Below, piece by piece: positions 1 to 64,000 of a DNA stretch of 64,000 bases. A program made the position numbers and the translations under genes. The notes beneath the pieces are model-generated. The model saw only the letters and a list, made by a program, of their open reading frames with translations. It did no database searches and was not told where the DNA came from. This stretch comes from Mycolicibacter virginiensis (lineage in GTDB: Bacteria > Actinomycetota > Actinomycetes > Mycobacteriales > Mycobacteriaceae), in contig NZ_CP092430.2 in the NCBI RefSeq assembly GCF_022374935.2, positions 4,836,001 through 4,900,000 of the forward strand. The letters run 5' to 3'. How positions within the stretch are numbered: the stretch's first letter is position 1; every line of letters begins with the position of its first letter.

Positions 1-800
1 TAGATCAGCACCGGGGACTTCCCGCCCAGCTCCAGCGTCACCTTCTTCAGGTTGTCCGCGGAATTGCGCATGATCTCCTTGCCGACATCGGTCGAGCCGG
101 TGAAGGCGACCTTCTCCACATCGGGGTGCGCGGTGATCGCCGCACCCGCGGTGGCGCCGTAGCCGATGACGAAGTTGGTGACACCCTCGGGAACCCCGGC
201 CTGCGCGATCAGCCGTTCCAGCAGCACCGCCGACAGCGGCGTCTCCTCGGCCGGCTTGACGACGCTGCTGCAGCCGGCCGCCAGCGCCGGGGCGACCTTG
301 GCGCAGGCGTTGAACAACGGGCCGTTCCACGGATAGATCAGGCCCACCACGCCGTAGGGCTCCTTCACGGTGTAGGCGTGCATGTTGGCGTAGGTGCTGT
401 TGACGCCGCCCTCCATCTGCACCTGGTAGCTGCTGCCGTTGAGCTTGGTACACCAGCCTGCGTAGTACCGGTAGAACTCCGCACAGGTGGACACGATCAT
501 CTCGGCCTGCGCCGGCGGCATGCCGGCGTCCAGGGACTCCAGCTCGGCGAACTCCGCAGCGTGCTCATCGATCAGGTCCGCAAGCCGCCACAGCACCTTG
601 GCGCGCTGGCGAGCCGGAAGATCAGTCCACGCACCGGATTGGTAGGTCGCCTTGGCGCGGGCGACGGCTTCGTTGACCGCTTGGGGACCGGCGTCGCGGA
701 ACTCGGTGATCTGCTCTTCGGTGGCCGGGTCGATGACCGGGATGACTTCACCGGTACCGGGCCGCTTCGCAAGATCATCGATTACCGACTGCACGGTCAT
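1..800 (-). CDS. Aldehyde dehydrogenase, N-terminal part (gene runs off left edge)
   Basis: NAD(P)-dependent oxidation of an aldehyde to a carboxylic acid is the expected reaction; the substrate is unknown. About 266 residues are visible from the ATG at 798-800. They include the family pattern YPWNGPLFN in the cofactor-binding half, a FTGST segment and LELGGKSP at the domain boundary. The catalytic cysteine, expected near residue 300, lies outside the window, so activity cannot be judged. The gene is divergent from a TetR gene starting at 942, which may control it. The family is clear; the specific aldehyde is not. Confidence 0.9.
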   Translation of the reverse strand, partial: MTVQSVIDDLAKRPGTGEVIPVIDPATEEQITEFRDAGPQAVNEAVARAKATYQSGAWTDLPARQRAKVLWRLADLIDEHAAEFAELESLDAGMPPAQAEMIVSTCAEFYRYYAGWCTKLNGSSYQVQMEGGVNSTYANMHAYTVKEPYGVVGLIYPWNGPLFNACAKVAPALAAGCSSVVKPAEETPLSAVLLERLIAQAGVPEGVTNFVIGYGATAGAAITAHPDVEKVAFTGSTDVGKEIMRNSADNLKKVTLELGGKSPVLI

Positions 801-941
801 TGGCGGGTCCTTTGGTTGCGACGGCAGATGCTGTGCACCTGCTTAGCATTGCGGACACGGCGTGGTCAACAGCGGGCACGGAGCGACCGCGGTTACGGTT
901 CCGGCTATGAATCGGCGTCGAACCCGGGCACGGAGGTTCTG

Positions 942-1562
942 ATGCGCACCCGCGGTTGGGGCGGGAATGTGCCCGCCAGCGACGAGGAGGCGGTGGCGCG
1001 GATTCTGCAGGCCACCCGCCAGACCATCGACGAACGCGGCGAGCAGACCAGCATCGCCGACGTCGCGCGGACGCTGGGCGTCACGCGGCAGACGGTCTAC
1101 CGCTATTTCCCCAGCACCGAGGAGCTGCTGGCGGCGACCGCGGCCGACGGTGCCGGCACCTTTCTGGACCAGCTGGCTGACGCCCTGGCCGGAATGACCG
1201 ATCCTGGCGAAGCGGTCGCCGAGGGCGTGGCACTGACCCTGGAGCGCCTCCCCCACGACCCCTACGTCGGTCTCTTGCTGCGCTCCCAACAAGCCAGCGC
1301 CTTTGCCGTGACCGTCACCACCGATACCGGCCGAAGTTTCGGGCACTCCCTGCTCGACCGTCTCGACGTCGACTGGACCGTCTTCGACGAGCAGGGCATC
1401 GACGACATCATCGAGATGGTGCTGCGCACGTTGCAGTCGTTCATCCTGGCGCCGCTGCCCGCACCGGGCGACGAACTACGGCGCCTGCTGCGCCGGTGGA
1501 TCGCACCTGCGGTGAGCGCGGCGCGCCGCGCTACGCCGGATCGCGCGTCAGCGAATAGGTGA
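942..1562 (+). CDS. TetR family transcriptional regulator
   Basis: DNA-binding repressor of 206 aa. The N-terminal helix-turn-helix contains VARTLGVTRQTVYRYFPS (about residues 43-60); the C-terminal half would be the ligand-binding domain. The ATG at 942 was chosen because GGAGG sits 5 bases upstream; the reading frame stays open to 126 but that part is antisense to the aldehyde dehydrogenase. It closely resembles the TetR protein at 7859 (MRTxGW start, the same recognition helix), so the two are paralogues. Its likely target is the divergent aldehyde dehydrogenase. Its 3' end overlaps the convergent SDR gene by 32 bases. Confidence 0.9.
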   Translation: MRTRGWGGNVPASDEEAVARILQATRQTIDERGEQTSIADVARTLGVTRQTVYRYFPSTEELLAATAADGAGTFLDQLADALAGMTDPGEAVAEGVALTLERLPHDPYVGLLLRSQQASAFAVTVTTDTGRSFGHSLLDRLDVDWTVFDEQGIDDIIEMVLRTLQSFILAPLPAPGDELRRLLRRWIAPAVSAARRATPDRASANR

Positions 1563-2475
1563 CGCCGGTCAGTGCTTCGGCGACCGTCCACAGCCGCCGC
1601 TGCGCATCGGCGTCACCGGCTCGGCCGGCAGCGCGTACCAACACCGGTGGGCCGATCTGCTCGAAACGCCCACCCGGGCCGTAGAACTGACCGCCCGTGG
1701 CGGCCGGGTCGGTCGCTGCCCGCAACATCGGCAGGGCGCCCTCGGCAGGCCCCTGGGTGAACCAACCCGTCACATAGCGAGACCGGCTGTTGAACACCCA
1801 GCGCACCGCCCTGGACTGCTCGCGCAGGATCGAGGTACGGGTGCCACCGGGGTGTGCCGCCAACGCGATCGCCGGGCTGGCAGCCGATTCCAGCCGCCGC
1901 TGCAGTTCGTAGGTGGCCATCAGTTGGGCAAGCTTGGACTGGGTGTAAGCCCTCGACGGAGTGAACGACGTGGTCAACTGCAGATCGTCGAACGCGATCC
2001 GGCCACTGCGGTGGGTCTTGCTGCTCACCGCGATGATCCGTCCCGCCGCGGAGGCGAGCACGCGATCCAACAGCAGGCCCGTCAACGCAAACGGCCCAAG
2101 GAAGTTCGTGCCGAAGTCACCCTCGAAGCCGTCGACCGTCAGCTGCCGGGTTTGGTGCATGACACCGGCGTTGTTGACCAGGATGTCGATGATCGGGTGG
2201 CCGGCCCGCAACTCGTCCGCGCATGCCCGTACCGACGCCAGGTCACTGACGTCCAGATGGACGACGTCGAGGCGGGCGCCCGGAGCGGATCGGAGAATGT
2301 CTTGCCGGGCCGCGGCAGCCGCTTCGGTGTTACGGCAAGCCAGCACGACCGTGGCACCGAGGATCGCCAGTCCCCGCGCGACTTCGAGGCCGACCCCGGT
2401 GTTCGCACCGGTGACGACGGCTACCCGGCCGGCCTGCGGAGCACCCTGCTGCAGTGACCATCCGGTTGCGCTCAT
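1531..2475 (-). CDS. Short-chain dehydrogenase/reductase (retinol dehydrogenase-like)
   Basis: NAD(P)-dependent alcohol/ketone oxidoreductase of 314 aa. The Rossmann motif TGANTGVG is at residues 22-29, NNAG near 101-104, a serine pair at 151-152, and the catalytic YTQSK has Tyr177 and Lys181. It is last in a minus-strand run (amidohydrolase, SRPBCC protein, SDR); its ATG immediately follows the stop codon of the SRPBCC gene, so co-translation is likely. The long C-terminal extension beyond the active site resembles the WW-domain oxidoreductase/retinol dehydrogenase branch of the SDR family. The substrate is unknown. Confidence 0.88.
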   Translation of the reverse strand: MSATGWSLQQGAPQAGRVAVVTGANTGVGLEVARGLAILGATVVLACRNTEAAAAARQDILRSAPGARLDVVHLDVSDLASVRACADELRAGHPIIDILVNNAGVMHQTRQLTVDGFEGDFGTNFLGPFALTGLLLDRVLASAAGRIIAVSSKTHRSGRIAFDDLQLTTSFTPSRAYTQSKLAQLMATYELQRRLESAASPAIALAAHPGGTRTSILREQSRAVRWVFNSRSRYVTGWFTQGPAEGALPMLRAATDPAATGGQFYGPGGRFEQIGPPVLVRAAGRAGDADAQRRLWTVAEALTGVTYSLTRDPA

Positions 2476-2988
2476 CTAGCCGCGGCTCGCCGTCGCGAAA
2501 CGCTGGTCGGTGTAGCGGCGCAGGTTGGCCAGGAAGCGGCGAAAACCCAGGTTCATCAGCGGGCCGCTGATCGGCGAGAACCACGCTGCCGGGCCGGTCA
2601 ACCGATTGGCCAGGGTCCAGGTGAGCCGGCACCCCTGCGGGGTGGGCTCGATGATGTAGTCCTCGACGAACACAGCCAGCGCCGAGGTCGAGCTCGCATT
2701 GAAGCGAAAGGCCATGTGCCGTCCGGGTTCCCAGGCCAGGAACTCCTCGTCCCCGACAATGCCACCCCGCATGTCGACCACGCGGGTGGTGCCGACTCCG
2801 TGCGGTTCGGGGCTGGTCCAGGTCACGTTGGTGATGACACTGGCCCAGTGCGGCCAAGCTTCGGCGTCGGCCAGCACCTCCCAGATCTCATCGGGCGTCA
2901 CGGCCAGGTCAACGCTGTTGCTGAACCGCTGCGGCGCCCGCTCGAGGAAGTCGAGGCCGACCTGCTCACACGGATGCATCCGAGACAA
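2476..2988 (-). CDS. SRPBCC family (polyketide cyclase-like) protein
   Basis: This 170-aa protein has a START-like SRPBCC fold, suggested by the N-terminal FSNSVDLAVTPDEIWEVLAD strand-helix, the central acidic/aromatic strands and a long C-terminal helix ending LRRYTDQRFA. The family binds hydrophobic ligands in a deep pocket and sometimes catalyses cyclisation or hydrolysis. Start: TTG at 2988 with an AAAGGA ribosome site upstream; an ATG three codons later is the alternative. It lies between the amidohydrolase (27-base gap) and the SDR (no gap), probably one transcript. The ligand cannot be inferred. Confidence 0.8.
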   Translation of the reverse strand: MSRMHPCEQVGLDFLERAPQRFSNSVDLAVTPDEIWEVLADAEAWPHWASVITNVTWTSPEPHGVGTTRVVDMRGGIVGDEEFLAWEPGRHMAFRFNASSTSALAVFVEDYIIEPTPQGCRLTWTLANRLTGPAAWFSPISGPLMNLGFRRFLANLRRYTDQRFATASRG

Positions 2989-3015
2989 CTGCTGATTCCT
3001 TTCGGTGATAGCCGA

Positions 3016-4779
3016 CTAGCGCGCTCCGCGCACCAGACGCCCGGGCCGTGCACCGGTGTCGACGCCGTTGCGCCGGGTGACGGTACCGCTGACGATCGTC
3101 GCAACATACCCGCTCGCCCCCTGCAGCAGGCGGTGTCCGCCGGCCGGCAGGTCATAGGCCATCCGGGCCGGGTGCAGCCTCAGCGCGTCCATGTCGATCA
3201 CGTTGATGTCGGCTTTCTTGCCGACCTCGATGACGCCGCGATCGCCCAGGCCGAACAGTTGCGCGGTGTCGCGGCACTGTTTGCGCACCAGGTACTCCAG
3301 GGGCAGTTTGTCGCCGCGATGCCGGTCCCGGGCCCAGTGGGTGAGCAGGTAGGTGGGATAGGAGGCGTCGCAGATCATTCCGCAGTGCGCTCCACCGTCG
3401 GACAGGCCCAGCACGCCGGCGGGGTGGGTGAGCATCTCACGGATCGCGTCGTGGTTGCCGTCGGCGTAGTTGAAGAACGGCAGCATCAGCATCGCGCCGG
3501 CGTCGGCCTGCAACATCAGGTCATAGAGCGTTGCCAACGGATCGTCGCCGCGCGCCGCGGCGATCGCCGCCACCGAGCGCTCCGGGGTCGGCTCGTAGTC
3601 CGGCGGGTCACCCAGGTCGTAGATACGGTGCAGTGAGTGTTGCACCAACGCGAACATGGCGTCGAACTGCACCGCGGGGTCCACCGGCAGGTCGTCTTCG
3701 GACAGGATCGCCGCCTTGACCGCCGGTTCGGCGAGCCGCTGCGCGAGTTCGGCACGGCTGCATTCGGCCTTCAGCCGCCGGTAGGTCGGCCGGTGGGTGA
3801 AGGCGTGATGCCCGGGAAAGCCGAGCAGCATGCCGAACGGGCGGGCGGCGATCTGCGGGTACAGCGCGCTGCCCGCTTGGTGGGCAGCCGCGGAGATGTC
3901 CAACTGCTCGCGCCACAGATTGGGGTCGGCGTCTACCTGGATCAGCGCGAACGACACCGGACGGTCGATCTCGGCACCGAGGCGCTGCATCCATTCCAGC
4001 TCCTTCTTCGGCGCGACGATGTCCTCGCCGGCCGCGCCCTGCGGGGCCAGTTCGAAGACCGCCTGCCCGCCGGCCGCCATGGCCCGACCCAGGCCGAACA
4101 GTTCGTCTTCGGCGGCGAACGTCCCCGGTACCGGCTCGCCGTCCATGGCCCGGTGTGCCAGGGTGCGCGACGTCGAGAAGCCCAGCGCCCCGGCCTCGAC
4201 GGCTTCCCGGACCAGGCGGCTCATGGCCGCGATGTCGTCCGCGGTGGCCGGTTCGTTGCGGGCGCCGCGGTCTCCCATGGCGTAGGCGCGAATCGCGCCG
4301 TGCGCGACCTGGCTGCCGACGTCGACGGCGAAGCCCTGCCCGTCGAGCCGGTCGAGGTACTCGGGGTAGCTCTCCCACCCCCAGGTGATGCCTTCGGTCA
4401 GGGCGGTGCCGGGGATGTCTTCGACACCCTCCATGAGTTTGATCAGCCACTCCTCGCGGCCCGGCCGGACCGGGGCGAAGCCCACCCCGCAGTTGCCGGT
4501 CACCACCGTCGTCACGCCGTGACCGCTGGACGGCTCCAGCAGGTTGTCCCAGCTGACCTGCCCGTCGTAGTGGGTGTGGATATCGACGAACCCCGGCGCG
4601 ACGACACGGCCGGTGGCGTCGATGTTCTCGGCCGCCTCGCCCGTCAGTCCCGGATCATCGGTTCCGGTGCGGCGCTGCACCGCCACGATGCGTCCGTCCC
4701 GGACGCCGACATCGGCGAGGTAGCGCTGTTCTCCCGTCCCGTCCACGACGGTCCCACCGGTGATCGTGAGGTCGTACAC
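3016..4779 (-). CDS. Amidohydrolase, N-acyl-D-amino-acid deacylase (D-aminoacylase) type
   Basis: Metal-dependent hydrolase of 587 aa, probably cleaving an N-acyl or cyclic amide bond. It opens with [15 protein letters not shown], typical of the amidohydrolase beta-sandwich, followed by the metal motif [19 protein letters not shown] near the C-terminus supplies the usual late aspartate. The start was set at GTG 4779, preceded by AGGAG. The frame remains open to 4932 but that part would overlap the divergent TetR gene and its operator. It is first in a run with an SRPBCC protein and an SDR and is probably repressed by the adjacent TetR protein. Many mycobacterial members of this family have no defined substrate. 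Confidence 0.88.
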
Positions 4780-4833
4780 AGCCGTCTCCTTCAATAGTGG
4801 TGTCGGGCGCACCCAAGAACGGTGTTGATCAAT

Positions 4834-4860
4834 TTGTACACATCTCGATAATGTGTGCAA
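4834..4860. promoter_or_regulatory. Palindromic TetR operator with embedded -10 box
   Basis: The inverted repeat has arms TTGTACACAT (4834-4843) and ATGTGTGCAA (4851-4860), matching at 9 of 10 positions around a 7-base spacer. It lies between the amidohydrolase and the TetR gene. TAATGT at 4849-4854 falls exactly at -12 to -7 from GTG 4861, the TAnnnT pattern of leaderless mycobacterial transcripts. A repressor bound here would block the TetR promoter and probably the divergent one. Confidence 0.7.
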
Positions 4861-5463
4861 GTGCCCGGTGAGACGTCGTCGAAACCGCTCCCCACGCCGC
4901 TGCTCCTGGCCGCCACCGAGACCCTGCGCCATCTCGGCCCCCGGCGCTTCAGCCTGACCGCGGTTGCCGAAACGGCGGGCGTGTCACGCGGCACCGTGCA
5001 CAACGCCTTTGGCACCCGCGATGACGCCATCGCCGCCGCACTCGACCATCTGTCCGCGGCATTCATCGCGACCATGGCCGCCGAGGTCAACGAGCTCGAC
5101 ACCCTGGCCGAGCAGGTTGCGGCCGCGGCGGTGCTGATCTCGGCGCATCGCCGCAGATCGGCGGCCGAGCCGCGCACGATCAATCAGAGCGTGCTGGTCC
5201 TGCTGCTCGAGCACGGCGGCGACGACCTGATGCAGCGCTCGGTGGCACTCTGGATGCCACTGGTGCGTGCCGCGCAGCGCCGCGGTGAAGTCGACAACAC
5301 TCTCGACGCCGGCCGCGCCGGGGAATGGATCGTGCGGATGCTGTTCAGCTTCGAGCTGCTGCCGCCGATGCGGGTGAATCTGGACAATGCCCGCGCCGTG
5401 CGCCGCTTCGTCAGCGACCACATCATCGACGGACTAACCGGAGGCCACCGTGACTCACCCTGA
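4861..5463 (+). CDS. TetR family transcriptional regulator
   Basis: Repressor of about 200 aa. The helix-turn-helix is in FSLTAVAETAGVSRGTVHNA, followed by an FGTRDDAIAAAL helix; the C-terminal domain is of ligand-binding type. GTG 4861 is preferred because a TAnnnT box sits at -12 to -7, which suits a leaderless message; GTG 4855 is a possible longer start. The gene overlaps its own operator and is divergent from the amidohydrolase. Its 3' end overlaps the start of the epoxide hydrolase by 14 bases, so the two are probably one operon. Confidence 0.85.
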   Translation: MPGETSSKPLPTPLLLAATETLRHLGPRRFSLTAVAETAGVSRGTVHNAFGTRDDAIAAALDHLSAAFIATMAAEVNELDTLAEQVAAAAVLISAHRRRSAAEPRTINQSVLVLLLEHGGDDLMQRSVALWMPLVRAAQRRGEVDNTLDAGRAGEWIVRMLFSFELLPPMRVNLDNARAVRRFVSDHIIDGLTGGHRDSP

Positions 5464-6589
5464 ACCGTTGCCACTACGCGTCCCCGAAGCCGAACTCGAT
5501 GATCTGCGCCGCCGGCTCGCCAACACCCGCTGGCCGGCGGAGATCGAGGGCGCCGCCTGGGATTACGGCACCGACCAAAGCTTCCTGCGCTCTGTGGTGG
5601 AGCACTGGCTGCACGCATACGACTGGCGACGCGTCGAGTCCGAGGTCAACGCGCTCGGGTCGTTCGTCACCGAGGCCGCCGGGCAGCGTGTGCACTTCCT
5701 GCACATCCGGTCATCCGAGCCCGACGCCATCCCCCTGCTGATCACCCACGGCTGGCCCGGCTCGATTGTGGAGTTCCTGGATGCAGTGCCGCTGCTACGG
5801 AAGCGATTCCACGTCGTGGTCATCTCGATGCCCGGCTACGGGTTCTCCGGGCCCACCCGTCGGACCGGTGTCGACGTTGCGGCCGTGGCAGCCGCAGCAG
5901 ACGACGTCATGGGGCAGCTGGGCTATCACCGTTATGTCGCCCAAGGCGGCGACTGGGGCGCGCTGGTCACCCGCCACCTCGGCGAGCACTACGCGGGCCG
6001 CGTCGCGGCCATTCACACCAACATGTGCTTCGCGCCGCCCGATCACGACAACTCCGAACTGATGGCCGCGGTGACACCGGCAGAGCAGGCGGCGATCATC
6101 GACTCGGTACAGCGCACCGCCGACGGCACCGCATACCTGAACCAGCAGGCCACCCGCCCCCATTCGCTGGGCTTTGGCCTCGACGACTCACCGGTGGGCC
6201 TGGCCGGCTGGATTCTGGAGAAGTTCCACGCCTGGTGCGACATTCGCGAGGGCATGCCGATCAGCACCGATCGGCTCATCGACAACCTGATGTTCTATTG
6301 GCTGACGGTGACCGCGACGTCGTCGGCTCGGCTGTACTGCGAGTCGGCCCGCGCCGGCAACGGCGCGCTCAGCTCGTGGCAGGGGCGCGTCGCCGTGCCG
6401 ACCGGCTACGCGGTTTACCCCTATGAGCTACTGCAGACGCCGCGGGCGTGGGCCGCCAACCGCTACAACCTCGTTCACTACAGCGTCGCCGACCGCGGGG
6501 GGCACTTCGCCGCCTTCGAGCAGCCCGCGATCTTCGCCGCCGACCTGGTGGCATTCGCCGACGTGCTGGCACAGCAGGCGGTGTTCTAG
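5450..6589 (+). CDS. Epoxide hydrolase (alpha/beta hydrolase with EHN domain)
   Basis: This enzyme opens an epoxide ring with water to give a diol. At 379 aa it has the N-terminal epoxide-hydrolase domain (about residues 1-85), the oxyanion motif HGWPGS at 100-105, the nucleophile Asp168 in GGDWGA, and a late His352 in GGHFAAFEQP. Start: GTG 5450 with CGGAGG upstream, overlapping the TetR stop codon. Co-transcription with a TetR gene suggests induction by its own substrate or a related xenobiotic or lipid epoxide. Related mycobacterial proteins are mostly uncharacterised. Confidence 0.9.
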   Translation: MTHPEPLPLRVPEAELDDLRRRLANTRWPAEIEGAAWDYGTDQSFLRSVVEHWLHAYDWRRVESEVNALGSFVTEAAGQRVHFLHIRSSEPDAIPLLITHGWPGSIVEFLDAVPLLRKRFHVVVISMPGYGFSGPTRRTGVDVAAVAAAADDVMGQLGYHRYVAQGGDWGALVTRHLGEHYAGRVAAIHTNMCFAPPDHDNSELMAAVTPAEQAAIIDSVQRTADGTAYLNQQATRPHSLGFGLDDSPVGLAGWILEKFHAWCDIREGMPISTDRLIDNLMFYWLTVTATSSARLYCESARAGNGALSSWQGRVAVPTGYAVYPYELLQTPRAWAANRYNLVHYSVADRGGHFAAFEQPAIFAADLVAFADVLAQQAVF

Positions 6590-6593
6590 TTCG

Positions 6594-7766
6594 TCAGCTC
6601 AGCGCGATACCCAGTTCGTCGGCGAACGTCCGGATCATGTGCTGGACGCCGATTTCGTTGCGGCCGATGATCATATGGTCGTGCTGGCCGTGGCGGACCC
6701 CCTCGCCACATTGCGGCAGCATGGTGAAGTCCTCATCGCGCACCGCCGCGTGGACGGCGGCGAAGATCGTGTCGTAACCGGAGCGGGTGGCGTCGTCGAC
6801 GGCCGGAACCCGGGCCAGCCAGCTGTGCCGGACCGTGCAGCGGGTCGGGGATCCGGCGGGCAGGATGTCGATGACCTCCACGCCGACGGAGCTGTTCGCC
6901 AAGATGATGTTCGGGTAGATCCAATAGATCAGCCCCATGTTGTCGCGCACATCCCACGAAGCGTTCGCGTCGCTTTCCAGGTTCGTGATCCAGTTGAACG
7001 GGAAGCCCATTCGATGGTGCCTGCCGAAGCGGTCGTGGATCGACGTGTTCGCCAGGGCGTTCTGACCGATGAGGCTCTCACCGTGCACGAACGGGAAGTG
7101 GTAGCTCTCAGCGAACGCCTCCAAGGCGCCCTTCCACGACACCTCGGACTCGAATTCGCGGTAGTCGTGGTAGCCGAAGGAGGTGTAGTTCAACGCTTCC
7201 AGGTCGGGGCCGACGTCGCCGAGGTGCGCCTCGACATCGATGTCGGCACCGACCGTCAGCACGGCCCAGATGAATCCGTGGCTCTCGGTGTTGGGCAGTT
7301 CGACCAGCCCATAGTCGTCCTTGGCCATTCCGGTGAAGCCGGTGCTGCCTGGGACGCTCAGCAGCTTCCCGTCGTTGCGGTAGGTCCATGCGTGATACGG
7401 GCAGGTGAAGCGTGCCGCACTGCCTTCCCCGCAGGCCGGCTTCGCGCCGCGGTGGCGACAGTAGTTGAGGAAGACGTGGCTGCGGCCGTCCTTGTCCCGT
7501 GTGACCAGGAGCGAATCTCCCAGCACCGACCGCACGACGTAGTCGTTGGGCTCCGACACCTGCACGCTCGGGACAATCGCCAGCGGGGTGCGGCGAAGGA
7601 TCTGGGACTCCTCGATCTCGGTGACCTTCGCGTCCCGGTAGTAGTGCAGCGGTACCCGCAGCACGTCGTCCGCCATCTCGGTGGTCTTGTCGAGCACCAA
7701 CCGCAGTGCCCGCCGAGTGAGTTCGGTGTCCAGCGCACCGGTGCGCTCTTGCGGAGGGATCGTCAC
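6594..7766 (-). CDS. Rieske non-haem iron oxygenase, alpha (oxygenase) subunit
   Basis: Aromatic-ring or sterol-type hydroxylating oxygenase of 390 aa. The Rieske [2Fe-2S] ligands are visible as C103-R-H105 and C122-P-Y-H125. The catalytic domain has the mononuclear-iron pattern ALEAFAESYHFPFVH with His223 and His228. Start: GTG 7766 with AAAGGGG upstream. No ferredoxin or reductase partner is adjacent, so electron transfer proteins must be encoded elsewhere. A strong palindrome separates it from the divergent TetR gene at 7859, its probable repressor. Confidence 0.9.
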   Translation of the reverse strand: MTIPPQERTGALDTELTRRALRLVLDKTTEMADDVLRVPLHYYRDAKVTEIEESQILRRTPLAIVPSVQVSEPNDYVVRSVLGDSLLVTRDKDGRSHVFLNYCRHRGAKPACGEGSAARFTCPYHAWTYRNDGKLLSVPGSTGFTGMAKDDYGLVELPNTESHGFIWAVLTVGADIDVEAHLGDVGPDLEALNYTSFGYHDYREFESEVSWKGALEAFAESYHFPFVHGESLIGQNALANTSIHDRFGRHHRMGFPFNWITNLESDANASWDVRDNMGLIYWIYPNIILANSSVGVEVIDILPAGSPTRCTVRHSWLARVPAVDDATRSGYDTIFAAVHAAVRDEDFTMLPQCGEGVRHGQHDHMIIGRNEIGVQHMIRTFADELGIALS

Positions 7767-7795
7767 CAGAAGCCCCTTTCGGCGTCGTTATTCCA

Positions 7796-7824
7796 GACCA
7801 TACACATGACACATATGTATGGTC
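7796..7824. promoter_or_regulatory. Palindromic TetR operator between Rieske oxygenase and TetR gene
   Basis: A perfect 8-bp inverted repeat, GACCATAC (7796-7803) and GTATGGTC (7817-7824), extends inward as an imperfect 14-bp arm (12 of 14 matching) centred on 7810. It lies in the shared promoter region of the divergent genes. TAACGT at 7847-7852 is at -12 to -7 from the TetR ATG 7859, suggesting a leaderless transcript that starts just downstream of the operator. Confidence 0.75.
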
Positions 7825-7858
7825 CATTAAGACGCCGAGCAAGCGGTAACGTTCGCTC

Positions 7859-8455
7859 ATGCGCACCCACGGCTGGTCGGGCGCAAAACCGGCCGACGAT
7901 GACGAGGCCGTCGCCCGCCTCCTCGATGCCGCCCGGCGGCGAATCGATCAGTCCGGGATGAACTTCGGGATCTCCGATGTGGCCAAGGACGTCGGCGTCA
8001 CCCGCCAGACGGTGTATCGCTATTTCCCCAGTACCGAGGCGCTGCTGATCGCGACCGCAGTCACTGAGGTCGACCCCTTCCTCGATGGCCTGGCCGACCA
8101 CGTCCGCGGTATCCACAATCCAGCCGAGGCCGTCGTGGAGGGCATCGCGCACACCTTGGAACTGCTGCCCGACGAGCGCTACATGAGCCTGCTGCTGACG
8201 CCCGGCAAAGCCAGCGCGTTCTCCGCCGGAGTCACCTCGGATGCGGCGTGTGCGTTCGGGCGCTCGATCGTCGAACGATTCGACGTCGACTGGGCCGCCG
8301 CGGGTTTCACCAGCGACGACCTGGATCAGCTGGTGGAGTTCATGCTGCGCGTGCTGCAGTCGCTGGTCATCGACCCCGGCCGCCCACCACGCCGCGGCGC
8401 CCAGCTGCGGGCCTTCTTGCGACGCTGGGTGGCTCCGGCGATCACACCGACGTAG
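7859..8455 (+). CDS. TetR family transcriptional regulator
   Basis: Repressor of 198 aa with helix-turn-helix VAKDVGVTRQTVYRYFPS (about residues 41-58). It is a close paralogue of the TetR protein at 942; the recognition helix VTRQTVYRYFPSTE is identical in both. ATG 7859 has a TAACGT -10 box at the leaderless distance. It is divergent from the Rieske oxygenase and probably represses both genes through the palindrome at 7796-7824. Its 3' end overlaps the convergent mmpL gene by 14 bases. Confidence 0.9.
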   Translation: MRTHGWSGAKPADDDEAVARLLDAARRRIDQSGMNFGISDVAKDVGVTRQTVYRYFPSTEALLIATAVTEVDPFLDGLADHVRGIHNPAEAVVEGIAHTLELLPDERYMSLLLTPGKASAFSAGVTSDAACAFGRSIVERFDVDWAAAGFTSDDLDQLVEFMLRVLQSLVIDPGRPPRRGAQLRAFLRRWVAPAITPT

Positions 8456-11276
8456 TCACCCGCGGCCGCTGCCGCAGTGGCCGCTTCCGCACGATCGTCG
8501 GCCACCAGAACCACGGCCCGTATATCCGCACCAGTGACGGCACGATGAACGACCGCACGATCAGCGTGTCGAGCAGCAGACCGATACACACCGTCGATCC
8601 CAGCTGTCCGATGGTCCGCAGATCGCTGGCGAGCATCGCCAGCATGGTGAACGCGAATACCAGGCCCGCCGATGTCACCACGCCACCAGTGCTGCCCAGC
8701 GCCCGGATCAGGCCGGTGTTGAGTCCGGCACCGAGTTCCTCTTTGAGCCGGGCGATCAGCAGCAGGTTGTAGTCCGAGCCGACCGCCACCAGGATGATGA
8801 ACGTCAGCGGCAGAATCAGCCAATGCAGATGCAGCCCGATCAGATGCTGCCAGATCAATACCGACAGTCCGAACGCTCCGGCATAAGAGAACGCGACGGT
8901 TCCGGGAATCACCAACGCCGCCACCAGGCTTCGAGTGATCACCAGCATGATCAGGAAGATCAAGACGAAGGCGGCGATCGCGGCGATCAGCAGATCCGAC
9001 CGTGAGTACTGCTGAATGTCTTTGTTGTTCGAGCCCGAGCCACCGATATAGATCTTCGCGCCGGCCAGCGAGGTCTCCTTCAAGGCGACCTTGATCGCCT
9101 CGGGGAACCGCTCCACGTGCTCGACGCCCTCGGGACCCATCGCGTTTCCTTCGTGGGTGACGATGAACCGAGCGGCCTTGCCGTCCGGGGACATCATCAG
9201 CTGCATCCCGGTTTTGACGTCCGCGTTGTCGAACGCCGGGCGGGGCATGTAGAAGAAGTCGTCGCTTCCGGAGGCGTCGAAGTCGTTGCCGACATTGATC
9301 ATGTCGCCGTACGTTTGATCGGTGTTGTCCGCCTGAATGCTCGTGGGGCCGTAAGTGTTCACGATCAGAGCCTGCAACGCGATCTGGTCGTCGGCCATCT
9401 TGTTCAGTTGCGCGACCATCTGCGGCAGCAGCGTATCGACGACCTCCAGATGCGATACCGCGTCTTTGATGTTCGCCGCCAGTTTGTCGACGCTGTCCAT
9501 CATGTCCCACAGTGACCGAAACGCCCAGCAGACCGGGATATCGAAACAGTGTGGTTCCCAATAGAAATAGCTTCGGATGGGCCTCATGAAGTCATCGAGG
9601 TTGGAGATCTGCTCGTCCATCTGCTCGGTGACGGCCTGCATCTCCTCCATGGTGAGCACTGTGGAATGCAGTTCGTCGGCCAGTTTCTGCGTCAACGCGA
9701 TCGTGCTCTGCAGCACCACCACCGAATGCGCCATGATCTGCGCCTGCCGTTCGGTGTTGGCGTTCTGCTCCCGGGTGAACGGCAGTTGCTGGCCATTCCC
9801 GCTGCCCTGGGTGGTGAACAGGTAGGGCAGCGACGCGTGCTCCAGTGCGCGCCCCATGGGCCGGGTGATGCTCTGCACCATCGCGACGCCGGGAAGCCGG
9901 ATGAGCGCCTTGGCCACCCGGTCCAAGGAGATGAAGTCCGCCGAGTTGCGCATGTCGTGATCCGACTCGATCATCAGCATCTCGGAGAATAGTTTGCTTT
10001 GCGGGAAATGCCGGTCGGCGGCCGCGAACCCGATGTTGGCCGCCGAGTCGTGCGGCTGGTAGCTGCGGTCGTCGAAGCTGACCACATAGGTCGGCACGAA
10101 GATCGCCCCCGCAGCCACCGCGGCGACGCTGGCCGTCAGGATGGGCTTGGGCCACCGGACCACGCTGGTGGCGATTCGGCGGTACAGCCGTGCCTTGACC
10201 TGCTGGCGAGGATCGAACAGCCCGATCAGGCTGCCCACACTCAGAATCGCCGGTCCGAGCGTCAACGCGCCGGTGACCGTCAGCACCATGCTGAGCGCCA
10301 CCGCGGGCCCCATCGTGTTGAAGTAGTTCAAGCGGGCGAAACTCAGGCAGAACGCCGCGCCGGCGATCGTGAGCCCGGAACCCAGGATCACGTGCGACAC
10401 CCCGCGATACGCCGTGTAGAACGCGTCTTCACGGCTCTCGCCGTTCAGCCGCGCCTCGTGGTAGCGGCCCATCAAGAAGATGCCGTAATCGGTTCCCGCG
10501 CCCAGGGTCAGGGCAACGACCAAGTTCACCGCGAACGACGACAGCTGGATGTAGCCGAAGTGGCCGAGGGTCGCGATGACCCCCTTGGCCGCCAGCATCA
10601 GGATCAGCACGCCGAACAGCGGCACCAGCATGGTGATGTAGGACCGGTAGACCAGCAGCAGCATGAAGATGATGAGGAAGATCGTCGCGATCGTGATGTT
10701 GTTCAGGCTCGAATTCGCGATCGCGACGGTGTCGGCGGCCAGCGGTGCCGCACCGCTGACGTAGACGGTCAGCCCCGGCGGCGGGTCGGAGGCGGCGACC
10801 GTGTGCCGCACTGCGGCCACGGAGTCGTTGGCTTGCAACTGCCCGATGTCGCCGGCCAGCCGCAGCAGCACGTAGGCGGCCTTGCCGTCGACGCTCTGGG
10901 CCCCGGCCGCGGTGATCGGCTTCCCCCAGGTGTCCATCACGTACTGGACGTGTTCGGTGTCGGCCTGCAGCGTGCGCACCAGAGCGTCGTAGTAGCGGTG
11001 GTCCTGCTCCCCCAGTAGACGATCGGCTTCCAGCACCAGCATCGTCATGCTCGTCGAGTCGGACTCCTGGAACTTCTCCCCGATCGCCAGCATCGCGGCC
11101 TGGGATGGGGCATAGCTGGGGACCATCGGGCCGGCGAGTTCCTCGGCGACCCTCTCCACCTGCGGCACAAAGGTATTGGTCACCACCGCCAACAATGCCC
11201 AGAACACGATGATCGGAATGGACAGCATGCGGACCAGCCGGGCCACCAGTGGGCGGGCCGCGCGATGCTGGCTCAT
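8442..11276 (-). CDS. mmpL: MmpL family RND transporter
   Basis: Inner-membrane proton-driven exporter of 944 aa, in this family usually moving lipids or siderophores to the cell envelope. Two homologous halves each carry a periplasmic domain and a block of membrane helices. The proton-relay motifs are GTDYG (Asp263-Tyr264) in the first half and GSDYN (Asp835-Tyr836) in the second. The start at ATG 11276 was chosen because it overlaps the mmpS stop codon (ATGA); the frame stays open to 11363. It is last in a three-gene operon with mmpS. The cargo is unknown and no lipid synthase is adjacent. Confidence 0.93.
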   Translation of the reverse strand: MSQHRAARPLVARLVRMLSIPIIVFWALLAVVTNTFVPQVERVAEELAGPMVPSYAPSQAAMLAIGEKFQESDSTSMTMLVLEADRLLGEQDHRYYDALVRTLQADTEHVQYVMDTWGKPITAAGAQSVDGKAAYVLLRLAGDIGQLQANDSVAAVRHTVAASDPPPGLTVYVSGAAPLAADTVAIANSSLNNITIATIFLIIFMLLLVYRSYITMLVPLFGVLILMLAAKGVIATLGHFGYIQLSSFAVNLVVALTLGAGTDYGIFLMGRYHEARLNGESREDAFYTAYRGVSHVILGSGLTIAGAAFCLSFARLNYFNTMGPAVALSMVLTVTGALTLGPAILSVGSLIGLFDPRQQVKARLYRRIATSVVRWPKPILTASVAAVAAGAIFVPTYVVSFDDRSYQPHDSAANIGFAAADRHFPQSKLFSEMLMIESDHDMRNSADFISLDRVAKALIRLPGVAMVQSITRPMGRALEHASLPYLFTTQGSGNGQQLPFTREQNANTERQAQIMAHSVVVLQSTIALTQKLADELHSTVLTMEEMQAVTEQMDEQISNLDDFMRPIRSYFYWEPHCFDIPVCWAFRSLWDMMDSVDKLAANIKDAVSHLEVVDTLLPQMVAQLNKMADDQIALQALIVNTYGPTSIQADNTDQTYGDMINVGNDFDASGSDDFFYMPRPAFDNADVKTGMQLMMSPDGKAARFIVTHEGNAMGPEGVEHVERFPEAIKVALKETSLAGAKIYIGGSGSNNKDIQQYSRSDLLIAAIAAFVLIFLIMLVITRSLVAALVIPGTVAFSYAGAFGLSVLIWQHLIGLHLHWLILPLTFIILVAVGSDYNLLLIARLKEELGAGLNTGLIRALGSTGGVVTSAGLVFAFTMLAMLASDLRTIGQLGSTVCIGLLLDTLIVRSFIVPSLVRIYGPWFWWPTIVRKRPLRQRPRVTTSV

Positions 11277-11716
11277 GCGGACTTCACCCGGCAACTGATG
11301 TCGGCGTTGGGGTGGGCATTGGTGCGCTCGTCGCGAATCACGTCGTCGACCAGGATCCGGCAACCGACATAGTCGCCGCGCACCTGCGCCGAGATACTGC
11401 CGGACACCACCGTGAGCATCGTCGTCTCCTCATGAGTCCACGGCAGGGTGCCCAGCTCGACCGTGTGCGGGTGCCCGTCGATGTCGACGTAGGACAGCAA
11501 GGCGCCCGCGCCGACGGAGCCGAACACCTCGTAGGTGAGCTTCTTCGGGTTGAACTTCTCTGCCGCCTGGGGCGGATTGACGGTCAGCACCGGCCCCGGT
11601 GCCGACATCTGGTGAACCTTCCACATGCCCAGCACGCCTAAGCCGAGCGCGATGACCGCGACCAACGGCATCCAGGTGCGTGCCAGCAGTGACCGCCGCG
11701 GTGCACGGGAGCTCAT
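11273..11716 (-). CDS. mmpS: MmpS family transport accessory protein
   Basis: This 147-aa partner of MmpL has one N-terminal membrane helix (about residues 13-34) and a periplasmic beta-sandwich with the family features LTYEVFG, LPWTHEE and a late CRILVD. MmpS proteins stabilise or load their MmpL transporter. ATG 11716 overlaps the upstream stop codon as ATGA, and its own stop codon overlaps the mmpL start in the same way, so translation is coupled along the operon. An in-frame extension to 11884 is not needed and would overlap the upstream gene. Confidence 0.9.
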   Translation of the reverse strand: MSSRAPRRSLLARTWMPLVAVIALGLGVLGMWKVHQMSAPGPVLTVNPPQAAEKFNPKKLTYEVFGSVGAGALLSYVDIDGHPHTVELGTLPWTHEETTMLTVVSGSISAQVRGDYVGCRILVDDVIRDERTNAHPNADISCRVKSA

Positions 11717-12174
11717 TCGTCCGCCTCGTCCGGCAGCGCCGGGAGCCGCTTCTTCAGCTTCGCCGTCCGCAGCAGCTGGGCGGTCACATTGAATGCGCCG
11801 AGCATCGGAATGAGCCCCAGGAAGGTCCGCTCCGACGGAGTGGCACCGTGTAGCTGCTCCAGGCTGCCGAGGACGTAGAAGCATCCGAGCGAGAAGATCG
11901 TGGCGGGAATGCAGAAGGCCAGCGGGCTTCGCTGATCGTCGATCGTGCGGGTGGCGAACTCCAGCTCCTGCGGTGCCAGCGCCTCGCCCTTGCGGACCTT
12001 GGCCAGTACGGATTTTCGGGCGCCGATTCCTTCGCTGATCGGAAGGGGCGGCCGGTTGCGCAATCGCCGGATGTAGCGAAACGTCCCGGTCGCGAAGACC
12101 AGTAACGCCACGAAAGCGACCACCGCAAGGTCACCGAAGAGGTGCCAATTAGTGCCGAACATGGTCCAGCTCAT
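11713..12174 (-). CDS. Uncharacterised membrane protein, first gene of mmpS-mmpL operon
   Basis: A 153-aa protein I cannot assign to a named function. It has one N-terminal membrane helix (LAVVAFVALLVFATGTF), a charged cytoplasmic stretch (KSVLAKVRKGEALAPQELEF) and two more hydrophobic segments in its second half. The start at ATG 12174 is inferred; an upstream ATG at 12243 is in frame and possible. Its stop codon overlaps the mmpS start by four bases. Co-translation with MmpS-MmpL suggests a regulator or assembly factor of the transporter. Confidence 0.75.
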   Translation of the reverse strand: MSWTMFGTNWHLFGDLAVVAFVALLVFATGTFRYIRRLRNRPPLPISEGIGARKSVLAKVRKGEALAPQELEFATRTIDDQRSPLAFCIPATIFSLGCFYVLGSLEQLHGATPSERTFLGLIPMLGAFNVTAQLLRTAKLKKRLPALPDEADE

Positions 12175-12282
12175 GGCAACGCCCGCCCCCGATCTGTAGC
12201 GCGCACGCAGTGCGCGGCTGCACTCCCGGATGGACAGCTCCACCCGAACGCGGACACTATACGTCCCCTAATGAGACGTCAA

Positions 12283-12315
12283 CGTCCGATATATGGACGC
12301 GCGACAAGATATCAT
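12283..12315. promoter_or_regulatory. Inverted repeat and leaderless -10 box upstream of TetR gene
   Basis: CGTCC (12283-12287) and GGACG (12295-12299) form a 5-bp inverted repeat with a 7-base spacer. TATCAT at 12310-12315 is at -12 to -7 from ATG 12322, the leaderless pattern. A related GGAC/GTCC pair lies about 25 bases further upstream. The site is between the TetR gene and the mmpS-mmpL operon and is a candidate operator for both. Confidence 0.5.
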
Positions 12316-12321
12316 CCGGTC

Positions 12322-12894
12322 ATGGACGCCGATGACCGGACGCTGACCGGGTCGCAAGCACGCACACGGGCGGCGATCCTCGAGGCGACGGCGTCGGTGC
12401 TCGCCCGCGACCGCACCGCCACGTTGCCCGAGATCGCTGCGGCCGCCCAGGTCGCTCGCTCGACCCTGCACCGCTATTTCGCCGACCGGGAGCGGCTGAT
12501 CTACGAAACCACTCTGGATTCGGTCCGCATCATCAGCGACATCCTCGCGACGGCAGCGACAGCAGAGGGCCCGGCCGTCGAGGCGATGCGGCGGGTGATC
12601 ACCACCCTGGTACCCGAAGGCGATCGGATCGTGTTCCTGTTCGCTGACCCCGCGGTACTGCGCGATATCCCCGCCGAGCATCTGCCGAACTCCGCGCCGA
12701 TCCTTGAACTCATCGCGCGCGGCCAAGAAGAAGGCGTCTTCGACCCCGGCCTCAGCACGGAATGGATCCGGATCGCGTTGTTCGGGATGATGGTCAAAGC
12801 CTGCAGCGACGCAGCACACGGCCTCATCTCCCGCCACAGCATCGTCCCGACACTCACGCGAATCTTCGAGCGCGGCGTGACCGCCCCGTTTTAG
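12322..12894 (+). CDS. TetR family transcriptional regulator, divergent from mmpS-mmpL
   Basis: Repressor of 190 aa with helix-turn-helix AAAAQVARSTLHRYFADRE (about residues 40-58). ATG 12322 is supported by the TATCAT -10 box at the leaderless position; the frame is open upstream to 12142 but that part overlaps the divergent operon's promoter. Position suggests it controls the mmpS-mmpL operon, a common arrangement in mycobacteria for inducible efflux. Confidence 0.85.
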   Translation: MDADDRTLTGSQARTRAAILEATASVLARDRTATLPEIAAAAQVARSTLHRYFADRERLIYETTLDSVRIISDILATAATAEGPAVEAMRRVITTLVPEGDRIVFLFADPAVLRDIPAEHLPNSAPILELIARGQEEGVFDPGLSTEWIRIALFGMMVKACSDAAHGLISRHSIVPTLTRIFERGVTAPF

Positions 12895-12961
12895 CAACTC
12901 AAGTCACGTCGCGGTGGCATCGTTATCCGCATAACAACGACCTGTTGCCAGCCCGCCAGAG

Positions 12962-12983
12962 CTACTACGCTCTGTCGTAGTAG
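12962..12983. promoter_or_regulatory. Perfect palindrome upstream of cydA
   Basis: CTACTACG (12962-12969) and CGTAGTAG (12976-12983) form a perfect 8-bp inverted repeat with a 6-base spacer, 27 bases upstream of the cydA ATG. The arms resemble BlaI/MecI-type boxes (TACTAC/GTAGTA), an inference from memory of that family. A second repeat, GTTAT/ATAAC, is at 12922-12935. It is a likely operator controlling cytochrome bd expression. Confidence 0.65.
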
Positions 12984-13010
12984 TTGCCCTGCAGCTCCGG
13001 GAGATCGCCC

Positions 13011-14480
13011 ATGGATGTTGTCGACGTATCGCGGTGGCAGTTCGGGATCACCACCGTCTATCACTTCATATTTGTGCCGCTGACCATCGGTTTGGCCCCG
13101 CTGGTCGCGGTCATGCAGACGGTGTGGGTGCTCACCGACAACGTGGCCTGGTATCGGCTGACGAAGTTCTTCGGCAAGCTGTTCTTGATCAACTTCGCCC
13201 TGGGAGTTGCCACCGGGATCGTGCAGGAATTCCAGTTCGGAATGAACTGGAGCGAATACTCACGGTTCGTCGGCGACGTGTTCGGTGCACCGCTGGCGAT
13301 GGAAGGACTGGCCGCCTTCTTCTTCGAGTCCACCTTCATCGGCCTGTGGATCTTCGGCTGGAGCCGACTGCCGCGGGTGGTGCACCTGCTGTGTATCTGG
13401 GTGGTCGCGATCGCCACCAACGTGTCGGCGTTCTTCATCATCGCCGCCAACTCGTTCATGCAGCACCCGGTCGGCGCTCACTTCAATCCGGAGACCAAGC
13501 GTGCCGAATTGGACAGCATCATGGCGCTGTTCACCAACAACACCGCCCAGGCCGCGCTGTCGCACGCGGTCGCCGGCGCATTCTTGACGGCCGGGACGTT
13601 CGTCGCCGCGGTAAGCGCCTGGTGGATGGTCCGGTCCCGTGCCGGCGGCGCCCCGCAGGGCGCCGACAGTGACGCGGCAACCATGTACCGGCCGGCGACC
13701 ATTCTTGGATGTTGGGTCGCGCTGGTCGCCGCGGTTGGGCTGTTCTTCACCGGCGACATCCAAGGCAAGCTGATGTTCGTCCAGCAACCGATGAAGATGG
13801 CGTCAGCGGAATCGTTGTGCGACACCGCCACCGACCCCAGCTTCTCGGTTCTGACCGTCGGGCGGCAGAACAACTGCGACCATCTGACCCGGGTGATCGA
13901 AGTGCCCTATGTCTTGCCGTTCCTGGCCGAGGGCCGATTCAACGGCGTTCGGCTCGACGGGGTCCGCGACATCCAGCAGCACTTCGAGCAGAAGTTCGGC
14001 CCCGGCGACTACCGGCCAAACCTGTTCGTCACGTACTGGTCGTTCCGCGCGATGATCGGGCTCCTGCTGTTGCCGGTGCTGTTCGCGATGGTCGCGTTGT
14101 GGCTGACGCGCCGCGGGCAGATCCCCCAGCAACGCTGGTTCTCCTGGTTGGCGCTGCTGACCATCCCTACCCCGTTCCTGGCCAACAGTGCCGGCTGGGT
14201 CTTCACCGAAATGGGCCGTCAGCCTTGGGTTGTCGCCCCCAACCCGACCGGGGACCCGAATGTGCGACTGACCGTCGCCCAAGGTGTGTCGGGGAACAGC
14301 GTGGGTGTGGTGGTCACCTCGCTGGTGATGTTCACCCTGGTTTATGCGCTGCTCGCGGTGATCTGGTTCTGGTTGATCAGACGCTATGTGGCCGAGGGAC
14401 CACTGGAGCACGACGCCGAACCCGCGCCGCCGGCACCGCCCGCCGAGAACGAAGTGGCGCCACTGTCGTTCGCCTACTGA
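13011..14480 (+). CDS. cydA: Cytochrome bd ubiquinol/menaquinol oxidase subunit I
   Basis: Haem-bearing subunit of the cytochrome bd terminal oxidase (489 aa), which oxidises quinol and reduces O2 in the plasma membrane. The N-terminal WQFGITTVYHFIFVPLTIG carries the conserved early histidine; NWSEYSRFVGDVFG and the conserved FTEMGRQPWVV segment of CydA are present, with about nine membrane helices. Start: ATG 13011 after a GGGAGA ribosome site. It is first in cydABDC and is preceded by a perfect palindrome. Confidence 0.97.
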   Translation: MDVVDVSRWQFGITTVYHFIFVPLTIGLAPLVAVMQTVWVLTDNVAWYRLTKFFGKLFLINFALGVATGIVQEFQFGMNWSEYSRFVGDVFGAPLAMEGLAAFFFESTFIGLWIFGWSRLPRVVHLLCIWVVAIATNVSAFFIIAANSFMQHPVGAHFNPETKRAELDSIMALFTNNTAQAALSHAVAGAFLTAGTFVAAVSAWWMVRSRAGGAPQGADSDAATMYRPATILGCWVALVAAVGLFFTGDIQGKLMFVQQPMKMASAESLCDTATDPSFSVLTVGRQNNCDHLTRVIEVPYVLPFLAEGRFNGVRLDGVRDIQQHFEQKFGPGDYRPNLFVTYWSFRAMIGLLLLPVLFAMVALWLTRRGQIPQQRWFSWLALLTIPTPFLANSAGWVFTEMGRQPWVVAPNPTGDPNVRLTVAQGVSGNSVGVVVTSLVMFTLVYALLAVIWFWLIRRYVAEGPLEHDAEPAPPAPPAENEVAPLSFAY

Positions 14481-14500
14481 CGTAGAAGGGGGTCGTCGCG

Positions 14501-15541
14501 ATGGACCTACAACAGGTGTGGTTCGTACTGGTCGCGGTGCTGTTTCTCGGATTCTTCGTCTTGGAGGGCTTCGACTTCGGGGTGGGGATGCTGATGGCGC
14601 CGTTCGGGCGGGTGAGCACCCAGGACCCCGAAGCCCACCGTCGGACCGCGCTGAACACCATCGGCCCGGTCTGGGACGGCAACGAGGTCTGGTTGATCAC
14701 CGCCGGCGGTGCGATGTTCGCCGCGTTCCCGGGCTGGTATGCCACGGTGTTCTCGACGCTGTACCTGCCGCTGCTGGCAATCCTGTTCGGCATGATCGTG
14801 CGCGCCGTCGCGATCGAGTGGCGCGGCAAGGTCGATGACCCGAAGTGGCGCGCCTGGGCCGACCTCGGGATCGCCGCCGGTTCCTGGCTGCCGGCGATTC
14901 TGTGGGGCGTGGCGTTCGCGGTCCTGGTCCGTGGCCTGCCGGTGGACGCCGATCACCATGTCCGCCTGGCCTTCAGCGACGTGATCAACGCCTACACCCT
15001 GCTGGGGGGTCTGGCCACCGGCGGACTGTTCCTGTTTTATGGCGCGGTCTTCACCGCGTTGAAAACGGCCGGGACGATCCGAGACGATGCGCACCGCTTC
15101 GCGACCAGGCTGGCGCTGCCGGTGACCGCGCTGGTCGGCGGCTTCGGGTTGTGGACACAACTCGCCTACGGCACCGGCTGGACGTGGCTGGTGCTGGGCG
15201 TCGCGGTGGTCGCGCAGCTGGCCGCGGTGACGCTGGTGTGGCGCCGGGTGTCCGACGGCTGGGCTTTCGCCTGTAGCGCGGTGGTCGTCGCAGCGGTGGT
15301 CATCTTGTTGTTCGGCGCCCTGTACCCGGCGCTGCTGCCCTCCACGCTGGATCCGCAGTGGAGCCTGACGATCTACAACGCGTCGTCGACGCCGTACACG
15401 TTGAAGATCATGACCTGGGCCGCGGTGATCTTCGCTCCGCTGGCGATGGTGTACCAGGGTTGGACGTATTGGGTGTTCCGGCAACGGATCTCAGCGGATC
15501 AGATTCCGCCGTCCATCGGGTTGGCGAGGCAGCAGTCCTGA
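14501..15541 (+). CDS. cydB: Cytochrome bd oxidase subunit II
   Basis: Membrane partner of CydA (346 aa). Family features include FFVLEGFDFGVGML near the N-terminus, GPVWDGNEVWLI and the C-terminal NASSTPYTLKIMTWAAV. ATG 14501 follows cydA by 20 bases with an AAGGGGG ribosome site. Its TGA overlaps a possible CTG start of cydD. CydA and CydB form the haem-containing heterodimer that supports respiration at low oxygen or when cytochrome bcc-aa3 is blocked. Confidence 0.97.
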   Translation: MDLQQVWFVLVAVLFLGFFVLEGFDFGVGMLMAPFGRVSTQDPEAHRRTALNTIGPVWDGNEVWLITAGGAMFAAFPGWYATVFSTLYLPLLAILFGMIVRAVAIEWRGKVDDPKWRAWADLGIAAGSWLPAILWGVAFAVLVRGLPVDADHHVRLAFSDVINAYTLLGGLATGGLFLFYGAVFTALKTAGTIRDDAHRFATRLALPVTALVGGFGLWTQLAYGTGWTWLVLGVAVVAQLAAVTLVWRRVSDGWAFACSAVVVAAVVILLFGALYPALLPSTLDPQWSLTIYNASSTPYTLKIMTWAAVIFAPLAMVYQGWTYWVFRQRISADQIPPSIGLARQQS

Positions 15542-17211
15542 GTACCCGGGCCTCTCGGGCGCCGCTGGACCCGCGGCTCTGGCTGGCATCGACGGCGGTG
15601 CGCCGCTTCCTGCTGGCTATGGTGGGCTGCGGAGTGGTTATTTCGGCCTGTGCAATCGGGTCCGCAATCGTGTTGGCCGACATCGTGTCTGGAGTGATCA
15701 CCGAACCGTCGACTCGAAGCGTCGCGCATTGGTCACCGCTGCTGGCCACACTTGCGCTGTTGTGGACGGTGCGCACCCTGGCGCATTGGTTGCAGGCTCG
15801 CCTTGGCCAGCGCGGAGCCAGCGCGGTGATCGCCGACCTGAGCGGGCAGGTGCTGGCCGCTGTCACCGCACGCTCCCCTCGCCGGCTGGCTGCCGAACGA
15901 GACGCCGCCGCAACGGTGGTCACCCGGGGATTGGACGGCCTGCGACCCTATTTCACCGCTTACCTGCCCGCATTGTTGCTGGCGGCGATTCTGACCCCGG
16001 TGACCGTGCTGGTGATCGCCCTCTACGACCGACGCGCGGCGGTGCTCGTCATGATCACGCTGCCGCTGATCCCAGTGTTCATGGTGTTGATCGGCCTGGC
16101 CACCGCGGATCGCTCGGCGGCGGCGTTGGCAGCCATGACGACATTGCAGGCACGGCTGCTGGATCTGATCGCCGGCATCCCGACCCTGCGCGCCCTCGGG
16201 CGGGCGGCCGGGCCGGAGCGGCGCATCGCCGAACTGTCCGACGCGCAGCGGCGGTCGACGATGGCCACCCTGCGGATCGCGTTCCTGTCGGCACTGGTGC
16301 TCGAACTGCTGGCCACGCTGAGCGTGGCGGTGGTGGCCGTCAGCATCGGTCTGCGACTGGTGTTCGGCGAGATGAGCCTGACTGCCGGCCTGACGGTGTT
16401 GCTGCTGGTTCCCGACGTGTATTGGCCCCTGCGCCGGATCGGGGTGGAGTTTCACGCCGCCGAGGATGGGCGTGCCGCCGTCGAGAGGGCCTTTGCGCTG
16501 ATCGGCGAATCACCTCGCCCGGCGCCGGGTAGCCGCACGGTATCCGCACGTGGCGCGCGGATTCTCCTCGATTCGCTCTGCGTGGCCGGCCGAGACGGCG
16601 ATGCGCCGGCCGGCCTGACCGCGCTGATCGAACCCGGCCAAGTCACGGTGCTGACCGGAGCCAACGGGGCCGGCAAAAGCACCGCGCTCACCGCTGTCGC
16701 CGGCCTCACCGAACCCAACTCTGGGCGCATCACGGTGGCCGGTGTCGACATCGCCGACCTGGACCTGTCGGCGTGGTGGGCCCAATTGTTTTGGCTGCCA
16801 CAGCGGCCGGCGCTGATCCCGGGCACGGTGGCGCAGAACCTGGCGTTGTTCGGCGAACTTGCCGACGCCGACGGGGCTTGCGCGGCAGCCGGATTCGACG
16901 AGGTGATTGCGGGACTTCCCGACGGGCTGCACACCGTGTTGGGTCGCGGCGGTGTCGGTTTGTCATTGGGGCAGCGGCAGCGGCTGGGGTTGGCGCGAGC
17001 GCTGGGGTCCACGGCCCCGGTGCTGTTGCTCGACGAGCCGACGGCCCACCTAGATGCCGCAACCGAGCAACGGGTCCTGGCCGCGCTGGTGCGACGCGCT
17101 CGCGGTGGCGCAACCGTAGTGGTGGTGGGCCACCGCGCGCCGGTGCTGGCGATCGGCGATCGAGTCATAACCGTGCACAGTGAGGGGGTCGTCGACCATG
17201 CGCCGGCCTGA
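15538..17211 (+). CDS. cydD: ABC exporter CydD subunit (cytochrome bd biogenesis)
   Basis: Half of the heterodimeric CydDC ABC transporter needed for cytochrome bd assembly; thiol or haem transport has been proposed for the family. The N-terminal half has six membrane helices; the nucleotide-binding domain has Walker A GANGAGKST (374-382), signature LSLGQ (475-479) and Walker B LLLDE (Glu500). The start is uncertain. The conserved LDPRLW segment lies upstream of the first good start (GTG 15598), so I propose CTG 15538, whose CTGA overlaps the cydB stop codon. About 557 aa on that choice. Confidence 0.9.
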   Translation: MSTRASRAPLDPRLWLASTAVRRFLLAMVGCGVVISACAIGSAIVLADIVSGVITEPSTRSVAHWSPLLATLALLWTVRTLAHWLQARLGQRGASAVIADLSGQVLAAVTARSPRRLAAERDAAATVVTRGLDGLRPYFTAYLPALLLAAILTPVTVLVIALYDRRAAVLVMITLPLIPVFMVLIGLATADRSAAALAAMTTLQARLLDLIAGIPTLRALGRAAGPERRIAELSDAQRRSTMATLRIAFLSALVLELLATLSVAVVAVSIGLRLVFGEMSLTAGLTVLLLVPDVYWPLRRIGVEFHAAEDGRAAVERAFALIGESPRPAPGSRTVSARGARILLDSLCVAGRDGDAPAGLTALIEPGQVTVLTGANGAGKSTALTAVAGLTEPNSGRITVAGVDIADLDLSAWWAQLFWLPQRPALIPGTVAQNLALFGELADADGACAAAGFDEVIAGLPDGLHTVLGRGGVGLSLGQRQRLGLARALGSTAPVLLLDEPTAHLDAATEQRVLAALVRRARGGATVVVVGHRAPVLAIGDRVITVHSEGVVDHAPA

Positions 17212-18904
17212 TCCGCTGTGGGAAGCCCTCGAGCTACTGCGGCCGCGCCTGCCCCGGCTGCTGTTGGCCGGCCTGCTCGGGACATTGTCGCTGTGCAGCG
17301 CGCTCGCGTTGGCCGCGATCTCCGCCTGGCTGATCACTCGGGCCTGGCAGATGCCGCCGGTACTGGACCTGTCGATCGCCGTGGTGGCGGTACGCACGTT
17401 TGCGATCTCGCGCGGCGTGCTGCACTACTGCGAGCGGCTGGTAAGCCACGACGCAGCGCTGCGGGCCGCAGGCAGTGCCCGCGGCGGACTCTACCGGCGA
17501 CTGGCCCACGGACCGGTGCAGGCCGCAGTGCGGTTGCCCAGTGGTGAGTTGGTGGCGCGGGTGGGCGCCGATGTCGACGAACTGGCCGACGTCCTGGTAC
17601 GTGCGCTGCTGCCGATCGCGGTCGCCATGGTGCTGGGCGTGGTCGCCACCGCGGTGATCGCGGCGATCTCGCCGGTGGCAGCGGCGGTCCTGGCCGCCTG
17701 CCTGCTGGTCGCCGGTGCGGTGGCGCCGTGGCTGGCCGCGCGGGCCGCCGCGGCCCAGGAACACACGGCCCGCGACCACCTCGCCGAGCGTGACGTCGCG
17801 GCGATGGAGGCGCTCGACCACGCCCCCGAGCTGCGAATCGCCGGGCTGCTGCCCGCCGTCATCGGTGAGTCCCAACACCGGCAGCGGGCGTGGGCCACGG
17901 CCCTGGACGGGGCCGCCAAACCGGCCGCGATCGCCGCCGCGCTGCCTACCGCCGCGATCGGGGTCAGTGTGCTGGGCGCGGTGGTGACAGGGATCGGGCT
18001 CGCCGATGCCGTGGCGCCCACCACCCTGGCCGTGCTCATGCTGTTGCCGCTGTCCGCGTTTGAGGCGACCACCGCCCTGCCCGGGGCCGCCGTCGCGTGG
18101 ACCCGCGCACGGATCGCGGCACGGCGGCTGCTCGACCTGGCACCGGCAGCCCCCGTGGCTGCGAACACGCCGACGGTCCACCCGGCGGATTCAACCCGTA
18201 CGCCGGCACTGCACGCCGAGGGGCGTTCCGGATATCGAGAAGATCAGTGCGTCCAGGTGCAGCTTGATCTGGCTCCCGGAGACCGGCTGGCGATCACCGG
18301 TCCCAGCGGGGCCGGCAAGACCACGCTGCTGATGACCCTGGCCGGTCTGCTGGCACCGCTGGCCGGTCGCGTTTCCCTAGACGGGACCGCACTGCAGGAG
18401 CTATCCGAAGCCGACCTGCGATTGGCGATCAGCTTTTTTGCCGAGGACGCGCATATCTTCGCGACCACAGTTCGCGACAACCTGCTGGTGGCTCGGGGCG
18501 ATTGCGGCGACGACGAACTGTCCGCCACCTTGGGCCGGGTGGGACTCGGGCCCTGGCTGGCCCGCCTGCCCGACGGTCTGGCAACCGTGCTGGCCGGCGG
18601 CGCCGAGGCAGTGTCGGCAGGTCAGCGGCGGCGCCTGTTGCTGGCTCGGGCCCTGCTCTCGCCAGCCCGGATCGTGCTCCTCGACGAACCCACCGAGCAC
18701 CTGCACGCCGCCGACGCGGACGAACTCCTGCGCGACGTCTTGGCCGTGCCCGGGCTGTTCGGAGCCGACCGGACCGTTGTGGTGGCCACCCACCACCTGC
18801 CGAATGACGGCGCAGCGCCCGGCTTCGCCGCGCTTGCGATCCCCGCTGACCCGCTGGCGGAGACCCGCAGCGCCCGGCTTCGCCGCGCTTGCGATCCCCG
18901 CTGA
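17198..18904 (+). CDS. cydC: ABC exporter CydC subunit (cytochrome bd biogenesis)
   Basis: Second half of the CydDC transporter (568 aa). Six membrane helices precede a nucleotide-binding domain with Walker A GPSGAGKTT (368-376), signature VSAGQ (472-476) and Walker B IVLLDE (Glu497). ATG 17198 overlaps the cydD stop by 14 bases. The C-terminus enters a 55-bp tandem repeat; because 55 is not a multiple of 3, each copy is read in a different frame and the stop codon lies in the second copy. The last 30 or so residues are therefore repeat-encoded and probably dispensable. Confidence 0.93.
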   Translation: MRRPDPLWEALELLRPRLPRLLLAGLLGTLSLCSALALAAISAWLITRAWQMPPVLDLSIAVVAVRTFAISRGVLHYCERLVSHDAALRAAGSARGGLYRRLAHGPVQAAVRLPSGELVARVGADVDELADVLVRALLPIAVAMVLGVVATAVIAAISPVAAAVLAACLLVAGAVAPWLAARAAAAQEHTARDHLAERDVAAMEALDHAPELRIAGLLPAVIGESQHRQRAWATALDGAAKPAAIAAALPTAAIGVSVLGAVVTGIGLADAVAPTTLAVLMLLPLSAFEATTALPGAAVAWTRARIAARRLLDLAPAAPVAANTPTVHPADSTRTPALHAEGRSGYREDQCVQVQLDLAPGDRLAITGPSGAGKTTLLMTLAGLLAPLAGRVSLDGTALQELSEADLRLAISFFAEDAHIFATTVRDNLLVARGDCGDDELSATLGRVGLGPWLARLPDGLATVLAGGAEAVSAGQRRRLLLARALLSPARIVLLDEPTEHLHAADADELLRDVLAVPGLFGADRTVVVATHHLPNDGAAPGFAALAIPADPLAETRSARLRRACDPR

Positions 18905-18957
18905 CCCGATGGCGGAGACCCGCAGCGCCCGGCTTCGCCGCGCTTGCGATCCCCGCT
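18811..18957. repeat. 55-bp tandem repeat (VNTR-like), about 2.7 copies
   Basis: Copies begin at 18811, 18866 and 18921, each opening CGCAGCGCCCGGCTTCGCC; the first two differ visibly at one base (CCGCTGG versus CCGATGG). The array covers the cydC 3' end and runs toward the next gene. Length and position resemble mycobacterial MIRU-VNTR loci. Copy-number change would alter the CydC C-terminus because each unit shifts the frame. Confidence 0.9.
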
Positions 18958-19012
18958 AGGGTGCATTAGTCGGCTTTCCGCAAACCCGCCGATAGAACGG
19001 TTGAGTCAACTC

Positions 19013-20041
19013 ATGACCACAGCAGAGACGTCGGCGCTGGAATCGCGGGTCGGCCACTACTACCAGATGGACGGCACTTACCTGGTGGGCCGGGAGAAGG
19101 TTCGCGAGTACGCGCGCGCCGTGCAGGACTATCACCCCGCACACTGGGACGTCGCCGCCGCTGCGGAAATGGGCTACTCGGGTCTGGTGGCGCCATTGAC
19201 GTTCACCTCGACTCCGGGCATGGCGTGCAACCGACGCATGTTCGAATCCGTCGTCGTGGGCTACGACACCTACATGCAGACCGAAGAGGTCTTCGAGCAG
19301 CACCGCCCGATCGTCGACGGCGACGAACTGACCATCGACGTAGAGCTGACCTCGGTGCGCCGGATCGCCGGCCGCGACCTGATCACCGTCACCAACACCT
19401 TCACCGACACGGCGGGCGAAGTGGTGCACACCCTGCACACCACCGTCGTCGGCGTCACCGCCGAGGACATCGGCCCGGAGGTCAAGACGGCGGTGCAGCG
19501 CGCGATGATGCACGACGTCAACATCCTTGACGTCGGCGAATCGGCCGCCCGCTACGAAAAGACGGTGCGGCCCGCCGGCGAAATCCGGATCTCCGAGGGT
19601 GGCCTGACCCGCACCCCAGCGACACCGTCCTTCGACGACGTGAAGGTCGGCGACGCACTGCCGGTGCATCACACCCGGCTGTCCCGGGGCGACCTGGTGA
19701 ACTATGCCGGCGTGGCCGGCGACGCCAACCCCATCCACTGGGACGAGGAGATCGCCAAGCTGGCCGGCCTCCCCGATGTGATTGCGCACGGCATGCTCAC
19801 CATGGGTCTGGGCGCGGGCTTCGCCTCCTCCTGGACCGGTGACCCGGGCGCCGTCACCCGCTACGCCGTTCGACTCTCCGCGCCCGCGATCGTGTCCGCC
19901 AAGGAAGGCGCCGACATCGAATTCAGTGGCCGGATCAAGTCGCTGGACGCGGCGACGCGCAGCGGTATCATCTTGGTCGCCGCGAAATCCGAAAACCGGA
20001 AGATCTTCGGCCTCGCGACCATGAACGTCCGCTTCCGCTGA
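19013..20041 (+). CDS. Fused HadA/HadB-type (3R)-hydroxyacyl-ACP dehydratase
   Basis: A 342-aa protein with two hotdog domains. The N-terminal HadA-like half (about residues 1-150) contains VQDYHPAHWD. The C-terminal MaoC/HadB-like half carries the hydratase signature GDANPIHWDEEIAKLAGLPD followed by IAHGML, with the catalytic Asp and His. In mycobacteria the HadAB heterodimer dehydrates 3-hydroxyacyl-ACP in FAS-II; a fusion of both subunits in one chain is a known variant. ATG 19013 is the first methionine after the 55-bp repeat. It could act in mycolate or other fatty acyl elongation; the neighbours do not settle it. Confidence 0.87.
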   Translation: MTTAETSALESRVGHYYQMDGTYLVGREKVREYARAVQDYHPAHWDVAAAAEMGYSGLVAPLTFTSTPGMACNRRMFESVVVGYDTYMQTEEVFEQHRPIVDGDELTIDVELTSVRRIAGRDLITVTNTFTDTAGEVVHTLHTTVVGVTAEDIGPEVKTAVQRAMMHDVNILDVGESAARYEKTVRPAGEIRISEGGLTRTPATPSFDDVKVGDALPVHHTRLSRGDLVNYAGVAGDANPIHWDEEIAKLAGLPDVIAHGMLTMGLGAGFASSWTGDPGAVTRYAVRLSAPAIVSAKEGADIEFSGRIKSLDAATRSGIILVAAKSENRKIFGLATMNVRFR

Positions 20042-20517
20042 CCTCAGCCTCAGTACGAGAACCTTCAAGTCTGACAGGCCGCCTGCAGCACAGCGACAGG
20101 GAAGATCCAGTTCGCTGACAGCTAGTTTCCAGTAAACACTGCGTACTATCAGTCCGACTGAGATGACGCTTGTGAAGAGAATTCCGCCCGAACGTAGAGG
20201 CGTAGACCGGACTCGACAAACCGGCTGATGACGCAGCCGGATAACTCGAACCGGCTGCGATTTCTCTTGTTTGGAATTAACGGCATTAGGGCCGTCAAAA
20301 AGCTTGATGTAAGCGGGGAATCGCTGCAGCTAGCTTGATGACAGCTGCCTCACAACAGTTTTCAAAGATGTACTGGTACCACTATCAACTGAAGAAGTCG
20401 CACGCTGTTTACATCGCGGGAACCTTGAATAGACAACGGCCGTCTAGGGTTTGGGTTTCGACGGCGAGTTTCGAGCGTCGGCGATCAGAAAACGCGTGAC
20501 GTAAGGAGTCACCCGAG
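20042..20517. other. Intergenic region, leader of the PPE operon
   Basis: This 476-base gap is poorer in G+C than its surroundings and has no convincing ORF. It ends with a TAAGGAG ribosome site just upstream of the PPE start codon at 20518. TACTAT near 20144 could be a -10 box. I see no RNA gene or riboswitch. It probably holds the promoter and a long 5' leader for the PPE-PPE-sbtA group. Confidence 0.5.
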
Positions 20518-21786
20518 ATGGATTTTGCTGCATTGCCACCGGAGATCAACTCCGGCCGGATGTACGCGGGTGCGGGCTCCGGCCCCCTGCTGGCGGCCGC
20601 TTCGGCTTGGGACGCACTCGCGGCGGAATTGGGTTCTGCGGCTTCGTCCTACGAGTCGGTCGTGTCGAGCCTTACCGGAGAATGGTCCGGTCCGTCGTCC
20701 ACTTCGATGGCCGCCGCGGCCGAACCCTACGTGACGTGGATGAGCACGACCGCCGCACAAGCCGAGCTCTCTGCCAACCAGGCTCGCGCCGCCGCGGCAG
20801 CCTACGAGGCGGCCTTCGCGGCCACCGTGCCACCGCCCGTGGTCGCGGCAAACCGGACGCAGCTGGCAACCCTGATCGCGACGAACTTCCTCGGGCAGAA
20901 CACGCCGGCGATCGCGGCCACCGAAATTCACTACGCGGAGATGTGGGCGCAGGACGCCGGGGCGATGTACGGCTACGCCGGATCAGCAGCGGCCGCAACG
21001 CAGCTCGCCCCGTTCAACCAGCCCCCGGAGACCACAAACCCGACCGGCACGGCCAATCAAGCGGCGGCATTGGCTGAAGCCACCGGAAACTCGGCTACTT
21101 CCAACATCTCGCAGCAGGTCTCCCAGCTACTCAATGCGATGCCCCAGGCGCTGCAGTCGTTGGCCTCCAACCCGGTTGGGACCGCGGCGGCGACAACATC
21201 GGGTTCAATGCTGGACAACTGGAACTTGATCTTCTCCACACTGACCGGGCCCACGACCCCGCTCGGCTGGTCGACAATCCCCGGTGGCTATTGGCTGGCG
21301 TTCGGACAGCTGTACTCGTGGATCATGAACGGAATGGCTGCGCAGTCCTTCTTCGCCGGACCGAAAGCCATTACCGGAGCTCTGCTGCCGCTGGCGCCGT
21401 TGGCGCACTCGGCGCTACCGATGGCAAGTCTGAGCAGTGCAACCGGCGCGCTGGGCAACGCGGCATCGGTAGGCAAGCTCTCGGTGCCGGCCTCTTGGGC
21501 CGTTGCGGCACCCGCGACCAAACTGGTCAGCATGGCTTCGTCACTGCCTGCGACCCTCGAGGCCGCCCCGATGGCGGCGGTCGCCGGTCAAGACGCCATG
21601 TTCGGTGAGATGGCACTGTCCAGTCTGTTGGGCCGCGGCATCGGCGGCACCGCAACCCAAACCGTGGGTGCGGCGACCCGATCCCTGCGTAACAGCGGCG
21701 GGTCCGATGCCTTCGGCCCCATTCCGCCCGGTGAAGCCGATCCCGCGGCGGCCACCATCATCGTGATCCCGGCATTGGATGAGTGA
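20518..21786 (+). CDS. PPE family protein, SVP subfamily
   Basis: A 422-aa PPE protein, exported by a type VII (ESX) system to the outer envelope or beyond. The N-terminal PPE domain (about residues 1-175) starts [18 protein letters not shown] and has the conserved [11 protein letters not shown] (WxG-like) turn. The C-terminal part contains [10 protein letters not shown], the GxxSVPxxW mark of the SVP subfamily. ATG 20518 follows TAAGGAG. It has no adjacent PE gene, unusual for PPE partners, and precedes another PPE gene and a bicarbonate permease. Confidence 0.95.
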
Positions 21787-21854
21787 TCCAGCGATGACGA
21801 AACGTGGCCTCCCCCAGCTGACTCAGTCGCACTCGACCAGATAAGGGTGTCGAA

Positions 21855-23174
21855 ATGTACTTCTCTTTGCTCCCGCCAGAAATCAACTCGGCCAACATGT
21901 ACGCCGGTCCCGGATCCGGGCCGCTCATCGCCGCCGCCACGGCGTGGGGGCGTCTTGCCAGCGAATTAGGCACCGCCGCATCCGAATACAACGCGGTGCT
22001 CGCCTCGCTCACCGGTGAATCGTGGACCGGTCCGTCGGCAACGGCGATGACGGCCGCCGCCGAGCCCTTCACCGCCTGGATGTCGACCACCGCGGCCACC
22101 GCCGCTCAGGCGGCCGCCCAGGCACAGGCCGCGGCCACCGCCTACGAAGCGGCGCACGCGGCGGTCGTTCCGCCGGAGGTCGTTACGGCCAACCGCACCC
22201 AGAACCAGATGCTGTACGCCACGAATTTCCTCGGCCAGAATCTCGCGGCCATCGCGGCCAACGAAGCCCAGTACCTGGAGATGTGGGCGCAAGACGCCGC
22301 CGCCATGCAGACTTACGCCGCATCGGCTACCGCGGCCACCAAGATCACCGCGTTCACCGAGCCACCGCAGACCACCACCGGGACCGCCGAAGCGACGTCG
22401 GCGGCCAACGCCGGGTCGGCGGCAGCTACCTCGGGCAGCAACTCGATCCTGGATTTCCTGGGCGATTTAGCGACCCAGTACAACACCTTCGTCAACAACC
22501 TGCTCACCCAGCTAACCGGCAATCCGAGTGCTCCGGCCAACTTCGCGTCGGTGTTCGCGGCCCTCAAGGGTCCGGCGGGGCTGACCACGCCGTTCAACGA
22601 CATTTCGTTGCTGACCAACTTCCCCATCCAGAATGCCCTCAAGTTCGGAACCCCGGTGGGCCGGGTTTTCGAAGGCTTGCCGCTCAGCGGCCTCGGCGCC
22701 GGGCTGCGGGTGGGCGGCATGGCCGGCCTGACCTCATCAGTGTCGGCCACCATGTCGGAGGCGAACCTGGTAGGAAACCTGTCCGTCCCGCCGAGCTGGG
22801 CCTCGGCCAGCCCAGCGATCCGGCTGGCGGCCACCGGTGCCCCCACCGCGGCGCTGGCCGCCGCCCCCGCGTCGGGGATGGCCGGCGGTCTGCTCAACCA
22901 GGCGGCGCTGGGCAGCATGGCGGGCGGCGCCCTGGGAAGTGCCACCCCACGCACCGTGCCCAGTGGTCGGATCCGGATTCAGGGTGGCAAGGCGAAGACT
23001 CCGGTCAAGCTCGACGCGGTGATCGCCAAGCTGCAGAGCCAGCCCGAGGCGGTCCAACACTGGAATGTCGACCAGGCCGGACTCGACGAACTGCTTGAGG
23101 AGCTGTCCCGCAAGCCCGGCGTTCACGCCGTGCATCTCAAGGGCGCCAAGAAGGCCGCAACCCCCCTCAGCTGA
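21855..23174 (+). CDS. PPE family protein, SVP subfamily
   Basis: A 439-aa PPE protein similar to its neighbour. The PPE domain begins MYFSLLPPEINSANMYAG and includes SLTGESWTGPSA; VGNLSVPPSW marks the SVP subfamily. The C-terminus is unusual: a basic, lysine-rich tail (IRIQGGKAKTPVKLDAVIAK onward) replaces the usual ending and may be an extra small domain. It starts 68 bases after the first PPE gene and ends 52 bases before the sbtA-like permease, consistent with one transcript. Confidence 0.95.
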   Translation: MYFSLLPPEINSANMYAGPGSGPLIAAATAWGRLASELGTAASEYNAVLASLTGESWTGPSATAMTAAAEPFTAWMSTTAATAAQAAAQAQAAATAYEAAHAAVVPPEVVTANRTQNQMLYATNFLGQNLAAIAANEAQYLEMWAQDAAAMQTYAASATAATKITAFTEPPQTTTGTAEATSAANAGSAAATSGSNSILDFLGDLATQYNTFVNNLLTQLTGNPSAPANFASVFAALKGPAGLTTPFNDISLLTNFPIQNALKFGTPVGRVFEGLPLSGLGAGLRVGGMAGLTSSVSATMSEANLVGNLSVPPSWASASPAIRLAATGAPTAALAAAPASGMAGGLLNQAALGSMAGGALGSATPRTVPSGRIRIQGGKAKTPVKLDAVIAKLQSQPEAVQHWNVDQAGLDELLEELSRKPGVHAVHLKGAKKAATPLS

Positions 23175-23226
23175 CGCCCACCAGTGGCGCCAAAACCTTT
23201 CCCCGCCTTCCCTGAAAGAGAGAGTC

Positions 23227-24402
23227 ATGCTTCTCGAGTTCTGGCAGAACTTCACGCACAACCTGTTCAAGCCACTGCTGTTGTTCTTCTACTTCGGCTT
23301 TCTTCTCGCACTGGCCAAGGTGCCGTTCGAGTTTCCGAACGCGGTGTATCAGGGCCTGACCATGTATCTGCTGCTGGCCATCGGTTGGCACGGGGGCGAG
23401 GAACTCGCCGGCATCGATCTCTCCCAGGTCGGCGGAATCCTGGGATTCATGCTTACCGGCTTCGTGCTGAACTTCGTGATCGGCACGATCGCCTACCTGT
23501 TGCTGAAGTACCTGACGAAGATGCGCGAAGTCGACCGGGCAACCGTCGCCGGCTACTACGGCTCCGATTCGGCCGGAACCTTCGCCACCTGTATGGGCGT
23601 GCTGGCCACCATCGGCATGGCCTTCGACGCCTACATGCCCGTGATGCTGGCCATCATGGAGATCCCCGGCTGCTTGGTAGCGCTGTTCCTGGTCGCCCGG
23701 TTGCGCCACCGGGGTATGGATGCCGCTGGCAATATGCCCCACGAGCCGGGGTACACGGTGCCGGCCGGTTCGGTCCCGGCAGCCGTGGGCGCCACGCAGG
23801 CCGGTGACCCAACCGGCGGCCTGGCCATCGAGATGAGCCCCGAGCGTCTGGTGGACACCGGAGCAACCTCGAACGGGCGCCTGATCAGCCGGGAGCTGGT
23901 GCGAGAGGTCTTCCTGAACCCGGGCATCTGCCTGCTGCTCGGCGGTATCGCGATCGGTTTCATCAGTGGCCTGCAGGGCTCGAAGGTCACCGGCGTCGAC
24001 GACCCCGTCTTCGTCACCGCGTTCCAGGGTGTGCTGTGCCTCTTCCTGCTCGAGATGGGGCTGACCGCGGCGCGCAAGCTGAAGGACCTGAAGTCCGCCG
24101 GCCGTGGTTTCATCCTCTTCGGTCTGCTGGCTCCCAACCTCTTTGCAACGCTGGGCCTGTTTGTCGCACACACCTACTCGCAGCTGACCGGCGTCCACTT
24201 CCAGCTGGGCACCTACGTTCTGTTCGCCGTGCTGTGCGGCGCGGCGTCGTACATCGCGGTGCCGGCTATCCAGCGACTGGCGATCCCGGAAGCCAGTCCC
24301 AGCCTGCCGTTGGCCGCATCGCTGGGGCTGACTTTCGCCTACAACGTCACGATCGGCATCCCGCTCTACATCGAGATCGCCCGTCTCATCACCTCGCAGT
24401 AG
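23227..24402 (+). CDS. sbtA: Sodium-dependent bicarbonate transporter family permease (SbtA-like)
   Basis: An inner-membrane protein of 391 aa with about ten hydrophobic helices in two related halves, opening LLEFWQNFTHNLFKPLLLFF. The motif region GYYGSDSAGTFATC in the first half and the C-terminal SLGLTFAYNVTIGIPLYIE match the SbtA/PF05982 family, which imports bicarbonate with Na+ in cyanobacteria. A hydrophilic loop (about residues 165-220) separates the halves. ATG 23227 follows a purine-rich ribosome site; an upstream extension overlaps the PPE gene and is rejected. No SbtB regulator is adjacent. Transport of HCO3- is inferred from family only. Confidence 0.85.
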   Translation: MLLEFWQNFTHNLFKPLLLFFYFGFLLALAKVPFEFPNAVYQGLTMYLLLAIGWHGGEELAGIDLSQVGGILGFMLTGFVLNFVIGTIAYLLLKYLTKMREVDRATVAGYYGSDSAGTFATCMGVLATIGMAFDAYMPVMLAIMEIPGCLVALFLVARLRHRGMDAAGNMPHEPGYTVPAGSVPAAVGATQAGDPTGGLAIEMSPERLVDTGATSNGRLISRELVREVFLNPGICLLLGGIAIGFISGLQGSKVTGVDDPVFVTAFQGVLCLFLLEMGLTAARKLKDLKSAGRGFILFGLLAPNLFATLGLFVAHTYSQLTGVHFQLGTYVLFAVLCGAASYIAVPAIQRLAIPEASPSLPLAASLGLTFAYNVTIGIPLYIEIARLITSQ

Positions 24403-24415
24403 GAGGATTGCGCAG

Positions 24416-24448
24416 ATGCAAGCTCCCAGCCAGCCGAGTGAAGAGTAG
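24416..24448 (+). CDS. Possible 10-aa leader peptide between sbtA and DUF732 gene
   Basis: ATG 24416 opens a 10-codon frame (MQAPSQPSEE, then TAG), preceded by a perfect AGGAGG at 24401-24406, 9 bases away and overlapping the sbtA stop codon. A second AGGAGG follows the TAG and serves the next gene. The strength of both ribosome sites suggests it may be translated, perhaps to keep ribosomes coupled to the downstream gene. It may equally be chance. Confidence 0.35.
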   Translation: MQAPSQPSEE

Positions 24449-24458
24449 GAGGAAAGAC

Positions 24459-24779
24459 ATGCGTAGCGTGTTATCGGTATTGGGCATTGCCGCCGTCATC
24501 GGATGTGCCGCACCGGCATACGCGGATCCCGATGCCGGCGATGGCGGCGGCGACGCCGCCTTCCTAACTGCCTTAAGGGCAGCGGGGCTCACCTTCGCCA
24601 GCAACGATCAGGCCATTGTGGCCGGCCATGCCGTCTGCAGTATGGCTAACAACGGTGAGACGGGGTTGCAGGTCGTCAAACAACTCACGGCCGACAACCC
24701 CGGGCTACCCATGGACGCCGCCGCGCAGTTCGCGGCTGTCTCCGCCAATGCGTACTGCCCGCAGCACCTGCGGAAGTAG
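24459..24779 (+). CDS. Secreted DUF732 family protein
   Basis: A 106-aa small exported protein. A signal peptide (MRSVLSVLGIAAVIGCAAPAY, cleavage probably after the AYA near residue 22) precedes the DUF732 core, DAAFLTALRAAGLTFAS, with two conserved cysteines (VCSMANN and YCPQHL) that could form a disulfide. The ATG at 24459 follows TAGGAGGAAAG. The function of DUF732 proteins is unknown; they are common in mycobacteria. Its place after the permease suggests it belongs to the PPE-PPE-sbtA group. Confidence 0.88.
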   Translation: MRSVLSVLGIAAVIGCAAPAYADPDAGDGGGDAAFLTALRAAGLTFASNDQAIVAGHAVCSMANNGETGLQVVKQLTADNPGLPMDAAAQFAAVSANAYCPQHLRK

Positions 24780-24785
24780 TTTGGC

Positions 24786-25910
24786 CTACGCCTTCGTTAG
24801 CTCTGCGTAGCGGGCGATGTGGGAGTCGGTGGTTCCGAACTCGTATTGAATTGCGGTGAGTCGCTTGAAGTAGTGGCCGATCGCCAACTCTTCGGTCATG
24901 CCCATCCCGCCGTGCAATTGCACCGCCTCCTGGCCGACGAATCGGGCTGCCCGGCCGATGGTGGCCTTGCCGGCCGACACCGCGCGGGCACGGGTGGCCT
25001 CGTCGGCCTCGAGGTTGAGGATCGCCAGGTAGACCGCCGCGGCCGACTGCTCAACCTCCATGAACATGTCGACCATCCGGTGCTGCAGAGCCTGGAAGCT
25101 GCCGATGGGCTGCCCGAACTGCTGACGCTGCTTGCAGTATTCGACGGTGTCCGCCAAGACTTTCCGCATGCAGCCGACGGCCTCGGAGCAGATCGCCGCA
25201 GCGCCCTCGTCTCGGGCCTGCGCCAATGACGGCCACGCCCCGCCGCGCTCACCCAGTAGGGCGTCGGCGCCGAGTCGCAGATCGGTGAAGGTGACGTCAG
25301 CCGCGCTCCGGTCATCAATGGTGCGATACGAATGCAGGGTGATTCCCGCAGCGTCAGCCTCGGTGAGGAACAACGAGATTCCGTCTTCACCCTCGATGCG
25401 GGCGGTGACCAGCAGGTGCGTGGCCAGAGGTGCCGCGACGACCATGATCTTCGAGCCGTTCAGCACCCAGCCGTCCCCATCGGGGCGCGCCAGGGTCTCC
25501 GCATCCTGCCACCGCTCGGCCGAACCCGGTTCCGCGGCAGCCAATGCGGCAACCGCGGTACCGGCCACGAGTTCCTTGAGCACGCCGGCTGCCACCGGGC
25601 TGCCGGAACGGCGCAGCAGACCTCCGGCAACGACGACGGTGTCGACAAACGGTTCGATCACCAGCGCATGCCCGAGCGCCTCGGTGATGACCATGAGTTC
25701 GACTGCGCCGCCGCCTATTCCGTCGAATTCTTCGGGAAGCGTGGCGCCCAGAATGCCCAGTTCGCCGGCGAAGGCACGCCAGATCTCGGGCTGCCAACCG
25801 GCGCCAGTCTTGGCTGCGGCGCGGCTCGTCTCGAGGTCGTAGCGCGCAGCGAGGAACTTGGTGATGCCGTCACGCAGCATCTGCTGCTCATTGTTCACGT
25901 TGAAGTCCAT
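24786..25910 (-). CDS. Acyl-CoA dehydrogenase (FadE type, partner subunit)
   Basis: FAD-dependent acyl-CoA dehydrogenase of 374 aa, introducing a trans-2 double bond into an acyl-CoA. The N-terminal helical domain begins MDFNVNNEQQMLRDGI; QLHGGMGMTEE near residue 335 is the conserved C-terminal FAD region, followed by YEFGTTDSHI, where YEGT is usual. It directly follows another FadE gene with a one-base stop/start overlap. Such pairs in mycobacteria (for example the ChsE and FadE28/29 sets) form alpha2beta2 enzymes for bulky, sterol-like acyl-CoAs, so a heteromeric enzyme is likely. Confidence 0.9.
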   Translation of the reverse strand: MDFNVNNEQQMLRDGITKFLAARYDLETSRAAAKTGAGWQPEIWRAFAGELGILGATLPEEFDGIGGGAVELMVITEALGHALVIEPFVDTVVVAGGLLRRSGSPVAAGVLKELVAGTAVAALAAAEPGSAERWQDAETLARPDGDGWVLNGSKIMVVAAPLATHLLVTARIEGEDGISLFLTEADAAGITLHSYRTIDDRSAADVTFTDLRLGADALLGERGGAWPSLAQARDEGAAAICSEAVGCMRKVLADTVEYCKQRQQFGQPIGSFQALQHRMVDMFMEVEQSAAAVYLAILNLEADEATRARAVSAGKATIGRAARFVGQEAVQLHGGMGMTEELAIGHYFKRLTAIQYEFGTTDSHIARYAELTKA

Positions 25911-27142
25911 TAGAGCCCCAATGCCGCTTTGGCCAGAATATTCCGCTGAATTTCGTTGCTACCGGCGTAGATCGAGCCGGCCCGGTCGTTGAAGTAGCGC
26001 AGTGGAGCTACCGCCTGCCACGGTTCGCCAGAGGCATATCCGTCGGCGGGCGGCTGGTAGTCGGCGATCGGTCCCCCAGGCGCGGTGACATGCGGCTGAT
26101 AGATGCGTCCGCGAGGGCCGGCCGCCTCCAACGCCAGGGCGGTCAGCTCCTGGCTCAGCTCGGTGCCCAAGATCTTGAGCATCGACGACGAGGCACCGGG
26201 GTTGCGTCCCTCGGCGACGGCGGTGAGCACCTGGTATTCCAGGATCTCCAATACCTCGGCGCGAATCCGTGCGTCCGCCAGCTTGCGCATGAAGGCGTCG
26301 TCGTCGGCGAGCTTGCCACCGCCCGGTCCCGGCTGGTTCTTGGCCGCCGTGGCGATCTCCTCGGCCACCACCTGCAGGCCCGGCGCCACCGCGCCGCCCC
26401 CGCGCTCGAATTCGAGCAGATACTTCGCGACTGTCCAACCGCTGTCGATCTCGCCGATGACGTTGGCCTTGGGGACCCGCACCTCGTCGAAGAACACCTG
26501 ATTCTGGATCTCTTCGCCGGAGGTCATCACCAGCGGCCGGATCTCGATACCGGGCGAGGTCATGTCGATCAGCACGAACGTGATGCCTTGCTGCTTCTTG
26601 GCGGTCCGGGAGGTGCGCACCAGGGCGAACATCCAGTTCGCCTCGCCGGCGTGGGTGGTCCAGATCTTGCTGCCGGTGCAGACCAAGTCGTCGCCGTCGG
26701 CCGTGGCGGCCATCGACAAGGCGGCCAAGTCCGATCCGGCCTCCGGCTCGGAGTACCCCTGACAGAAGAACACCTCACCGGTGAGAATCCGGGGCAAGAA
26801 GTAGTCCTTCTGTGCGTCGGTTCCGTACCGGACGATCGCGTGCGCGACCATCCGGATTCCCATCGGCGACAACGACGGTGCGCCGGCAAGCGTCGACTCG
26901 CGACTGGAGATGTAGTGCTGAGTCAGGCTCCAATCACAGCCGCCGTGCTCCACCGGCCATGCCGGCGCCGCCCAACCCCGCTCGTGCAGAATCGCCTGCC
27001 ACGCCATGCTGGCCTCGTGATCGGCGTAGACACTGGTCATCAGCCGACCCGCGCGACGCAGCTCCGGGGTCAGCTTCTGGTCGAGAAAATCCCGCACCTC
27101 TGCTTGAAAAGCCCGGTCTTCCTCCGACCACCGCAGATCCAT
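25910..27142 (-). CDS. Acyl-CoA dehydrogenase (FadE type)
   Basis: A 410-aa acyl-CoA dehydrogenase. CQGYSEPEAGSDLAALS (about residue 133) is the flavin-contacting region, and the C-terminus has IYAGSNEIQRNILAK. In medium-chain enzymes the second residue of this motif (YEG) is the catalytic glutamate; here it is alanine, so the base must lie elsewhere, as in mycobacterial alpha2beta2 enzymes that use a glutamate on another helix. ATG 27142 follows GGGGAG. It is upstream of and coupled to the partner subunit. The substrate is probably a side-chain or ring acyl-CoA, by analogy only. Confidence 0.9.
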   Translation of the reverse strand: MDLRWSEEDRAFQAEVRDFLDQKLTPELRRAGRLMTSVYADHEASMAWQAILHERGWAAPAWPVEHGGCDWSLTQHYISSRESTLAGAPSLSPMGIRMVAHAIVRYGTDAQKDYFLPRILTGEVFFCQGYSEPEAGSDLAALSMAATADGDDLVCTGSKIWTTHAGEANWMFALVRTSRTAKKQQGITFVLIDMTSPGIEIRPLVMTSGEEIQNQVFFDEVRVPKANVIGEIDSGWTVAKYLLEFERGGGAVAPGLQVVAEEIATAAKNQPGPGGGKLADDDAFMRKLADARIRAEVLEILEYQVLTAVAEGRNPGASSSMLKILGTELSQELTALALEAAGPRGRIYQPHVTAPGGPIADYQPPADGYASGEPWQAVAPLRYFNDRAGSIYAGSNEIQRNILAKAALGL

Positions 27143-27293
27143 TAATCTCCCCTGCCGTACCGGCGGATAGACGCTTTTCCGCGAAGTCTAGCGCGCAGGT
27201 TGTTAGCGCCAATTCCGGCCGCGTTAGGCGATCAAGCGGTCTGCTCATTTCCGTTCGAAGGACGCCCGATCCGAGGTCGGGGATCATGGCGGA

Positions 27294-29552
27294 GTGACCA
27301 AGTCGCGGTCGGAGTTCCCGTCGGAGTCGCAGGCGCCGACGCCGTCGGCTTCGAAGACGGTGCACACCTTCTGTCGGTATTGCATGTCATCGTGCGGACT
27401 GGAAGTGACAGTCCAGGACAACCGAGTCCGCAAGATCTCGGCCGACAAGCTCAACCCCCATAGTTGGAACGACTTCTGCGCCAAGGGCCGTACCGCCAAT
27501 CAACTGGTCGAACATCCGCGCCGGATCGTGCGGCCGATGCGGCGGGTCGGTGAGTCCTATGTCGAAGAGGATTGGGACGTGGCGATCCGAGACATCGCGT
27601 CGCGGATGAATGCGCTGATCAACGCCGGTGGCCCGGATTCGATCGGGACCTACTACGGCAACCCGTCGGGGCACTCGTCATCGAACGTGATGTTCATGAA
27701 TGCCTGGATGGACGCCATCGGCACCAACAGTCGCTTCGCTGTGGGCTCCGTCGACCAGAACGCACTGCACGTCGTGGCCGAGGCGATGTACGGATCGGCA
27801 CTGATGGTTCCGGTCTCCGACATCGACAACTGCGACTACTTCGTGCTGGTCGGCACCAATCCCGCGGTGAGCGGCTGGAACTGGCTGGAGACGGCGCCTG
27901 GTGGTTGGCGCCGCGCGCTGACCCGCCAGCAGAACGGGGCCACCATCGTGGTGGTCGACCCCGTGTGTACCGAATCCGCGGAGAAGGCCGACGTCCACCT
28001 GGCGGTGCGGTCGGGCCAGGACTGGGCGTTGCTGCTGGCGATGGTGAAGGTGATCCTCGACGAGGGCCGCCAGCACCGGGGCGACTGCGCGGAGCTGGCA
28101 ACCGGCGTCCCGGAGTTGGAGCGGCTGGTCGCCGAGGCGGATCTCGACGATCTGTCGGGCCGGTGCGGCATCGACCGGGACCTGATCGAGCGCGTCGCAC
28201 GGGATTTCGCTGCGGCCGACGGCGCAATGGTGGTGACGCGCACCGGGGTCTCCCAGCACGCGACGGGAACCGTGGGCGAGTGGCTCGGCCACATACTCAA
28301 CGTGATCACCGGCCGGATGGACCGCCCGGGTGGTCGCCGCTTCGAGCCGGGTTACTTCGACGCGCTGAAACTGGCCGCGTTGGCCAAAACCAAGCCGCAC
28401 GTCAGCCGGGTGGCCGGACGCGAAATGGTGGCCGGGGCACACGCGCTGGCGGAGCTTCCCGACGAGATCACCACTGTGGGCCACGGTCAGGTCAGGGCCA
28501 TGCTGATCAACTGCGGCAACCCGGTGGTATCCGGCCCGGATGGGGCCAAACTGGACAAGGCCCTCGCGCAGCTCGACCTGTTGGTGGTGATCGATCTGGT
28601 GCAACGCGAAAGTCACCGTCACGCCCATTGGCTGCTGCCCGCCAGGCACTGGCTCGAACGTGACGACCTGCTGGCGTTCACCAGCAACATGCACGACGAA
28701 CCGTTCGTCCAGTACGGCGCCAAGGTCGTCGAACCCCCACCGGAGGCCCGGCAGGAATGGGAGATCTTCGTCGACCTCGCGCTCGCCATGCGCAGACCCC
28801 TCTTCGGCGTCAAGGGCTTCAACACGTTCGTCCGGACAACCCGGCGGGTCGCGGCACTGACCCGCCGCCCGGCCCTGGCGTTCGGCCCGCACTGGCTCGA
28901 CCGTCTGTTCATTCGCATGTCGCGAAAGATCAATGGCCGCAGACTAACCTGGCGCGAGATGATGGCGCATCCACACGGGATGGTGTTGGGACCGCCGGAG
29001 TTTGGTCATTTCAAGTCCGCGCTGCGTACCGATGACAAGCGGGTTCACGCGGCCCCGCCGGAGTTTCTGGCACGTACTCGGGAACTGCTGTCCGCCCCGG
29101 CCCCGGCCGCGCCGGAGGACTATCCGTTCCAGCTTGGCAATCGGCGGAACCGGCATTCGATGAACTCCTGGCTCAATGAGCTGCCTGGGCTACACCGCTC
29201 GGGTAAGCGCAACGATGTGCTGATCAACACCCACGACGCCGCGGATCTCGGCATTGTCGAAGGCGATCTGGTGCGAGTGTTCTCGCCGACCGGCGAGGTT
29301 GTCCTGGCCGCATCTGTTTCGGCGCGGCCACGGCGCGGAATGGTGATCATCGACCACGGTTGGGGTTCAAGGATATTCGACCCCCGCGGCGGCGGGCAGC
29401 CCGAGTCGTTCGGCGTCAACCGCAATCTGCTGGTTGACGGCCAATCCCTGGACCCGCTGTCCCAGACATCGCCACTGAGTTCGAGCTACGTCGGCGTGCA
29501 GCGACTCGAAGCCCTGAGCTCCGGTCGCGCGAAGCCCTCACCCGACCGTTGA
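27294..29552 (+). CDS. Molybdopterin oxidoreductase with N-terminal [4Fe-4S] cluster
   Basis: A 752-aa member of the DMSO reductase/formate dehydrogenase superfamily using bis-MGD cofactor. Cluster ligands are C27, C30, C34 and C62, followed by K64 (CAKG). The C-terminal dinucleotide-binding domain contains NRRNRHSMNSW and DAADLGIVEGDLVRVFSP. At the place where Cys or Sec normally binds Mo (about residue 160, SVDQNALHVV) I see no Cys, Sec, Ser or Asp. Start: GTG 27294. There is no signal peptide, so it is probably cytoplasmic. It is divergent from the acyl-CoA dehydrogenase pair. The substrate is unknown. Confidence 0.88.
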   Translation: MTKSRSEFPSESQAPTPSASKTVHTFCRYCMSSCGLEVTVQDNRVRKISADKLNPHSWNDFCAKGRTANQLVEHPRRIVRPMRRVGESYVEEDWDVAIRDIASRMNALINAGGPDSIGTYYGNPSGHSSSNVMFMNAWMDAIGTNSRFAVGSVDQNALHVVAEAMYGSALMVPVSDIDNCDYFVLVGTNPAVSGWNWLETAPGGWRRALTRQQNGATIVVVDPVCTESAEKADVHLAVRSGQDWALLLAMVKVILDEGRQHRGDCAELATGVPELERLVAEADLDDLSGRCGIDRDLIERVARDFAAADGAMVVTRTGVSQHATGTVGEWLGHILNVITGRMDRPGGRRFEPGYFDALKLAALAKTKPHVSRVAGREMVAGAHALAELPDEITTVGHGQVRAMLINCGNPVVSGPDGAKLDKALAQLDLLVVIDLVQRESHRHAHWLLPARHWLERDDLLAFTSNMHDEPFVQYGAKVVEPPPEARQEWEIFVDLALAMRRPLFGVKGFNTFVRTTRRVAALTRRPALAFGPHWLDRLFIRMSRKINGRRLTWREMMAHPHGMVLGPPEFGHFKSALRTDDKRVHAAPPEFLARTRELLSAPAPAAPEDYPFQLGNRRNRHSMNSWLNELPGLHRSGKRNDVLINTHDAADLGIVEGDLVRVFSPTGEVVLAASVSARPRRGMVIIDHGWGSRIFDPRGGGQPESFGVNRNLLVDGQSLDPLSQTSPLSSSYVGVQRLEALSSGRAKPSPDR

Positions 29553-29559
29553 ACCGCGC

Positions 29560-30054
29560 CTACCGGATTCGCCCGGCAATGCCATCTATCAGCAACGCCC
29601 GGGTCTCCTCGTCGCCGTCGAGCATCCGGGTGATCCGCCTGACTATCTGCCACTGGCTGGGCGAGCCGGCCACCCGCGTGAGGTGAAAGTAGTTGGCACC
29701 GCTGCGCGCCACGCGAAACTGGTTGCCCTGTTTGACCAGCAGCGTCGACTCACACACGGCGACCGCCTCGTCACCGTTCACGGTGACCACCGCCGGGCCC
29801 AGAAAATGCGTACATCCCCGAGCGATCAGATCCTGGTGACCACGAGAGCGCACCATCGCCGCAATCTCCTCGCGGCCGTTCATCAGCCAGTTCTCGACGT
29901 CGTAGATGCCCTCGTCGTGCCACAACGCGGCGGTGGATTCGGGGTCGCCGGCGTCCACCAGCGGGCCGTAGGACGCGATCATCCGCTCGATGGCACGCTC
30001 GTCCTCGATCTGCTGTAGGCGCCGCTCCAATTCGGCCAGCCGTTGCTCGATCAT
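29560..30054 (-). CDS. SnoaL-like (NTF2 fold) domain protein
   Basis: A 164-aa protein. An N-terminal coiled helix (MIEQRLAELERRLQQIEDER) is followed by a SnoaL-like cone-shaped NTF2 domain, with IERMIASYGPLVDAGD, LWHDEGIYDV and a C-terminal WQIVRRITRMLDG. The family includes dehydratases, isomerases and hydroxylation accessory proteins of polyketide and steroid metabolism. Its ATG overlaps the stop codon of the upstream LLM oxidoreductase (ATGA) on the same strand, so the two are co-translated. Catalytic activity cannot be confirmed. Confidence 0.82.
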   Translation of the reverse strand: MIEQRLAELERRLQQIEDERAIERMIASYGPLVDAGDPESTAALWHDEGIYDVENWLMNGREEIAAMVRSRGHQDLIARGCTHFLGPAVVTVNGDEAVAVCESTLLVKQGNQFRVARSGANYFHLTRVAGSPSQWQIVRRITRMLDGDEETRALLIDGIAGRIR

Positions 30055-30917
30055 CGCCCCTCCCGGCGCGACAGGTCGGAAAGCTCGGCCAGTGCGATCA
30101 GTTGGTCATGGAAGTGCGCCGCAGAGCGCGCCGCGATCACGCAGCTGACGTCGGTGGCACCGATGTCAGCGAGCCTGCTGATCCGATCGAGAGTCTGCTG
30201 CGGGGCGTCGATCGGGTCCAGCGGCGGCGTCGACAAGACGACTGTGAAGCTGTCCGGAAGATCCACGGAGCCAAGATATTTCGTCACCTCTTCACTGGTG
30301 AGCCCGAACGGTGTCCAACCGTCGCCCAGGTCCACCGCCCTCCTAAGGGAGCGACGGGTGCGTCCCCCCACCCAGATCGGCACCCGCTGCTGCACCGCGC
30401 ACGGCTGCACGATCATCGAGTCGAATCGGTAGAAGTCGCCGTGATAGGCGGGGTGGGTGGTCGACAGCGACGCCCGCAGCGCCTTCATCGCATCGTCAGC
30501 GCGGGCACCGCGGTCGTCCCACGCGCAGCCGAGCAGGTCGAACTCCTCACGCAGCGATCCGACCCCGACGCCCAGGGTCAGCCGACCACCGCTGAGCCGG
30601 TCGAGGGTCCCGTAGCGTTTGGCGAGCTCCAGCGGATGGTGATAGCCCAGCACCACAACCGATGTGACCAATCGAATCGCATGGGTGCGGGCGGCGAGAA
30701 ACGCCAGTGTGGCCAACGGATCCCAATAGGTCGTCCCACGACCGGCCGCGGCCTCGGCGGGAACCGCGACATGCTCCGAGCAGGTGAGGTAGGCGAATCC
30801 GAGTTCATCGGCGGTCGAGGCGATCTGGCCGATGTCCTCGACACTGCCCTCGGCCTCCCAACTCGACGCCGTACCCGGGACCTGGATGACGATCGGCGTC
30901 GCCAAGCCAAGCCGCAT
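30051..30917 (-). CDS. LLM class F420-dependent oxidoreductase
   Basis: A 288-aa luciferase-like monooxygenase-fold protein. Typical features are LGFAYLTCSEHVAVP near the N-terminus, the LDRLSGGRLTLGVGVGSLREE segment (about residues 100-120) and PIWVGGRTRRSLRRAVDLGD. In actinobacteria this group usually binds F420 rather than FMN and reduces or oxidises carbonyl or alcohol groups. It is translationally coupled to the SnoaL-like gene downstream. The region upstream, shared with the SDR gene at 31039, holds a palindrome. Confidence 0.87.
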   Translation of the reverse strand: MRLGLATPIVIQVPGTASSWEAEGSVEDIGQIASTADELGFAYLTCSEHVAVPAEAAAGRGTTYWDPLATLAFLAARTHAIRLVTSVVVLGYHHPLELAKRYGTLDRLSGGRLTLGVGVGSLREEFDLLGCAWDDRGARADDAMKALRASLSTTHPAYHGDFYRFDSMIVQPCAVQQRVPIWVGGRTRRSLRRAVDLGDGWTPFGLTSEEVTKYLGSVDLPDSFTVVLSTPPLDPIDAPQQTLDRISRLADIGATDVSCVIAARSAAHFHDQLIALAELSDLSRREGR

Positions 30918-31005
30918 CAGCGAGACCGAATCCGGGGACCGTTGTACGGCAAGGGCTCTACGCCTTTCGTTGCGTCGCGAGAGTGAGGTAGCCTCGTCAG
31001 AGTGA

Positions 31006-31025
31006 AACTAGAATGAATTTTAGTT
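31006..31025. promoter_or_regulatory. Palindromic operator upstream of SDR-TetR operon
   Basis: AACTAGAAT (31006-31014) and ATTTTAGTT (31017-31025) form an inverted repeat matching at 8 of 9 positions with a 2-base spacer. It ends just upstream of the GGAGG ribosome site for TTG 31039 and lies between two divergent operons. It is the likely site of the TetR protein encoded at 31860. Confidence 0.6.
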
Positions 31026-31038
31026 ATGGAGGCAGCTC

Positions 31039-31860
31039 TTGTCTAGCGGTGATCGACCCGAGTGGGCGCAGCAGTACGGCCCCTGGGCTGTGGTCGCCGG
31101 CGGCTCGGAAGGCGTCGGCGCCGAGTTCGCGGTCCAGCTGGCCGAAGCCGGTATCAACCTGGTCCTGATCGCGCGCAAGCCAGACCCGCTGCGTGAGACC
31201 GCCGACCGGTGCAGGACACGCGGCGTGCGCGTCCGTGAACTGACGGTCGACCTGACTGCCGCAGATGCGGTCCCCCGGATCGACGAGGCGACGTCGGACC
31301 TCGAAGTCGGGTTGCTGATCTACAACGCGGGAGCCAACACGCACAGCGCGGAGTTCCTCGACGGCGACCCGGCTGCCTTCGAGCGAGTGCTCGACCTCAA
31401 CGTACGGACGCCGCTGGCGCTGGTCCACCATTTCGGGAGGCCGATGCGCGATCGGCGGCGCGGCGGTCTGCTGCTGGTCGGGTCGCTGACCGGGTATCTC
31501 GGTTCGGCGCGGCAGACCGTTTACGGAGGCACGAAGGCGTTCACCCGGATCTACGCCGAGGGCCTCTGGCTGGAGTTGCGCGACTACAACGTGCACGTCT
31601 TGGAGCTGGTGCTCGGCGTGACCAGGACGCCTGCCATGGCACGGGCGGGCCTCAACTTCGACGTACCGGGGCTGCGAGTATCCGATCCGGCCGAGGTCGC
31701 CCGCGAAGGCCTCGACCAGCTGTCCCGGGGACCGGTGCACGTCATCTCGGCCCACGCCGACAGTCCTGCCCTGCACGCCACCGCAGATCGTGCCGAAGCC
31801 GTGCTCGCCTCACATCGGCTGATGCAGAAGCTGCTCTCAGGCGGCCCCCCGAGCCGCTGA
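31039..31860 (+). CDS. Short-chain dehydrogenase/reductase
   Basis: A 273-aa SDR with Rossmann motif GGSEGVG at 21-27, NAG at 96-98, and catalytic Tyr162 and Lys166 in YGGTK. NAD(P)-dependent oxidation or reduction of a hydroxy/keto group is expected. Start: TTG 31039, supported by GGAGG upstream; no better start is present before the conserved WAVVAGG strand. Its stop codon overlaps the ATG of the TetR gene by one base (TGATG), so the regulator is co-translated. Confidence 0.88.
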   Translation: MSSGDRPEWAQQYGPWAVVAGGSEGVGAEFAVQLAEAGINLVLIARKPDPLRETADRCRTRGVRVRELTVDLTAADAVPRIDEATSDLEVGLLIYNAGANTHSAEFLDGDPAAFERVLDLNVRTPLALVHHFGRPMRDRRRGGLLLVGSLTGYLGSARQTVYGGTKAFTRIYAEGLWLELRDYNVHVLELVLGVTRTPAMARAGLNFDVPGLRVSDPAEVAREGLDQLSRGPVHVISAHADSPALHATADRAEAVLASHRLMQKLLSGGPPSR

Positions 31861-32477
31861 TGCCCCGCCCGCCGGTTGAGCGCGACGCCGCCACCCCCAG
31901 CACGCCCGCACAACGGCAACGCTGCGAACGCATCCTTGCCACCGCGGCCCGACTCGGCGCCCGCGACGGGCTGGAGGCCGTCCGGATGCAGGATGTGGCC
32001 GACCAATCGGCGGTATCGATCGCGACCCTCTACCGCTACTACCCCACCAAGCATCACTTGTTCAGCGCCCTGTTGTTGCACTACACCCAGACCGCCGGTC
32101 CGGCGCACCCGCCGACGGGCTGTCCGGCAGCCGACGTCACCGATCTCATGGTCGGCATCTGCCGTTCGATGCTCGCGCGACCTCGGCTGGCTCGCGCCAT
32201 GATCACCTCGGTCAATGCCCGGCGGTCCGAGTCGACGGCAACCGGGGACTTCGACCTGCGAACCAACATCCTGTCCGTCGCCGGCATCGCCCGGCCCGCA
32301 CCGCGAGACATCCAGTTGGCGCTACTGGTGGAACAGTGCGCCTACGGCATCTTGTCCTGGGCGGTGATGGGTGAGACGACGCCCGCCCAGGCCGAACGCG
32401 ACATGCGGCGGGCCTGCGAGCTGCTGCTAGCGCCCTGGCGAGGTGCTACGCACGGCCGACCCACGACGCTGCGCTGA
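31860..32477 (+). CDS. TetR family transcriptional regulator (KstR-like HTH)
   Basis: Repressor of 205 aa. The helix-turn-helix QDVADQSAVSIATLYRYYPT resembles that of the cholesterol regulator KstR, although the flanking residues differ and I do not call it KstR. It is co-translated with the SDR and probably binds the palindrome at 31006-31025, controlling its own operon and possibly the divergent LLM-SnoaL pair. Its 3' end overlaps the convergent membrane-protein gene by 51 bases. Confidence 0.87.
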   Translation: MPRPPVERDAATPSTPAQRQRCERILATAARLGARDGLEAVRMQDVADQSAVSIATLYRYYPTKHHLFSALLLHYTQTAGPAHPPTGCPAADVTDLMVGICRSMLARPRLARAMITSVNARRSESTATGDFDLRTNILSVAGIARPAPRDIQLALLVEQCAYGILSWAVMGETTPAQAERDMRRACELLLAPWRGATHGRPTTLR

Positions 32478-33158
32478 CGCCGTGCCCGGGGGTGGGCTAT
32501 CGCTGGAGCGAGGCATCGCCAGCGCCGTCCCCAGGATCCAGGCGAACAAGAACGCCGGCATTGCGGTGATCGAGTAGCTCTCCAGCGACAGCGGGCCACT
32601 GCGGAAGACGAACGTCAGGAGCAGCACCGGATGGACCACCGCGGCAGCAAGTGCCAGGTGACCCGCGTACGCCGGCAACGTCCGGCGGGCATAGACCGCG
32701 ATCACGAACGCGCCCAGCGCCACCACCAGGGGCATCCCCGACATGGCCAGCAACCCGAACGTCAGGTCGTAGAGCAGTGACGCCGCGTCGGCACTGCGGC
32801 GCCGGTACAGCAGGAGGTCAAAGGCAGTGAACCCGCTGAGCAGCAGGGTCAGGCATCCGATGAAGCCCGCGGCGAAGCAGGTCGGCAGGATCGATTTCAT
32901 CGGAACGCGATCCCGCATGTACGCCCACACCGCGGCACCGAAGACGAACCAGAGCGTGACACCGACGGTGTTGAGCGCCATTGTCACGACCAGGCGGTCG
33001 TGGTGGGCTGCCGCCCACCGCGCCACGTCAATCGACTGCGTCCGGGTCCCCGGGAAAGACCAGATCGGGTAAGCCAGCAATGTGGTCGCGGGCAGGACGA
33101 CGCCCAGGATGCCGGACCACCGGGCCACACGTGGCGCGTCCCAGGATGTGCCGATCAC
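32427..33158 (-). CDS. Multi-pass membrane protein of unknown function
   Basis: A 243-aa protein with about six to seven hydrophobic helices and a short proline/arginine-rich C-terminal tail. I recognise no family motif. GTG 33158 is chosen because it follows GGGGGAA and overlaps the stop codon of the upstream DUF1906 gene by four bases (GTGA); the longer open frame to 33401 is antisense-like sequence within the DUF1906 gene. Translational coupling suggests it works with the Tat-exported DUF1906 protein. Confidence 0.75.
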   Translation of the reverse strand: MIGTSWDAPRVARWSGILGVVLPATTLLAYPIWSFPGTRTQSIDVARWAAAHHDRLVVTMALNTVGVTLWFVFGAAVWAYMRDRVPMKSILPTCFAAGFIGCLTLLLSGFTAFDLLLYRRRSADAASLLYDLTFGLLAMSGMPLVVALGAFVIAVYARRTLPAYAGHLALAAAVVHPVLLLTFVFRSGPLSLESYSITAMPAFLFAWILGTALAMPRSSDSPPPGTASAQRRGSAVRSTSPGR

Positions 33159-33979
33159 GAAAGTTCCCCCTGTTGTCGGGCGAGGTCCCACTGACCGAAG
33201 TCCGCGGCAAGAACGTCGTTGACGTCCACATGCACGTCGTCGATGACGAAACCCGGCTCGGTCGCGGTGACGATTTCTCGTTGGAAGAGTACGGCTGCCG
33301 GTTCGCGGTCTCCGCGCGACCATGCGCGGGTCTGCCATGCCCACCGGTGACCCGGGCTGGTCGACCTTCCGATCACACCGTCGTTGATCGCCCAGGTGCA
33401 CTGGCGGGCGCCGCCGTAGATTCCGGTGCGGTCAACGCCCAGTACGGAGTTGATCCCGCGAAACCATTGGACCGCGACGTTCTTCCAGGTTGTGGCGTCG
33501 ATGTCCTCGTCGACACTGAAGTAGATCGGCGCTGACGGCGGTCCCCCGGCCGCGATATGCAGCCGCAGCGCAGTCTGCGCATCGGCCACGCCGCCGTCGT
33601 AGCCCCGGGTGAAGTCCGACGGCGACTGCGTCCAACCCGGTTTGCCGAACTGGTAGCAGCTGGCGACCTGCAGACCGGCGGCGCGTAGCCCGTCGGCATA
33701 GTCGCGGGTGACGGGCTTGAAGTCGAAGGTGGCACCCGGCCGGAGCTCGGAGACGTAGACCAACGCTCCGTCGAATCCGGCGGCCTTGATCTGGTCCGGC
33801 GAGACCAACCGGTGGGCGAAATCGATGACCTGCAGCCCGTTCGCACCAGCCCGCGGTGCGCCGGCCGTCGCCCCGAGAACGCCGGGCAGGGCCAGCGCCG
33901 GGCCGAGTACCGCGGCATACCTCAGCACGTCGCGCCGCGAAGCGGAACGCGTCACAACTGGCAAGGGTACCGGCCGCAC
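33155..33979 (-). CDS. Tat-exported DUF1906 protein (glycoside hydrolase-like, Rv2525c family)
   Basis: A 274-aa secreted protein. The twin-arginine signal SRRDVLRYAAVLGPALALPG is followed by a DUF1906 TIM-barrel-like domain with VIDFAHRLVSPDQIKAAGFD, IYFSVDEDID and IYGGARQCTW. The family resembles glycoside hydrolases acting on the cell wall; the M. tuberculosis member Rv2525c is Tat-exported. GTG 33979 is the listed start; GTG 33955 closer to the RR motif is plausible. A paralogue lies at 39322. It is followed immediately by a membrane-protein gene. Confidence 0.88.
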   Translation of the reverse strand: MRPVPLPVVTRSASRRDVLRYAAVLGPALALPGVLGATAGAPRAGANGLQVIDFAHRLVSPDQIKAAGFDGALVYVSELRPGATFDFKPVTRDYADGLRAAGLQVASCYQFGKPGWTQSPSDFTRGYDGGVADAQTALRLHIAAGGPPSAPIYFSVDEDIDATTWKNVAVQWFRGINSVLGVDRTGIYGGARQCTWAINDGVIGRSTSPGHRWAWQTRAWSRGDREPAAVLFQREIVTATEPGFVIDDVHVDVNDVLAADFGQWDLARQQGELS

Positions 33980-33983
33980 GTTC

Positions 33984-34904
33984 CTACAACGTGCTGATCA
34001 CCGATTCGCCGAAGTGGCCCAGGGCCTCCACCGTGTGGCTGAGGCTGTCGCCCGGAACGGCGACCTGTACCCAGGTCACGCCGGCTTCGGCGAGCCGGCC
34101 CAGGCCGTCGAGGTAGGCGCCGGGCTCGAAGTCGTCGTAGCCGGGACGGCCGCCTAGGAGGTTCGAGAAGCAGATGTCGATGGCGGCCCAGTCACGGCCG
34201 GCCTCGTCGCAGCGCCGTTTCAGGTCGTCGATGCCCGCTGCCAGGACTTCGACCGAATTCATCTCGGCGGTGCGGGCGGTGCTGGCCAGGCCGGGCGACG
34301 CCGGGAACGGTGCCCAGCCATCACCCCGCTCCGCGACCCGCTTACGTGCTCTGCCCGTGTTTCCACCGATCCAGATCGGCGGATGGGGGCTGCTGACCGG
34401 TCGCGGATGGGCGGTGATTCCGCGAGCACGAAAATGCCGGCCTTCGAAGGAGACGTCGTCACCGGTCCAGATGGCGCGGATGACGTCCAGGCTCTCCTCG
34501 ACCAGTGCGGCGCGCTCATCGAAGTCCACCCCCAAAGCGGCAAATTCACCCTTGAGGTAGCCCACACCGACGGCCAAGGTGAACCTTCCCCCCGACAACA
34601 GATCCAGCGTCGCGCCCGATTTCGCCACCACAAACGGGTTGCGGTAGGGCAAGACAACGACGTTCGGTATGAACCGGATCTTTTCGGTGTGCGCCGCGGC
34701 GAATCCCATCGCCACGAAGGGATCGAGACTGTCGTGGCCGCCGGCGTCGAGCCAACGCTGAGTAGGTGCCGGGTGGTCCGTGAAACCCATGGCGCCAAAC
34801 CCGGCGGCTTCTGCGGCCTGCGCGACGGTGGTCACCGCTTGCGCCGAGACCAGCTCTGGATCGCATGGATGGGTGATGATCGGGTAGGTGAACGCGAACC
34901 GCAT
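33984..34904 (-). CDS. LLM class F420-dependent oxidoreductase
   Basis: A 306-aa luciferase-like fold protein. Marks are AAGFGAMGFTDHP near residue 35, LDLLSGGRFTLAVGVGYLKG at about 101-120 and PPIWIGGNTGRARKRVAERG at about 175-195. It probably uses F420H2. ATG 34904 follows AAGGAG. It is third in a minus-strand run after a thioesterase and an SDR, suggesting a small acyl-CoA or xenobiotic pathway; the substrate is unknown. Confidence 0.88.
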   Translation of the reverse strand: MRFAFTYPIITHPCDPELVSAQAVTTVAQAAEAAGFGAMGFTDHPAPTQRWLDAGGHDSLDPFVAMGFAAAHTEKIRFIPNVVVLPYRNPFVVAKSGATLDLLSGGRFTLAVGVGYLKGEFAALGVDFDERAALVEESLDVIRAIWTGDDVSFEGRHFRARGITAHPRPVSSPHPPIWIGGNTGRARKRVAERGDGWAPFPASPGLASTARTAEMNSVEVLAAGIDDLKRRCDEAGRDWAAIDICFSNLLGGRPGYDDFEPGAYLDGLGRLAEAGVTWVQVAVPGDSLSHTVEALGHFGESVISTL

Positions 34905-34928
34905 ACGGTTCTCCTTCGCGTGGAGTTG

Positions 34929-35750
34929 CTAAGTGGTTGTCGGCCGTGACGGACCGAGGATGTAATCGCCACTGTCGGGATGGTGATACCAGCCGCCCGC
35001 AGCGTGCGTTCCGCCGTCGACGTGCAACGTCTGCCCTGTCACGTAGGAACCCAGGTCGCTGGCCAGAAAGACTGCAGCACCTGCCATTTCGTCGACATGC
35101 CCGGTCCGTCCCATCGGGATCATCTGGTTGGCGTTGGCCAGCATCTCGGCCGAGCCGACTCGTTCGATACCTTCGGTGAGCGTGAGGTCCGGGGCCAGGC
35201 AGTTGACCCGGATGCGGTGCAGCGCCAACTCCAGAGCCGCCGTTTTGGTCAGGTTGATGACGCCTGCTTTCGCCGCCGCGTAGGCCGCGTAGCCAGGTGC
35301 GGCACGGGAGCCCTCGATGCTGGCGACATTGATGATGCTGCCGGCCGCGCTGTGACGGACCAGTGCCTGCGCGACGCGCTGCGTGCAGAGCAGGACGTGG
35401 GTGAGGTTGGAACGGATCAGGGTGTCCCACCCCTTGGGTGCGGTGTCCAGCAACGGGGAAGCGAACACTCCCCCGGCATTGTTGACCAACACCGTCGGCA
35501 GGCCCACCGTGGCAAGGGTTTCCGCCAGTGCGGCATCGACCTGATCGGGGTCGCGGACATCAATTATGCATGCGTGACCACCGACCAGCTTCGCGGTCGC
35601 TCGGGCCGCTTCGGTGTCGCGTTCCCAGATCACCACCCTGGCGCCGAATTCCGCGAAGCCCTCGGCGATGCCTCGGCCGATCCCCGAACCACCTCCGGTG
35701 ATGACAGCTACCCGTCCATCGAGGCTCGCCGCCACCCTGCGCAAGACCAC
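34929..35750 (-). CDS. Short-chain dehydrogenase/reductase (3-oxoacyl reductase-like)
   Basis: A 273-aa SDR with TGGGSGIG at about 18-25, NNAGG, and YAAAK as the catalytic pair. The C-terminal LGSYVTGQTLHVDGG is typical of classical FabG-like SDRs. GTG 35750 was chosen: it overlaps the thioesterase stop codon (TAGTG), and the upstream in-frame residues to 35945 lie inside that gene. It probably reduces a keto group or oxidises a hydroxy group on an acyl or steroid substrate. Confidence 0.88.
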   Translation of the reverse strand: MVLRRVAASLDGRVAVITGGGSGIGRGIAEGFAEFGARVVIWERDTEAARATAKLVGGHACIIDVRDPDQVDAALAETLATVGLPTVLVNNAGGVFASPLLDTAPKGWDTLIRSNLTHVLLCTQRVAQALVRHSAAGSIINVASIEGSRAAPGYAAYAAAKAGVINLTKTAALELALHRIRVNCLAPDLTLTEGIERVGSAEMLANANQMIPMGRTGHVDEMAGAAVFLASDLGSYVTGQTLHVDGGTHAAGGWYHHPDSGDYILGPSRPTTT

Positions 35751-36724
35751 TACTGTCCCTCGGGTTTCTGTGGCACTGGCAGCTCGGCTATCGGCCGGAC
35801 GAGGACTTCTTGCGCGGTGCTGGCCACATGCCTCCCTGCGGCATCCACCATGGTGCCGTGCACCAGGGCACGATGTCCGGCCGTGGCGACGGTCTGCTGG
35901 GTGTAGAGATGCCATCGCTCGAAGTGGACTGGGCGGTGTAGCCACACGCTGTGGTCCAGGGTCAGGCCGGTGTGCGTGGCATGATCGACCGGCTGCGGGT
36001 GGGCACGAAACGCGGTGTCCACCAGGAGGTAGTCGCTGGCGTAGGCAAGGAGCACCGCGTGCAGTTGCGGGTCGCCGTCGATTCCGCGCGGCAACCGCAT
36101 CCAGTGGGCACGCGGACCCGGCGCTTGCGCACCGCCGAGGAATACCGGGGCTTCGGCGGTGCGGACTTCCAGCGGTGGGGGCCGTTCTATCCAGGTGTTC
36201 CCTTGCCCTGCCAGATAGGGCGGGGCGTGTTGCACCCAGTGCTGTAGCAGCGGAAGAGCCGCCGGTTCGGGTCCAGGCAGCGGCACGGGGGCGGCATCTA
36301 TGCCGTCCGGGCTGGTGTCGAAGGACACCGTCGCCACCACGAGGGTGCGGCCGCCCTGCTGGATGGTGACCTGCCGCGCCGACATGGTGCGACCGTCGCG
36401 GGTGCGGTCGACCGCGATCTCCAGCGGTACACCTGAGTCGCCGGGCCGCAGAAACGATGCGTGGATGGAGTGGGCGGAGAGCTCGGGGACCGTGGCCGCG
36501 GCTGCTGTCATCGCCTGGGCAATCAGCTGGCCGCCGAAGATCCGGCCGAACCGGCCGGCCTCGTTTCCCGCCCGGTATCGGTCATCGCCGAGTGGGCGCA
36601 GCGTCAACACCTGCTGCAGCCGGTCCAGCGCGTCGAGCGTGGCGCGTTCCAGTTGGCTTCCGGACCCGAGCAAGGGGCCGCCGTAGTCGGGGTGAGCGGA
36701 GACTTCGGACGCCGACGTCTGCAC
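35750..36724 (-). CDS. Acyl-CoA thioesterase (TesB-like, double hotdog)
   Basis: A 324-aa thioesterase that releases CoA from acyl-CoA. The first hotdog includes RIFGGQLIAQAM and HASFLRPGD; the second has LDHSVWLHRPVHFERWHLY, the TesB signature, followed by ALVHGTMVDAAGRHVAS. The start at GTG 36724 was chosen because AGGAGG sits just upstream within an otherwise open frame reaching 36772. It leads a three-gene operon with the SDR and LLM genes. A short palindrome lies upstream at 36801. Confidence 0.88.
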   Translation of the reverse strand: MQTSASEVSAHPDYGGPLLGSGSQLERATLDALDRLQQVLTLRPLGDDRYRAGNEAGRFGRIFGGQLIAQAMTAAAATVPELSAHSIHASFLRPGDSGVPLEIAVDRTRDGRTMSARQVTIQQGGRTLVVATVSFDTSPDGIDAAPVPLPGPEPAALPLLQHWVQHAPPYLAGQGNTWIERPPPLEVRTAEAPVFLGGAQAPGPRAHWMRLPRGIDGDPQLHAVLLAYASDYLLVDTAFRAHPQPVDHATHTGLTLDHSVWLHRPVHFERWHLYTQQTVATAGHRALVHGTMVDAAGRHVASTAQEVLVRPIAELPVPQKPEGQ

Positions 36725-36800
36725 AAGTTCCTCCTCACCCGCCGTGGCCCGTCCGCGGCGGACTGCCGACACGGGTAGCCGGTGATGTGACTGCTAGCCC

Positions 36801-36812
36801 ATTTAAGTAAAT
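36801..36812. promoter_or_regulatory. Short AT-rich palindrome upstream of thioesterase operon
   Basis: ATTTA-AG-TAAAT is a perfect 5-bp inverted repeat, 77 bases upstream of the thioesterase start codon in otherwise GC-rich DNA. It could be an operator or part of a promoter. Confidence 0.4.
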
Positions 36813-37655
36813 CTGAGCGACATCGGTCAAGGGTCGAACCCGAACCGTGCTCAGGCGACCACGCGCACTCAGATCGACCGAGGGCACTTTCGAAGGTAGC
36901 AGGAGCTCTATCCGGATCGGTCTACCGAATCGCCTTGCTACGAGGCATTCCGGAGTTCGGGTCGAGTACTTGGCGTCGGGATGCATTGGTAATTCTGGCC
37001 GTTCACCCTGTCACCGCTTTGACATTCTCAGCAAGAGCACATCGACCGCTGCTGGGCAAACTTTTCGCACCAACGAAACATGTGGAACGCCAGTATCATT
37101 CGCGATGCTCGTTACATTTTGGGCAACTCATCTGGCAGCGCAGAGGTTCTCATTCGAGTTGACTATCCCCCACGGTGATGCCACCATGGCCGCGAACGCA
37201 CCTCGCTAGGTGAGGCGTCTGTACGGATACAGGCCACTGACCTCAAACGTCGAGAGACGCCCAGGGTCAGGACAGCTCTTCCCGGCTTAAGGGTTGAGCC
37301 CAAGTGGCTTTCGGCATACGACTGGATACGCCGTGCAGTGCCAAAACTCTGTCGAGAGGGGTGCCGTCCGGCCGACTCTGCGCTGGTTCGGTAGTCCCGC
37401 TGTGCCCACTGCAACGGCATCCCCGTGTGCCCTGGCCGTGAGGAGGTGAGAGCGACATTGAGTACGAGCGATAGTCCCTATCCGAGATCGACGACCATTT
37501 CGTTCGAACCCTGCCCCGGCGCCGCCTTCACCCCCTGAATCGGTTCGCCCGCACCGCATCAGCGCTGTCCGAAACGTGGACCTGCGCCGCTTCGGCACGC
37601 GACCGTTCTTGTAGGACGGCGTAATTCGTCATGCCCTCTCAAAGGAGAGTCCCCT
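36813..37655. other. Long intergenic region upstream of PE gene
   Basis: These 843 bases have no convincing gene. Short open frames lack mycobacterial codon bias and ribosome sites. The final bases before the PE gene have an AAAGGAG ribosome site. The stretch is less GC-rich than its surroundings and may be a promoter region with a long leader, or a decayed remnant. I see no tRNA, riboswitch or repeat in it. Confidence 0.5.
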
Positions 37656-37955
37656 ATGTCTTTCGTGTACGCACTGCCCGAAGATCTCATCGCGACAGCG
37701 GCCGATCTGCGCGGTGTCGGCGATACCGTCGCCGCGCAGAGTGCCGCTGCCGCAGCGCCGACCACAGGCGTGATTCCCGCCGCCGCCGACGAGGTCTCCG
37801 CCCTGACCGCGGCGCAGTTCGCGCGGCACGCACAGATGTACCAAGCGATCAGTAAGCGCGCCGCGGTGGTGCACGAGATGTTCGTCAAAACCCTGCAGCA
37901 CAGCGCACAGTCATACGCAGCGACCGATACCGCAAACGTTATCTCGGTCTACTGA
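37656..37955 (+). CDS. PE family protein
   Basis: A 99-aa PE protein lacking a C-terminal extension. It starts [18 protein letters not shown] and has the expected helical hairpin with a late YxxxD/E-like export region ([14 protein letters not shown]). PE proteins pair with PPE proteins and leave through an ESX type VII secretion system. ATG 37656 follows AAAGGAG. The partner PPE gene starts 14 bases downstream. No ESX machinery is in the window. Confidence 0.95.
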
Positions 37956-37969
37956 AAGGGTTTTGGATA

Positions 37970-39178
37970 ATGGACTACGGATCGATGCCACCAGAGATCA
38001 ATTCGGCGCGCATGTACGCCGGAGCAGGATCAGGGCCGATGCTGGCCGCTGCGGCGTCCTGGAATTTACTGGCCGCGGAATTGCGTTCGGCGGCAACATC
38101 GTTCGAGTGGCTGGTCGCGAGCCTGGCCAGTCAGGGCTGGTGGGGGCCATCCGCATCGGCGATGGCGGCGGCTTCCGAGCCCTACTTTGTATGGCTGAGT
38201 GTGACCGCCGAGCAGGCTGAGCAGACCGCGGCACAGGCCTACGCCGCGGCCGAAGCGTATGCCGCGGCCCACGCTATGACGGTGCCGCCGGCGGCGATCG
38301 AGACCAACCGCGTGCTGCTGGCATCATTGGTCAAGACCAACGCACTGGGACAGAACACACCGGCGATCGCAGCGACCGAAGCGCGCTACGGACAGATGTG
38401 GGCCCAAGACGCGGTGGCGATGTATGGCTACGCCGCGGCTTCCGCCACCGCCACCCAACTGATCCCCTTTGCCGATGCGCCGGAGACCACCAATCAAGAC
38501 GACGGCACGCAGGCCACCGGCGGTGTGGACCCCACCGACGCCCACGCCCAACTGCCCGATGCGTTACGGAGCCTGGCGTCGCCGGCGGAGGGCTCGCGTC
38601 CCACGGATCCGGACTGGCACTGGACGAAGTTCTTCGACGGCCTCTTCGACGGAACGTGGGGCCACGATGACGGGTCGGGTTTGAACATCAATGCCCAGCT
38701 GTGGAACACGATCGCCGCAACCGGCATTTTCGACCCCGGTGGCAACATCGAGGGGTTTTCCGGGCTGGCCACGCTCGGGTTTCTCGCGCGCGGGATGGAT
38801 GGCGGCACAGCCGCCCTGGCCCGCGGCGGGCTCGGGCCCATGCCGGGCATGACCCTGGCATCGACGGCCACTAGTGGGTTGGAGACCGCGGGCCGCGCTG
38901 CCGGTGGCAGCGGCTCCCCGGTGGCCGCGGGAGTGGGCCGGGCCACCCTGGTCGGTTCGCTGTCGACGCCACCCAGCTGGGCGGCGGCAACCCCGGCGGG
39001 TGCTCCTGCCGCCGGGACGGGGAGCGGCTGGACCGTCGCCCCGGAGAGCCGGTCGATGACCGCCCTGCCTCCCCCGATTCCTCCGGGCGGCGCCGGGCGC
39101 AACGGCAGCTACGGTTTGGGCACGCCGCGCTATGGCGTCAAGCTGACCGTGATGCCGCGGCCCGTCGGGGTCGGTTAG
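37970..39178 (+). CDS. PPE family protein (SVP-like)
   Basis: A 402-aa PPE protein and obvious partner of the adjacent PE protein. The PPE domain opens [18 protein letters not shown] and includes [11 protein letters not shown]. The C-terminal region has [10 protein letters not shown], a variant of GxxSVPxxW with Thr for Val, and ends in a proline/glycine-rich tail. A stretch near residues 170-220 rich in Asp, Thr and Pro differs from the other two PPE proteins in the window. Confidence 0.94.
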
Positions 39179-39321
39179 CCGGCCCGGTTGTCGCGCCCAG
39201 CCAATCGGACCACGCTGAGGGACCACCACCAGGCCGCACGGCCGGCATCAACGACAAAGCATCTGGGCGCTCTCGGCGCGGGCGGCACCGTTAACAGCAG
39301 TCACATTGTTAACATCGGCCC

Positions 39322-40116
39322 GTGCCTGACTCTCCGCGGACTTCCCGCCCTGCCAACCACGTTTCCCGACGTGACGCGCTGCGGTACGCATCCGCTGCTG
39401 CCCTCACCGGGCTGGGCGCAGCGTCCGTCGCCACGCCGGCGGCTTCGGCTGCGGCGCCCACGTTGATCGACTACGCCATGCGCCAGATTCCGGCGCACGA
39501 CATCCGGGCCGCGGGCCACGCCGGCGTCATCAACTACGTGTCGACGTCGCGGCCCGGCTCCAATTTCGGCGCCAAGCCGATCACCCGGCCCTATGCCGAG
39601 TCGCTGACTGCAGCGGGGCTGGTGATCGTCAGCAACTTCCAGTACGGCAAGCCCGGCGGGACGGCCCCGTCGGACTTCACCCGGGGATACCCCGGCGGAG
39701 TCGCTGACGCGCGCACCGCCTGGCAACTGCACAGCGCAGCCGGCGGCGGCCAAAGTGCGCCGATCTTCTTCAGCGTCGACGACGACATCGACCGCAACAC
39801 CTGGAACGCCGTGGCACTGCAGTGGTTTCGCGGAATCAATTCGGTACTGGGAGTGCAGCGCACCGGCGTCTACGGGGGCGTGAACGTGTGCCAGTGGGCG
39901 GCTGCCGACGGGGTCATCGGGGTCTCCCGCACACCCGGTAAGCGGTGGGCCTGGCAGACCCGATCCTGGTCACGTGGTCAGGTCGACCCCGGGGCGGTGC
40001 TCTACCAACGGATTGTGAGTACCGCCTCGAACCCGGGCCCGATCGTCGGCGGGATCGAAGTCGACGTCAACGACGTCCTGGCCCAGGACTGCGGCCAGTG
40101 GAATCTACATCCGTGA
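39322..40116 (+). CDS. Tat-exported DUF1906 protein (glycoside hydrolase-like, Rv2525c family)
   Basis: A 264-aa secreted protein and a close paralogue of the one at 33155. The signal has VSRRDALRYASAAALTGLG; the domain contains LIDYAMRQIPAHDIRAAGH, SDFTRGYPGGVADARTAW and IFFSVDDDIDRNTW. GTG 39322 is the start. It lies alone between the PE-PPE pair and the end of the PUFA-synthase cluster on the opposite strand. A cell-wall role is inferred from the family. Confidence 0.88.
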   Translation: MPDSPRTSRPANHVSRRDALRYASAAALTGLGAASVATPAASAAAPTLIDYAMRQIPAHDIRAAGHAGVINYVSTSRPGSNFGAKPITRPYAESLTAAGLVIVSNFQYGKPGGTAPSDFTRGYPGGVADARTAWQLHSAAGGGQSAPIFFSVDDDIDRNTWNAVALQWFRGINSVLGVQRTGVYGGVNVCQWAAADGVIGVSRTPGKRWAWQTRSWSRGQVDPGAVLYQRIVSTASNPGPIVGGIEVDVNDVLAQDCGQWNLHP

Positions 40117-40130
40117 GGTCGTGCGACCGA

Positions 40131-40217
40131 TCAGGATTTGCTGGACAAGAAGAGTGCCAGGGTAAGCATCACGACACACGCGAGGCACGTGTAGACGCCC
40201 AGAGATGCTGACGCCAT
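40131..40217 (-). CDS. Putative 28-aa single-pass membrane peptide
   Basis: ATG 40217 opens a 28-codon frame ending TGA at 40131. The peptide starts MASASLGVY, has a hydrophobic core (TCLACVVMLTLALFL) and ends SSKS, fitting one short membrane helix. AGGAG lies 7 bases upstream of the ATG. It is on the same strand as the PUFA-synthase genes and starts 152 bases after the end of the last one, so it may be the tail of that operon. Small membrane peptides often tune larger complexes; no homologue is recognised. Confidence 0.5.
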   Translation of the reverse strand: MASASLGVYTCLACVVMLTLALFLSSKS

Positions 40218-40369
40218 AAGTGGGCTCCTGTCTGCAAAGACTTGGTTGGTCTTGATTCGTTGAGGCCGATCTACGCCCAGCTGCGTAGCTGGACGGCCGT
40301 GCCGCGATCGCCACTAAGCTAGCCGCCCACCTGCGCCGTCGTCAACAAGACCGGCGCTGCGCCGCCCGA

Positions 40370-43300
40370 TCAGGACCGACTGAGCTCAGCCGCCTTGACC
40401 GTCTCCCATTCCTCGTCGGCGATCAGGTTTCGCCAGTCGACCGGCAGGGAGTCCAGCGCGTCCTCGATGCAGAACCACACCGATTCCAGCGGCGAGGCGC
40501 CCGGGGCAGCGGCGGTGATCCGGCTCTCCACGTCGTAGTTCGGGGCGTGCGGTGCATCGCTGAACGGTGCGAGCGCATTGATCGCGTCCATGACGTAACG
40601 CCGCAACTCGGCGTAGGGCCGGCCACGCAGCTCCTCGGGCAGGATGGGCCTGCCGAAGATGTAGTCCTGGGCGGCATGGCCGTAGGGCACTTCGAGCTTG
40701 TGCGGCAACGGCTCCTCGGGCAACCCGCCCGCGAAGTACACCGGCACGATCGGCATGGACATCTCGATCGCCATGTCCAGCAGTGTCGACGTCAGTCGCT
40801 CGACCCGCTGGCCCGAACTCACGCTGCGAGTCCCGTCGGCGTGCACCATGACCGACACTCCGAAGGCTGCACTCTCCCGCTTGAGCGCGTCGACCAACCC
40901 GAAGAACTCTTGGGGCTGCTGCTGGTCGAAATAGCGGAGATGGCCCAGCTCCTTGCCCGCCGCCGCGTCAATCATTCGCAGCAGGTTGCCGACCCAGCCG
41001 GTCTCGTGCTTGGCGTGGCCGATGGTGACGACTTTCGTGCCGGTCAGCCACGATCCGATAGTGGTGCCCAACAGCGATTCGACCTGCACCTGGTGATTGG
41101 CCAGCAGCAACACCGGCCGACCGCGCACGGCCGCCATCGCGGCCGGATCGGTGACCACAACGTGGCGCACGTAGCGCGACAACACCGCCCCCAGGGCCAG
41201 CTCGCCGAACCAGCCGTCCGGCATCCCCGCGCTCTCGGTCCACCAAGCTCGGACCGGCTCCCAGTCCGTTACCGATGACGCGCTCGCGCGGCACGCTCCC
41301 GGCCCGAGCTTCTCGACGTCGACCGTGATGCGCTCCAGCGGCAGCGCGGGGCAGCTCACCTGACCGCCGATGATCTGAACCCGGTCGGGGTGGACCGCGT
41401 TGTGGACTGCATCCGCGACCGCTTCCTTGGTGACGATGTCGAACATCAGCGAATCGCCTTGACTGTCGGTGCCGTACACGGCCTGCAACGTGCCCTTGAA
41501 CCAGTCGAGGGTCGCCATTCGGGCAGTGTTGAGCTCAAGGACGCCGCGCCCGAGACGCTCGCTCAGCGATAGGCCCGGGACCGCCTGCCGGTCACCCATG
41601 AAGGCGCGCCGTTCAGGGCCGCCGACTTCGGCCAGCGGCCCCTTGCTCAGCAGAAATTCGGCCATCCGGATACGCGCCCAAGGTTTTCCGGCGACGCTGA
41701 GCCACAGGTCAAAGGTCGGCATGCGGCCTTCGGCGTCGTCGAAGCCCACGAATCGCACTTCGACATCCACGGTTCCCGCCACAGGCGTGTCGGAGTAGAA
41801 CCGGGCCGAGAGGATGCGGCGCGGGAACCCGACATCGGGATCGCCGGCGTCGGCATACGACGCGGGGTCGGCGGTGTCGGTGGTCCACACACTCATCGCG
41901 GTGTGCGGTACGACGTGCAACGCGCCGTCCAACAGTCCCGGCTGCAGTTCGCCGGCCGGCACGGCACAACGGTCGATCGCCAGGGTTCCGGTTGAGCCGT
42001 TGCGGCCGATCCGGGCACCATCGGTCAGGGTCGCGAATGCCGGACCGTGAAACACCGTTCCGTCATAGGGGTCGGCGTAGGGCACCGCCCCTTCCAGGGG
42101 GGCGGGCGGCTCCGGTTCACCGGTGTACTGCGCGGCGGTGACGACAACGGCGTGTGCGTGAATCTCCCAGCGGGACAACTCGGCTCGCGGCGCATCACGC
42201 CAGACCTCGAGGCGTCCCTGGAAGCGCCCGGTCTCCTGCGTCTGCTCCAGCACGACCCGCAGCTGCTTCGGCGAGTCGACCACGACCCACCGAACCATCT
42301 GGACGTCGGTGATCTCGACGACCTTGGCTCCGCCGGAGGCCCGGGCCGCCGCCTGCGCGAACAGGTCCATGACCGACATCATCGGCAGCGACGGGATGAC
42401 GTAGGTCGGGCAGTGATCGACGATCCAGGAGTCGTTGATCGGATCGAGCGCGACGTCCATCGTGGTCGTCGCACCCACGGTGTTCTGCACTGCGGCAGCG
42501 GTATCCGCGGGTGCCGCCGACGCCGCGGGGGGTGCGACTGCGGCGGGCAGGGAAGTCGATGTGGATGTAGTGATGGCGCCGGCATCGGCCGGGGACTGCC
42601 GTTCCCCCGTGCCGGCGACGATGCGCATGCCCAGGTTGCTCGCGGTGTAGATGCGCTTGCCGTCCACCCACAGCGATGCCTCGGCCACCGCGAGGATGCC
42701 GGCGTCCTCGCGGACGATCCGGGTGATCTCTACCTGTGCGGCGATCTGCTTGTTGGTGGGGATGATCTGGCCGCGATACCGCCAGGTCATGGCGTCGTGC
42801 AGGGCAGCCGGCTCGAAGCGGGCCGCCGGGCCGGCTTCCTTACCGAGTCCGAGGTCGAGCATCCCGAATTGCAGGAGCTGCAAAAGCATTTCGATGCCCA
42901 GCGATCCCGGTTGGACGGGGTCGCCGAAGAAGTGCGCCTTGAAGTACCACTCGCCGGGGTTGACGTCTTTGACGCCGCGCCACTGGCCCAATCCGGCGGC
43001 GCCGCCGGTGGGCCAGCGTCCGGTGACCCGGTCGACCATCAGCAGCATCGGGTCCGCCAACCGCGCTCCGGCGCCGAAGAATTCGGCAGGCTGCGTGGTC
43101 AAATCGACCAGGGGCGCCTCGCACGGCTGCGCGAGCGAGGCACGTTGAGAGTCGCTGACCGGGAGACCTACCTGGTTCTGCAGCGCTTCGCGTTTGAAGT
43201 AGCCGAACACGGTGTCGAAGGTGTAGACCGGTCCGTCGTCGGCAATGATCTCCCCGTCGAAGCCGACGATGATGGTTCCCGCGGCCTTGGCGAGGCTCTT

Positions 43301-46300
43301 GAGCTTCACCTTGATTCGTAGCGTTCCGGTCGCCGGGGTCACCTCACGGTGTTGGGTTCCCGTCCCGTCCAGGTTGCGGAAGAACAGGTCCGCCTCACCA
43401 TCCAGCGGGCAGCCCACGTAGCTGGCCAGCCAGCCGCAGGGCTGCAGCGCGACCTCCATCAGCACCGCGTTGGGCATCGTCTCGTGGCCGTTGGCCGCGC
43501 CGTTCTCGGCGAAGTACCAGGCGTCGGCCGGGACGTCGTACTCCACGACGACTTCAGCGCCGGCCTTCATCACGCCGGTCTCACCGACCAGCTCGGTGAC
43601 CCGAGACATGAAGTGATACGGCGGACCGGGCAGCCGGGCCGCCTTGCGGGGCGAATCGAACTTCTCGAACAGCGGCCCAAAGGCCATGGACGGCTTGGCG
43701 ATCGCACTGGCGAGCATCGCCTGGTAGTCGTAGCGGAATCCGTTGGCCTCGGCGACCTGCTTGGGCTCGACGTAGCCTTCGAGCTCTTTGGCGCCGGAGT
43801 CCATCGGCCATCCCGGTGACAGCTTCAGGCCCATCCGCTCGCAGTGGAAGGCGGGCAATCCGTCGACGGTGCAGAGCAGGTCGGCGAAGAGCGTCGGCTC
43901 GGGTCCGGCGATCACCTCGCGAACGAACACTTCGTAGACCACCTCACGCGACTGCGGTGTGACCTGACCCCGGCAACGCAGCTTGTAGGTCTCGAAGGGA
44001 ACCGGTTCGAAGCGCCAGCCGTCGCAGTCGATCGTCATGCCCAGGGCGGTCATGTAGATCGCCATGGTCTGCATGGTCGCCTCGTACATCAGGGTGCCCG
44101 GCATGCAGGGGTCGTTCTTGAAATGGCCGGCGAAGAAGCAGTTCTCCGGCGTGACGGGCGCGACGGCTCGCAGGTAGCCGCGGCCCCACGGCCCACCGGT
44201 GAAGTCCAGATCCGTCACTTCGTCGACGAAGAGCATGTCGCCGGCGTGGATGCTGGGGGTGCGGGTGTGGCTGCCGGCGCGCTCGAAGCCCTCGCCGAAC
44301 GTCTGCCAGATCTCACCGGCGGCCATCGCCTCCAGGTCGGCACGCTGCAGTGAGGTGCGCGACGTCTGGGCCGGCGTCTGCTCCATCGGCCCGCTGACGG
44401 TCTGTTCCTCGGGGCGCCACAAGATCCCGCCGGATGCGGCCAACTCCTCGTCGGTGAAGAACCCGGCCTGGCCGTTACGCATCGACATCCGCTCGACGCC
44501 GTCGATCGTGCAGTCGTAGTGAAAGAAGAACAGCCGCACATCGCCTTGGCGGGCGTGGCCGTCCACATGGATGTCGAAGCGCAGGGTGTCGCCGATCTCG
44601 GGCAGGCCACCGAGGTAGGTGACCTCGCAGCCGAGCAACCGGTAGACCCGCTCGCTCTTGTTGAGCAGATCCGCGCCCATCCAGGAGATGAGCATCAGAT
44701 CGGCCTGCCCACTTTCGATCATGATGCCGGCGGGCATCCGATCCTGCTGGAGCCACCAGGAGTCGGCGGTGACATCGGTTTCGGTCCACAACGTTCCGGT
44801 GCCGTGGCGGGCCGGCTCGGCGTCGATGCCCAGCAGTCGATCCGCCAGCAGCAGTGGCGGTTCGGGCATCCGGACCTGCCGCAGGTACTGGTCCTGCTCG
44901 GCGAACGCCGGGCCGAAGATCTCGGAGATGTTGCCCGACGAGTGCACCCGCAGCCCGTCCTTGTCGAGCTTGAGGCCCACCGGTTCACGCTTGACCGTCG
45001 GCGCCGGGACCACCTTGTCGGCCGGCTTGACGGGCTGGATCGCCCGGCTTGCGCCCGCGGGCATGGCGGCGGCGGGCATGACGACGGCGGGTGCCGCGGC
45101 GGCTGCGGCCTGCGGCTCCGGTCGCGACGGCATCGCCGCGGCCACACCCAACGGCAGCCGGGCCAGCGACTCGGCGACCGGTGCCAGAACCGGAGGCATC
45201 GGGAGTTGTGTTGGCATGAATTGCTCCAGTTGATGAGGGGGGTTCGTTCCTGGGGCCGTGACGCGTGGTGGCAGATGGACCGCGGGCAGGTGCGCGGGGA
45301 AGTTGAGCCGGATAGGTTTCGCGGCGCCGTTGGCCGCTGGCGGCGCCGTCAGGGCCGCGGCCTGGAGCCCGGTCGCTGACGACACCAAGGTCACCTGCTG
45401 TCGCTGGTCGGCCATTCCGGTGAGTTCCACGGCGACGCGCCGTTGCTCGGACGTCCAGGGCTCGCCGTCGGGCCACACTCCGAGCGCTCCGTAGAGCACG
45501 CCGGCGGCCACATGCAGCAGTCCCGAAGCGGCGTGCGCGTGACCCAACAGGGCGGAAAGGTTCACCGCACCCGGAACGGTGCCCAGGTGCAGGCATTCGG
45601 CGTCCACCTGCTGATCGGGCAGCAGCGTCGCATACACCGGGTTACCGTCACGGCGCGCATCGGCGACGCGCTTGAGCACGAGAACGACGGCGGCGTCCGC
45701 GGGTATCTGCTCGTCGGCGTGCAGTAATGCCCGCGCCGCTGCCTGATGCACGGGTTCGCAGCTCAGGTCCACCGCCCCGACCACGGCGGCGTCGATCTCT
45801 CCGCGCCGCAATGCCCGCGCGGCCAGCTCAAGGGCGGTGGTGCCCGAGAGCTGTTCCCGCGACACCGTGAAACTGGGTCCCCGTAGATCGAATTGGCTAT
45901 TGAGACGGTTCGCCACGATGTTGGGCATGGCTCCCACGACGCCCGCGGCGGTCCACCCCGCAACGACGTCGTCGCGAGCCGCGGCGAGCCGGTCGGGCTC
46001 GTCGAATTCGTCTGCCAACCGCCAGCGCTGCCCGAACCGGGCGACTTCGGCGTCGCAGCCCATTCCGACGACGACGCTGGTGGTCTCCGGCGGCAAGCTC
46101 TTGATCAACTCGCCGATGCCCAGGGCCGCACCGAGCAACGCCAGTTGTTGGGGTTGGGTCTGTTTGAGGTCCGCAGGCGGGAAGCGGGTTTGGGTCAGGT
46201 CCAGGCTGACCTCATCCATGCGTGCCCCGCGGGCTCCGTCGGCCATGCCGGTGGGAATCGGCTGGCACGACTTCAAGTGCTCGGCGACTGAGGCCGTTTC

Positions 46301-47704
46301 GTGTCCGTCGCCGAGCAGGAGGCTCAGGCCGACGATCGCGATCTCCTGCTCGGTCCGGGGTGCGGTGACCGGTGGAGCCGGCGCTGGACCCCGTCCGCCG
46401 ACCCATTCTTCGAGCAGCAGGTGGGCATTGTTGCCGCCGAAGCCGAAGTTGTTGACCGCGGCCCGACGGGGTCCGTCGCTGTCCCACGGCTCAGCCTCGG
46501 TGAGCAGCCGGAATGGCGAGTCGGCGATGAAGGGCAGCGGCTCCTCGGCGTGCAGCGTCGGCGGACGTACCCCGGCACGCATCGCTGCCAGTACTTTGAT
46601 GGCTCCCGCTGCACCGGACGCCGTGATCGAGTGCCCCAGATTGGATTTCAGCGATCCGATGGGCACGTCTGTCATGCCGGCGAAGATCCGCGCCATGCTC
46701 ATCAGTTCGGTCAGGTCGCCGCGCGATGTTCCGGTGGCATGGCATTCGATGAGGGAGATGTCACGCGGCTCGAGTCCGGCCATCTCGTAGGCCAAGCGCA
46801 TCGCGCGTTCTTGGCCGTCCTGGGAGGGCACCAGAAATCCATGTCCCCGACCGTCGTTGCTCAAGCCGACGCCCCGAATGACGCCCAGGATGGTGTCGCC
46901 GTCGGCCATCGCATCGTCAAGGCGCCGCAACACCAGGATGGCCGCGCCCTCGGCCGGCACCAGCCCGTCGGCGCCGCTGTGGAACGGTCGTGACCGCCCC
47001 GTTCGACTCAGTGCCTGCAGGGCGGTGAAGCCGATGTGCAGCAGCAGATCACTGGCACCGTTGATGCCGCCGGCGAACATGACGTCGGCGGTGCGGTCAT
47101 GCAAGCGGTCGCAGGCCAGCTTGATGGCATACAGCGACGAAGCGCAGGCGGCGTCGAGCGCTGCGGCGCCGCCGCTCAGACCCAGGGCCTGCGCGATGAG
47201 ATGCGCCGGCAGCCCGGACATGAAGCGGTTGCGCCAGTCCACCCCGGGTTCGAGGCTGGATCCTTGCCCCCGCCAGACGGTTTCGGCGAGATCCGTCATC
47301 TTCTTTGTTGGGTAACTCAGGTTTCCCAGGACGATCCCAGCGGAACCGGGGACCTCACCTGCCCGCCATCCCGCACTGTCCAGGGCTTGTCTGGCCGCCT
47401 CGATTCCCCACCGGTAGAGCGGGTCCAGGCCGGCGAGGTCGTCAGCGTCGAGGAACAATCCGCGGGGATCGAATACGTCATCGAAGCCGCGGACGTAGCC
47501 GCCGCGGTCCGACCAGGTGTGGTCGAGTTCGGGTACGTCCGCCGGGGAACACAGGACGCGTGCCGGGGATACACCCCAGTAATCCGGGCCGGGCGAGCCC
47601 AGTGCGTCGCAGCCGTCGTGCACCGTTGTCCAGAGTTCACCCGCGTTCAGTCCCCCGGGTAGGACACAGCCCTGCCCGACGATCGCGATGGGATCAAACT
47701 TCAC
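40370..47704 (-). CDS. pfaC: PUFA-synthase-like megasynthase: KS-CLF-DH-DH-DH-acyltransferase
   Basis: A 2444-aa iterative lipid synthase subunit. In order: ketosynthase (1-440; Cys187, His322, His358); chain-length factor (452-780) with Gln618 replacing the active Cys; Ala/Pro linker; two FabA-like double-hotdog dehydratases (about 920-1300 with His1194 in GHFKNDPCMPG; about 1345-1700 with His1591 in HFFGDPVQPG); a PKS-type dehydratase (about 1750-2025; His1764, Asp1926); and a PlsC-like acyltransferase (about 2165-2444). In the last, NHQVQVE gives His2204 and Glu2209, and HADGTR replaces the usual FPEGTR. It follows the pfaA-like gene by 21 bases. It should condense and dehydrate the growing chain and finally transfer it to a glycerolipid. 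The product is unknown. Confidence 0.9.
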   Translation of the reverse strand: MKFDPIAIVGQGCVLPGGLNAGELWTTVHDGCDALGSPGPDYWGVSPARVLCSPADVPELDHTWSDRGGYVRGFDDVFDPRGLFLDADDLAGLDPLYRWGIEAARQALDSAGWRAGEVPGSAGIVLGNLSYPTKKMTDLAETVWRGQGSSLEPGVDWRNRFMSGLPAHLIAQALGLSGGAAALDAACASSLYAIKLACDRLHDRTADVMFAGGINGASDLLLHIGFTALQALSRTGRSRPFHSGADGLVPAEGAAILVLRRLDDAMADGDTILGVIRGVGLSNDGRGHGFLVPSQDGQERAMRLAYEMAGLEPRDISLIECHATGTSRGDLTELMSMARIFAGMTDVPIGSLKSNLGHSITASGAAGAIKVLAAMRAGVRPPTLHAEEPLPFIADSPFRLLTEAEPWDSDGPRRAAVNNFGFGGNNAHLLLEEWVGGRGPAPAPPVTAPRTEQEIAIVGLSLLLGDGHETASVAEHLKSCQPIPTGMADGARGARMDEVSLDLTQTRFPPADLKQTQPQQLALLGAALGIGELIKSLPPETTSVVVGMGCDAEVARFGQRWRLADEFDEPDRLAAARDDVVAGWTAAGVVGAMPNIVANRLNSQFDLRGPSFTVSREQLSGTTALELAARALRRGEIDAAVVGAVDLSCEPVHQAAARALLHADEQIPADAAVVLVLKRVADARRDGNPVYATLLPDQQVDAECLHLGTVPGAVNLSALLGHAHAASGLLHVAAGVLYGALGVWPDGEPWTSEQRRVAVELTGMADQRQQVTLVSSATGLQAAALTAPPAANGAAKPIRLNFPAHLPAVHLPPRVTAPGTNPPHQLEQFMPTQLPMPPVLAPVAESLARLPLGVAAAMPSRPEPQAAAAAAPAVVMPAAAMPAGASRAIQPVKPADKVVPAPTVKREPVGLKLDKDGLRVHSSGNISEIFGPAFAEQDQYLRQVRMPEPPLLLADRLLGIDAEPARHGTGTLWTETDVTADSWWLQQDRMPAGIMIESGQADLMLISWMGADLLNKSERVYRLLGCEVTYLGGLPEIGDTLRFDIHVDGHARQGDVRLFFFHYDCTIDGVERMSMRNGQAGFFTDEELAASGGILWRPEEQTVSGPMEQTPAQTSRTSLQRADLEAMAAGEIWQTFGEGFERAGSHTRTPSIHAGDMLFVDEVTDLDFTGGPWGRGYLRAVAPVTPENCFFAGHFKNDPCMPGTLMYEATMQTMAIYMTALGMTIDCDGWRFEPVPFETYKLRCRGQVTPQSREVVYEVFVREVIAGPEPTLFADLLCTVDGLPAFHCERMGLKLSPGWPMDSGAKELEGYVEPKQVAEANGFRYDYQAMLASAIAKPSMAFGPLFEKFDSPRKAARLPGPPYHFMSRVTELVGETGVMKAGAEVVVEYDVPADAWYFAENGAANGHETMPNAVLMEVALQPCGWLASYVGCPLDGEADLFFRNLDGTGTQHREVTPATGTLRIKVKLKSLAKAAGTIIVGFDGEIIADDGPVYTFDTVFGYFKREALQNQVGLPVSDSQRASLAQPCEAPLVDLTTQPAEFFGAGARLADPMLLMVDRVTGRWPTGGAAGLGQWRGVKDVNPGEWYFKAHFFGDPVQPGSLGIEMLLQLLQFGMLDLGLGKEAGPAARFEPAALHDAMTWRYRGQIIPTNKQIAAQVEITRIVREDAGILAVAEASLWVDGKRIYTASNLGMRIVAGTGERQSPADAGAITTSTSTSLPAAVAPPAASAAPADTAAAVQNTVGATTTMDVALDPINDSWIVDHCPTYVIPSLPMMSVMDLFAQAAARASGGAKVVEITDVQMVRWVVVDSPKQLRVVLEQTQETGRFQGRLEVWRDAPRAELSRWEIHAHAVVVTAAQYTGEPEPPAPLEGAVPYADPYDGTVFHGPAFATLTDGARIGRNGSTGTLAIDRCAVPAGELQPGLLDGALHVVPHTAMSVWTTDTADPASYADAGDPDVGFPRRILSARFYSDTPVAGTVDVEVRFVGFDDAEGRMPTFDLWLSVAGKPWARIRMAEFLLSKGPLAEVGGPERRAFMGDRQAVPGLSLSERLGRGVLELNTARMATLDWFKGTLQAVYGTDSQGDSLMFDIVTKEAVADAVHNAVHPDRVQIIGGQVSCPALPLERITVDVEKLGPGACRASASSVTDWEPVRAWWTESAGMPDGWFGELALGAVLSRYVRHVVVTDPAAMAAVRGRPVLLLANHQVQVESLLGTTIGSWLTGTKVVTIGHAKHETGWVGNLLRMIDAAAGKELGHLRYFDQQQPQEFFGLVDALKRESAAFGVSVMVHADGTRSVSSGQRVERLTSTLLDMAIEMSMPIVPVYFAGGLPEEPLPHKLEVPYGHAAQDYIFGRPILPEELRGRPYAELRRYVMDAINALAPFSDAPHAPNYDVESRITAAAPGASPLESVWFCIEDALDSLPVDWRNLIADEEWETVKAAELSRS

Positions 47705-47725
47705 TTCGAATCAGCCGCCGTCGAG

Positions 47726-50700
47726 TCAGCCGCCGTAGGGATACAACTCGAGTCGTTTGAGACTGATTACCAGCTGGTTGTCGGCGTCTACCAGATCAAG
47801 GTCGCAGACGGCACGGCTGGTCTTGGCGTCCCCGCCGGTGAGCACGCACCGCAGGCCCGCACCCAGCGCTCCGGATCGGTAGCGGACGATCTCGCCCACC
47901 CGCAGCGGAAGGACATTGCGGCCGAGCAGCTCGTAGCTCCAGACCAGTGCCGCCTGCAGGCATCCGTCGACGGCGGCCGGGTCAGTCGCCCAGCCCTCCC
48001 CCGCCCAGCCCACGGTCGTCAATCCGGACAGGTAGGCCGTCGCGGCGGTCTCGGCGCAGTCCACGCCGTCGAGCACCCGGAATGCGGAGCCGTGGAACAG
48101 TGCCCCACCGGTGTAGCAGGCGTCGCGGTCAATCCTGCGATTGCCCGGCGCCGGCACCGGGGCGCTGGCGACCGCGGCTGCGCCCGAACGCATCTCGAGT
48201 TTGGCCGAGTAGTAGACGGTCGAGTCTTCGATGTCGGAGAGCGTTACCGTCAGCAGTTCGGGCCGATCGTCGACGGGCACGCACCGCACCAGCAGGGGGT
48301 TGCCGTGCTTCTCGAACTCGTAGAGCGTCACACCGCGCAGCACCTTGAGGTCGAGCACCCGATCCACGTGGTGGCCGGGCCGGCATGCCTCGGCCATCCG
48401 GATGAACCATTCGAGTGCCTGCACGACGGGCAACACGACATTGCCCTGGACCCGGTGGTCCAGCAGGTAGGGCTGCTGGGTCACATGTGCGAGCACCCGG
48501 GCGACCCGGCCTTCAGGCGGGATCGGGTGCGTAGGCAGTCCGGCCAGTACGCCGTCGCCGAGGGTCACCTCGGAGGTTCCGGCGTCACCGTCCAGTACCT
48601 CGGCGGTGAACGCGCGCGCGCCGTCGGCCAGCGGGATCAAGGAGATGCCACGGGACTCGAACATCGCCTTGAGACCGGGTGTCACCATTCCGGAATCCCA
48701 AGGGCCCCAACCCAGCGCCCGCACCAAGCAGGATGGCCCGCGGCGTGCCTGCTCCGCCAGGGCCACCTTGTTGAGGATCTCATTGGCCATGGCGTAGTCG
48801 CTCTGCCCGACGTTTCCGCTGCGCGCGGCCACCGACGAAAACAGGCAGATCACCTTGAGCGCGTCGTTGGCCGTGGCATCCAGCAGCGCGCAGGCGCCGC
48901 CGACCTTGGTCTCGAAGACCCGGTCGAACCCGTCGAGGGTCTTCTTGTGCAGCGGCGCATCGGCCAGCACGCCGGCGCCGTGCACCAGGCCGGTGATGGG
49001 GCCGAACTCGTTTCGCACGCTGTCCAGCAACGCACCCAGCTGCGCGGTGTCCCGGACGTCGGCGGCGGCGTAGCGGACGCGGGAGCCGGCCGCGGTCAGC
49101 GCGGCCAAGGTGGCTCGCACCTCGCGGTCGGCCAGGATCCGCTGCGCCTGCTGCTCCAGCTGCTTCGGTGTGACCTTGAGGCCTTGCGCCGCAGCGCTGG
49201 CGAGCAGCGCCCGCTTGAGTTCCGCATCGGTGGTCAGGCCCTGGGCTTCCGGCGGTTCGTCGCTGAGTTCGGTGCGCCCGATCAACACGAACGCCGCCTG
49301 CGTCTGCTGTGCCAGAGCGATCACCGAACCGGCGGTCACTCCGCGGGCACCCCCGGAGACCACGATGACGTCTTGCTGGCCGATGCGTTGCGTGCGGGTG
49401 CTCACCTGCTGTGCACCCGCGACGACTGTGGTTCGCCCGTGCGAACTACCGAGGCCCACTTCGAGTTCCACTCCGCCCGCCAGAACTTCGTCGGCGATCT
49501 GCTCGGCGACGACTTGCGGGGAACGGTGGCCGACGGCGACGTCGATTGCCTTGACCTGTGCGCTGGTCCATTCCTGCGCAGCCGTCTTGGCCAGCGCGCC
49601 GATACCACCCGACCAAGCCCGCAGGCCGGGATCGGTGAGCAGACCGAACGTGCCACCGGTGTCTTGAACCGTGACGAAGACGCCGCCCTGTTCCGCGAAT
49701 TGCGCGGCGACGCGCTGTGCGTCGGCGAACAGCACCCGGTTGACGGCAAGCGCCTCAGCACGAGTGGTGATTGGCCGCAGTCCGCCCAGGTGAATGACCG
49801 CCTCGGCGTCGGCACTGGGCTGGGCCACGATCGCCGCGCGAATGCCGTGGGTGCGCAGAACTGCGGCCAGGGCCTCGGCCGTCGCAGTCAGCCCGTCCTG
49901 TGCTGCCTCGGCCGTCACGATCTCGACGGTCCTGGCGGCATACAGGCCGGGCATGCCCATTCCGCTCACCGGAGCGGCGGTGGCGCGTACCGCGTAACGC
50001 GCCACCTCCGCTCCGGTTAACTCAAAAGGGGCGCGATCACCTGCCGACAATCCGTTGGGCACCACCAGATCCGGTGGTGATGAACCCATCAGTGATTGCA
50101 GGTAGTCGACGATCTCCTGCAGCGTCACCAACGCCGCCATCGTCGCGGTCTCCACCTCAGGCAACGACGGAACCCGGTCCTGCACCGCCGACAAGATCTC
50201 AACCCGCTTAATCGAGTCGATCCCCAGATCCGCCTCAAGCGCCATCGACAGATCCAGCATCTCCACCGGATAACCAGTCTTGTCAGCAACCACCGCCAAC
50301 ATGTCCCCGACCAAATCCACACCCGCAACCGCGGCCGGCGCGGGCGCAACAGCCACCGGAGCAACCGGAGCGGCCGGCGCGGGCGCAGCAGCCGGCGCAG
50401 GCGCGGCCGCAACAGGCGCAGCCGCCGGACCCATCAACGACTGCAGGTAGTCAACGATCTCCTGCAGCGTCACCAACGCCGCCATCGTCGCGGTCTCCAC
50501 CTCAGGCAACGACGGAACCCGGTCCTGCACCGCCGACAAGATCTCAACCCGCTTAATCGAGTCGATCCCCAGATCCGCCTCAAGCGCCATCGACAGATCC
50601 AGCATCTCCACCGGATAACCAGTCTTGTCAGCAACCACCGCCAACATGTCCCCGACCAAATCCACACCCGCAACCGCGGCCGGCGCGGGCGCAACAGCCA

Positions 50701-53700
50701 CCGGAGCAACCGGAGCGGCCGGCGCCGGCGCCGGCGCAACAACCGACGCCGGCGCGGCCGCAACAGGCGCAGCCGCCGGACCCATCAACGACTGCAGGTA
50801 GTCAACGATCTCCTGCAGCGTCACCAACGCCGCCATCGTCGCGGTCTCCACCTCAGGCAACGACGGAACCCGGTCCTGCACCGCCGACAAGATCTCAACC
50901 CGCTTAATCGAGTCGATCCCCAGATCCGCCTCAAGCGCCATCGACAGATCCAGCATCTCCACCGGATAACCAGTCTTGTCAGCAACCACCGCCAACATGT
51001 CCCCGACCAAATCCACACCCGCAGCCGCGGCCGGCGCGGGCGCAACAGCCACCGGAGCAACCGGAGCGACAGCAACAGGGGCCGGAGCAGGCGGCGCCGG
51101 CATCGTCGCGACCGCAGCAGCAGCGGCCACCGGCGCCGGTGCTACCGGTACCGGTGCCGGTGCCGGGGGTGCGCTGACGGGGGCCGGCGGAACCGCAGGC
51201 GGCGCAGGCATGGCCGGCGCCGGCGGCGGCGGCGGCGCGACCACCGGCGGTGCCGGAGTGGCCGCCACGCCATAGGGGGCTACCGGCTGAGCCGGCACCA
51301 CTGTGGTGCCGGCCGGGAAAGCCAACTGGTTGACCGGCATCGGCGCCATCCCGGTGCTGGAGACCAGGGTCTGCAGCAGGCCCTGCAGGTGGGCGATGGT
51401 CTGCTGCATGCTGCCCAGCGCACCGACCATGTGCGTCACCATCTCGGCTCCGGGACCGGACATCAGCGGCGAGGTCACCATCGGAACGGCGGCGGCCTGG
51501 ACCGGCACCGGGACGTGCGTCGGGACGTGTGCTGGCAACCCGTTCGCCGCGGGAACGGTTGGATGAGCTGCTGTCATGGGGGGCTCCGATACGGTCGCGT
51601 GGCCGTTGTGGTCACTGCGGGGGGTGGATTTCTCAGATCTTTCGGATATCTCAAATTCTTCCGATACCTCAGCGGACCGCTGCACCGGCTCGTCGTTGAT
51701 GTCAGGTCGGCCGAAGTTGGTGCCGTTGAGCTTCATCGTCAGCTTGGGGGCAGGACGGGTTCGCGGATCGTCACCGTGGCGGTAGTCGGCCCACAGGGCT
51801 TCGAAGTTCATCGGAACGCCGGCGGCCACCAGCTGGGCCAAGCCCATCCACAGCGATCGAATCCCATTCCTGCCCTTGGCATCCAGGGAGACTGCGACGT
51901 GGTCCTGGCCGGTCAGGCACTTGCCGACGAGGTTGGTGAGCACGCTGCCGGGGCCGACCTCGACAAAGGTTCGGGCGCCAGCGGACCACATCGCCTGAAC
52001 CTGCTCGACGAACCGCACGGGCTGCGCGATCTGGTTGGCCAGCGTGGCCTGCATCTGCTCGGCGCTGCCGACGTACGGCTGGGCTGTTGCGTTGGCGTAA
52101 ACGGGCACCTGCGGCACCCCGAACGGAATGCCCGCCAGGTACGAGCCGAACGGGGCCGCTGCCGAACTGACGATCTCGGAGTGGAACGCCGTGGCGACGT
52201 CGAGGAGGCGCGCATTCATGCCCGCTGCGCTGAACCGCTGTGCGGCATCGGCGATCGCCGCACTGTCGCCCGAGAGCACGACTTGGTTGGGGGCGTTGTG
52301 GTTGGCGATGACCACCGACAGGCCCCACTCACCGAGAAGCCTGCTGACCTGCTCGGCCGGCGCGGTCACGGCGCACATCGCGCCGTCGCTGCTGGCGGCG
52401 GCCTGGGCCATCAGCGCACCGCGCGCGCGTGCGATGAGCAGCGCGACGTCGTCACTGATCACTCCCGCCGCGCACAGCGCGCTGACCTCGCCGAAGCTGT
52501 GGCCGCCGACGGCGACCGGCGCGATGCCCAGCGAGCGCACTATCGACAGCAGGCTGAGGCTGTGTGCACCGATGCCCGGCTGCGCCCATTCCGTCTTGGT
52601 CAGCTCGGCGGCCTGAGCCGCGCGGTCTTCCTCGCTGAACGCCGTTTTAGGCCAGACGACATCGTGCAGGTCGCGGTCTGCGTTGAGCAGGCCGGCACGC
52701 GCGAGTTCCCAAGGCGCCAAGGCGGGTTCGTAGAGTTGCGGGATGTCGGCACCCATGCCGACGTACTGGCTGCCCTGTCCGGGAAACAGCAGCGCGACCG
52801 GGCCGGCTTGTTGGCAGGAGTAGTAGTAGCCCTTGGGCGAGCTGAATGACGTCTCCCCGCTGGCGGTTTGCAGCTTGGCGGCGGCTTCGGTGAGCATCGT
52901 GCGCAGGCCCTCGACGCTGTTGGCGACGACTGCGAGGCGGTGCGGGGGGGTGGCGTCATATGCCGATTGCGTGCTGCGCGCGAGGTAGCCGAGCAGGTCC
53001 GGGGAGTCGACCAGCGAGGCGGCCAGCTCCCCAGCCTGCGCGGCCAGCGCTGCCGCGGATTCCGCGCCGAGAACCACGAGCTCGGAGTCCCACGAGCGGT
53101 AGCGTGGCGCGTGCTTCCCGGCGCCGGCGTACTCCTCGAGCGTGATGTGGAAGTTCGTACCGCCGAAGCCGAACGCGCTGACCGAGGCGCGGCGCGGCAC
53201 ATTCTGGTCGGCGATCCACGGCTTGGTCTGCGTCGACAGGTAGAACGGCGACGATTCGATCTCGAGCCCGGGGTTGGGACGGTCGATCTTGATGGTCGGC
53301 GGGAGGGTCTTGTGGTGCAGTGCCATCACGGTCTTGAACAGCCCGCAAGCCCCGGCAGCTCCCTTGGTGTGCCCGACCTGAGACTTGACCGAACCGACGG
53401 CGCACCATTGCCGGTCGGTCCGGCCGGACTCGTCGAACACCCGGCGCAGGGCGGTGAACTCGGCGACGTCGCCGGCTTTGGTGCCGGTGCCGTGGGCTTC
53501 GACGAGGCCGACCGTCTCCGGTCCGTAGCCGGCGGCTTCGTAGGCGCGGCGCAGGGCCTTGGCCTGCCCATCGGGACTGGGGGCGTAGATGCTCTTGGCC
53601 CGGCCATCCGAGGAGGTGCCGATGCCGCGGATCACGGCGTAGATCCGGTCGCCGTCGCGCTCCGCGTCGTCGAGGCGCTTGAGCGCCAGCATGGACAAAC

Positions 53701-54517
53701 CCTCGCCGAGCATGGTGCCGTCCGACTGGTCGGAGAACGGACGGCAGTCGCCGGTGCGCGACAGCGCGGTGACCTTGGCGAAGCACATGAACATGAAGAT
53801 GTCGTTGAAGGCGTCGACGCCGCCGGCGATCACCATGTCGGCCTCGCGCAGGTACAGCTCGTGCAGTGCGATCTCGATAGCGGCCAGCGAACTGGCGCAT
53901 GCGGCGTCGACAACGCAGTTCGTTCCGCCGAGGTCAAACCGGTTGGCGATGCGCCCGGCGATGACGTTGCCAAGCAGGCCGGGGAAGGTGTTCTCCTGCC
54001 ACGGGGTGTAGCCCGACGCGACGCGCTCGCTGAACGCGGTGAGCTCGTGGTCGGAGAGGCCTGCGGCGCGCAGGCCGCGTTCCCAGATCGGCCGATGCAG
54101 CCGACCGCTCATGTAGCCGGACATCTCGGTTCCGCCGGACGAACCCAGCACGACGCTGACACGTTCGCGGTCGATACCGGAGATGTCGCCGCCGGCGTAG
54201 TCCTCCAGCACTTGCTGCGCGACCCGCAGCGCCAGCAGCTGGGCGGTGTCGGTCGCGGGCACGACGTTCGGCGGAATGCCGAAGTCCATCGGCGAGAAGT
54301 CGACGGTGGGCAAGAACCCCCCGCGACGGGCGTATACCTTGTCGGGCGTGCGAGGATCTGCGTCGAAATAGTCGTCGATCCGCCAGTGCGACTCCGGTAT
54401 GTCGGAGAACAGGTCCGCGCCCTCGACGATGTTGCGCCAGAATCGCTCGGCTTCTTCGGACCCGGGAAACAGCGCGCTGACGCCGACCACTGCGACAGGT
54501 GGATGTTTGGCTACCAC
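47726..54517 (-). CDS. pfaA: PUFA-synthase-like megasynthase: KS-AT-ACPx3-KR-DH
   Basis: A 2263-aa iterative synthase subunit. In order: ketosynthase (1-465; Cys207, His342, His383); malonyl-CoA transacylase (575-910; GHSFG with Ser674, His779); long Ala/Pro linker (about 980-1165); three ACPs with phosphopantetheine serines 1203, 1320 and 1435 in LGIDSIKR; ketoreductase (about 1710-1940; SGGARGVTA, Tyr1908); and a PKS-type dehydratase (about 1995-2263; His2021 in HRVQGNVVLP, Asp2184 in DGCLQ). GTG 54517 follows AAGGAG. This organisation matches PfaA/Pfa2 of PUFA synthases. All catalytic residues I can check are present. A phosphopantetheinyl transferase is needed and is not in the window. 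Confidence 0.92.
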   Translation of the reverse strand: MVAKHPPVAVVGVSALFPGSEEAERFWRNIVEGADLFSDIPESHWRIDDYFDADPRTPDKVYARRGGFLPTVDFSPMDFGIPPNVVPATDTAQLLALRVAQQVLEDYAGGDISGIDRERVSVVLGSSGGTEMSGYMSGRLHRPIWERGLRAAGLSDHELTAFSERVASGYTPWQENTFPGLLGNVIAGRIANRFDLGGTNCVVDAACASSLAAIEIALHELYLREADMVIAGGVDAFNDIFMFMCFAKVTALSRTGDCRPFSDQSDGTMLGEGLSMLALKRLDDAERDGDRIYAVIRGIGTSSDGRAKSIYAPSPDGQAKALRRAYEAAGYGPETVGLVEAHGTGTKAGDVAEFTALRRVFDESGRTDRQWCAVGSVKSQVGHTKGAAGACGLFKTVMALHHKTLPPTIKIDRPNPGLEIESSPFYLSTQTKPWIADQNVPRRASVSAFGFGGTNFHITLEEYAGAGKHAPRYRSWDSELVVLGAESAAALAAQAGELAASLVDSPDLLGYLARSTQSAYDATPPHRLAVVANSVEGLRTMLTEAAAKLQTASGETSFSSPKGYYYSCQQAGPVALLFPGQGSQYVGMGADIPQLYEPALAPWELARAGLLNADRDLHDVVWPKTAFSEEDRAAQAAELTKTEWAQPGIGAHSLSLLSIVRSLGIAPVAVGGHSFGEVSALCAAGVISDDVALLIARARGALMAQAAASSDGAMCAVTAPAEQVSRLLGEWGLSVVIANHNAPNQVVLSGDSAAIADAAQRFSAAGMNARLLDVATAFHSEIVSSAAAPFGSYLAGIPFGVPQVPVYANATAQPYVGSAEQMQATLANQIAQPVRFVEQVQAMWSAGARTFVEVGPGSVLTNLVGKCLTGQDHVAVSLDAKGRNGIRSLWMGLAQLVAAGVPMNFEALWADYRHGDDPRTRPAPKLTMKLNGTNFGRPDINDEPVQRSAEVSEEFEISERSEKSTPRSDHNGHATVSEPPMTAAHPTVPAANGLPAHVPTHVPVPVQAAAVPMVTSPLMSGPGAEMVTHMVGALGSMQQTIAHLQGLLQTLVSSTGMAPMPVNQLAFPAGTTVVPAQPVAPYGVAATPAPPVVAPPPPPAPAMPAPPAVPPAPVSAPPAPAPVPVAPAPVAAAAAVATMPAPPAPAPVAVAPVAPVAVAPAPAAAAGVDLVGDMLAVVADKTGYPVEMLDLSMALEADLGIDSIKRVEILSAVQDRVPSLPEVETATMAALVTLQEIVDYLQSLMGPAAAPVAAAPASVVAPAPAPAAPVAPVAVAPAPAAVAGVDLVGDMLAVVADKTGYPVEMLDLSMALEADLGIDSIKRVEILSAVQDRVPSLPEVETATMAALVTLQEIVDYLQSLMGPAAAPVAAAPAPAAAPAPAAPVAPVAVAPAPAAVAGVDLVGDMLAVVADKTGYPVEMLDLSMALEADLGIDSIKRVEILSAVQDRVPSLPEVETATMAALVTLQEIVDYLQSLMGSSPPDLVVPNGLSAGDRAPFELTGAEVARYAVRATAAPVSGMGMPGLYAARTVEIVTAEAAQDGLTATAEALAAVLRTHGIRAAIVAQPSADAEAVIHLGGLRPITTRAEALAVNRVLFADAQRVAAQFAEQGGVFVTVQDTGGTFGLLTDPGLRAWSGGIGALAKTAAQEWTSAQVKAIDVAVGHRSPQVVAEQIADEVLAGGVELEVGLGSSHGRTTVVAGAQQVSTRTQRIGQQDVIVVSGGARGVTAGSVIALAQQTQAAFVLIGRTELSDEPPEAQGLTTDAELKRALLASAAAQGLKVTPKQLEQQAQRILADREVRATLAALTAAGSRVRYAAADVRDTAQLGALLDSVRNEFGPITGLVHGAGVLADAPLHKKTLDGFDRVFETKVGGACALLDATANDALKVICLFSSVAARSGNVGQSDYAMANEILNKVALAEQARRGPSCLVRALGWGPWDSGMVTPGLKAMFESRGISLIPLADGARAFTAEVLDGDAGTSEVTLGDGVLAGLPTHPIPPEGRVARVLAHVTQQPYLLDHRVQGNVVLPVVQALEWFIRMAEACRPGHHVDRVLDLKVLRGVTLYEFEKHGNPLLVRCVPVDDRPELLTVTLSDIEDSTVYYSAKLEMRSGAAAVASAPVPAPGNRRIDRDACYTGGALFHGSAFRVLDGVDCAETAATAYLSGLTTVGWAGEGWATDPAAVDGCLQAALVWSYELLGRNVLPLRVGEIVRYRSGALGAGLRCVLTGGDAKTSRAVCDLDLVDADNQLVISLKRLELYPYGG
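50111..50327 (-). repeat. ACP-3 coding repeat, identical 217-bp unit
   Basis: This is one of three 217-base blocks identical to each other by eye, encoding most of an acyl carrier protein including the phosphopantetheine serine (codon 50213-50215). Spacing to the next block is 345 bases. Only the Ala/Pro linkers outside the blocks differ. Confidence 0.92.
50456..50672 (-). repeat. ACP-2 coding repeat, identical 217-bp unit
   Basis: Middle copy of the three identical ACP blocks; the serine codon is at 50558-50560. The spacing of 345 and 351 bases to its neighbours is in frame (115 and 117 codons). Confidence 0.92.
50807..51023 (-). repeat. ACP-1 coding repeat, identical 217-bp unit
   Basis: First ACP in the protein; the serine codon is at 50909-50911. 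It is identical in sequence to the other two blocks, which points to recent duplication or ongoing gene conversion. Confidence 0.92.
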
Positions 54518-54775
54518 AGGTCTCCTTAAGAACAGCCTTGACGCAAAGCATCGAAAGCCTAAGTTTCGCCATCAGAGACGGTGAATTGCAGCTGGGGGTC
54601 CGCTGATCATCCCGATGGCCAGACGCTGCCGGGACAATATCAGAGTGTTGCCGCCATCACACATCGAAGACGTCCGCCCTGAGCTGGGCGTACATTACAG
54701 TCGTCCGCCCAAATGTCACGACAGTGGGCCGGTGAACTGCTAGAAATCGCGCAACCGGCGCGTGGCGCCGAGCGG

Positions 54776-56422
54776 TCAGACTGCCAGCGGTCGGGGCCTG
54801 TAGGCGAATGCGTCGGACGGGACGGGCACCCCGCAGGAGCGCGCCGCACTGGCGCGGGTCACGTGGGCGGCACCTTCAAGCAAGTTAAGGGCGACCTGGA
54901 CGGCCTGGCGATTCTCGCACGCCTCCAGGTGGCTGCCCGCAACCCAGCTGTTGAACGCGCCCATGGCCGGGCCGCACCAGATCTGGTAATCCAGCACTCG
55001 CTCGGGAATCCCGCTGATGGCCCACCGGCTCGACTGCCCCAGATACCAGCGGAAGACCAGTGCCATCTGGTATTTCGGGTCCCTGGAGGCGAGTTCGAGG
55101 ACCGCCGGGTCACGCAGTTGCCAGTACCGCTGAGTGTCCGCCCATACCTCGGCGACGGAGGTGCCCAGGATCTTCTCCAGCTCGGGGCCGTGCTTGGCGA
55201 CCACGCTGGCCAGGTCAGGGTTGCCCGCGTACCACTCGTAGAGCTTCTTGCCGCGCGGGGCGAACATCGTTCCCCGTTTGAGTACCTGCAGGTTGACGCC
55301 CATTTCGAACATGTCCGAGGCGGGGGCCATCATGACGTCCGCGATGCCGGCCTTGGCGAGCATGGCGCGCCCGGGCGCTGAAAGGCCCGACTCCACGCAG
55401 GCCTGGTTGACGGTCCCGGTCAGCACGTAGGCCGCGCCCATCGCGAAGGCGCCGGCGACGGCCTGCGGTGCGCCCAGGCCGCCCGCAGCACCCACCCGCA
55501 CCCGGCAGTTCAGCTGGTGCTGCTGGGCCAGCGAGTCGCGCAGCATGACGATCTCGGAGAAAAGCGCCGGCAGCGGGCGGTTGTCGGTATGCCCGCCGCT
55601 GTCGGATTCGACGGTGATGTCCTCGGCCACCGGAACATACCGAGACAGGTCGGCTTCGCGCTGGGTCAGCTTTCCGGCCGCTACCAATGCGGACACCAGC
55701 GCCGCCGGCGCCGGCTCCATGAACATGCGCGCCACCTCGGGCCGCGACACCTTGGCCATCACGTGGTTGCGGCGCACGATGTTGCCGGCCGGATCGGTGT
55801 CCAGTCCCGACAGTGCGTAGTGCACCACCGCGGGGGTCAGCTTCATGAATGCCGACGCCTCGACGACGGGAACGCCGCGCGCGATGAAGAGTTCGGCGAC
55901 GCGTGTCTCCAGGGAGGCCTCGTTGGGCGAGTGGATCAGGTTGGCTCCCCAGGCGAGACCGGGCCGGCCGGCCAAAGCCGCCTGAATCTCGGCCAGCCCC
56001 CGCTCCACCGCCTCGTAGGAGAGCCCGCCCGCACCGAAGAAGCCCATCATTCCGGCCTCGGCCATCGCGATGACCAGCGCCGGCGTCGCGATGCCGTTGG
56101 CCATCGCACCGGTGACATAGGGGAAGCGGACGCCGTGCGCCTCACAGAATTCGCGGTCTCCCAGCCACTCGGGGTAGATCGCGGGCAGGGTTCCTTCCAG
56201 GGCGAACTCCGATTCCCCGGCCCCGACCAACTCACCGCCCCGGGCCAGGCCAAGCATCCCGGTGGCCGTTTCGCGCACCACGTGCAGGGGGGTGCGTACG
56301 TCGCCGATGATATCGGCGATGTCCTGCGGGGCGAACGCGGCGGACGCGGCGATGGGGCGCCAACCCAGGCCCAAGCTCGCGCCGGTCTGCTGATCCAGTA
56401 CTACGCCAGGTCGCTCGTTCAC
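54776..56422 (-). CDS. pfaD: PfaD-family enoyl reductase (FMN, NPD-like) of PUFA-type synthase
   Basis: A 548-aa FMN-dependent trans-acting enoyl reductase. The 2-nitropropane-dioxygenase-like TIM barrel includes VTGAMANGIATPALVIAMAE, MGFFGAGGLS and the phosphate-binding VGAAGGLGAPQAVAGAFAMG (about residues 315-335). The C-terminal helical region has DPKYQMALVFRWYLGQSSRW, typical of PfaD. It reduces selected enoyl intermediates, so that unreduced ones stay as double bonds. It is first in transcription order, 258 bases ahead of the KS-AT-ACP-KR-DH gene; a second promoter in that gap is possible. Confidence 0.92.
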   Translation of the reverse strand: MNERPGVVLDQQTGASLGLGWRPIAASAAFAPQDIADIIGDVRTPLHVVRETATGMLGLARGGELVGAGESEFALEGTLPAIYPEWLGDREFCEAHGVRFPYVTGAMANGIATPALVIAMAEAGMMGFFGAGGLSYEAVERGLAEIQAALAGRPGLAWGANLIHSPNEASLETRVAELFIARGVPVVEASAFMKLTPAVVHYALSGLDTDPAGNIVRRNHVMAKVSRPEVARMFMEPAPAALVSALVAAGKLTQREADLSRYVPVAEDITVESDSGGHTDNRPLPALFSEIVMLRDSLAQQHQLNCRVRVGAAGGLGAPQAVAGAFAMGAAYVLTGTVNQACVESGLSAPGRAMLAKAGIADVMMAPASDMFEMGVNLQVLKRGTMFAPRGKKLYEWYAGNPDLASVVAKHGPELEKILGTSVAEVWADTQRYWQLRDPAVLELASRDPKYQMALVFRWYLGQSSRWAISGIPERVLDYQIWCGPAMGAFNSWVAGSHLEACENRQAVQVALNLLEGAAHVTRASAARSCGVPVPSDAFAYRPRPLAV

Positions 56423-56495
56423 AGTCGGTTCCTCTCGATCACCGGTGCTGTGAGCGCTCGCGCCGAGGGGCCCTGCGCACGAACCGGAGAAAACG

Positions 56496-56510
56496 ATGAG
56501 AGTTTCTCAT
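56496..56510. promoter_or_regulatory. Palindrome between pfaD-like and PAP2/DGK genes
   Basis: ATGAGA-GTT-TCTCAT is a perfect 6-bp inverted repeat centred in the 183-base divergent promoter region. It could be the operator of an unidentified regulator controlling both lipid operons. Confidence 0.45.
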
Positions 56511-56605
56511 GGACCGCGATGGCGGGGAGTCTCCCCACCGTCAAACGGGTATACGGCTGCCATGCGGCGCCAGCGGCGGCGCCCGTGGACGGAGGAATCG
56601 TTGCC

Positions 56606-58120
56606 GTGGGTCAACTACCGATGGCGCCCCTGCCGCGCCGACGTTCCGGGCTGCGGCAGATCACCGACGGTCTCGGCAAGCTCGACGCCGAAGTCTTCGA
56701 GGCAATCGCCCACTCGCCCAGCCGACTACTCGACACCACCATGCCAGTCCTTACCCGCGCCGCCGACCACTCCAAGCTGTGGCTGGCTCTGGCAGCCGCC
56801 ATGGCCGCGACCGGGGGCCCGGCAACTCAGCGGGGCGCCGCGCGCGGAGTGGCCAGCCTGGCACTGACCAGCTTGGTGACCAACCAAGTGATCAAACGGA
56901 TCCGACCACGCGCACGCCCCAACATCCTGCTGGTGCCCCTGCTGCGCCGCGCCCACCGGCTACCGCTGTCGAACTCGCTGCCATCCGGACACTCCGCGAG
57001 CGCGGCGGCGTTCGCCACCGGAGTGGGCCTGGAGAACCCGCTGCTGGGACTGCCCGTCGCGGGTCTGGCCGGCCTGGTCGGTCTGTCCCGCGTCGCCACC
57101 GGCGTCCACTATCCCGGGGACGTACTCGCCGGATTGGGCATCGGTGCGTCGATCGCGGTGGCCGGGGCAAGGCTAGTGCCGCCGATAGCCTCCCCGCCCA
57201 CGCCCCACACCACGGCCCTGCGTGTCCCCGCCCCCGCACGTCCCGACGGCAAGCGCGTGACGTTGGTGGTCAATCCCGAGTCCGGCGACGGGCGCTCGGC
57301 AGTGGTCGCGGCGCAGGTGCGCGAAGCACTACCGGCCATCACCATCGTCGAGGTCGGGCCCGAGGACGATCTGGCCGAATCGTTGCGCCGCGCCGCCCGT
57401 TCCGCCGAGGTGCTCGCGATCGTCGGCGGCGACGGCTCGGTCGCAACAGCCGCGCACGTGGCGGTGGAACACGACCTGCCGCTGGCGGTGTTTCCCGGCG
57501 GCACGTTGAACCACTTCGCCAAGGACATCGGCTGCGACACCACCGCAAAGACCATCCGGGCCATCGCCGACGGCAGCTTGTCGCGGGTGGACGTGGTGCG
57601 GTTCAACGACGAGACAACCATCATCAATACGGCAAGCATCGGCGCCTATCCGACGTTCGTGCGCCGCCGGGAACGGTTGCAGGGCAAGCTCGGAAAGCCC
57701 GTAGCCAGCGCGTACGCCATGCTGATGACGTTGCGTCGTGAACGGCCGGTGCGCATCTCCTACGACAACAAGATCCTGCAGACGTCGCTGTTCTTCCTCG
57801 GCAACTCGGCCTATCAGCCCGACGGCTTCGCGCCGGCCGTACGGCACCGGATGGACGACGGGTTGTTGGATGTGCGGATCCTGGAGACCGGCCGGCCGTG
57901 GTCCACGTTGCGCATCCTGGCGGCACTGCTGACCGGACGGCTGCAACGCAGTCGGCTCTACCACGAGTTGCGGGTTCCGCAGTTCCGCTTTACCGCAGTC
58001 GACGGACCGGTGCCGATCGCCCACGACGGAGAGGTCGATACCCCTTGTGCGGAGGCCGAATTCACTGCGTGCTACCGCGCATTACAGGTGTTCAGGCCCC
58101 TGCCCTCGGGCTCACGGTAG
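56606..58120 (+). CDS. PAP2 phosphatase / diacylglycerol kinase fusion
   Basis: A bifunctional 504-aa protein. The N-terminal PAP2 (type 2 phosphatidate phosphatase) domain, about residues 15-185, has KRIRPRARP, LPSGHSASAAAF and SRVATGVHYPGDVLAG, the three catalytic motifs, among hydrophobic helices. The C-terminal diacylglycerol/lipid kinase domain (about 210-500) has NPESGDGRS and the GGDGSVATAAH nucleotide motif. GTG 56606 follows GGAGGA; ATG 56621 is an alternative. The two activities interconvert a phosphorylated lipid and its dephosphorylated form. It is divergent from the PUFA-synthase-like operon, suggesting a role in handling its product. Confidence 0.87.
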   Translation: MGQLPMAPLPRRRSGLRQITDGLGKLDAEVFEAIAHSPSRLLDTTMPVLTRAADHSKLWLALAAAMAATGGPATQRGAARGVASLALTSLVTNQVIKRIRPRARPNILLVPLLRRAHRLPLSNSLPSGHSASAAAFATGVGLENPLLGLPVAGLAGLVGLSRVATGVHYPGDVLAGLGIGASIAVAGARLVPPIASPPTPHTTALRVPAPARPDGKRVTLVVNPESGDGRSAVVAAQVREALPAITIVEVGPEDDLAESLRRAARSAEVLAIVGGDGSVATAAHVAVEHDLPLAVFPGGTLNHFAKDIGCDTTAKTIRAIADGSLSRVDVVRFNDETTIINTASIGAYPTFVRRRERLQGKLGKPVASAYAMLMTLRRERPVRISYDNKILQTSLFFLGNSAYQPDGFAPAVRHRMDDGLLDVRILETGRPWSTLRILAALLTGRLQRSRLYHELRVPQFRFTAVDGPVPIAHDGEVDTPCAEAEFTACYRALQVFRPLPSGSR

Positions 58121-58132
58121 CGACGTGGCCGG

Positions 58133-59512
58133 TCATCTCGGCGGACGCAGAACTTTCATCGCGGCCCGTAGCACCGGCGCGGGGATGCGGTCTTGCATCG
58201 CAAGCGCGCCGGCGGCGGCCCTGGTACGCAGCGGTGTGCCACGACCGAACATCCGGTTCAGCGGTCCACCGGACGGCTCGATCTCGACGTGCAGCGGCGG
58301 GGTACCGACCGCGGCGCCCAGAGCCTGCGCGATCACCATCCGCTGAATCTCGCTGGTGCCTTCGAAGATGGTGTACAGCTTGGCGTCTCGATACCACTTC
58401 TCCACCGGATGGTCGGTGATGTATCCCCAGCCGCCCAGGGTCTGCACGGCCCGCTCGGTGACCCGCACTGCGACTTCGCTGGCGGCCAGCTTGGCCATCG
58501 ATCCCTCGCCGCGACTGAATCCGATCCCGTTGGCCGCCATCCAGGAGGCCCGCCAGGTCAGCAGCCGCGCTGCGTCGATCGCGGTGGCCAGCTCCGCCAA
58601 CGGGAACGCAATGCCCTGGTTGTCGATGATCGGACCGCCGAATGCCTCCCGCCGGGTGGCGTAATCGGTCGCATATTCCAGTGCGGCACGGGCGATGCCG
58701 ATTGCCTGCGCGGCGACCATCGGCCGGGTCTGCTCGAAGGTCCCCAAGGTCGCGGAGCCGGATATTGGTGCACCGGCGAGCATTTCGCGGGCCTTGGCGA
58801 GTTTGTGCTCGAGTTTGTCCGGCCCACCAAGCAGGTTCTCGGACGGGATGCGGACGCGCTCGAATCGCAGTTCGGCGGTGTGGGAAGCCCGGCAACCGAG
58901 CTTGTCGAGTTTGCGGACCATGTCCAGCCCGGGCGTGCCACCCGGCACGATGAACAAGGCCTGGCCGCGGTGGCCCAGTTCCGGGTCGACGACGGCGTTG
59001 ACCACATGCACATTCGCGATACCGCCGTTGCCGATCCACATCTTGTGGCCGTCGATGATCCAGTCGTCGCCGTCGCGTCGGGCGGTGGTGCGTAAGTTGC
59101 GAACATCGCTACCGCCTTCGGGCTCCGATATCGCCAGTGCTGCGAGTTTGAGATCACCTGGCGTGCCGAAGCATTCAGGCGCCCATTGCAGCATCTGTTC
59201 GGCGGTGGCGGCCTGGCCGATCGCCGAGAGGGCCAATGCCGGCATCACGATCGCCAGTCCGATTCCGGCACAGCCCCAGAACAACTCTTCCATGAACATC
59301 GGCAACGACAACCCCGTCGAATCGCCGATCAGATCGCGGTAGAACAGTGGGCTGTAGAAGCCCTGCGCGGCAGCCTCTTCGAGCACCGGCCACGGGAAGT
59401 CTTGCCGCTGGTCATAGTCGAGTGCGACCGGCCGAATGACCGATTCGGCGAACTGATGAGCCCGGCGGGCCAGGTCATGCTGTGCCGTGGTCGGCGTGAG
59501 GTCGAAGGCCAT
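58133..59512 (-). CDS. Acyl-CoA dehydrogenase (FadE type)
   Basis: A 459-aa flavoprotein that makes 2-enoyl-CoA. The conserved LAALAISEPEGGSDVRNL region (about residues 120-137) and the C-terminal YTIFEGTSEIQRMVIAQALG with the catalytic Glu of the FEG motif are both present. A roughly 60-residue extension follows the usual end. ATG 59512. It is convergent with the PAP2/DGK gene (12-base gap). Unlike the two FadE proteins at 24.8-27.1 kb it has the standard base and needs no partner. Confidence 0.9.
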   Translation of the reverse strand: MAFDLTPTTAQHDLARRAHQFAESVIRPVALDYDQRQDFPWPVLEEAAAQGFYSPLFYRDLIGDSTGLSLPMFMEELFWGCAGIGLAIVMPALALSAIGQAATAEQMLQWAPECFGTPGDLKLAALAISEPEGGSDVRNLRTTARRDGDDWIIDGHKMWIGNGGIANVHVVNAVVDPELGHRGQALFIVPGGTPGLDMVRKLDKLGCRASHTAELRFERVRIPSENLLGGPDKLEHKLAKAREMLAGAPISGSATLGTFEQTRPMVAAQAIGIARAALEYATDYATRREAFGGPIIDNQGIAFPLAELATAIDAARLLTWRASWMAANGIGFSRGEGSMAKLAASEVAVRVTERAVQTLGGWGYITDHPVEKWYRDAKLYTIFEGTSEIQRMVIAQALGAAVGTPPLHVEIEPSGGPLNRMFGRGTPLRTRAAAGALAMQDRIPAPVLRAAMKVLRPPR

Positions 59513-59598
59513 CGCAGGGTCCTTGCCGTCCTTGCGGCCCGCTGTAGCCGCCCGAACACCTGGAATTGCCGCTCCATCGCCGGGTCAAACGCCGGTGA

Positions 59599-59772
59599 TC
59601 AGCCCGCTATCGAATCGCGGGCATCGAGCACCGCCAGGTTCGCCGCCGCGCGGCCAGCGCCCCATCCGGCGCCGTAGGAGACCGCCACCGAGCGGGGCAC
59701 CGTCGCCGGGAAGAGCCGTTGGGTGAGTTCTTCAGCGGCCCGATTGTTGGCCGCCAACACGGGGAGCAGTCG
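59599..59772 (-). pseudogene. Possible gene remnant (C-terminal fragment)
   Basis: The reading frame ending at 59599 encodes a coherent C-terminal piece, NRAAEELTQRLFPATVPRS then VSYGAGWGAGRAAANLAVLD, which looks like the end of a mycobacterial DUF2786-type protein. No matching start or upstream domain is visible; the frame upstream is low-complexity Arg/Pro sequence. It lies in the 327-base gap between the acyl-CoA dehydrogenase and the VapC-like gene. The rest of this gap holds nothing I recognise. Confidence 0.3.
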
Positions 59773-59839
59773 GCCGTCACGCTTGGCCCCGCAGTCTGCC
59801 GAAGGCGTCCGACACATTCCCTCAGGTGCGCTGCGGTGG

Positions 59840-60262
59840 TCAGTCGACGAACTGGTAGTGCACCCCGAGTGCGCGATAGGTGCGCTCCGCCCGACGATCC
59901 CGGGTGAGCAGCATGCGCCGGTTCGTCTGGGCGGCCTGACCGACAAGCGCGTCGTAGACCGACCCGCCGACGATGCCGAGCCCGGCGAGCCGCCGGAAAA
60001 GTCCACCGGTCGCAGGGGTGTCGAGCCAACACTCGACCGGGAAGGCGGTCGCCAGTACCTCGGCTGCTTGGGTTGCGCTCAAGCGCAGCGGGATGGGGAG
60101 GCGGGTGAGCACCGAGAACGTCTCGAACGCCGCGTGGCCCGCGAGCGCAGGGCGATGTTGCAGCAGGGCTCGGCGGCAGACGGAGTGTGCTTCGTGGGTC
60201 GAATCAAGAGCCGCGACGGCAACGCTGGTGTCGCATGCCCACAGGTCAGCGCTGGACGTCAT
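59840..60262 (-). CDS. vapC: VapC-like PIN-domain ribonuclease toxin
   Basis: A 140-aa PIN-domain protein, probable RNase toxin of a type II toxin-antitoxin pair. The early acidic residue is in ACDTSVAVAALD (Asp near residue 10), the middle part has AFETFSVLTRLP with the conserved Glu, and the late SVYDALVGQAA and LTRDRRAERTY carry further acidic residues. The start at ATG 60262 gives a 17-base overlap with the antitoxin gene; the longer frame to 60301 lies inside it. Activity is inferred. Confidence 0.85.
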   Translation of the reverse strand: MTSSADLWACDTSVAVAALDSTHEAHSVCRRALLQHRPALAGHAAFETFSVLTRLPIPLRLSATQAAEVLATAFPVECWLDTPATGGLFRRLAGLGIVGGSVYDALVGQAAQTNRRMLLTRDRRAERTYRALGVHYQFVD

Positions 60263-60491
60263 CGCGAAGCCGGCGCACATCGGCGTCGGTGAGTACCGCA
60301 CCCTCTACCGGGCCGAGGAGCGGGAGTCCGTCGCGGGTCTCGATCGAGCGGGCACTCTGCTGGACCGGCTCGATGCGGAGACCGGTCCCGTCCGGGATCA
60401 GTTCAAGCGGTGTGTCGGGCGTGATGCCGAGCGCCTTGCGCAGCGCCTTCGGGATGACCAACCTTCCCAGTCGGTCCACCGACACATTCAT
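60246..60491 (-). CDS. vapB: VapB-like AbrB-fold antitoxin
   Basis: An 81-aa protein with an N-terminal swapped-hairpin AbrB/MazE DNA-binding domain (VSVDRLGRLVIPKALRKALG) and an acidic C-terminus (VLTDADVRRLRDDVQR) that would block the toxin. It precedes and overlaps the VapC-like gene. Such pairs autoregulate. The upstream stretch TTTACCATCTAATTGGCAAA is AT-rich and probably carries the promoter/operator. Confidence 0.85.
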   Translation of the reverse strand: MNVSVDRLGRLVIPKALRKALGITPDTPLELIPDGTGLRIEPVQQSARSIETRDGLPLLGPVEGAVLTDADVRRLRDDVQR

Positions 60492-60588
60492 GGCATCAAT
60501 TTACCATCTAATTGGCAAACTCCTGGCGGTCTGCGCCTCAACTGGTGAACCAGTACTCCGGCGGCGCGGCCGGCTCCGTCCCCGTGAT

Positions 60589-61074
60589 TCAGGAGGCGAT
60601 CAGGGTGTCGATCTGGTTCAGCGCCGAGGTGGAACCTTCGACGACACCCATGTCCAACACCTTCTGCAGGTCTGCGGCGGAAGTGAACGTGCTCGTGTAC
60701 GTCGCGCGGGTTCCACCGTCGTGCTCGATGAAGGTGTAGACGTTCCTGGAGGTCGGCATGCCGGGATCGGGGTTGAAGTCCAGATCGGCGAAGCCGTCGT
60801 CGAAGGTGAAGCTCCGCGGCTCGTCGACGGCGATGATCTGCCAGTATCCTGCGTACTTCTCACCGTCGGGACCGGTCATGAAGTAGTTCGTGCGTCCGCC
60901 GGGGGTGAGGTCGTGGTCGACCACGGTCGCGGGGAATGTCGGTGGCCCCCAGACCTTTTCCAGCTGGCGTGGGTCAGCGTAGATCTGCCAGATTCGTTGC
61001 ACCGGAGCAGCGAAGTCGGCGGTGATGGTCAAGGTCAAGGCGTCGATGTCGTGTTGTACGTCGATCACAGGCAT
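60589..61074 (-). CDS. SRPBCC/AHSA1 family protein
   Basis: A 161-aa protein of the Aha1/START-like fold: LTLTITADFAAPVQRIWQIY, FPATVVDHDLTPGGR and a C-terminal helix DLQKVLDMGVVEGSTSALNQ. ATG 61074 follows AGGAGG; the longer frame overlaps the ArsR gene. It pairs with the ArsR-family regulator 11 bases upstream, a widespread two-gene unit of unknown physiological role in actinobacteria. Confidence 0.87.
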   Translation of the reverse strand: MPVIDVQHDIDALTLTITADFAAPVQRIWQIYADPRQLEKVWGPPTFPATVVDHDLTPGGRTNYFMTGPDGEKYAGYWQIIAVDEPRSFTFDDGFADLDFNPDPGMPTSRNVYTFIEHDGGTRATYTSTFTSAADLQKVLDMGVVEGSTSALNQIDTLIAS

Positions 61075-61085
61075 GGTGCGGCCTC

Positions 61086-61418
61086 CTAGGTCTCCTCGGA
61101 CGAGATGAGTTCGTCGATACGGGCGATGCGACCACGCCAAACCTGTTCCAACTCGGTGAGCATGGCCGCCACCGACCGCACCGCGGCGACGTCACCGCGG
61201 GCCAACTGCTCGCGGCCGCTGCGGCGCTTGGTGAGCAGGCCGGACTTCTCCAAGACGGCGACGTGCTTCTGCACCGCGGCGAAGCTCATCTGGTACTTCA
61301 CCGCAAGGTCGGAGACCGAGTGCTCGCCGGCCAGCACCCGGCGCATGATGTCGCGTCGTGTGCGGTCGGCAAGTGCGTGGAACAGGGCGTCCACCCGGTC
61401 GTCGTCGAGCGTGATCAC
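61086..61418 (-). CDS. ArsR family transcriptional regulator
   Basis: A winged-helix repressor of 110 aa. HALADRTRRDIMRRVL, then DLAVKYQMSFAAVQKHVAVL (recognition helix) and SGLLTKRRSGREQ (wing). No metal-binding cysteines are present, so it is of the non-metal SdpR-like type. GTG 61418 is preferred: TACGAT sits at -12 to -7, the leaderless pattern, and the alternative TTG 61433 lies inside the palindromic operator. It is co-transcribed with the SRPBCC gene. Confidence 0.88.
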   Translation of the reverse strand: MITLDDDRVDALFHALADRTRRDIMRRVLAGEHSVSDLAVKYQMSFAAVQKHVAVLEKSGLLTKRRSGREQLARGDVAAVRSVAAMLTELEQVWRGRIARIDELISSEET

Positions 61419-61427
61419 CCGATAATC

Positions 61428-61447
61428 GTACAACCGATTGGTTGTAC
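61428..61447. promoter_or_regulatory. Perfect palindromic ArsR operator
   Basis: GTACAACC (61428-61435) and GGTTGTAC (61440-61447) form a perfect 8-bp inverted repeat with spacer GATT. It overlaps the -10 box of the ArsR-SRPBCC operon, so binding would block transcription directly. Confidence 0.8.
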
Positions 61448-61482
61448 ATTGTCAAGGGGAGAGCCGGCGAAGCCGGCTTGGA

Positions 61483-62466
61483 TCAGACCGCCGGGAACCA
61501 GTAGTCGAGGGTGTCCTCGACGCCGCCCCAGTCGATGCCCATCCAATCGGTGAAGAACTCCTCGATCTTGCCGAAAGCGTTGTAGATCATCTCCACGATC
61601 GAGTTGACCAGTCCCACGAACACCCCACTCTCGATCAACCCGCCGCTAGTCAGCGCACTGATCCAGGTGCTGAACTGGTCGATGTCACCGGAGAGGTCGA
61701 TGTTGGTGATCAACCCGTCGGTACTGAAGGTGTGGTTGGCGACCTCTTCCGGCGTGAGGCCCATGTACATGACGTGCTCCCAGAGCAATCCGAGCATGGA
61801 GTTCGACGTGTAGTCGGCAACGGGGTCACCGGGGAACTCGTAGATGGTGGTGGTGAAGGCGTCGTTGGGGGTATGGAAGCCGTTCAGCAGTGGGTAAAGG
61901 TCGGAGGTGTTGGTGGCACCGGAGGGATCCGACCACACGCCGGTCGTACTGGACGGATCACCGATGAAAACGAAGTGCAACGCCCCCGACGGGATGACAC
62001 CCTCATGGGCCAATTGGGCCATCGCGATCGAGCCGGCGGTGGCGCCCTGCGAGTAGCCGAAGACCCACAGTGGGTGCTCTTCGTCGTAGGCGCCGGGGTT
62101 GGCGGCAAATTCGGCCTCCACAGCCTGGACGATCAGTGCCGCCCCGGCGAAACTGCTGTGCCCCTGCAGGATGAGTTGCGGGGTGGTCAGCACCTGCAGC
62201 GCAGAATCGCAGCCGGCGGAGCCGATCACGCACACGCTCGCGTCGTCGCCGGCGTCGAAGCCCAGCGGCTGCAGGAACAGATCGGCCGCGGTGTGCGCGA
62301 AGGCCGCCGACGGCGTGGTCAACATGGTCCCGCCCACGAAGATCGCGGTGTCCGCCAGCAGGGCTACTTGGCGCGCGTGCGCCGTTTGGACGACCGGGGT
62401 TCCGGCGACGCCGGCCGCGATCACGCTTGCGGCAGCAAGCGGCGCGAAAACCTTGGTTGCGTTCAT
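61483..62466 (-). CDS. Secreted PE-PPE-domain serine hydrolase
   Basis: A 327-aa exported alpha/beta hydrolase. The signal peptide MNATKVFAPLAAASVIAAGV (cleavage near the AHA at residue 31) is followed by the PE-PPE domain: AIFVGGTMLTTPSAAFAHTA, the nucleophile motif GYSQG, and HVMYMGLTPEEVANH late in the domain with the probable catalytic His. It has no PE or PPE N-terminal domain. The C-terminus, EEFFTDWMGIDWGGVEDTLD, is shared with its neighbours. Esterase or lipase activity is expected from the family. Confidence 0.87.
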   Translation of the reverse strand: MNATKVFAPLAAASVIAAGVAGTPVVQTAHARQVALLADTAIFVGGTMLTTPSAAFAHTAADLFLQPLGFDAGDDASVCVIGSAGCDSALQVLTTPQLILQGHSSFAGAALIVQAVEAEFAANPGAYDEEHPLWVFGYSQGATAGSIAMAQLAHEGVIPSGALHFVFIGDPSSTTGVWSDPSGATNTSDLYPLLNGFHTPNDAFTTTIYEFPGDPVADYTSNSMLGLLWEHVMYMGLTPEEVANHTFSTDGLITNIDLSGDIDQFSTWISALTSGGLIESGVFVGLVNSIVEMIYNAFGKIEEFFTDWMGIDWGGVEDTLDYWFPAV

Positions 62467-62755
62467 GCCCGAGTCTCCTAAGGCTTATGTATGAGGTAGG
62501 GAAGAAATCCTGAAGATCCTATAGTGGCACCCTCGCCGCAGACACGTCAATTGGCATACCGCTCCGGGAGAACGCCGTTGCCCAGCACGTTCGATCTGAT
62601 CCGAGAGCCGTTGACTTGCTCCGATTAACCCTGCCATGATCGCCCTCAGGTTTAGCTTTCGATTTACTCGTGTGATTTTTAGCTATGACCATCGGAGTAG
62701 GTCTGGCACGAATGATTCGGAAAGGCGGCATGCCCGTGGTGAAGGACGCCCCGCG

Positions 62756-63754
62756 ATGCTGACCAAGCTCTGCGCACCGATCGCGATCGCCGGCATCACG
62801 GCAGGCGGTGTGCTCGCCGCCCCGGTAGTCCATGCCGCGCATACCGATGTCAACCTGCAGGTCGACGTCGACCTGTTGGCCGACACCGCGATCTTTGTCG
62901 GTCCGACGATCTTGTCGACGCCGTCTGCGACATTCGCCCGAACCGCGGCCGACCTGTTCCTGCGGCCGCTGGGCTTCGACGGTGGCGACGACCCCGCGTC
63001 GTGTCTCATCGGGTCTGCCGCTTGTGACGCGCCGCTGCAGCTGCTGGCCACCCCGGGCCTTATCCAGGTCGGACACAGCAGTTTTGCCGGTGCGGCCGAG
63101 ATCGTGCGGACGGTACAGGCCGAACTCGCCGCCAATCCGGGCGCCTACGACGCCGAGCATCCGCTGTGGATTTTCGGCTACTCCCAGGGCGCCACCGCCG
63201 GCTCGATCGCGATGGCCCAACTGGCCCACGACGGCGTCGACCCGCAGGTACTGCACTTCGTGTTCATCGGCGACCCGACCGCTCCCGACGGCAAATATCC
63301 ACATATGGAGGACGACGGCTCGGCGCACAGCAACTTCTCCGACACCTGGATGCTGTACGGCAAAGAGACGCCCAACGACGCATTCACGACCACGATCTAC
63401 ACGATCCCCGGCGACCCCAACGCCGACCACACGTCCACCTCGCCGTACGGCGATTTCTACGAGCACATGATGTATCTGGGGCTCACCCCCGATCAGGTGG
63501 CCAACCACACCGCCACCACCGACGACCTGCTCACCACCATCAACATCTCTACTGACTTCGACCAGTTCGGCGCATGGCTCAACGCGTGGGGCCACGGACT
63601 GGCCGACAGCAGCTGGTGGGATGGCCTGTTCTACTCCGCCGTGGCGTTCGTCTACAGCGCCTTCGGCAAGCTCGAGGACTTCTTCGGCGATTGGATGGGC
63701 CTGGACTGGGGCGGGGTCGAAGAAACGCTGGACTACTGGTTCCCGACGGTCTGA
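62756..63754 (+). CDS. Secreted PE-PPE-domain serine hydrolase
   Basis: A 332-aa paralogue of the divergent gene. Signal MLTKLCAPIAIAGITAGGVL, then AIFVGPTILSTPSATFARTA, GYSQG nucleophile motif, and HMMYLGLTPDQVANH. The C-terminus is LEDFFGDWMGLDWGGVEETL. ATG 62756 has an AAGGA 9 bases upstream. A 10-codon frame starting at ATG 62730 (MPVVKDAPRC) overlaps the start in another frame and may be translated. The gene and its leader are duplicated in tandem immediately downstream. Confidence 0.87.
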   Translation: MLTKLCAPIAIAGITAGGVLAAPVVHAAHTDVNLQVDVDLLADTAIFVGPTILSTPSATFARTAADLFLRPLGFDGGDDPASCLIGSAACDAPLQLLATPGLIQVGHSSFAGAAEIVRTVQAELAANPGAYDAEHPLWIFGYSQGATAGSIAMAQLAHDGVDPQVLHFVFIGDPTAPDGKYPHMEDDGSAHSNFSDTWMLYGKETPNDAFTTTIYTIPGDPNADHTSTSPYGDFYEHMMYLGLTPDQVANHTATTDDLLTTINISTDFDQFGAWLNAWGHGLADSSWWDGLFYSAVAFVYSAFGKLEDFFGDWMGLDWGGVEETLDYWFPTV

Positions 63755-63816
63755 AACATCGCGCTTCGCAAATGATTTGGAAAGGCGGCAAGCCAGTGGT
63801 GAACGGACGTCCCACG

Positions 63817-64000
63817 ATGCTGACCAAGACCTTGGCGCCGATCGCGGTGGCCGGCACGGTGGCGGGCGGTGTGCTGTCGACTCCGGTAGTGCACGCCACG
63901 CATGTCGACGTGAACCTGCTGGCCGACACCGCGATCTTCGTCGGTCCGACGATCCTGTCGACGCCGTCTGCGACATTCGCTCAGACCGCGGCCGATCTCT
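63817..64000 (+). CDS. Secreted PE-PPE-domain serine hydrolase, N-terminal part (cut by right edge)
   Basis: The first 61 or so residues of a third paralogue: MLTKTLAPIAVAGTVAGGVL, then AIFVGPTILSTPSATFAQTA. The leader from 63771 matches the leader of the previous gene from 62711, showing tandem duplication with a period of 1060 bases. Here one extra base puts upstream GTG codons (63796, 63799) in frame, so the start could be there. The catalytic region is outside the window. Confidence 0.85.
   Translation, partial: MLTKTLAPIAVAGTVAGGVLSTPVVHATHVDVNLLADTAIFVGPTILSTPSATFAQTAADL

Follow-up and report, generated by a model that had tools for sequence, protein, structure and literature searches.

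The window analysed here, a stretch of 64,000 nucleotides from a mycobacterium that is kin of Mycolicibacter heraklionensis, carries a PUFA-synthase cluster on its minus strand (40370-56422), as a first-pass annotation had observed. Three ORFs, none with an internal stop, run in one direction from an enoyl reductase through an ACP megasynthase to a CLF megasynthase that ends in an acyltransferase (Table 1). PfaD reaches 593 bits against TIGR02814 (pfaD_fam; NCBI cut-off 449) and Pfa2 1580 bits against TIGR02813 (omega_3_PfaA; cut-off 1010), both far beyond chance. The earlier claim of a complete three-gene cluster is supported. The top PDB matches of PfaD by sequence are the PfaD entries 6lkc and 4yx6.

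Table 1. Genes and domains of the cluster and the adjoining gene, in window positions
Feature	Position	Strand	Evidence
pfaD (pfa1), FMN enoyl reductase, 548 aa	54776..56422	-	TIGR02814; best PDB matches by sequence
pfa2 (pfaA-like), KS-MAT-ACPx3-KR-DH, 2263 aa	47726..54517	-	TIGR02813; Pfam KS, AT, 3 ACP, KR, PS-DH
Pfa2 KS	53123..54508	-	Pfam, tree, motifs
Pfa2 malonyl/acyltransferase	51905..52798	-	Pfam, motif
Three tandem ACPs (limits approximate)	50033..51016	-	GIDSIK motifs
Pfa2 KR	48695..49366	-	Pfam
Pfa2 PKS-type DH	47735..48487	-	Pfam, motifs
pfa3 (pfaC-like), KS-CLF-DH-DH-PSDH-acyltransferase, without PfaB-type AT, 2444 aa	40370..47704	-	Domain reading
Pfa3 KS	46397..47695	-	Pfam, tree, motifs
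Pfa3 chain-length factor (KS fold without Cys)	45305..46342	-	Tree, motifs
FabA-type dehydratase pair 1 (limits approximate)	43775..44989	-	Pfam, motifs
FabA-type dehydratase pair 2 (limits approximate)	42605..43744	-	Pfam, motifs
PKS-type dehydratase-like domain	41375..42469	-	PF21089 below cut-off; both the His and the Asp motif
C-terminal acyltransferase (AGPAT/PlsC fold; NHX4E, GTR motifs)	40373..41374	-	Pfam, motifs, structure model
PAP2/diacylglycerol-kinase gene	56612..58120

Domain composition of the two megasynthases

The three GIDSIK motifs of the Pfa2 ACPs lie at aa 1200, 1317 and 1432; the first two repeats differ at 5 of 285 nt and the third differs at 35-36. The motifs expected of KS (Cys/His/His), MAT (Ser), KR (Tyr) and DH (His/Asp) are present, in line with the earlier claim on the catalytic residues.

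In Pfa3, KS-CLF is followed by two FabA-type dehydratases, the arrangement that characterizes PUFA synthases. The annotation had read three dehydratases in this protein. Three such regions are indeed there, but only the first two are FabA-type (three Pfam FabA stretches), each of them by our reading a putative pseudo plus catalytic hotdog, whereas the third is PKS-type and weak to Pfam (PF21089, E 2.4e-4, 21.4 bits against a cut-off of 27). The last domain has the PlsC/GPAT fold in a structure model compared with VIA-align 2. Both marks of the PlsC/AGPAT family, this fold and an HX4D/E motif, are present; the PF01553 model scores 21.2 bits here, slightly under its cut-off of 23, and is matched by 50/50 family members at E 1 or better. 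Because the window has HX4E, and D where the family consensus EGTR has E, the acceptor may be other than lysophosphatidate.

Phylogeny, distribution and neighbouring genes

The KS and CLF domains fall in PUFA-synthase clades, separate from the other PKS and FAS enzymes of the genome, and the tree check that had been proposed thus places them outside its mycobacterial PKS clade. Pfa2 scores far under the cut-offs of mycobacterial PKS models (Pks2_ls1, 431/2400 bits; Pks13, 366/2100 bits); on tree and curated-model scores, membership in a known mycobacterial type I PKS family (Pks13, Pks2/MAS, others) was rejected. A pseudogene was rejected likewise: the ORFs have no stops and, as far as sequence shows, none of the frameshifts that the annotation had named as refuting, and dN/dS of Pfa2 and Pfa3 is ~0.1 among close relatives, a sign of purifying selection.

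The survey of genomes that the annotation had suggested found the form of the window (subfamily A) in 24 of 297 Mycobacterium genomes, a second, AT-containing form (subfamily B) in 34, and both together in one. Two candidates were scored per genome at E 1e-60, so that genomes with several loci or with both forms may be undercounted, and the two forms were told apart by the extent of the profile match, loci being read in part. The family is patchy, with carriers scattered over a minority of mycobacterial species. As a reading of the window cluster, a trans-AT PKS with a PfaD-like ER was rejected. Five of 24 genomes over the PfaD cut-off were left out as trans-AT-PKS-like, with a further one, at a contig end (G066), also outside; giant PKS ORFs lie near the PfaD-like gene in G031, G065, G072 and G094, and in G096, whose 20 kb show no KS, the ER ORF has a match to AT as well. 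Contigs were scanned for relatives with two peptide patterns, and no Streptomyces locus is among the best 80 of 484 relatives.

Subfamily A forms one clade (support 100). The tree offers no supported sister, no donor can be named, and the stem branch of the mycobacterial clade is long (0.38). Subfamily B groups with Azospirillum in the free tree (99); constraining A and B to one clade lowers the log-likelihood by 57 and is not rejected (p-AU 0.138). Mycolicibacter is nested among the other A2 sequences in a 65-row tree but not in a 24-row tree, where these lie on one side of a branch with support 71. A clade of all the slow-grower A sequences without Mycolicibacter, a group chosen post hoc from the tree, is rejected (p-AU 0.007). 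The history within subfamily A may include ancient duplication or transfer.

The PAP2/diacylglycerol-kinase gene adjoining pfaD was considered as a recruited neighbour and looked suggestive, but among the relatives L042 and L043 alone have it next to the cluster; this comparison covers 1-3 kb upstream of pfaD in most other loci. For the Mycolicibacter-group loci, the comparison of flanks was with window proteins only. M. simulans, M. szulgai and M. angelicum have a cNMP-binding/patatin phospholipase close to the cluster, and it has no match in the window.

Relation to known PUFA synthases

The nearest counterpart is Sorangium cellulosum So ceGT47, which shares the pfa1-pfa2-pfa3 order, a Pfa2 of KS-AT-ACPn-KR-DH and a Pfa3 of KS-CLF-DH-DH-PSDH-AGPAT without AT. 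Identity is 45% in the best Pfa3 segment and 58% in PfaD, and the same pattern counts four ACP motifs there against three here. The gene order and the terminal acyltransferase noted by the annotation are those of Sorangium, and its description of the layout as myxobacterial in style holds to that extent; the layout is not, however, peculiar to myxobacteria. It recurs in MAGs assigned to Terriglobia (L092) and Planctomycetota (L099), and variants occur in Azospirillum (AT added, Pfa2 without a recognised DH) and in a same-class actinobacterium (G340; with AT, without the terminal acyltransferase).

Marine pfaABCD synthases (Shewanella, Moritella) share the core chemistry of the window synthase type. 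The window's Pfa2 and PfaD match TIGR02813 and TIGR02814, respectively; unlike the marine synthases, the window has no separate PfaB, places pfaD first and ends in an acyltransferase (marine sequences lie outside our trees). Both Sorangium and the window fit Type L, the class of Shulse and Allen 2011, with pfaD at the 5′ end and a fused pfaBC of KS-CLF-DH2-AT, where we equate the last AT of the definition, as excerpted from PMC3098273, with the terminal acyltransferase. Pfa3 has no PfaB-type second AT, which we take not to be defining for Type L because Sorangium So ceGT47 is without one too. Aetherobacter and Minicystis, by their descriptions in parts of PMC4882568 and PMC8436480, share the order and the terminal AGPAT, differ by an internal AT in Pfa3, and make longer PUFAs, e.g. 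ARA, EPA and DHA. A PfaA-like PKS has also been predicted in another actinobacterium, Nocardia, and is described as KS-AT-ACP2-KR in the section consulted of PMC4035055.

Hybrid clusters related to the window locus have already been described in mycobacteria: PKS-NRPS hybrid loci that resemble PUFA synthases (clade IV) appear in a June 2026 paper (PMC13291983) and, like the window, hold Pfa-like genes, M. simulans included. M. simulans has two pfa loci (G023). An NRPS adjoins its subfamily B locus, and none was recognised within 2.2 kb upstream and 10 kb downstream of its subfamily A locus (L059). We infer that subfamily B corresponds to clade IV, with the difference that the NRPS of strain FB-527 is described in that part of the paper as ending in a TIGR01720 domain and the M. 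simulans NRPS piece ends in a reductase domain. No published account of the stand-alone mycobacterial form was found among open-licence PMC papers; the window locus is another member of an already known PUFA-synthase type.

Proposed function and alternative readings

Judged from sequence, the cluster probably encodes a functional stand-alone iterative PUFA synthase of Type L with Sorangium-type architecture. A phosphopantetheinyl transferase encoded elsewhere, presumably PptT (two PF01648 matches elsewhere in the genome are candidates), would arm the three ACPs, and the MAT would load malonyl. Chains would be extended by Pfa2 KS and Pfa3 KS-CLF to a length set by the CLF, and each cycle processed by the KR, the FabA-type dehydratase/isomerases, the PKS-type DHs and PfaD, some double bonds being shifted to cis positions and kept. 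In the absence of a PfaB-type AT, the PlsC-like C-terminal domain would move the chain from ACP to a lysophospholipid-like acceptor.

Phleic acids are attributed to a different PKS, and to read the cluster as a known mycobacterial PKS locus, of the trehalose-polyphleate type or another, is hardly credible: the KS and CLF domains lie outside the clade of the genome's PKS, in a tree without an identified phleic-acid PKS, and the Pks2_ls1 and Pks13 scores speak against it as well. What the two have in common is polyunsaturated chains (phleic acids, excerpts of PMC11633156); the parts consulted of the phleic-acid literature name MmpL10, PE and fadD23 and not a PKS. It is also improbable that an iterative lipid synthase makes here something other than methylene-interrupted PUFA, such as a hydroxylated, conjugated or mostly saturated long chain. 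The long stem branch, the divergent third dehydratase and the many pfa-like "secondary lipid synthases" without known product (noted in the same excerpt of PMC3098273) would agree with this, whereas the architecture, the catalytic motifs and the domain order shared with Sorangium argue for a PUFA synthase.

The neighbourhoods in other species bear on a further reading, unlikely yet less so than these, in which the product of the synthase would be an unsaturated acyl starter, to be built into a larger envelope lipid or lipopeptide whose assembly enzymes are encoded elsewhere. In M. triplex, M. ahvazicum, M. numidiamassiliense and M. rhizamassiliense, the genes next in line after subfamily A encode an ArsP-type permease, a FAAL-type AMP ligase and a PKS (KS and AT; complete Pfam domains in M. 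triplex only), and the KS of the M. triplex PKS groups with a PKS of the window's genome (99). Subfamily B adjoins NRPS, PKS/FAAL or MmpL genes in all five loci with flanks examined. A FAAL-type ligase and PKS beside the synthase in several mycobacteria suggest that its acyl product can enter a larger lipid. Against such a role here, no PKS, NRPS or FAAL occurs among the window ORFs scanned with Pfam (several short or doubtful ORFs fell outside the scan), and the fused acyltransferase argues for direct transfer onto an acceptor.

For the stand-alone PUFA synthase, the most likely product would be a methylene-interrupted PUFA in the C18 range (e.g. 18:2) in membrane or storage glycerolipids. 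This is a guess from Sorangium: a review gives linoleic acid as the sole PUFA of a Sorangium whose Pfa3 has no AT and offers the absent AT as a possible explanation, for a strain other than So ceGT47. The closest architecture for which a product is reported goes with linoleic acid, an ordinary fatty acid, where the annotation had proposed that the locus may make an undescribed lipid. Gemperlein 2014 is the primary source for Sorangium and Aetherobacter. No paper on linoleic acid in the M. terrae complex was found among open-licence PMC papers. Unlikely, in our view, is a wider proposal, in which some slow-growing and terrae-group mycobacteria, opportunistic species included, would use a myxobacterial-type synthase to make PUFA with no need of oxygen-dependent desaturases. 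The fused PlsC-like domain would esterify it onto an envelope acceptor (PIM- or trehalose-type) to give an undescribed polyunsaturated envelope lipid, and the synthase would be a movable module, coupled elsewhere to FAAL/PKS, NRPS or MmpL/glycosyltransferase genes.

If functional, the cluster would give mycobacteria, next to phleic acids, a second way to polyunsaturated acyl chains, through a family of enzymes known chiefly from marine sources and myxobacteria, and would bear on the reading of lipid profiles of M. heraklionensis, M. arupensis, M. szulgai, M. simiae and others. An AT-less PUFA synthase is a test case for how a missing PfaB-type AT and a fused acyltransferase set the product, and species with and without the locus both exist, enabling a simple comparison.

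A three-gene polyunsaturated fatty acid synthase locus

The first-pass annotation had described three same-direction genes, and these are borne out on the minus strand from 56422 down to 40370. Their products are an enoyl reductase of the PfaD type and two megasynthases, Pfa2 (KS-MAT-ACPx3-KR-DH) and Pfa3 (KS-CLF-DH-DH-DH-acyltransferase). PfaD scores 593 bits against the NCBI curated PfaD cut-off of 449, and Pfa2 scores 1580 bits against the curated PfaA cut-off of 1010. Since only 21 bp separate them, Pfa2 and Pfa3 probably form an operon. A motif check also recovered KS Cys/His/His, MAT Ser, KR Tyr and DH His and Asp, together with three GIDSIK carrier sites and a CLF devoid of Cys. Across Pfa2 and Pfa3, dN/dS is 0.086-0.105 against three compared loci (L042, L043, L046) and 0.21-0.23 against a fourth (L051); both proteins are thus maintained. 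Between ACP repeats 1 and 2 there are 5 differences in 285 nt, against 35-36 for repeat 3; the near-identity of the first two suggests recent duplication or gene conversion.

Coordinates of the features discussed
Feature	Sequence	Positions	Strand
pfaD (pfa1)	window	54776-56422	minus
pfa2	window	47726-54517	minus
pfa3	window	40370-47704	minus
ACP repeats	window	50033-51016	minus
MmpL transporter gene	window	8442-11363	
Cytochrome bd subunit II ORF	window	14501-15541	
tRNA-Arg call (ARAGORN)	window	14846-14942	
Permease, FAAL, PKS and acyltransferase remnant	L177 (genome G031)	1149-8367	
Acyltransferase part	L178 (genome G490)	7110-7796	
ACP_syn_III-type and alpha/beta hydrolase genes	L068	16153-18084	

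Relatives, subfamilies and distribution

In the KS/CLF tree that had been proposed (63 rows, 61 different, with the window domains entered once as such and once among the loci of their own genome, and with identified phleic-acid PKS and marine Pfa sequences outside the sampling), Pfa2 KS, Pfa3 KS and CLF fall in three PUFA-type clades (SH-aLRT 100, 99 and 100), which also hold Sorangium, Azospirillum and others. Two other clades hold the KS domains of the genome's modular PKS (97) and the genome's FAS-type enzymes (95). By this placement apart from the genome's PKS, the synthase is not a known mycobacterial PKS.

A scan of GTDB genome contigs for Pfa3 yielded 484 relatives. Among the best 80 of these 484, 26 loci come from Mycobacterium- or Mycolicibacter-titled records: M. 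heraklionensis (two), nonchromogenicus, engbaekii, arupensis, icosiumassiliensis, triplex, paraense, ahvazicum, numidiamassiliense (two loci), simiae, simulans, szulgai, angelicum, rhizamassiliense and intermedium (two loci) are the named carriers, and one locus is a MAG. The remaining 54 of the best 80 are Sorangium cellulosum and 53 MAG contigs with many Myxococcota among them. The closest match among the 80, a strain filed as M. heraklionensis, reaches 97% in its best Pfa3 segment and 93-98% over nine flanking genes, which places the window's genome in or very near Mycolicibacter. Flanking genes are common to seven Mycolicibacter-group loci (L042-L046, L050, L055); at the other mycobacterial loci those of the window have no match except one 32% SDR in L066. 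An 'Opitutia' MAG contig (L067) shares 72% identity with Pfa3 of the window, which is as near as other mycobacteria come, and is probably a misbinned mycobacterial contig.

Mycobacterial Pfa3 occurs as subfamily A, the form in the window (KS-CLF-DH-DH-PSDH-AGPAT, without AT), and subfamily B (KS-CLF-AT-DH-DH, without PSDH and AGPAT), which are 44-47% identical. Each forms its own clade (100 for A), and the tree sets B beside Azospirillum (99); joint monophyly of A and B is not rejected (p-AU 0.138). With assignment by extent of profile match at E 1e-60, and two candidates scored per genome so that double carriers may be undercounted, A was found in 24 and B in 34 of 297 Mycobacterium genomes, both occurring in one of these (M. 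simulans, G023); two genomes hold the acyltransferase part alone, and 238 have no match at this threshold. An Actinomycetota survey, at the same threshold and likewise with two candidates per genome, matched 8 of 396 genomes, only 2 of them outside Mycobacterium. The locus is therefore rare and patchy. The M. rhizamassiliense Pfa3 (L065) is split into two ORFs, and a PSDH domain search was negative in Pfa3 of one M. intermedium copy (L110).

Architecture and candidate product

The myxobacterial-style order proposed earlier holds, as Sorangium cellulosum So ceGT47 shares the pfaD-first order of subfamily A and its Pfa3 likewise lacks an AT. Among the best 80 of 484 scan loci, some of which are truncated, the AT was seen in 18, and in 0 of the 26 mycobacterial ones. 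According to PMC3098273, Type L of Shulse and Allen combines pfaD first with a fused KS-CLF-DH2-AT, and its carriers include Streptomyces coelicolor, Nakamurella and Sorangium So ce56. PMC4882568 assigns Aetherobacter to Type L with the AGPAT as its special feature, equates the Aetherobacter Pfa3 AT with that of marine PfaB, describes S. cellulosum pfa3 as AT-less and names linoleic acid as the only PUFA of that species; PMC12895367 reports that the final product is set by PfaB. From these reports our guess, every step from sequence to product being inferred, would be a PUFA of about C18 that leaves through the terminal acyltransferase.

PMC13291983 (June 2026) reports PUFA-synthase-like genes, as hybrid clusters, from M. 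fortunisiensis, Mycolicibacterium sp. CBMA 234 and M. simulans, and PMC4035055 predicts pfaA in Nocardia. Hybrid mycobacterial clusters are already known; of the stand-alone Type L form in mycobacteria we found no description in the open-licence literature.

Gene neighbourhoods

Downstream of A, M. triplex, ahvazicum, numidiamassiliense and rhizamassiliense carry genes for an ArsP-type permease, a FAAL-type ligase and a PKS, the last of which is a single reducing module in M. triplex; such loci may direct synthesis of a PUFA-PKS hybrid lipid. Permease and ligase follow the A genes in L047, L053, L056/L058, L065, L179 and L180, with the PKS also present in L047, L053, L056, L058 and L065; L179 stops before the point where a PKS would show, and L180 and L065 come from one genome. 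G031 retains permease, FAAL and PKS with only a broken, 66% identical acyltransferase remnant of pfa, which indicates a natural deletion of the synthase. G490 likewise shows part of the acyltransferase alone, 50% identical and free of stops.

B flanks were examined at five loci. In G014, G056 and G009 (L122-L124, L127-L128) they carry MmpL, MFS and glycosyltransferase-like genes, called by Pfam for MmpL and MFS of G014 (L122) and otherwise read from protein starts, and these could possibly be polyunsaturated glycolipid loci; apparent sugar-nucleotide genes also lie beside them. The flank is PKS plus FAAL in G049 and an NRPS with a terminal reductase domain in G023. Judged by these differing A and B neighbours, the synthase seems to be a module serving several lipids. 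Among the window ORFs scanned it stands by itself, with no PKS, NRPS or FAAL gene.

In M. simulans, szulgai and angelicum (L059, L063, L064) the pfa genes have a cNMP-binding/patatin phospholipase gene nearby, called by Pfam in L059 and by similarity in the other two. In L068, a Myxococcales MAG, an ACP_syn_III-type gene, which we read as OleA-like, and an alpha/beta hydrolase gene directly follow pfa3, a pair reminiscent of the link between PUFA and long-chain hydrocarbons in marine systems. Elsewhere in the window, an MmpL transporter gene ~29 kb from the cluster gave no evidence of membership in it, and the tRNA-Arg call within the cytochrome bd subunit II ORF is probably false.
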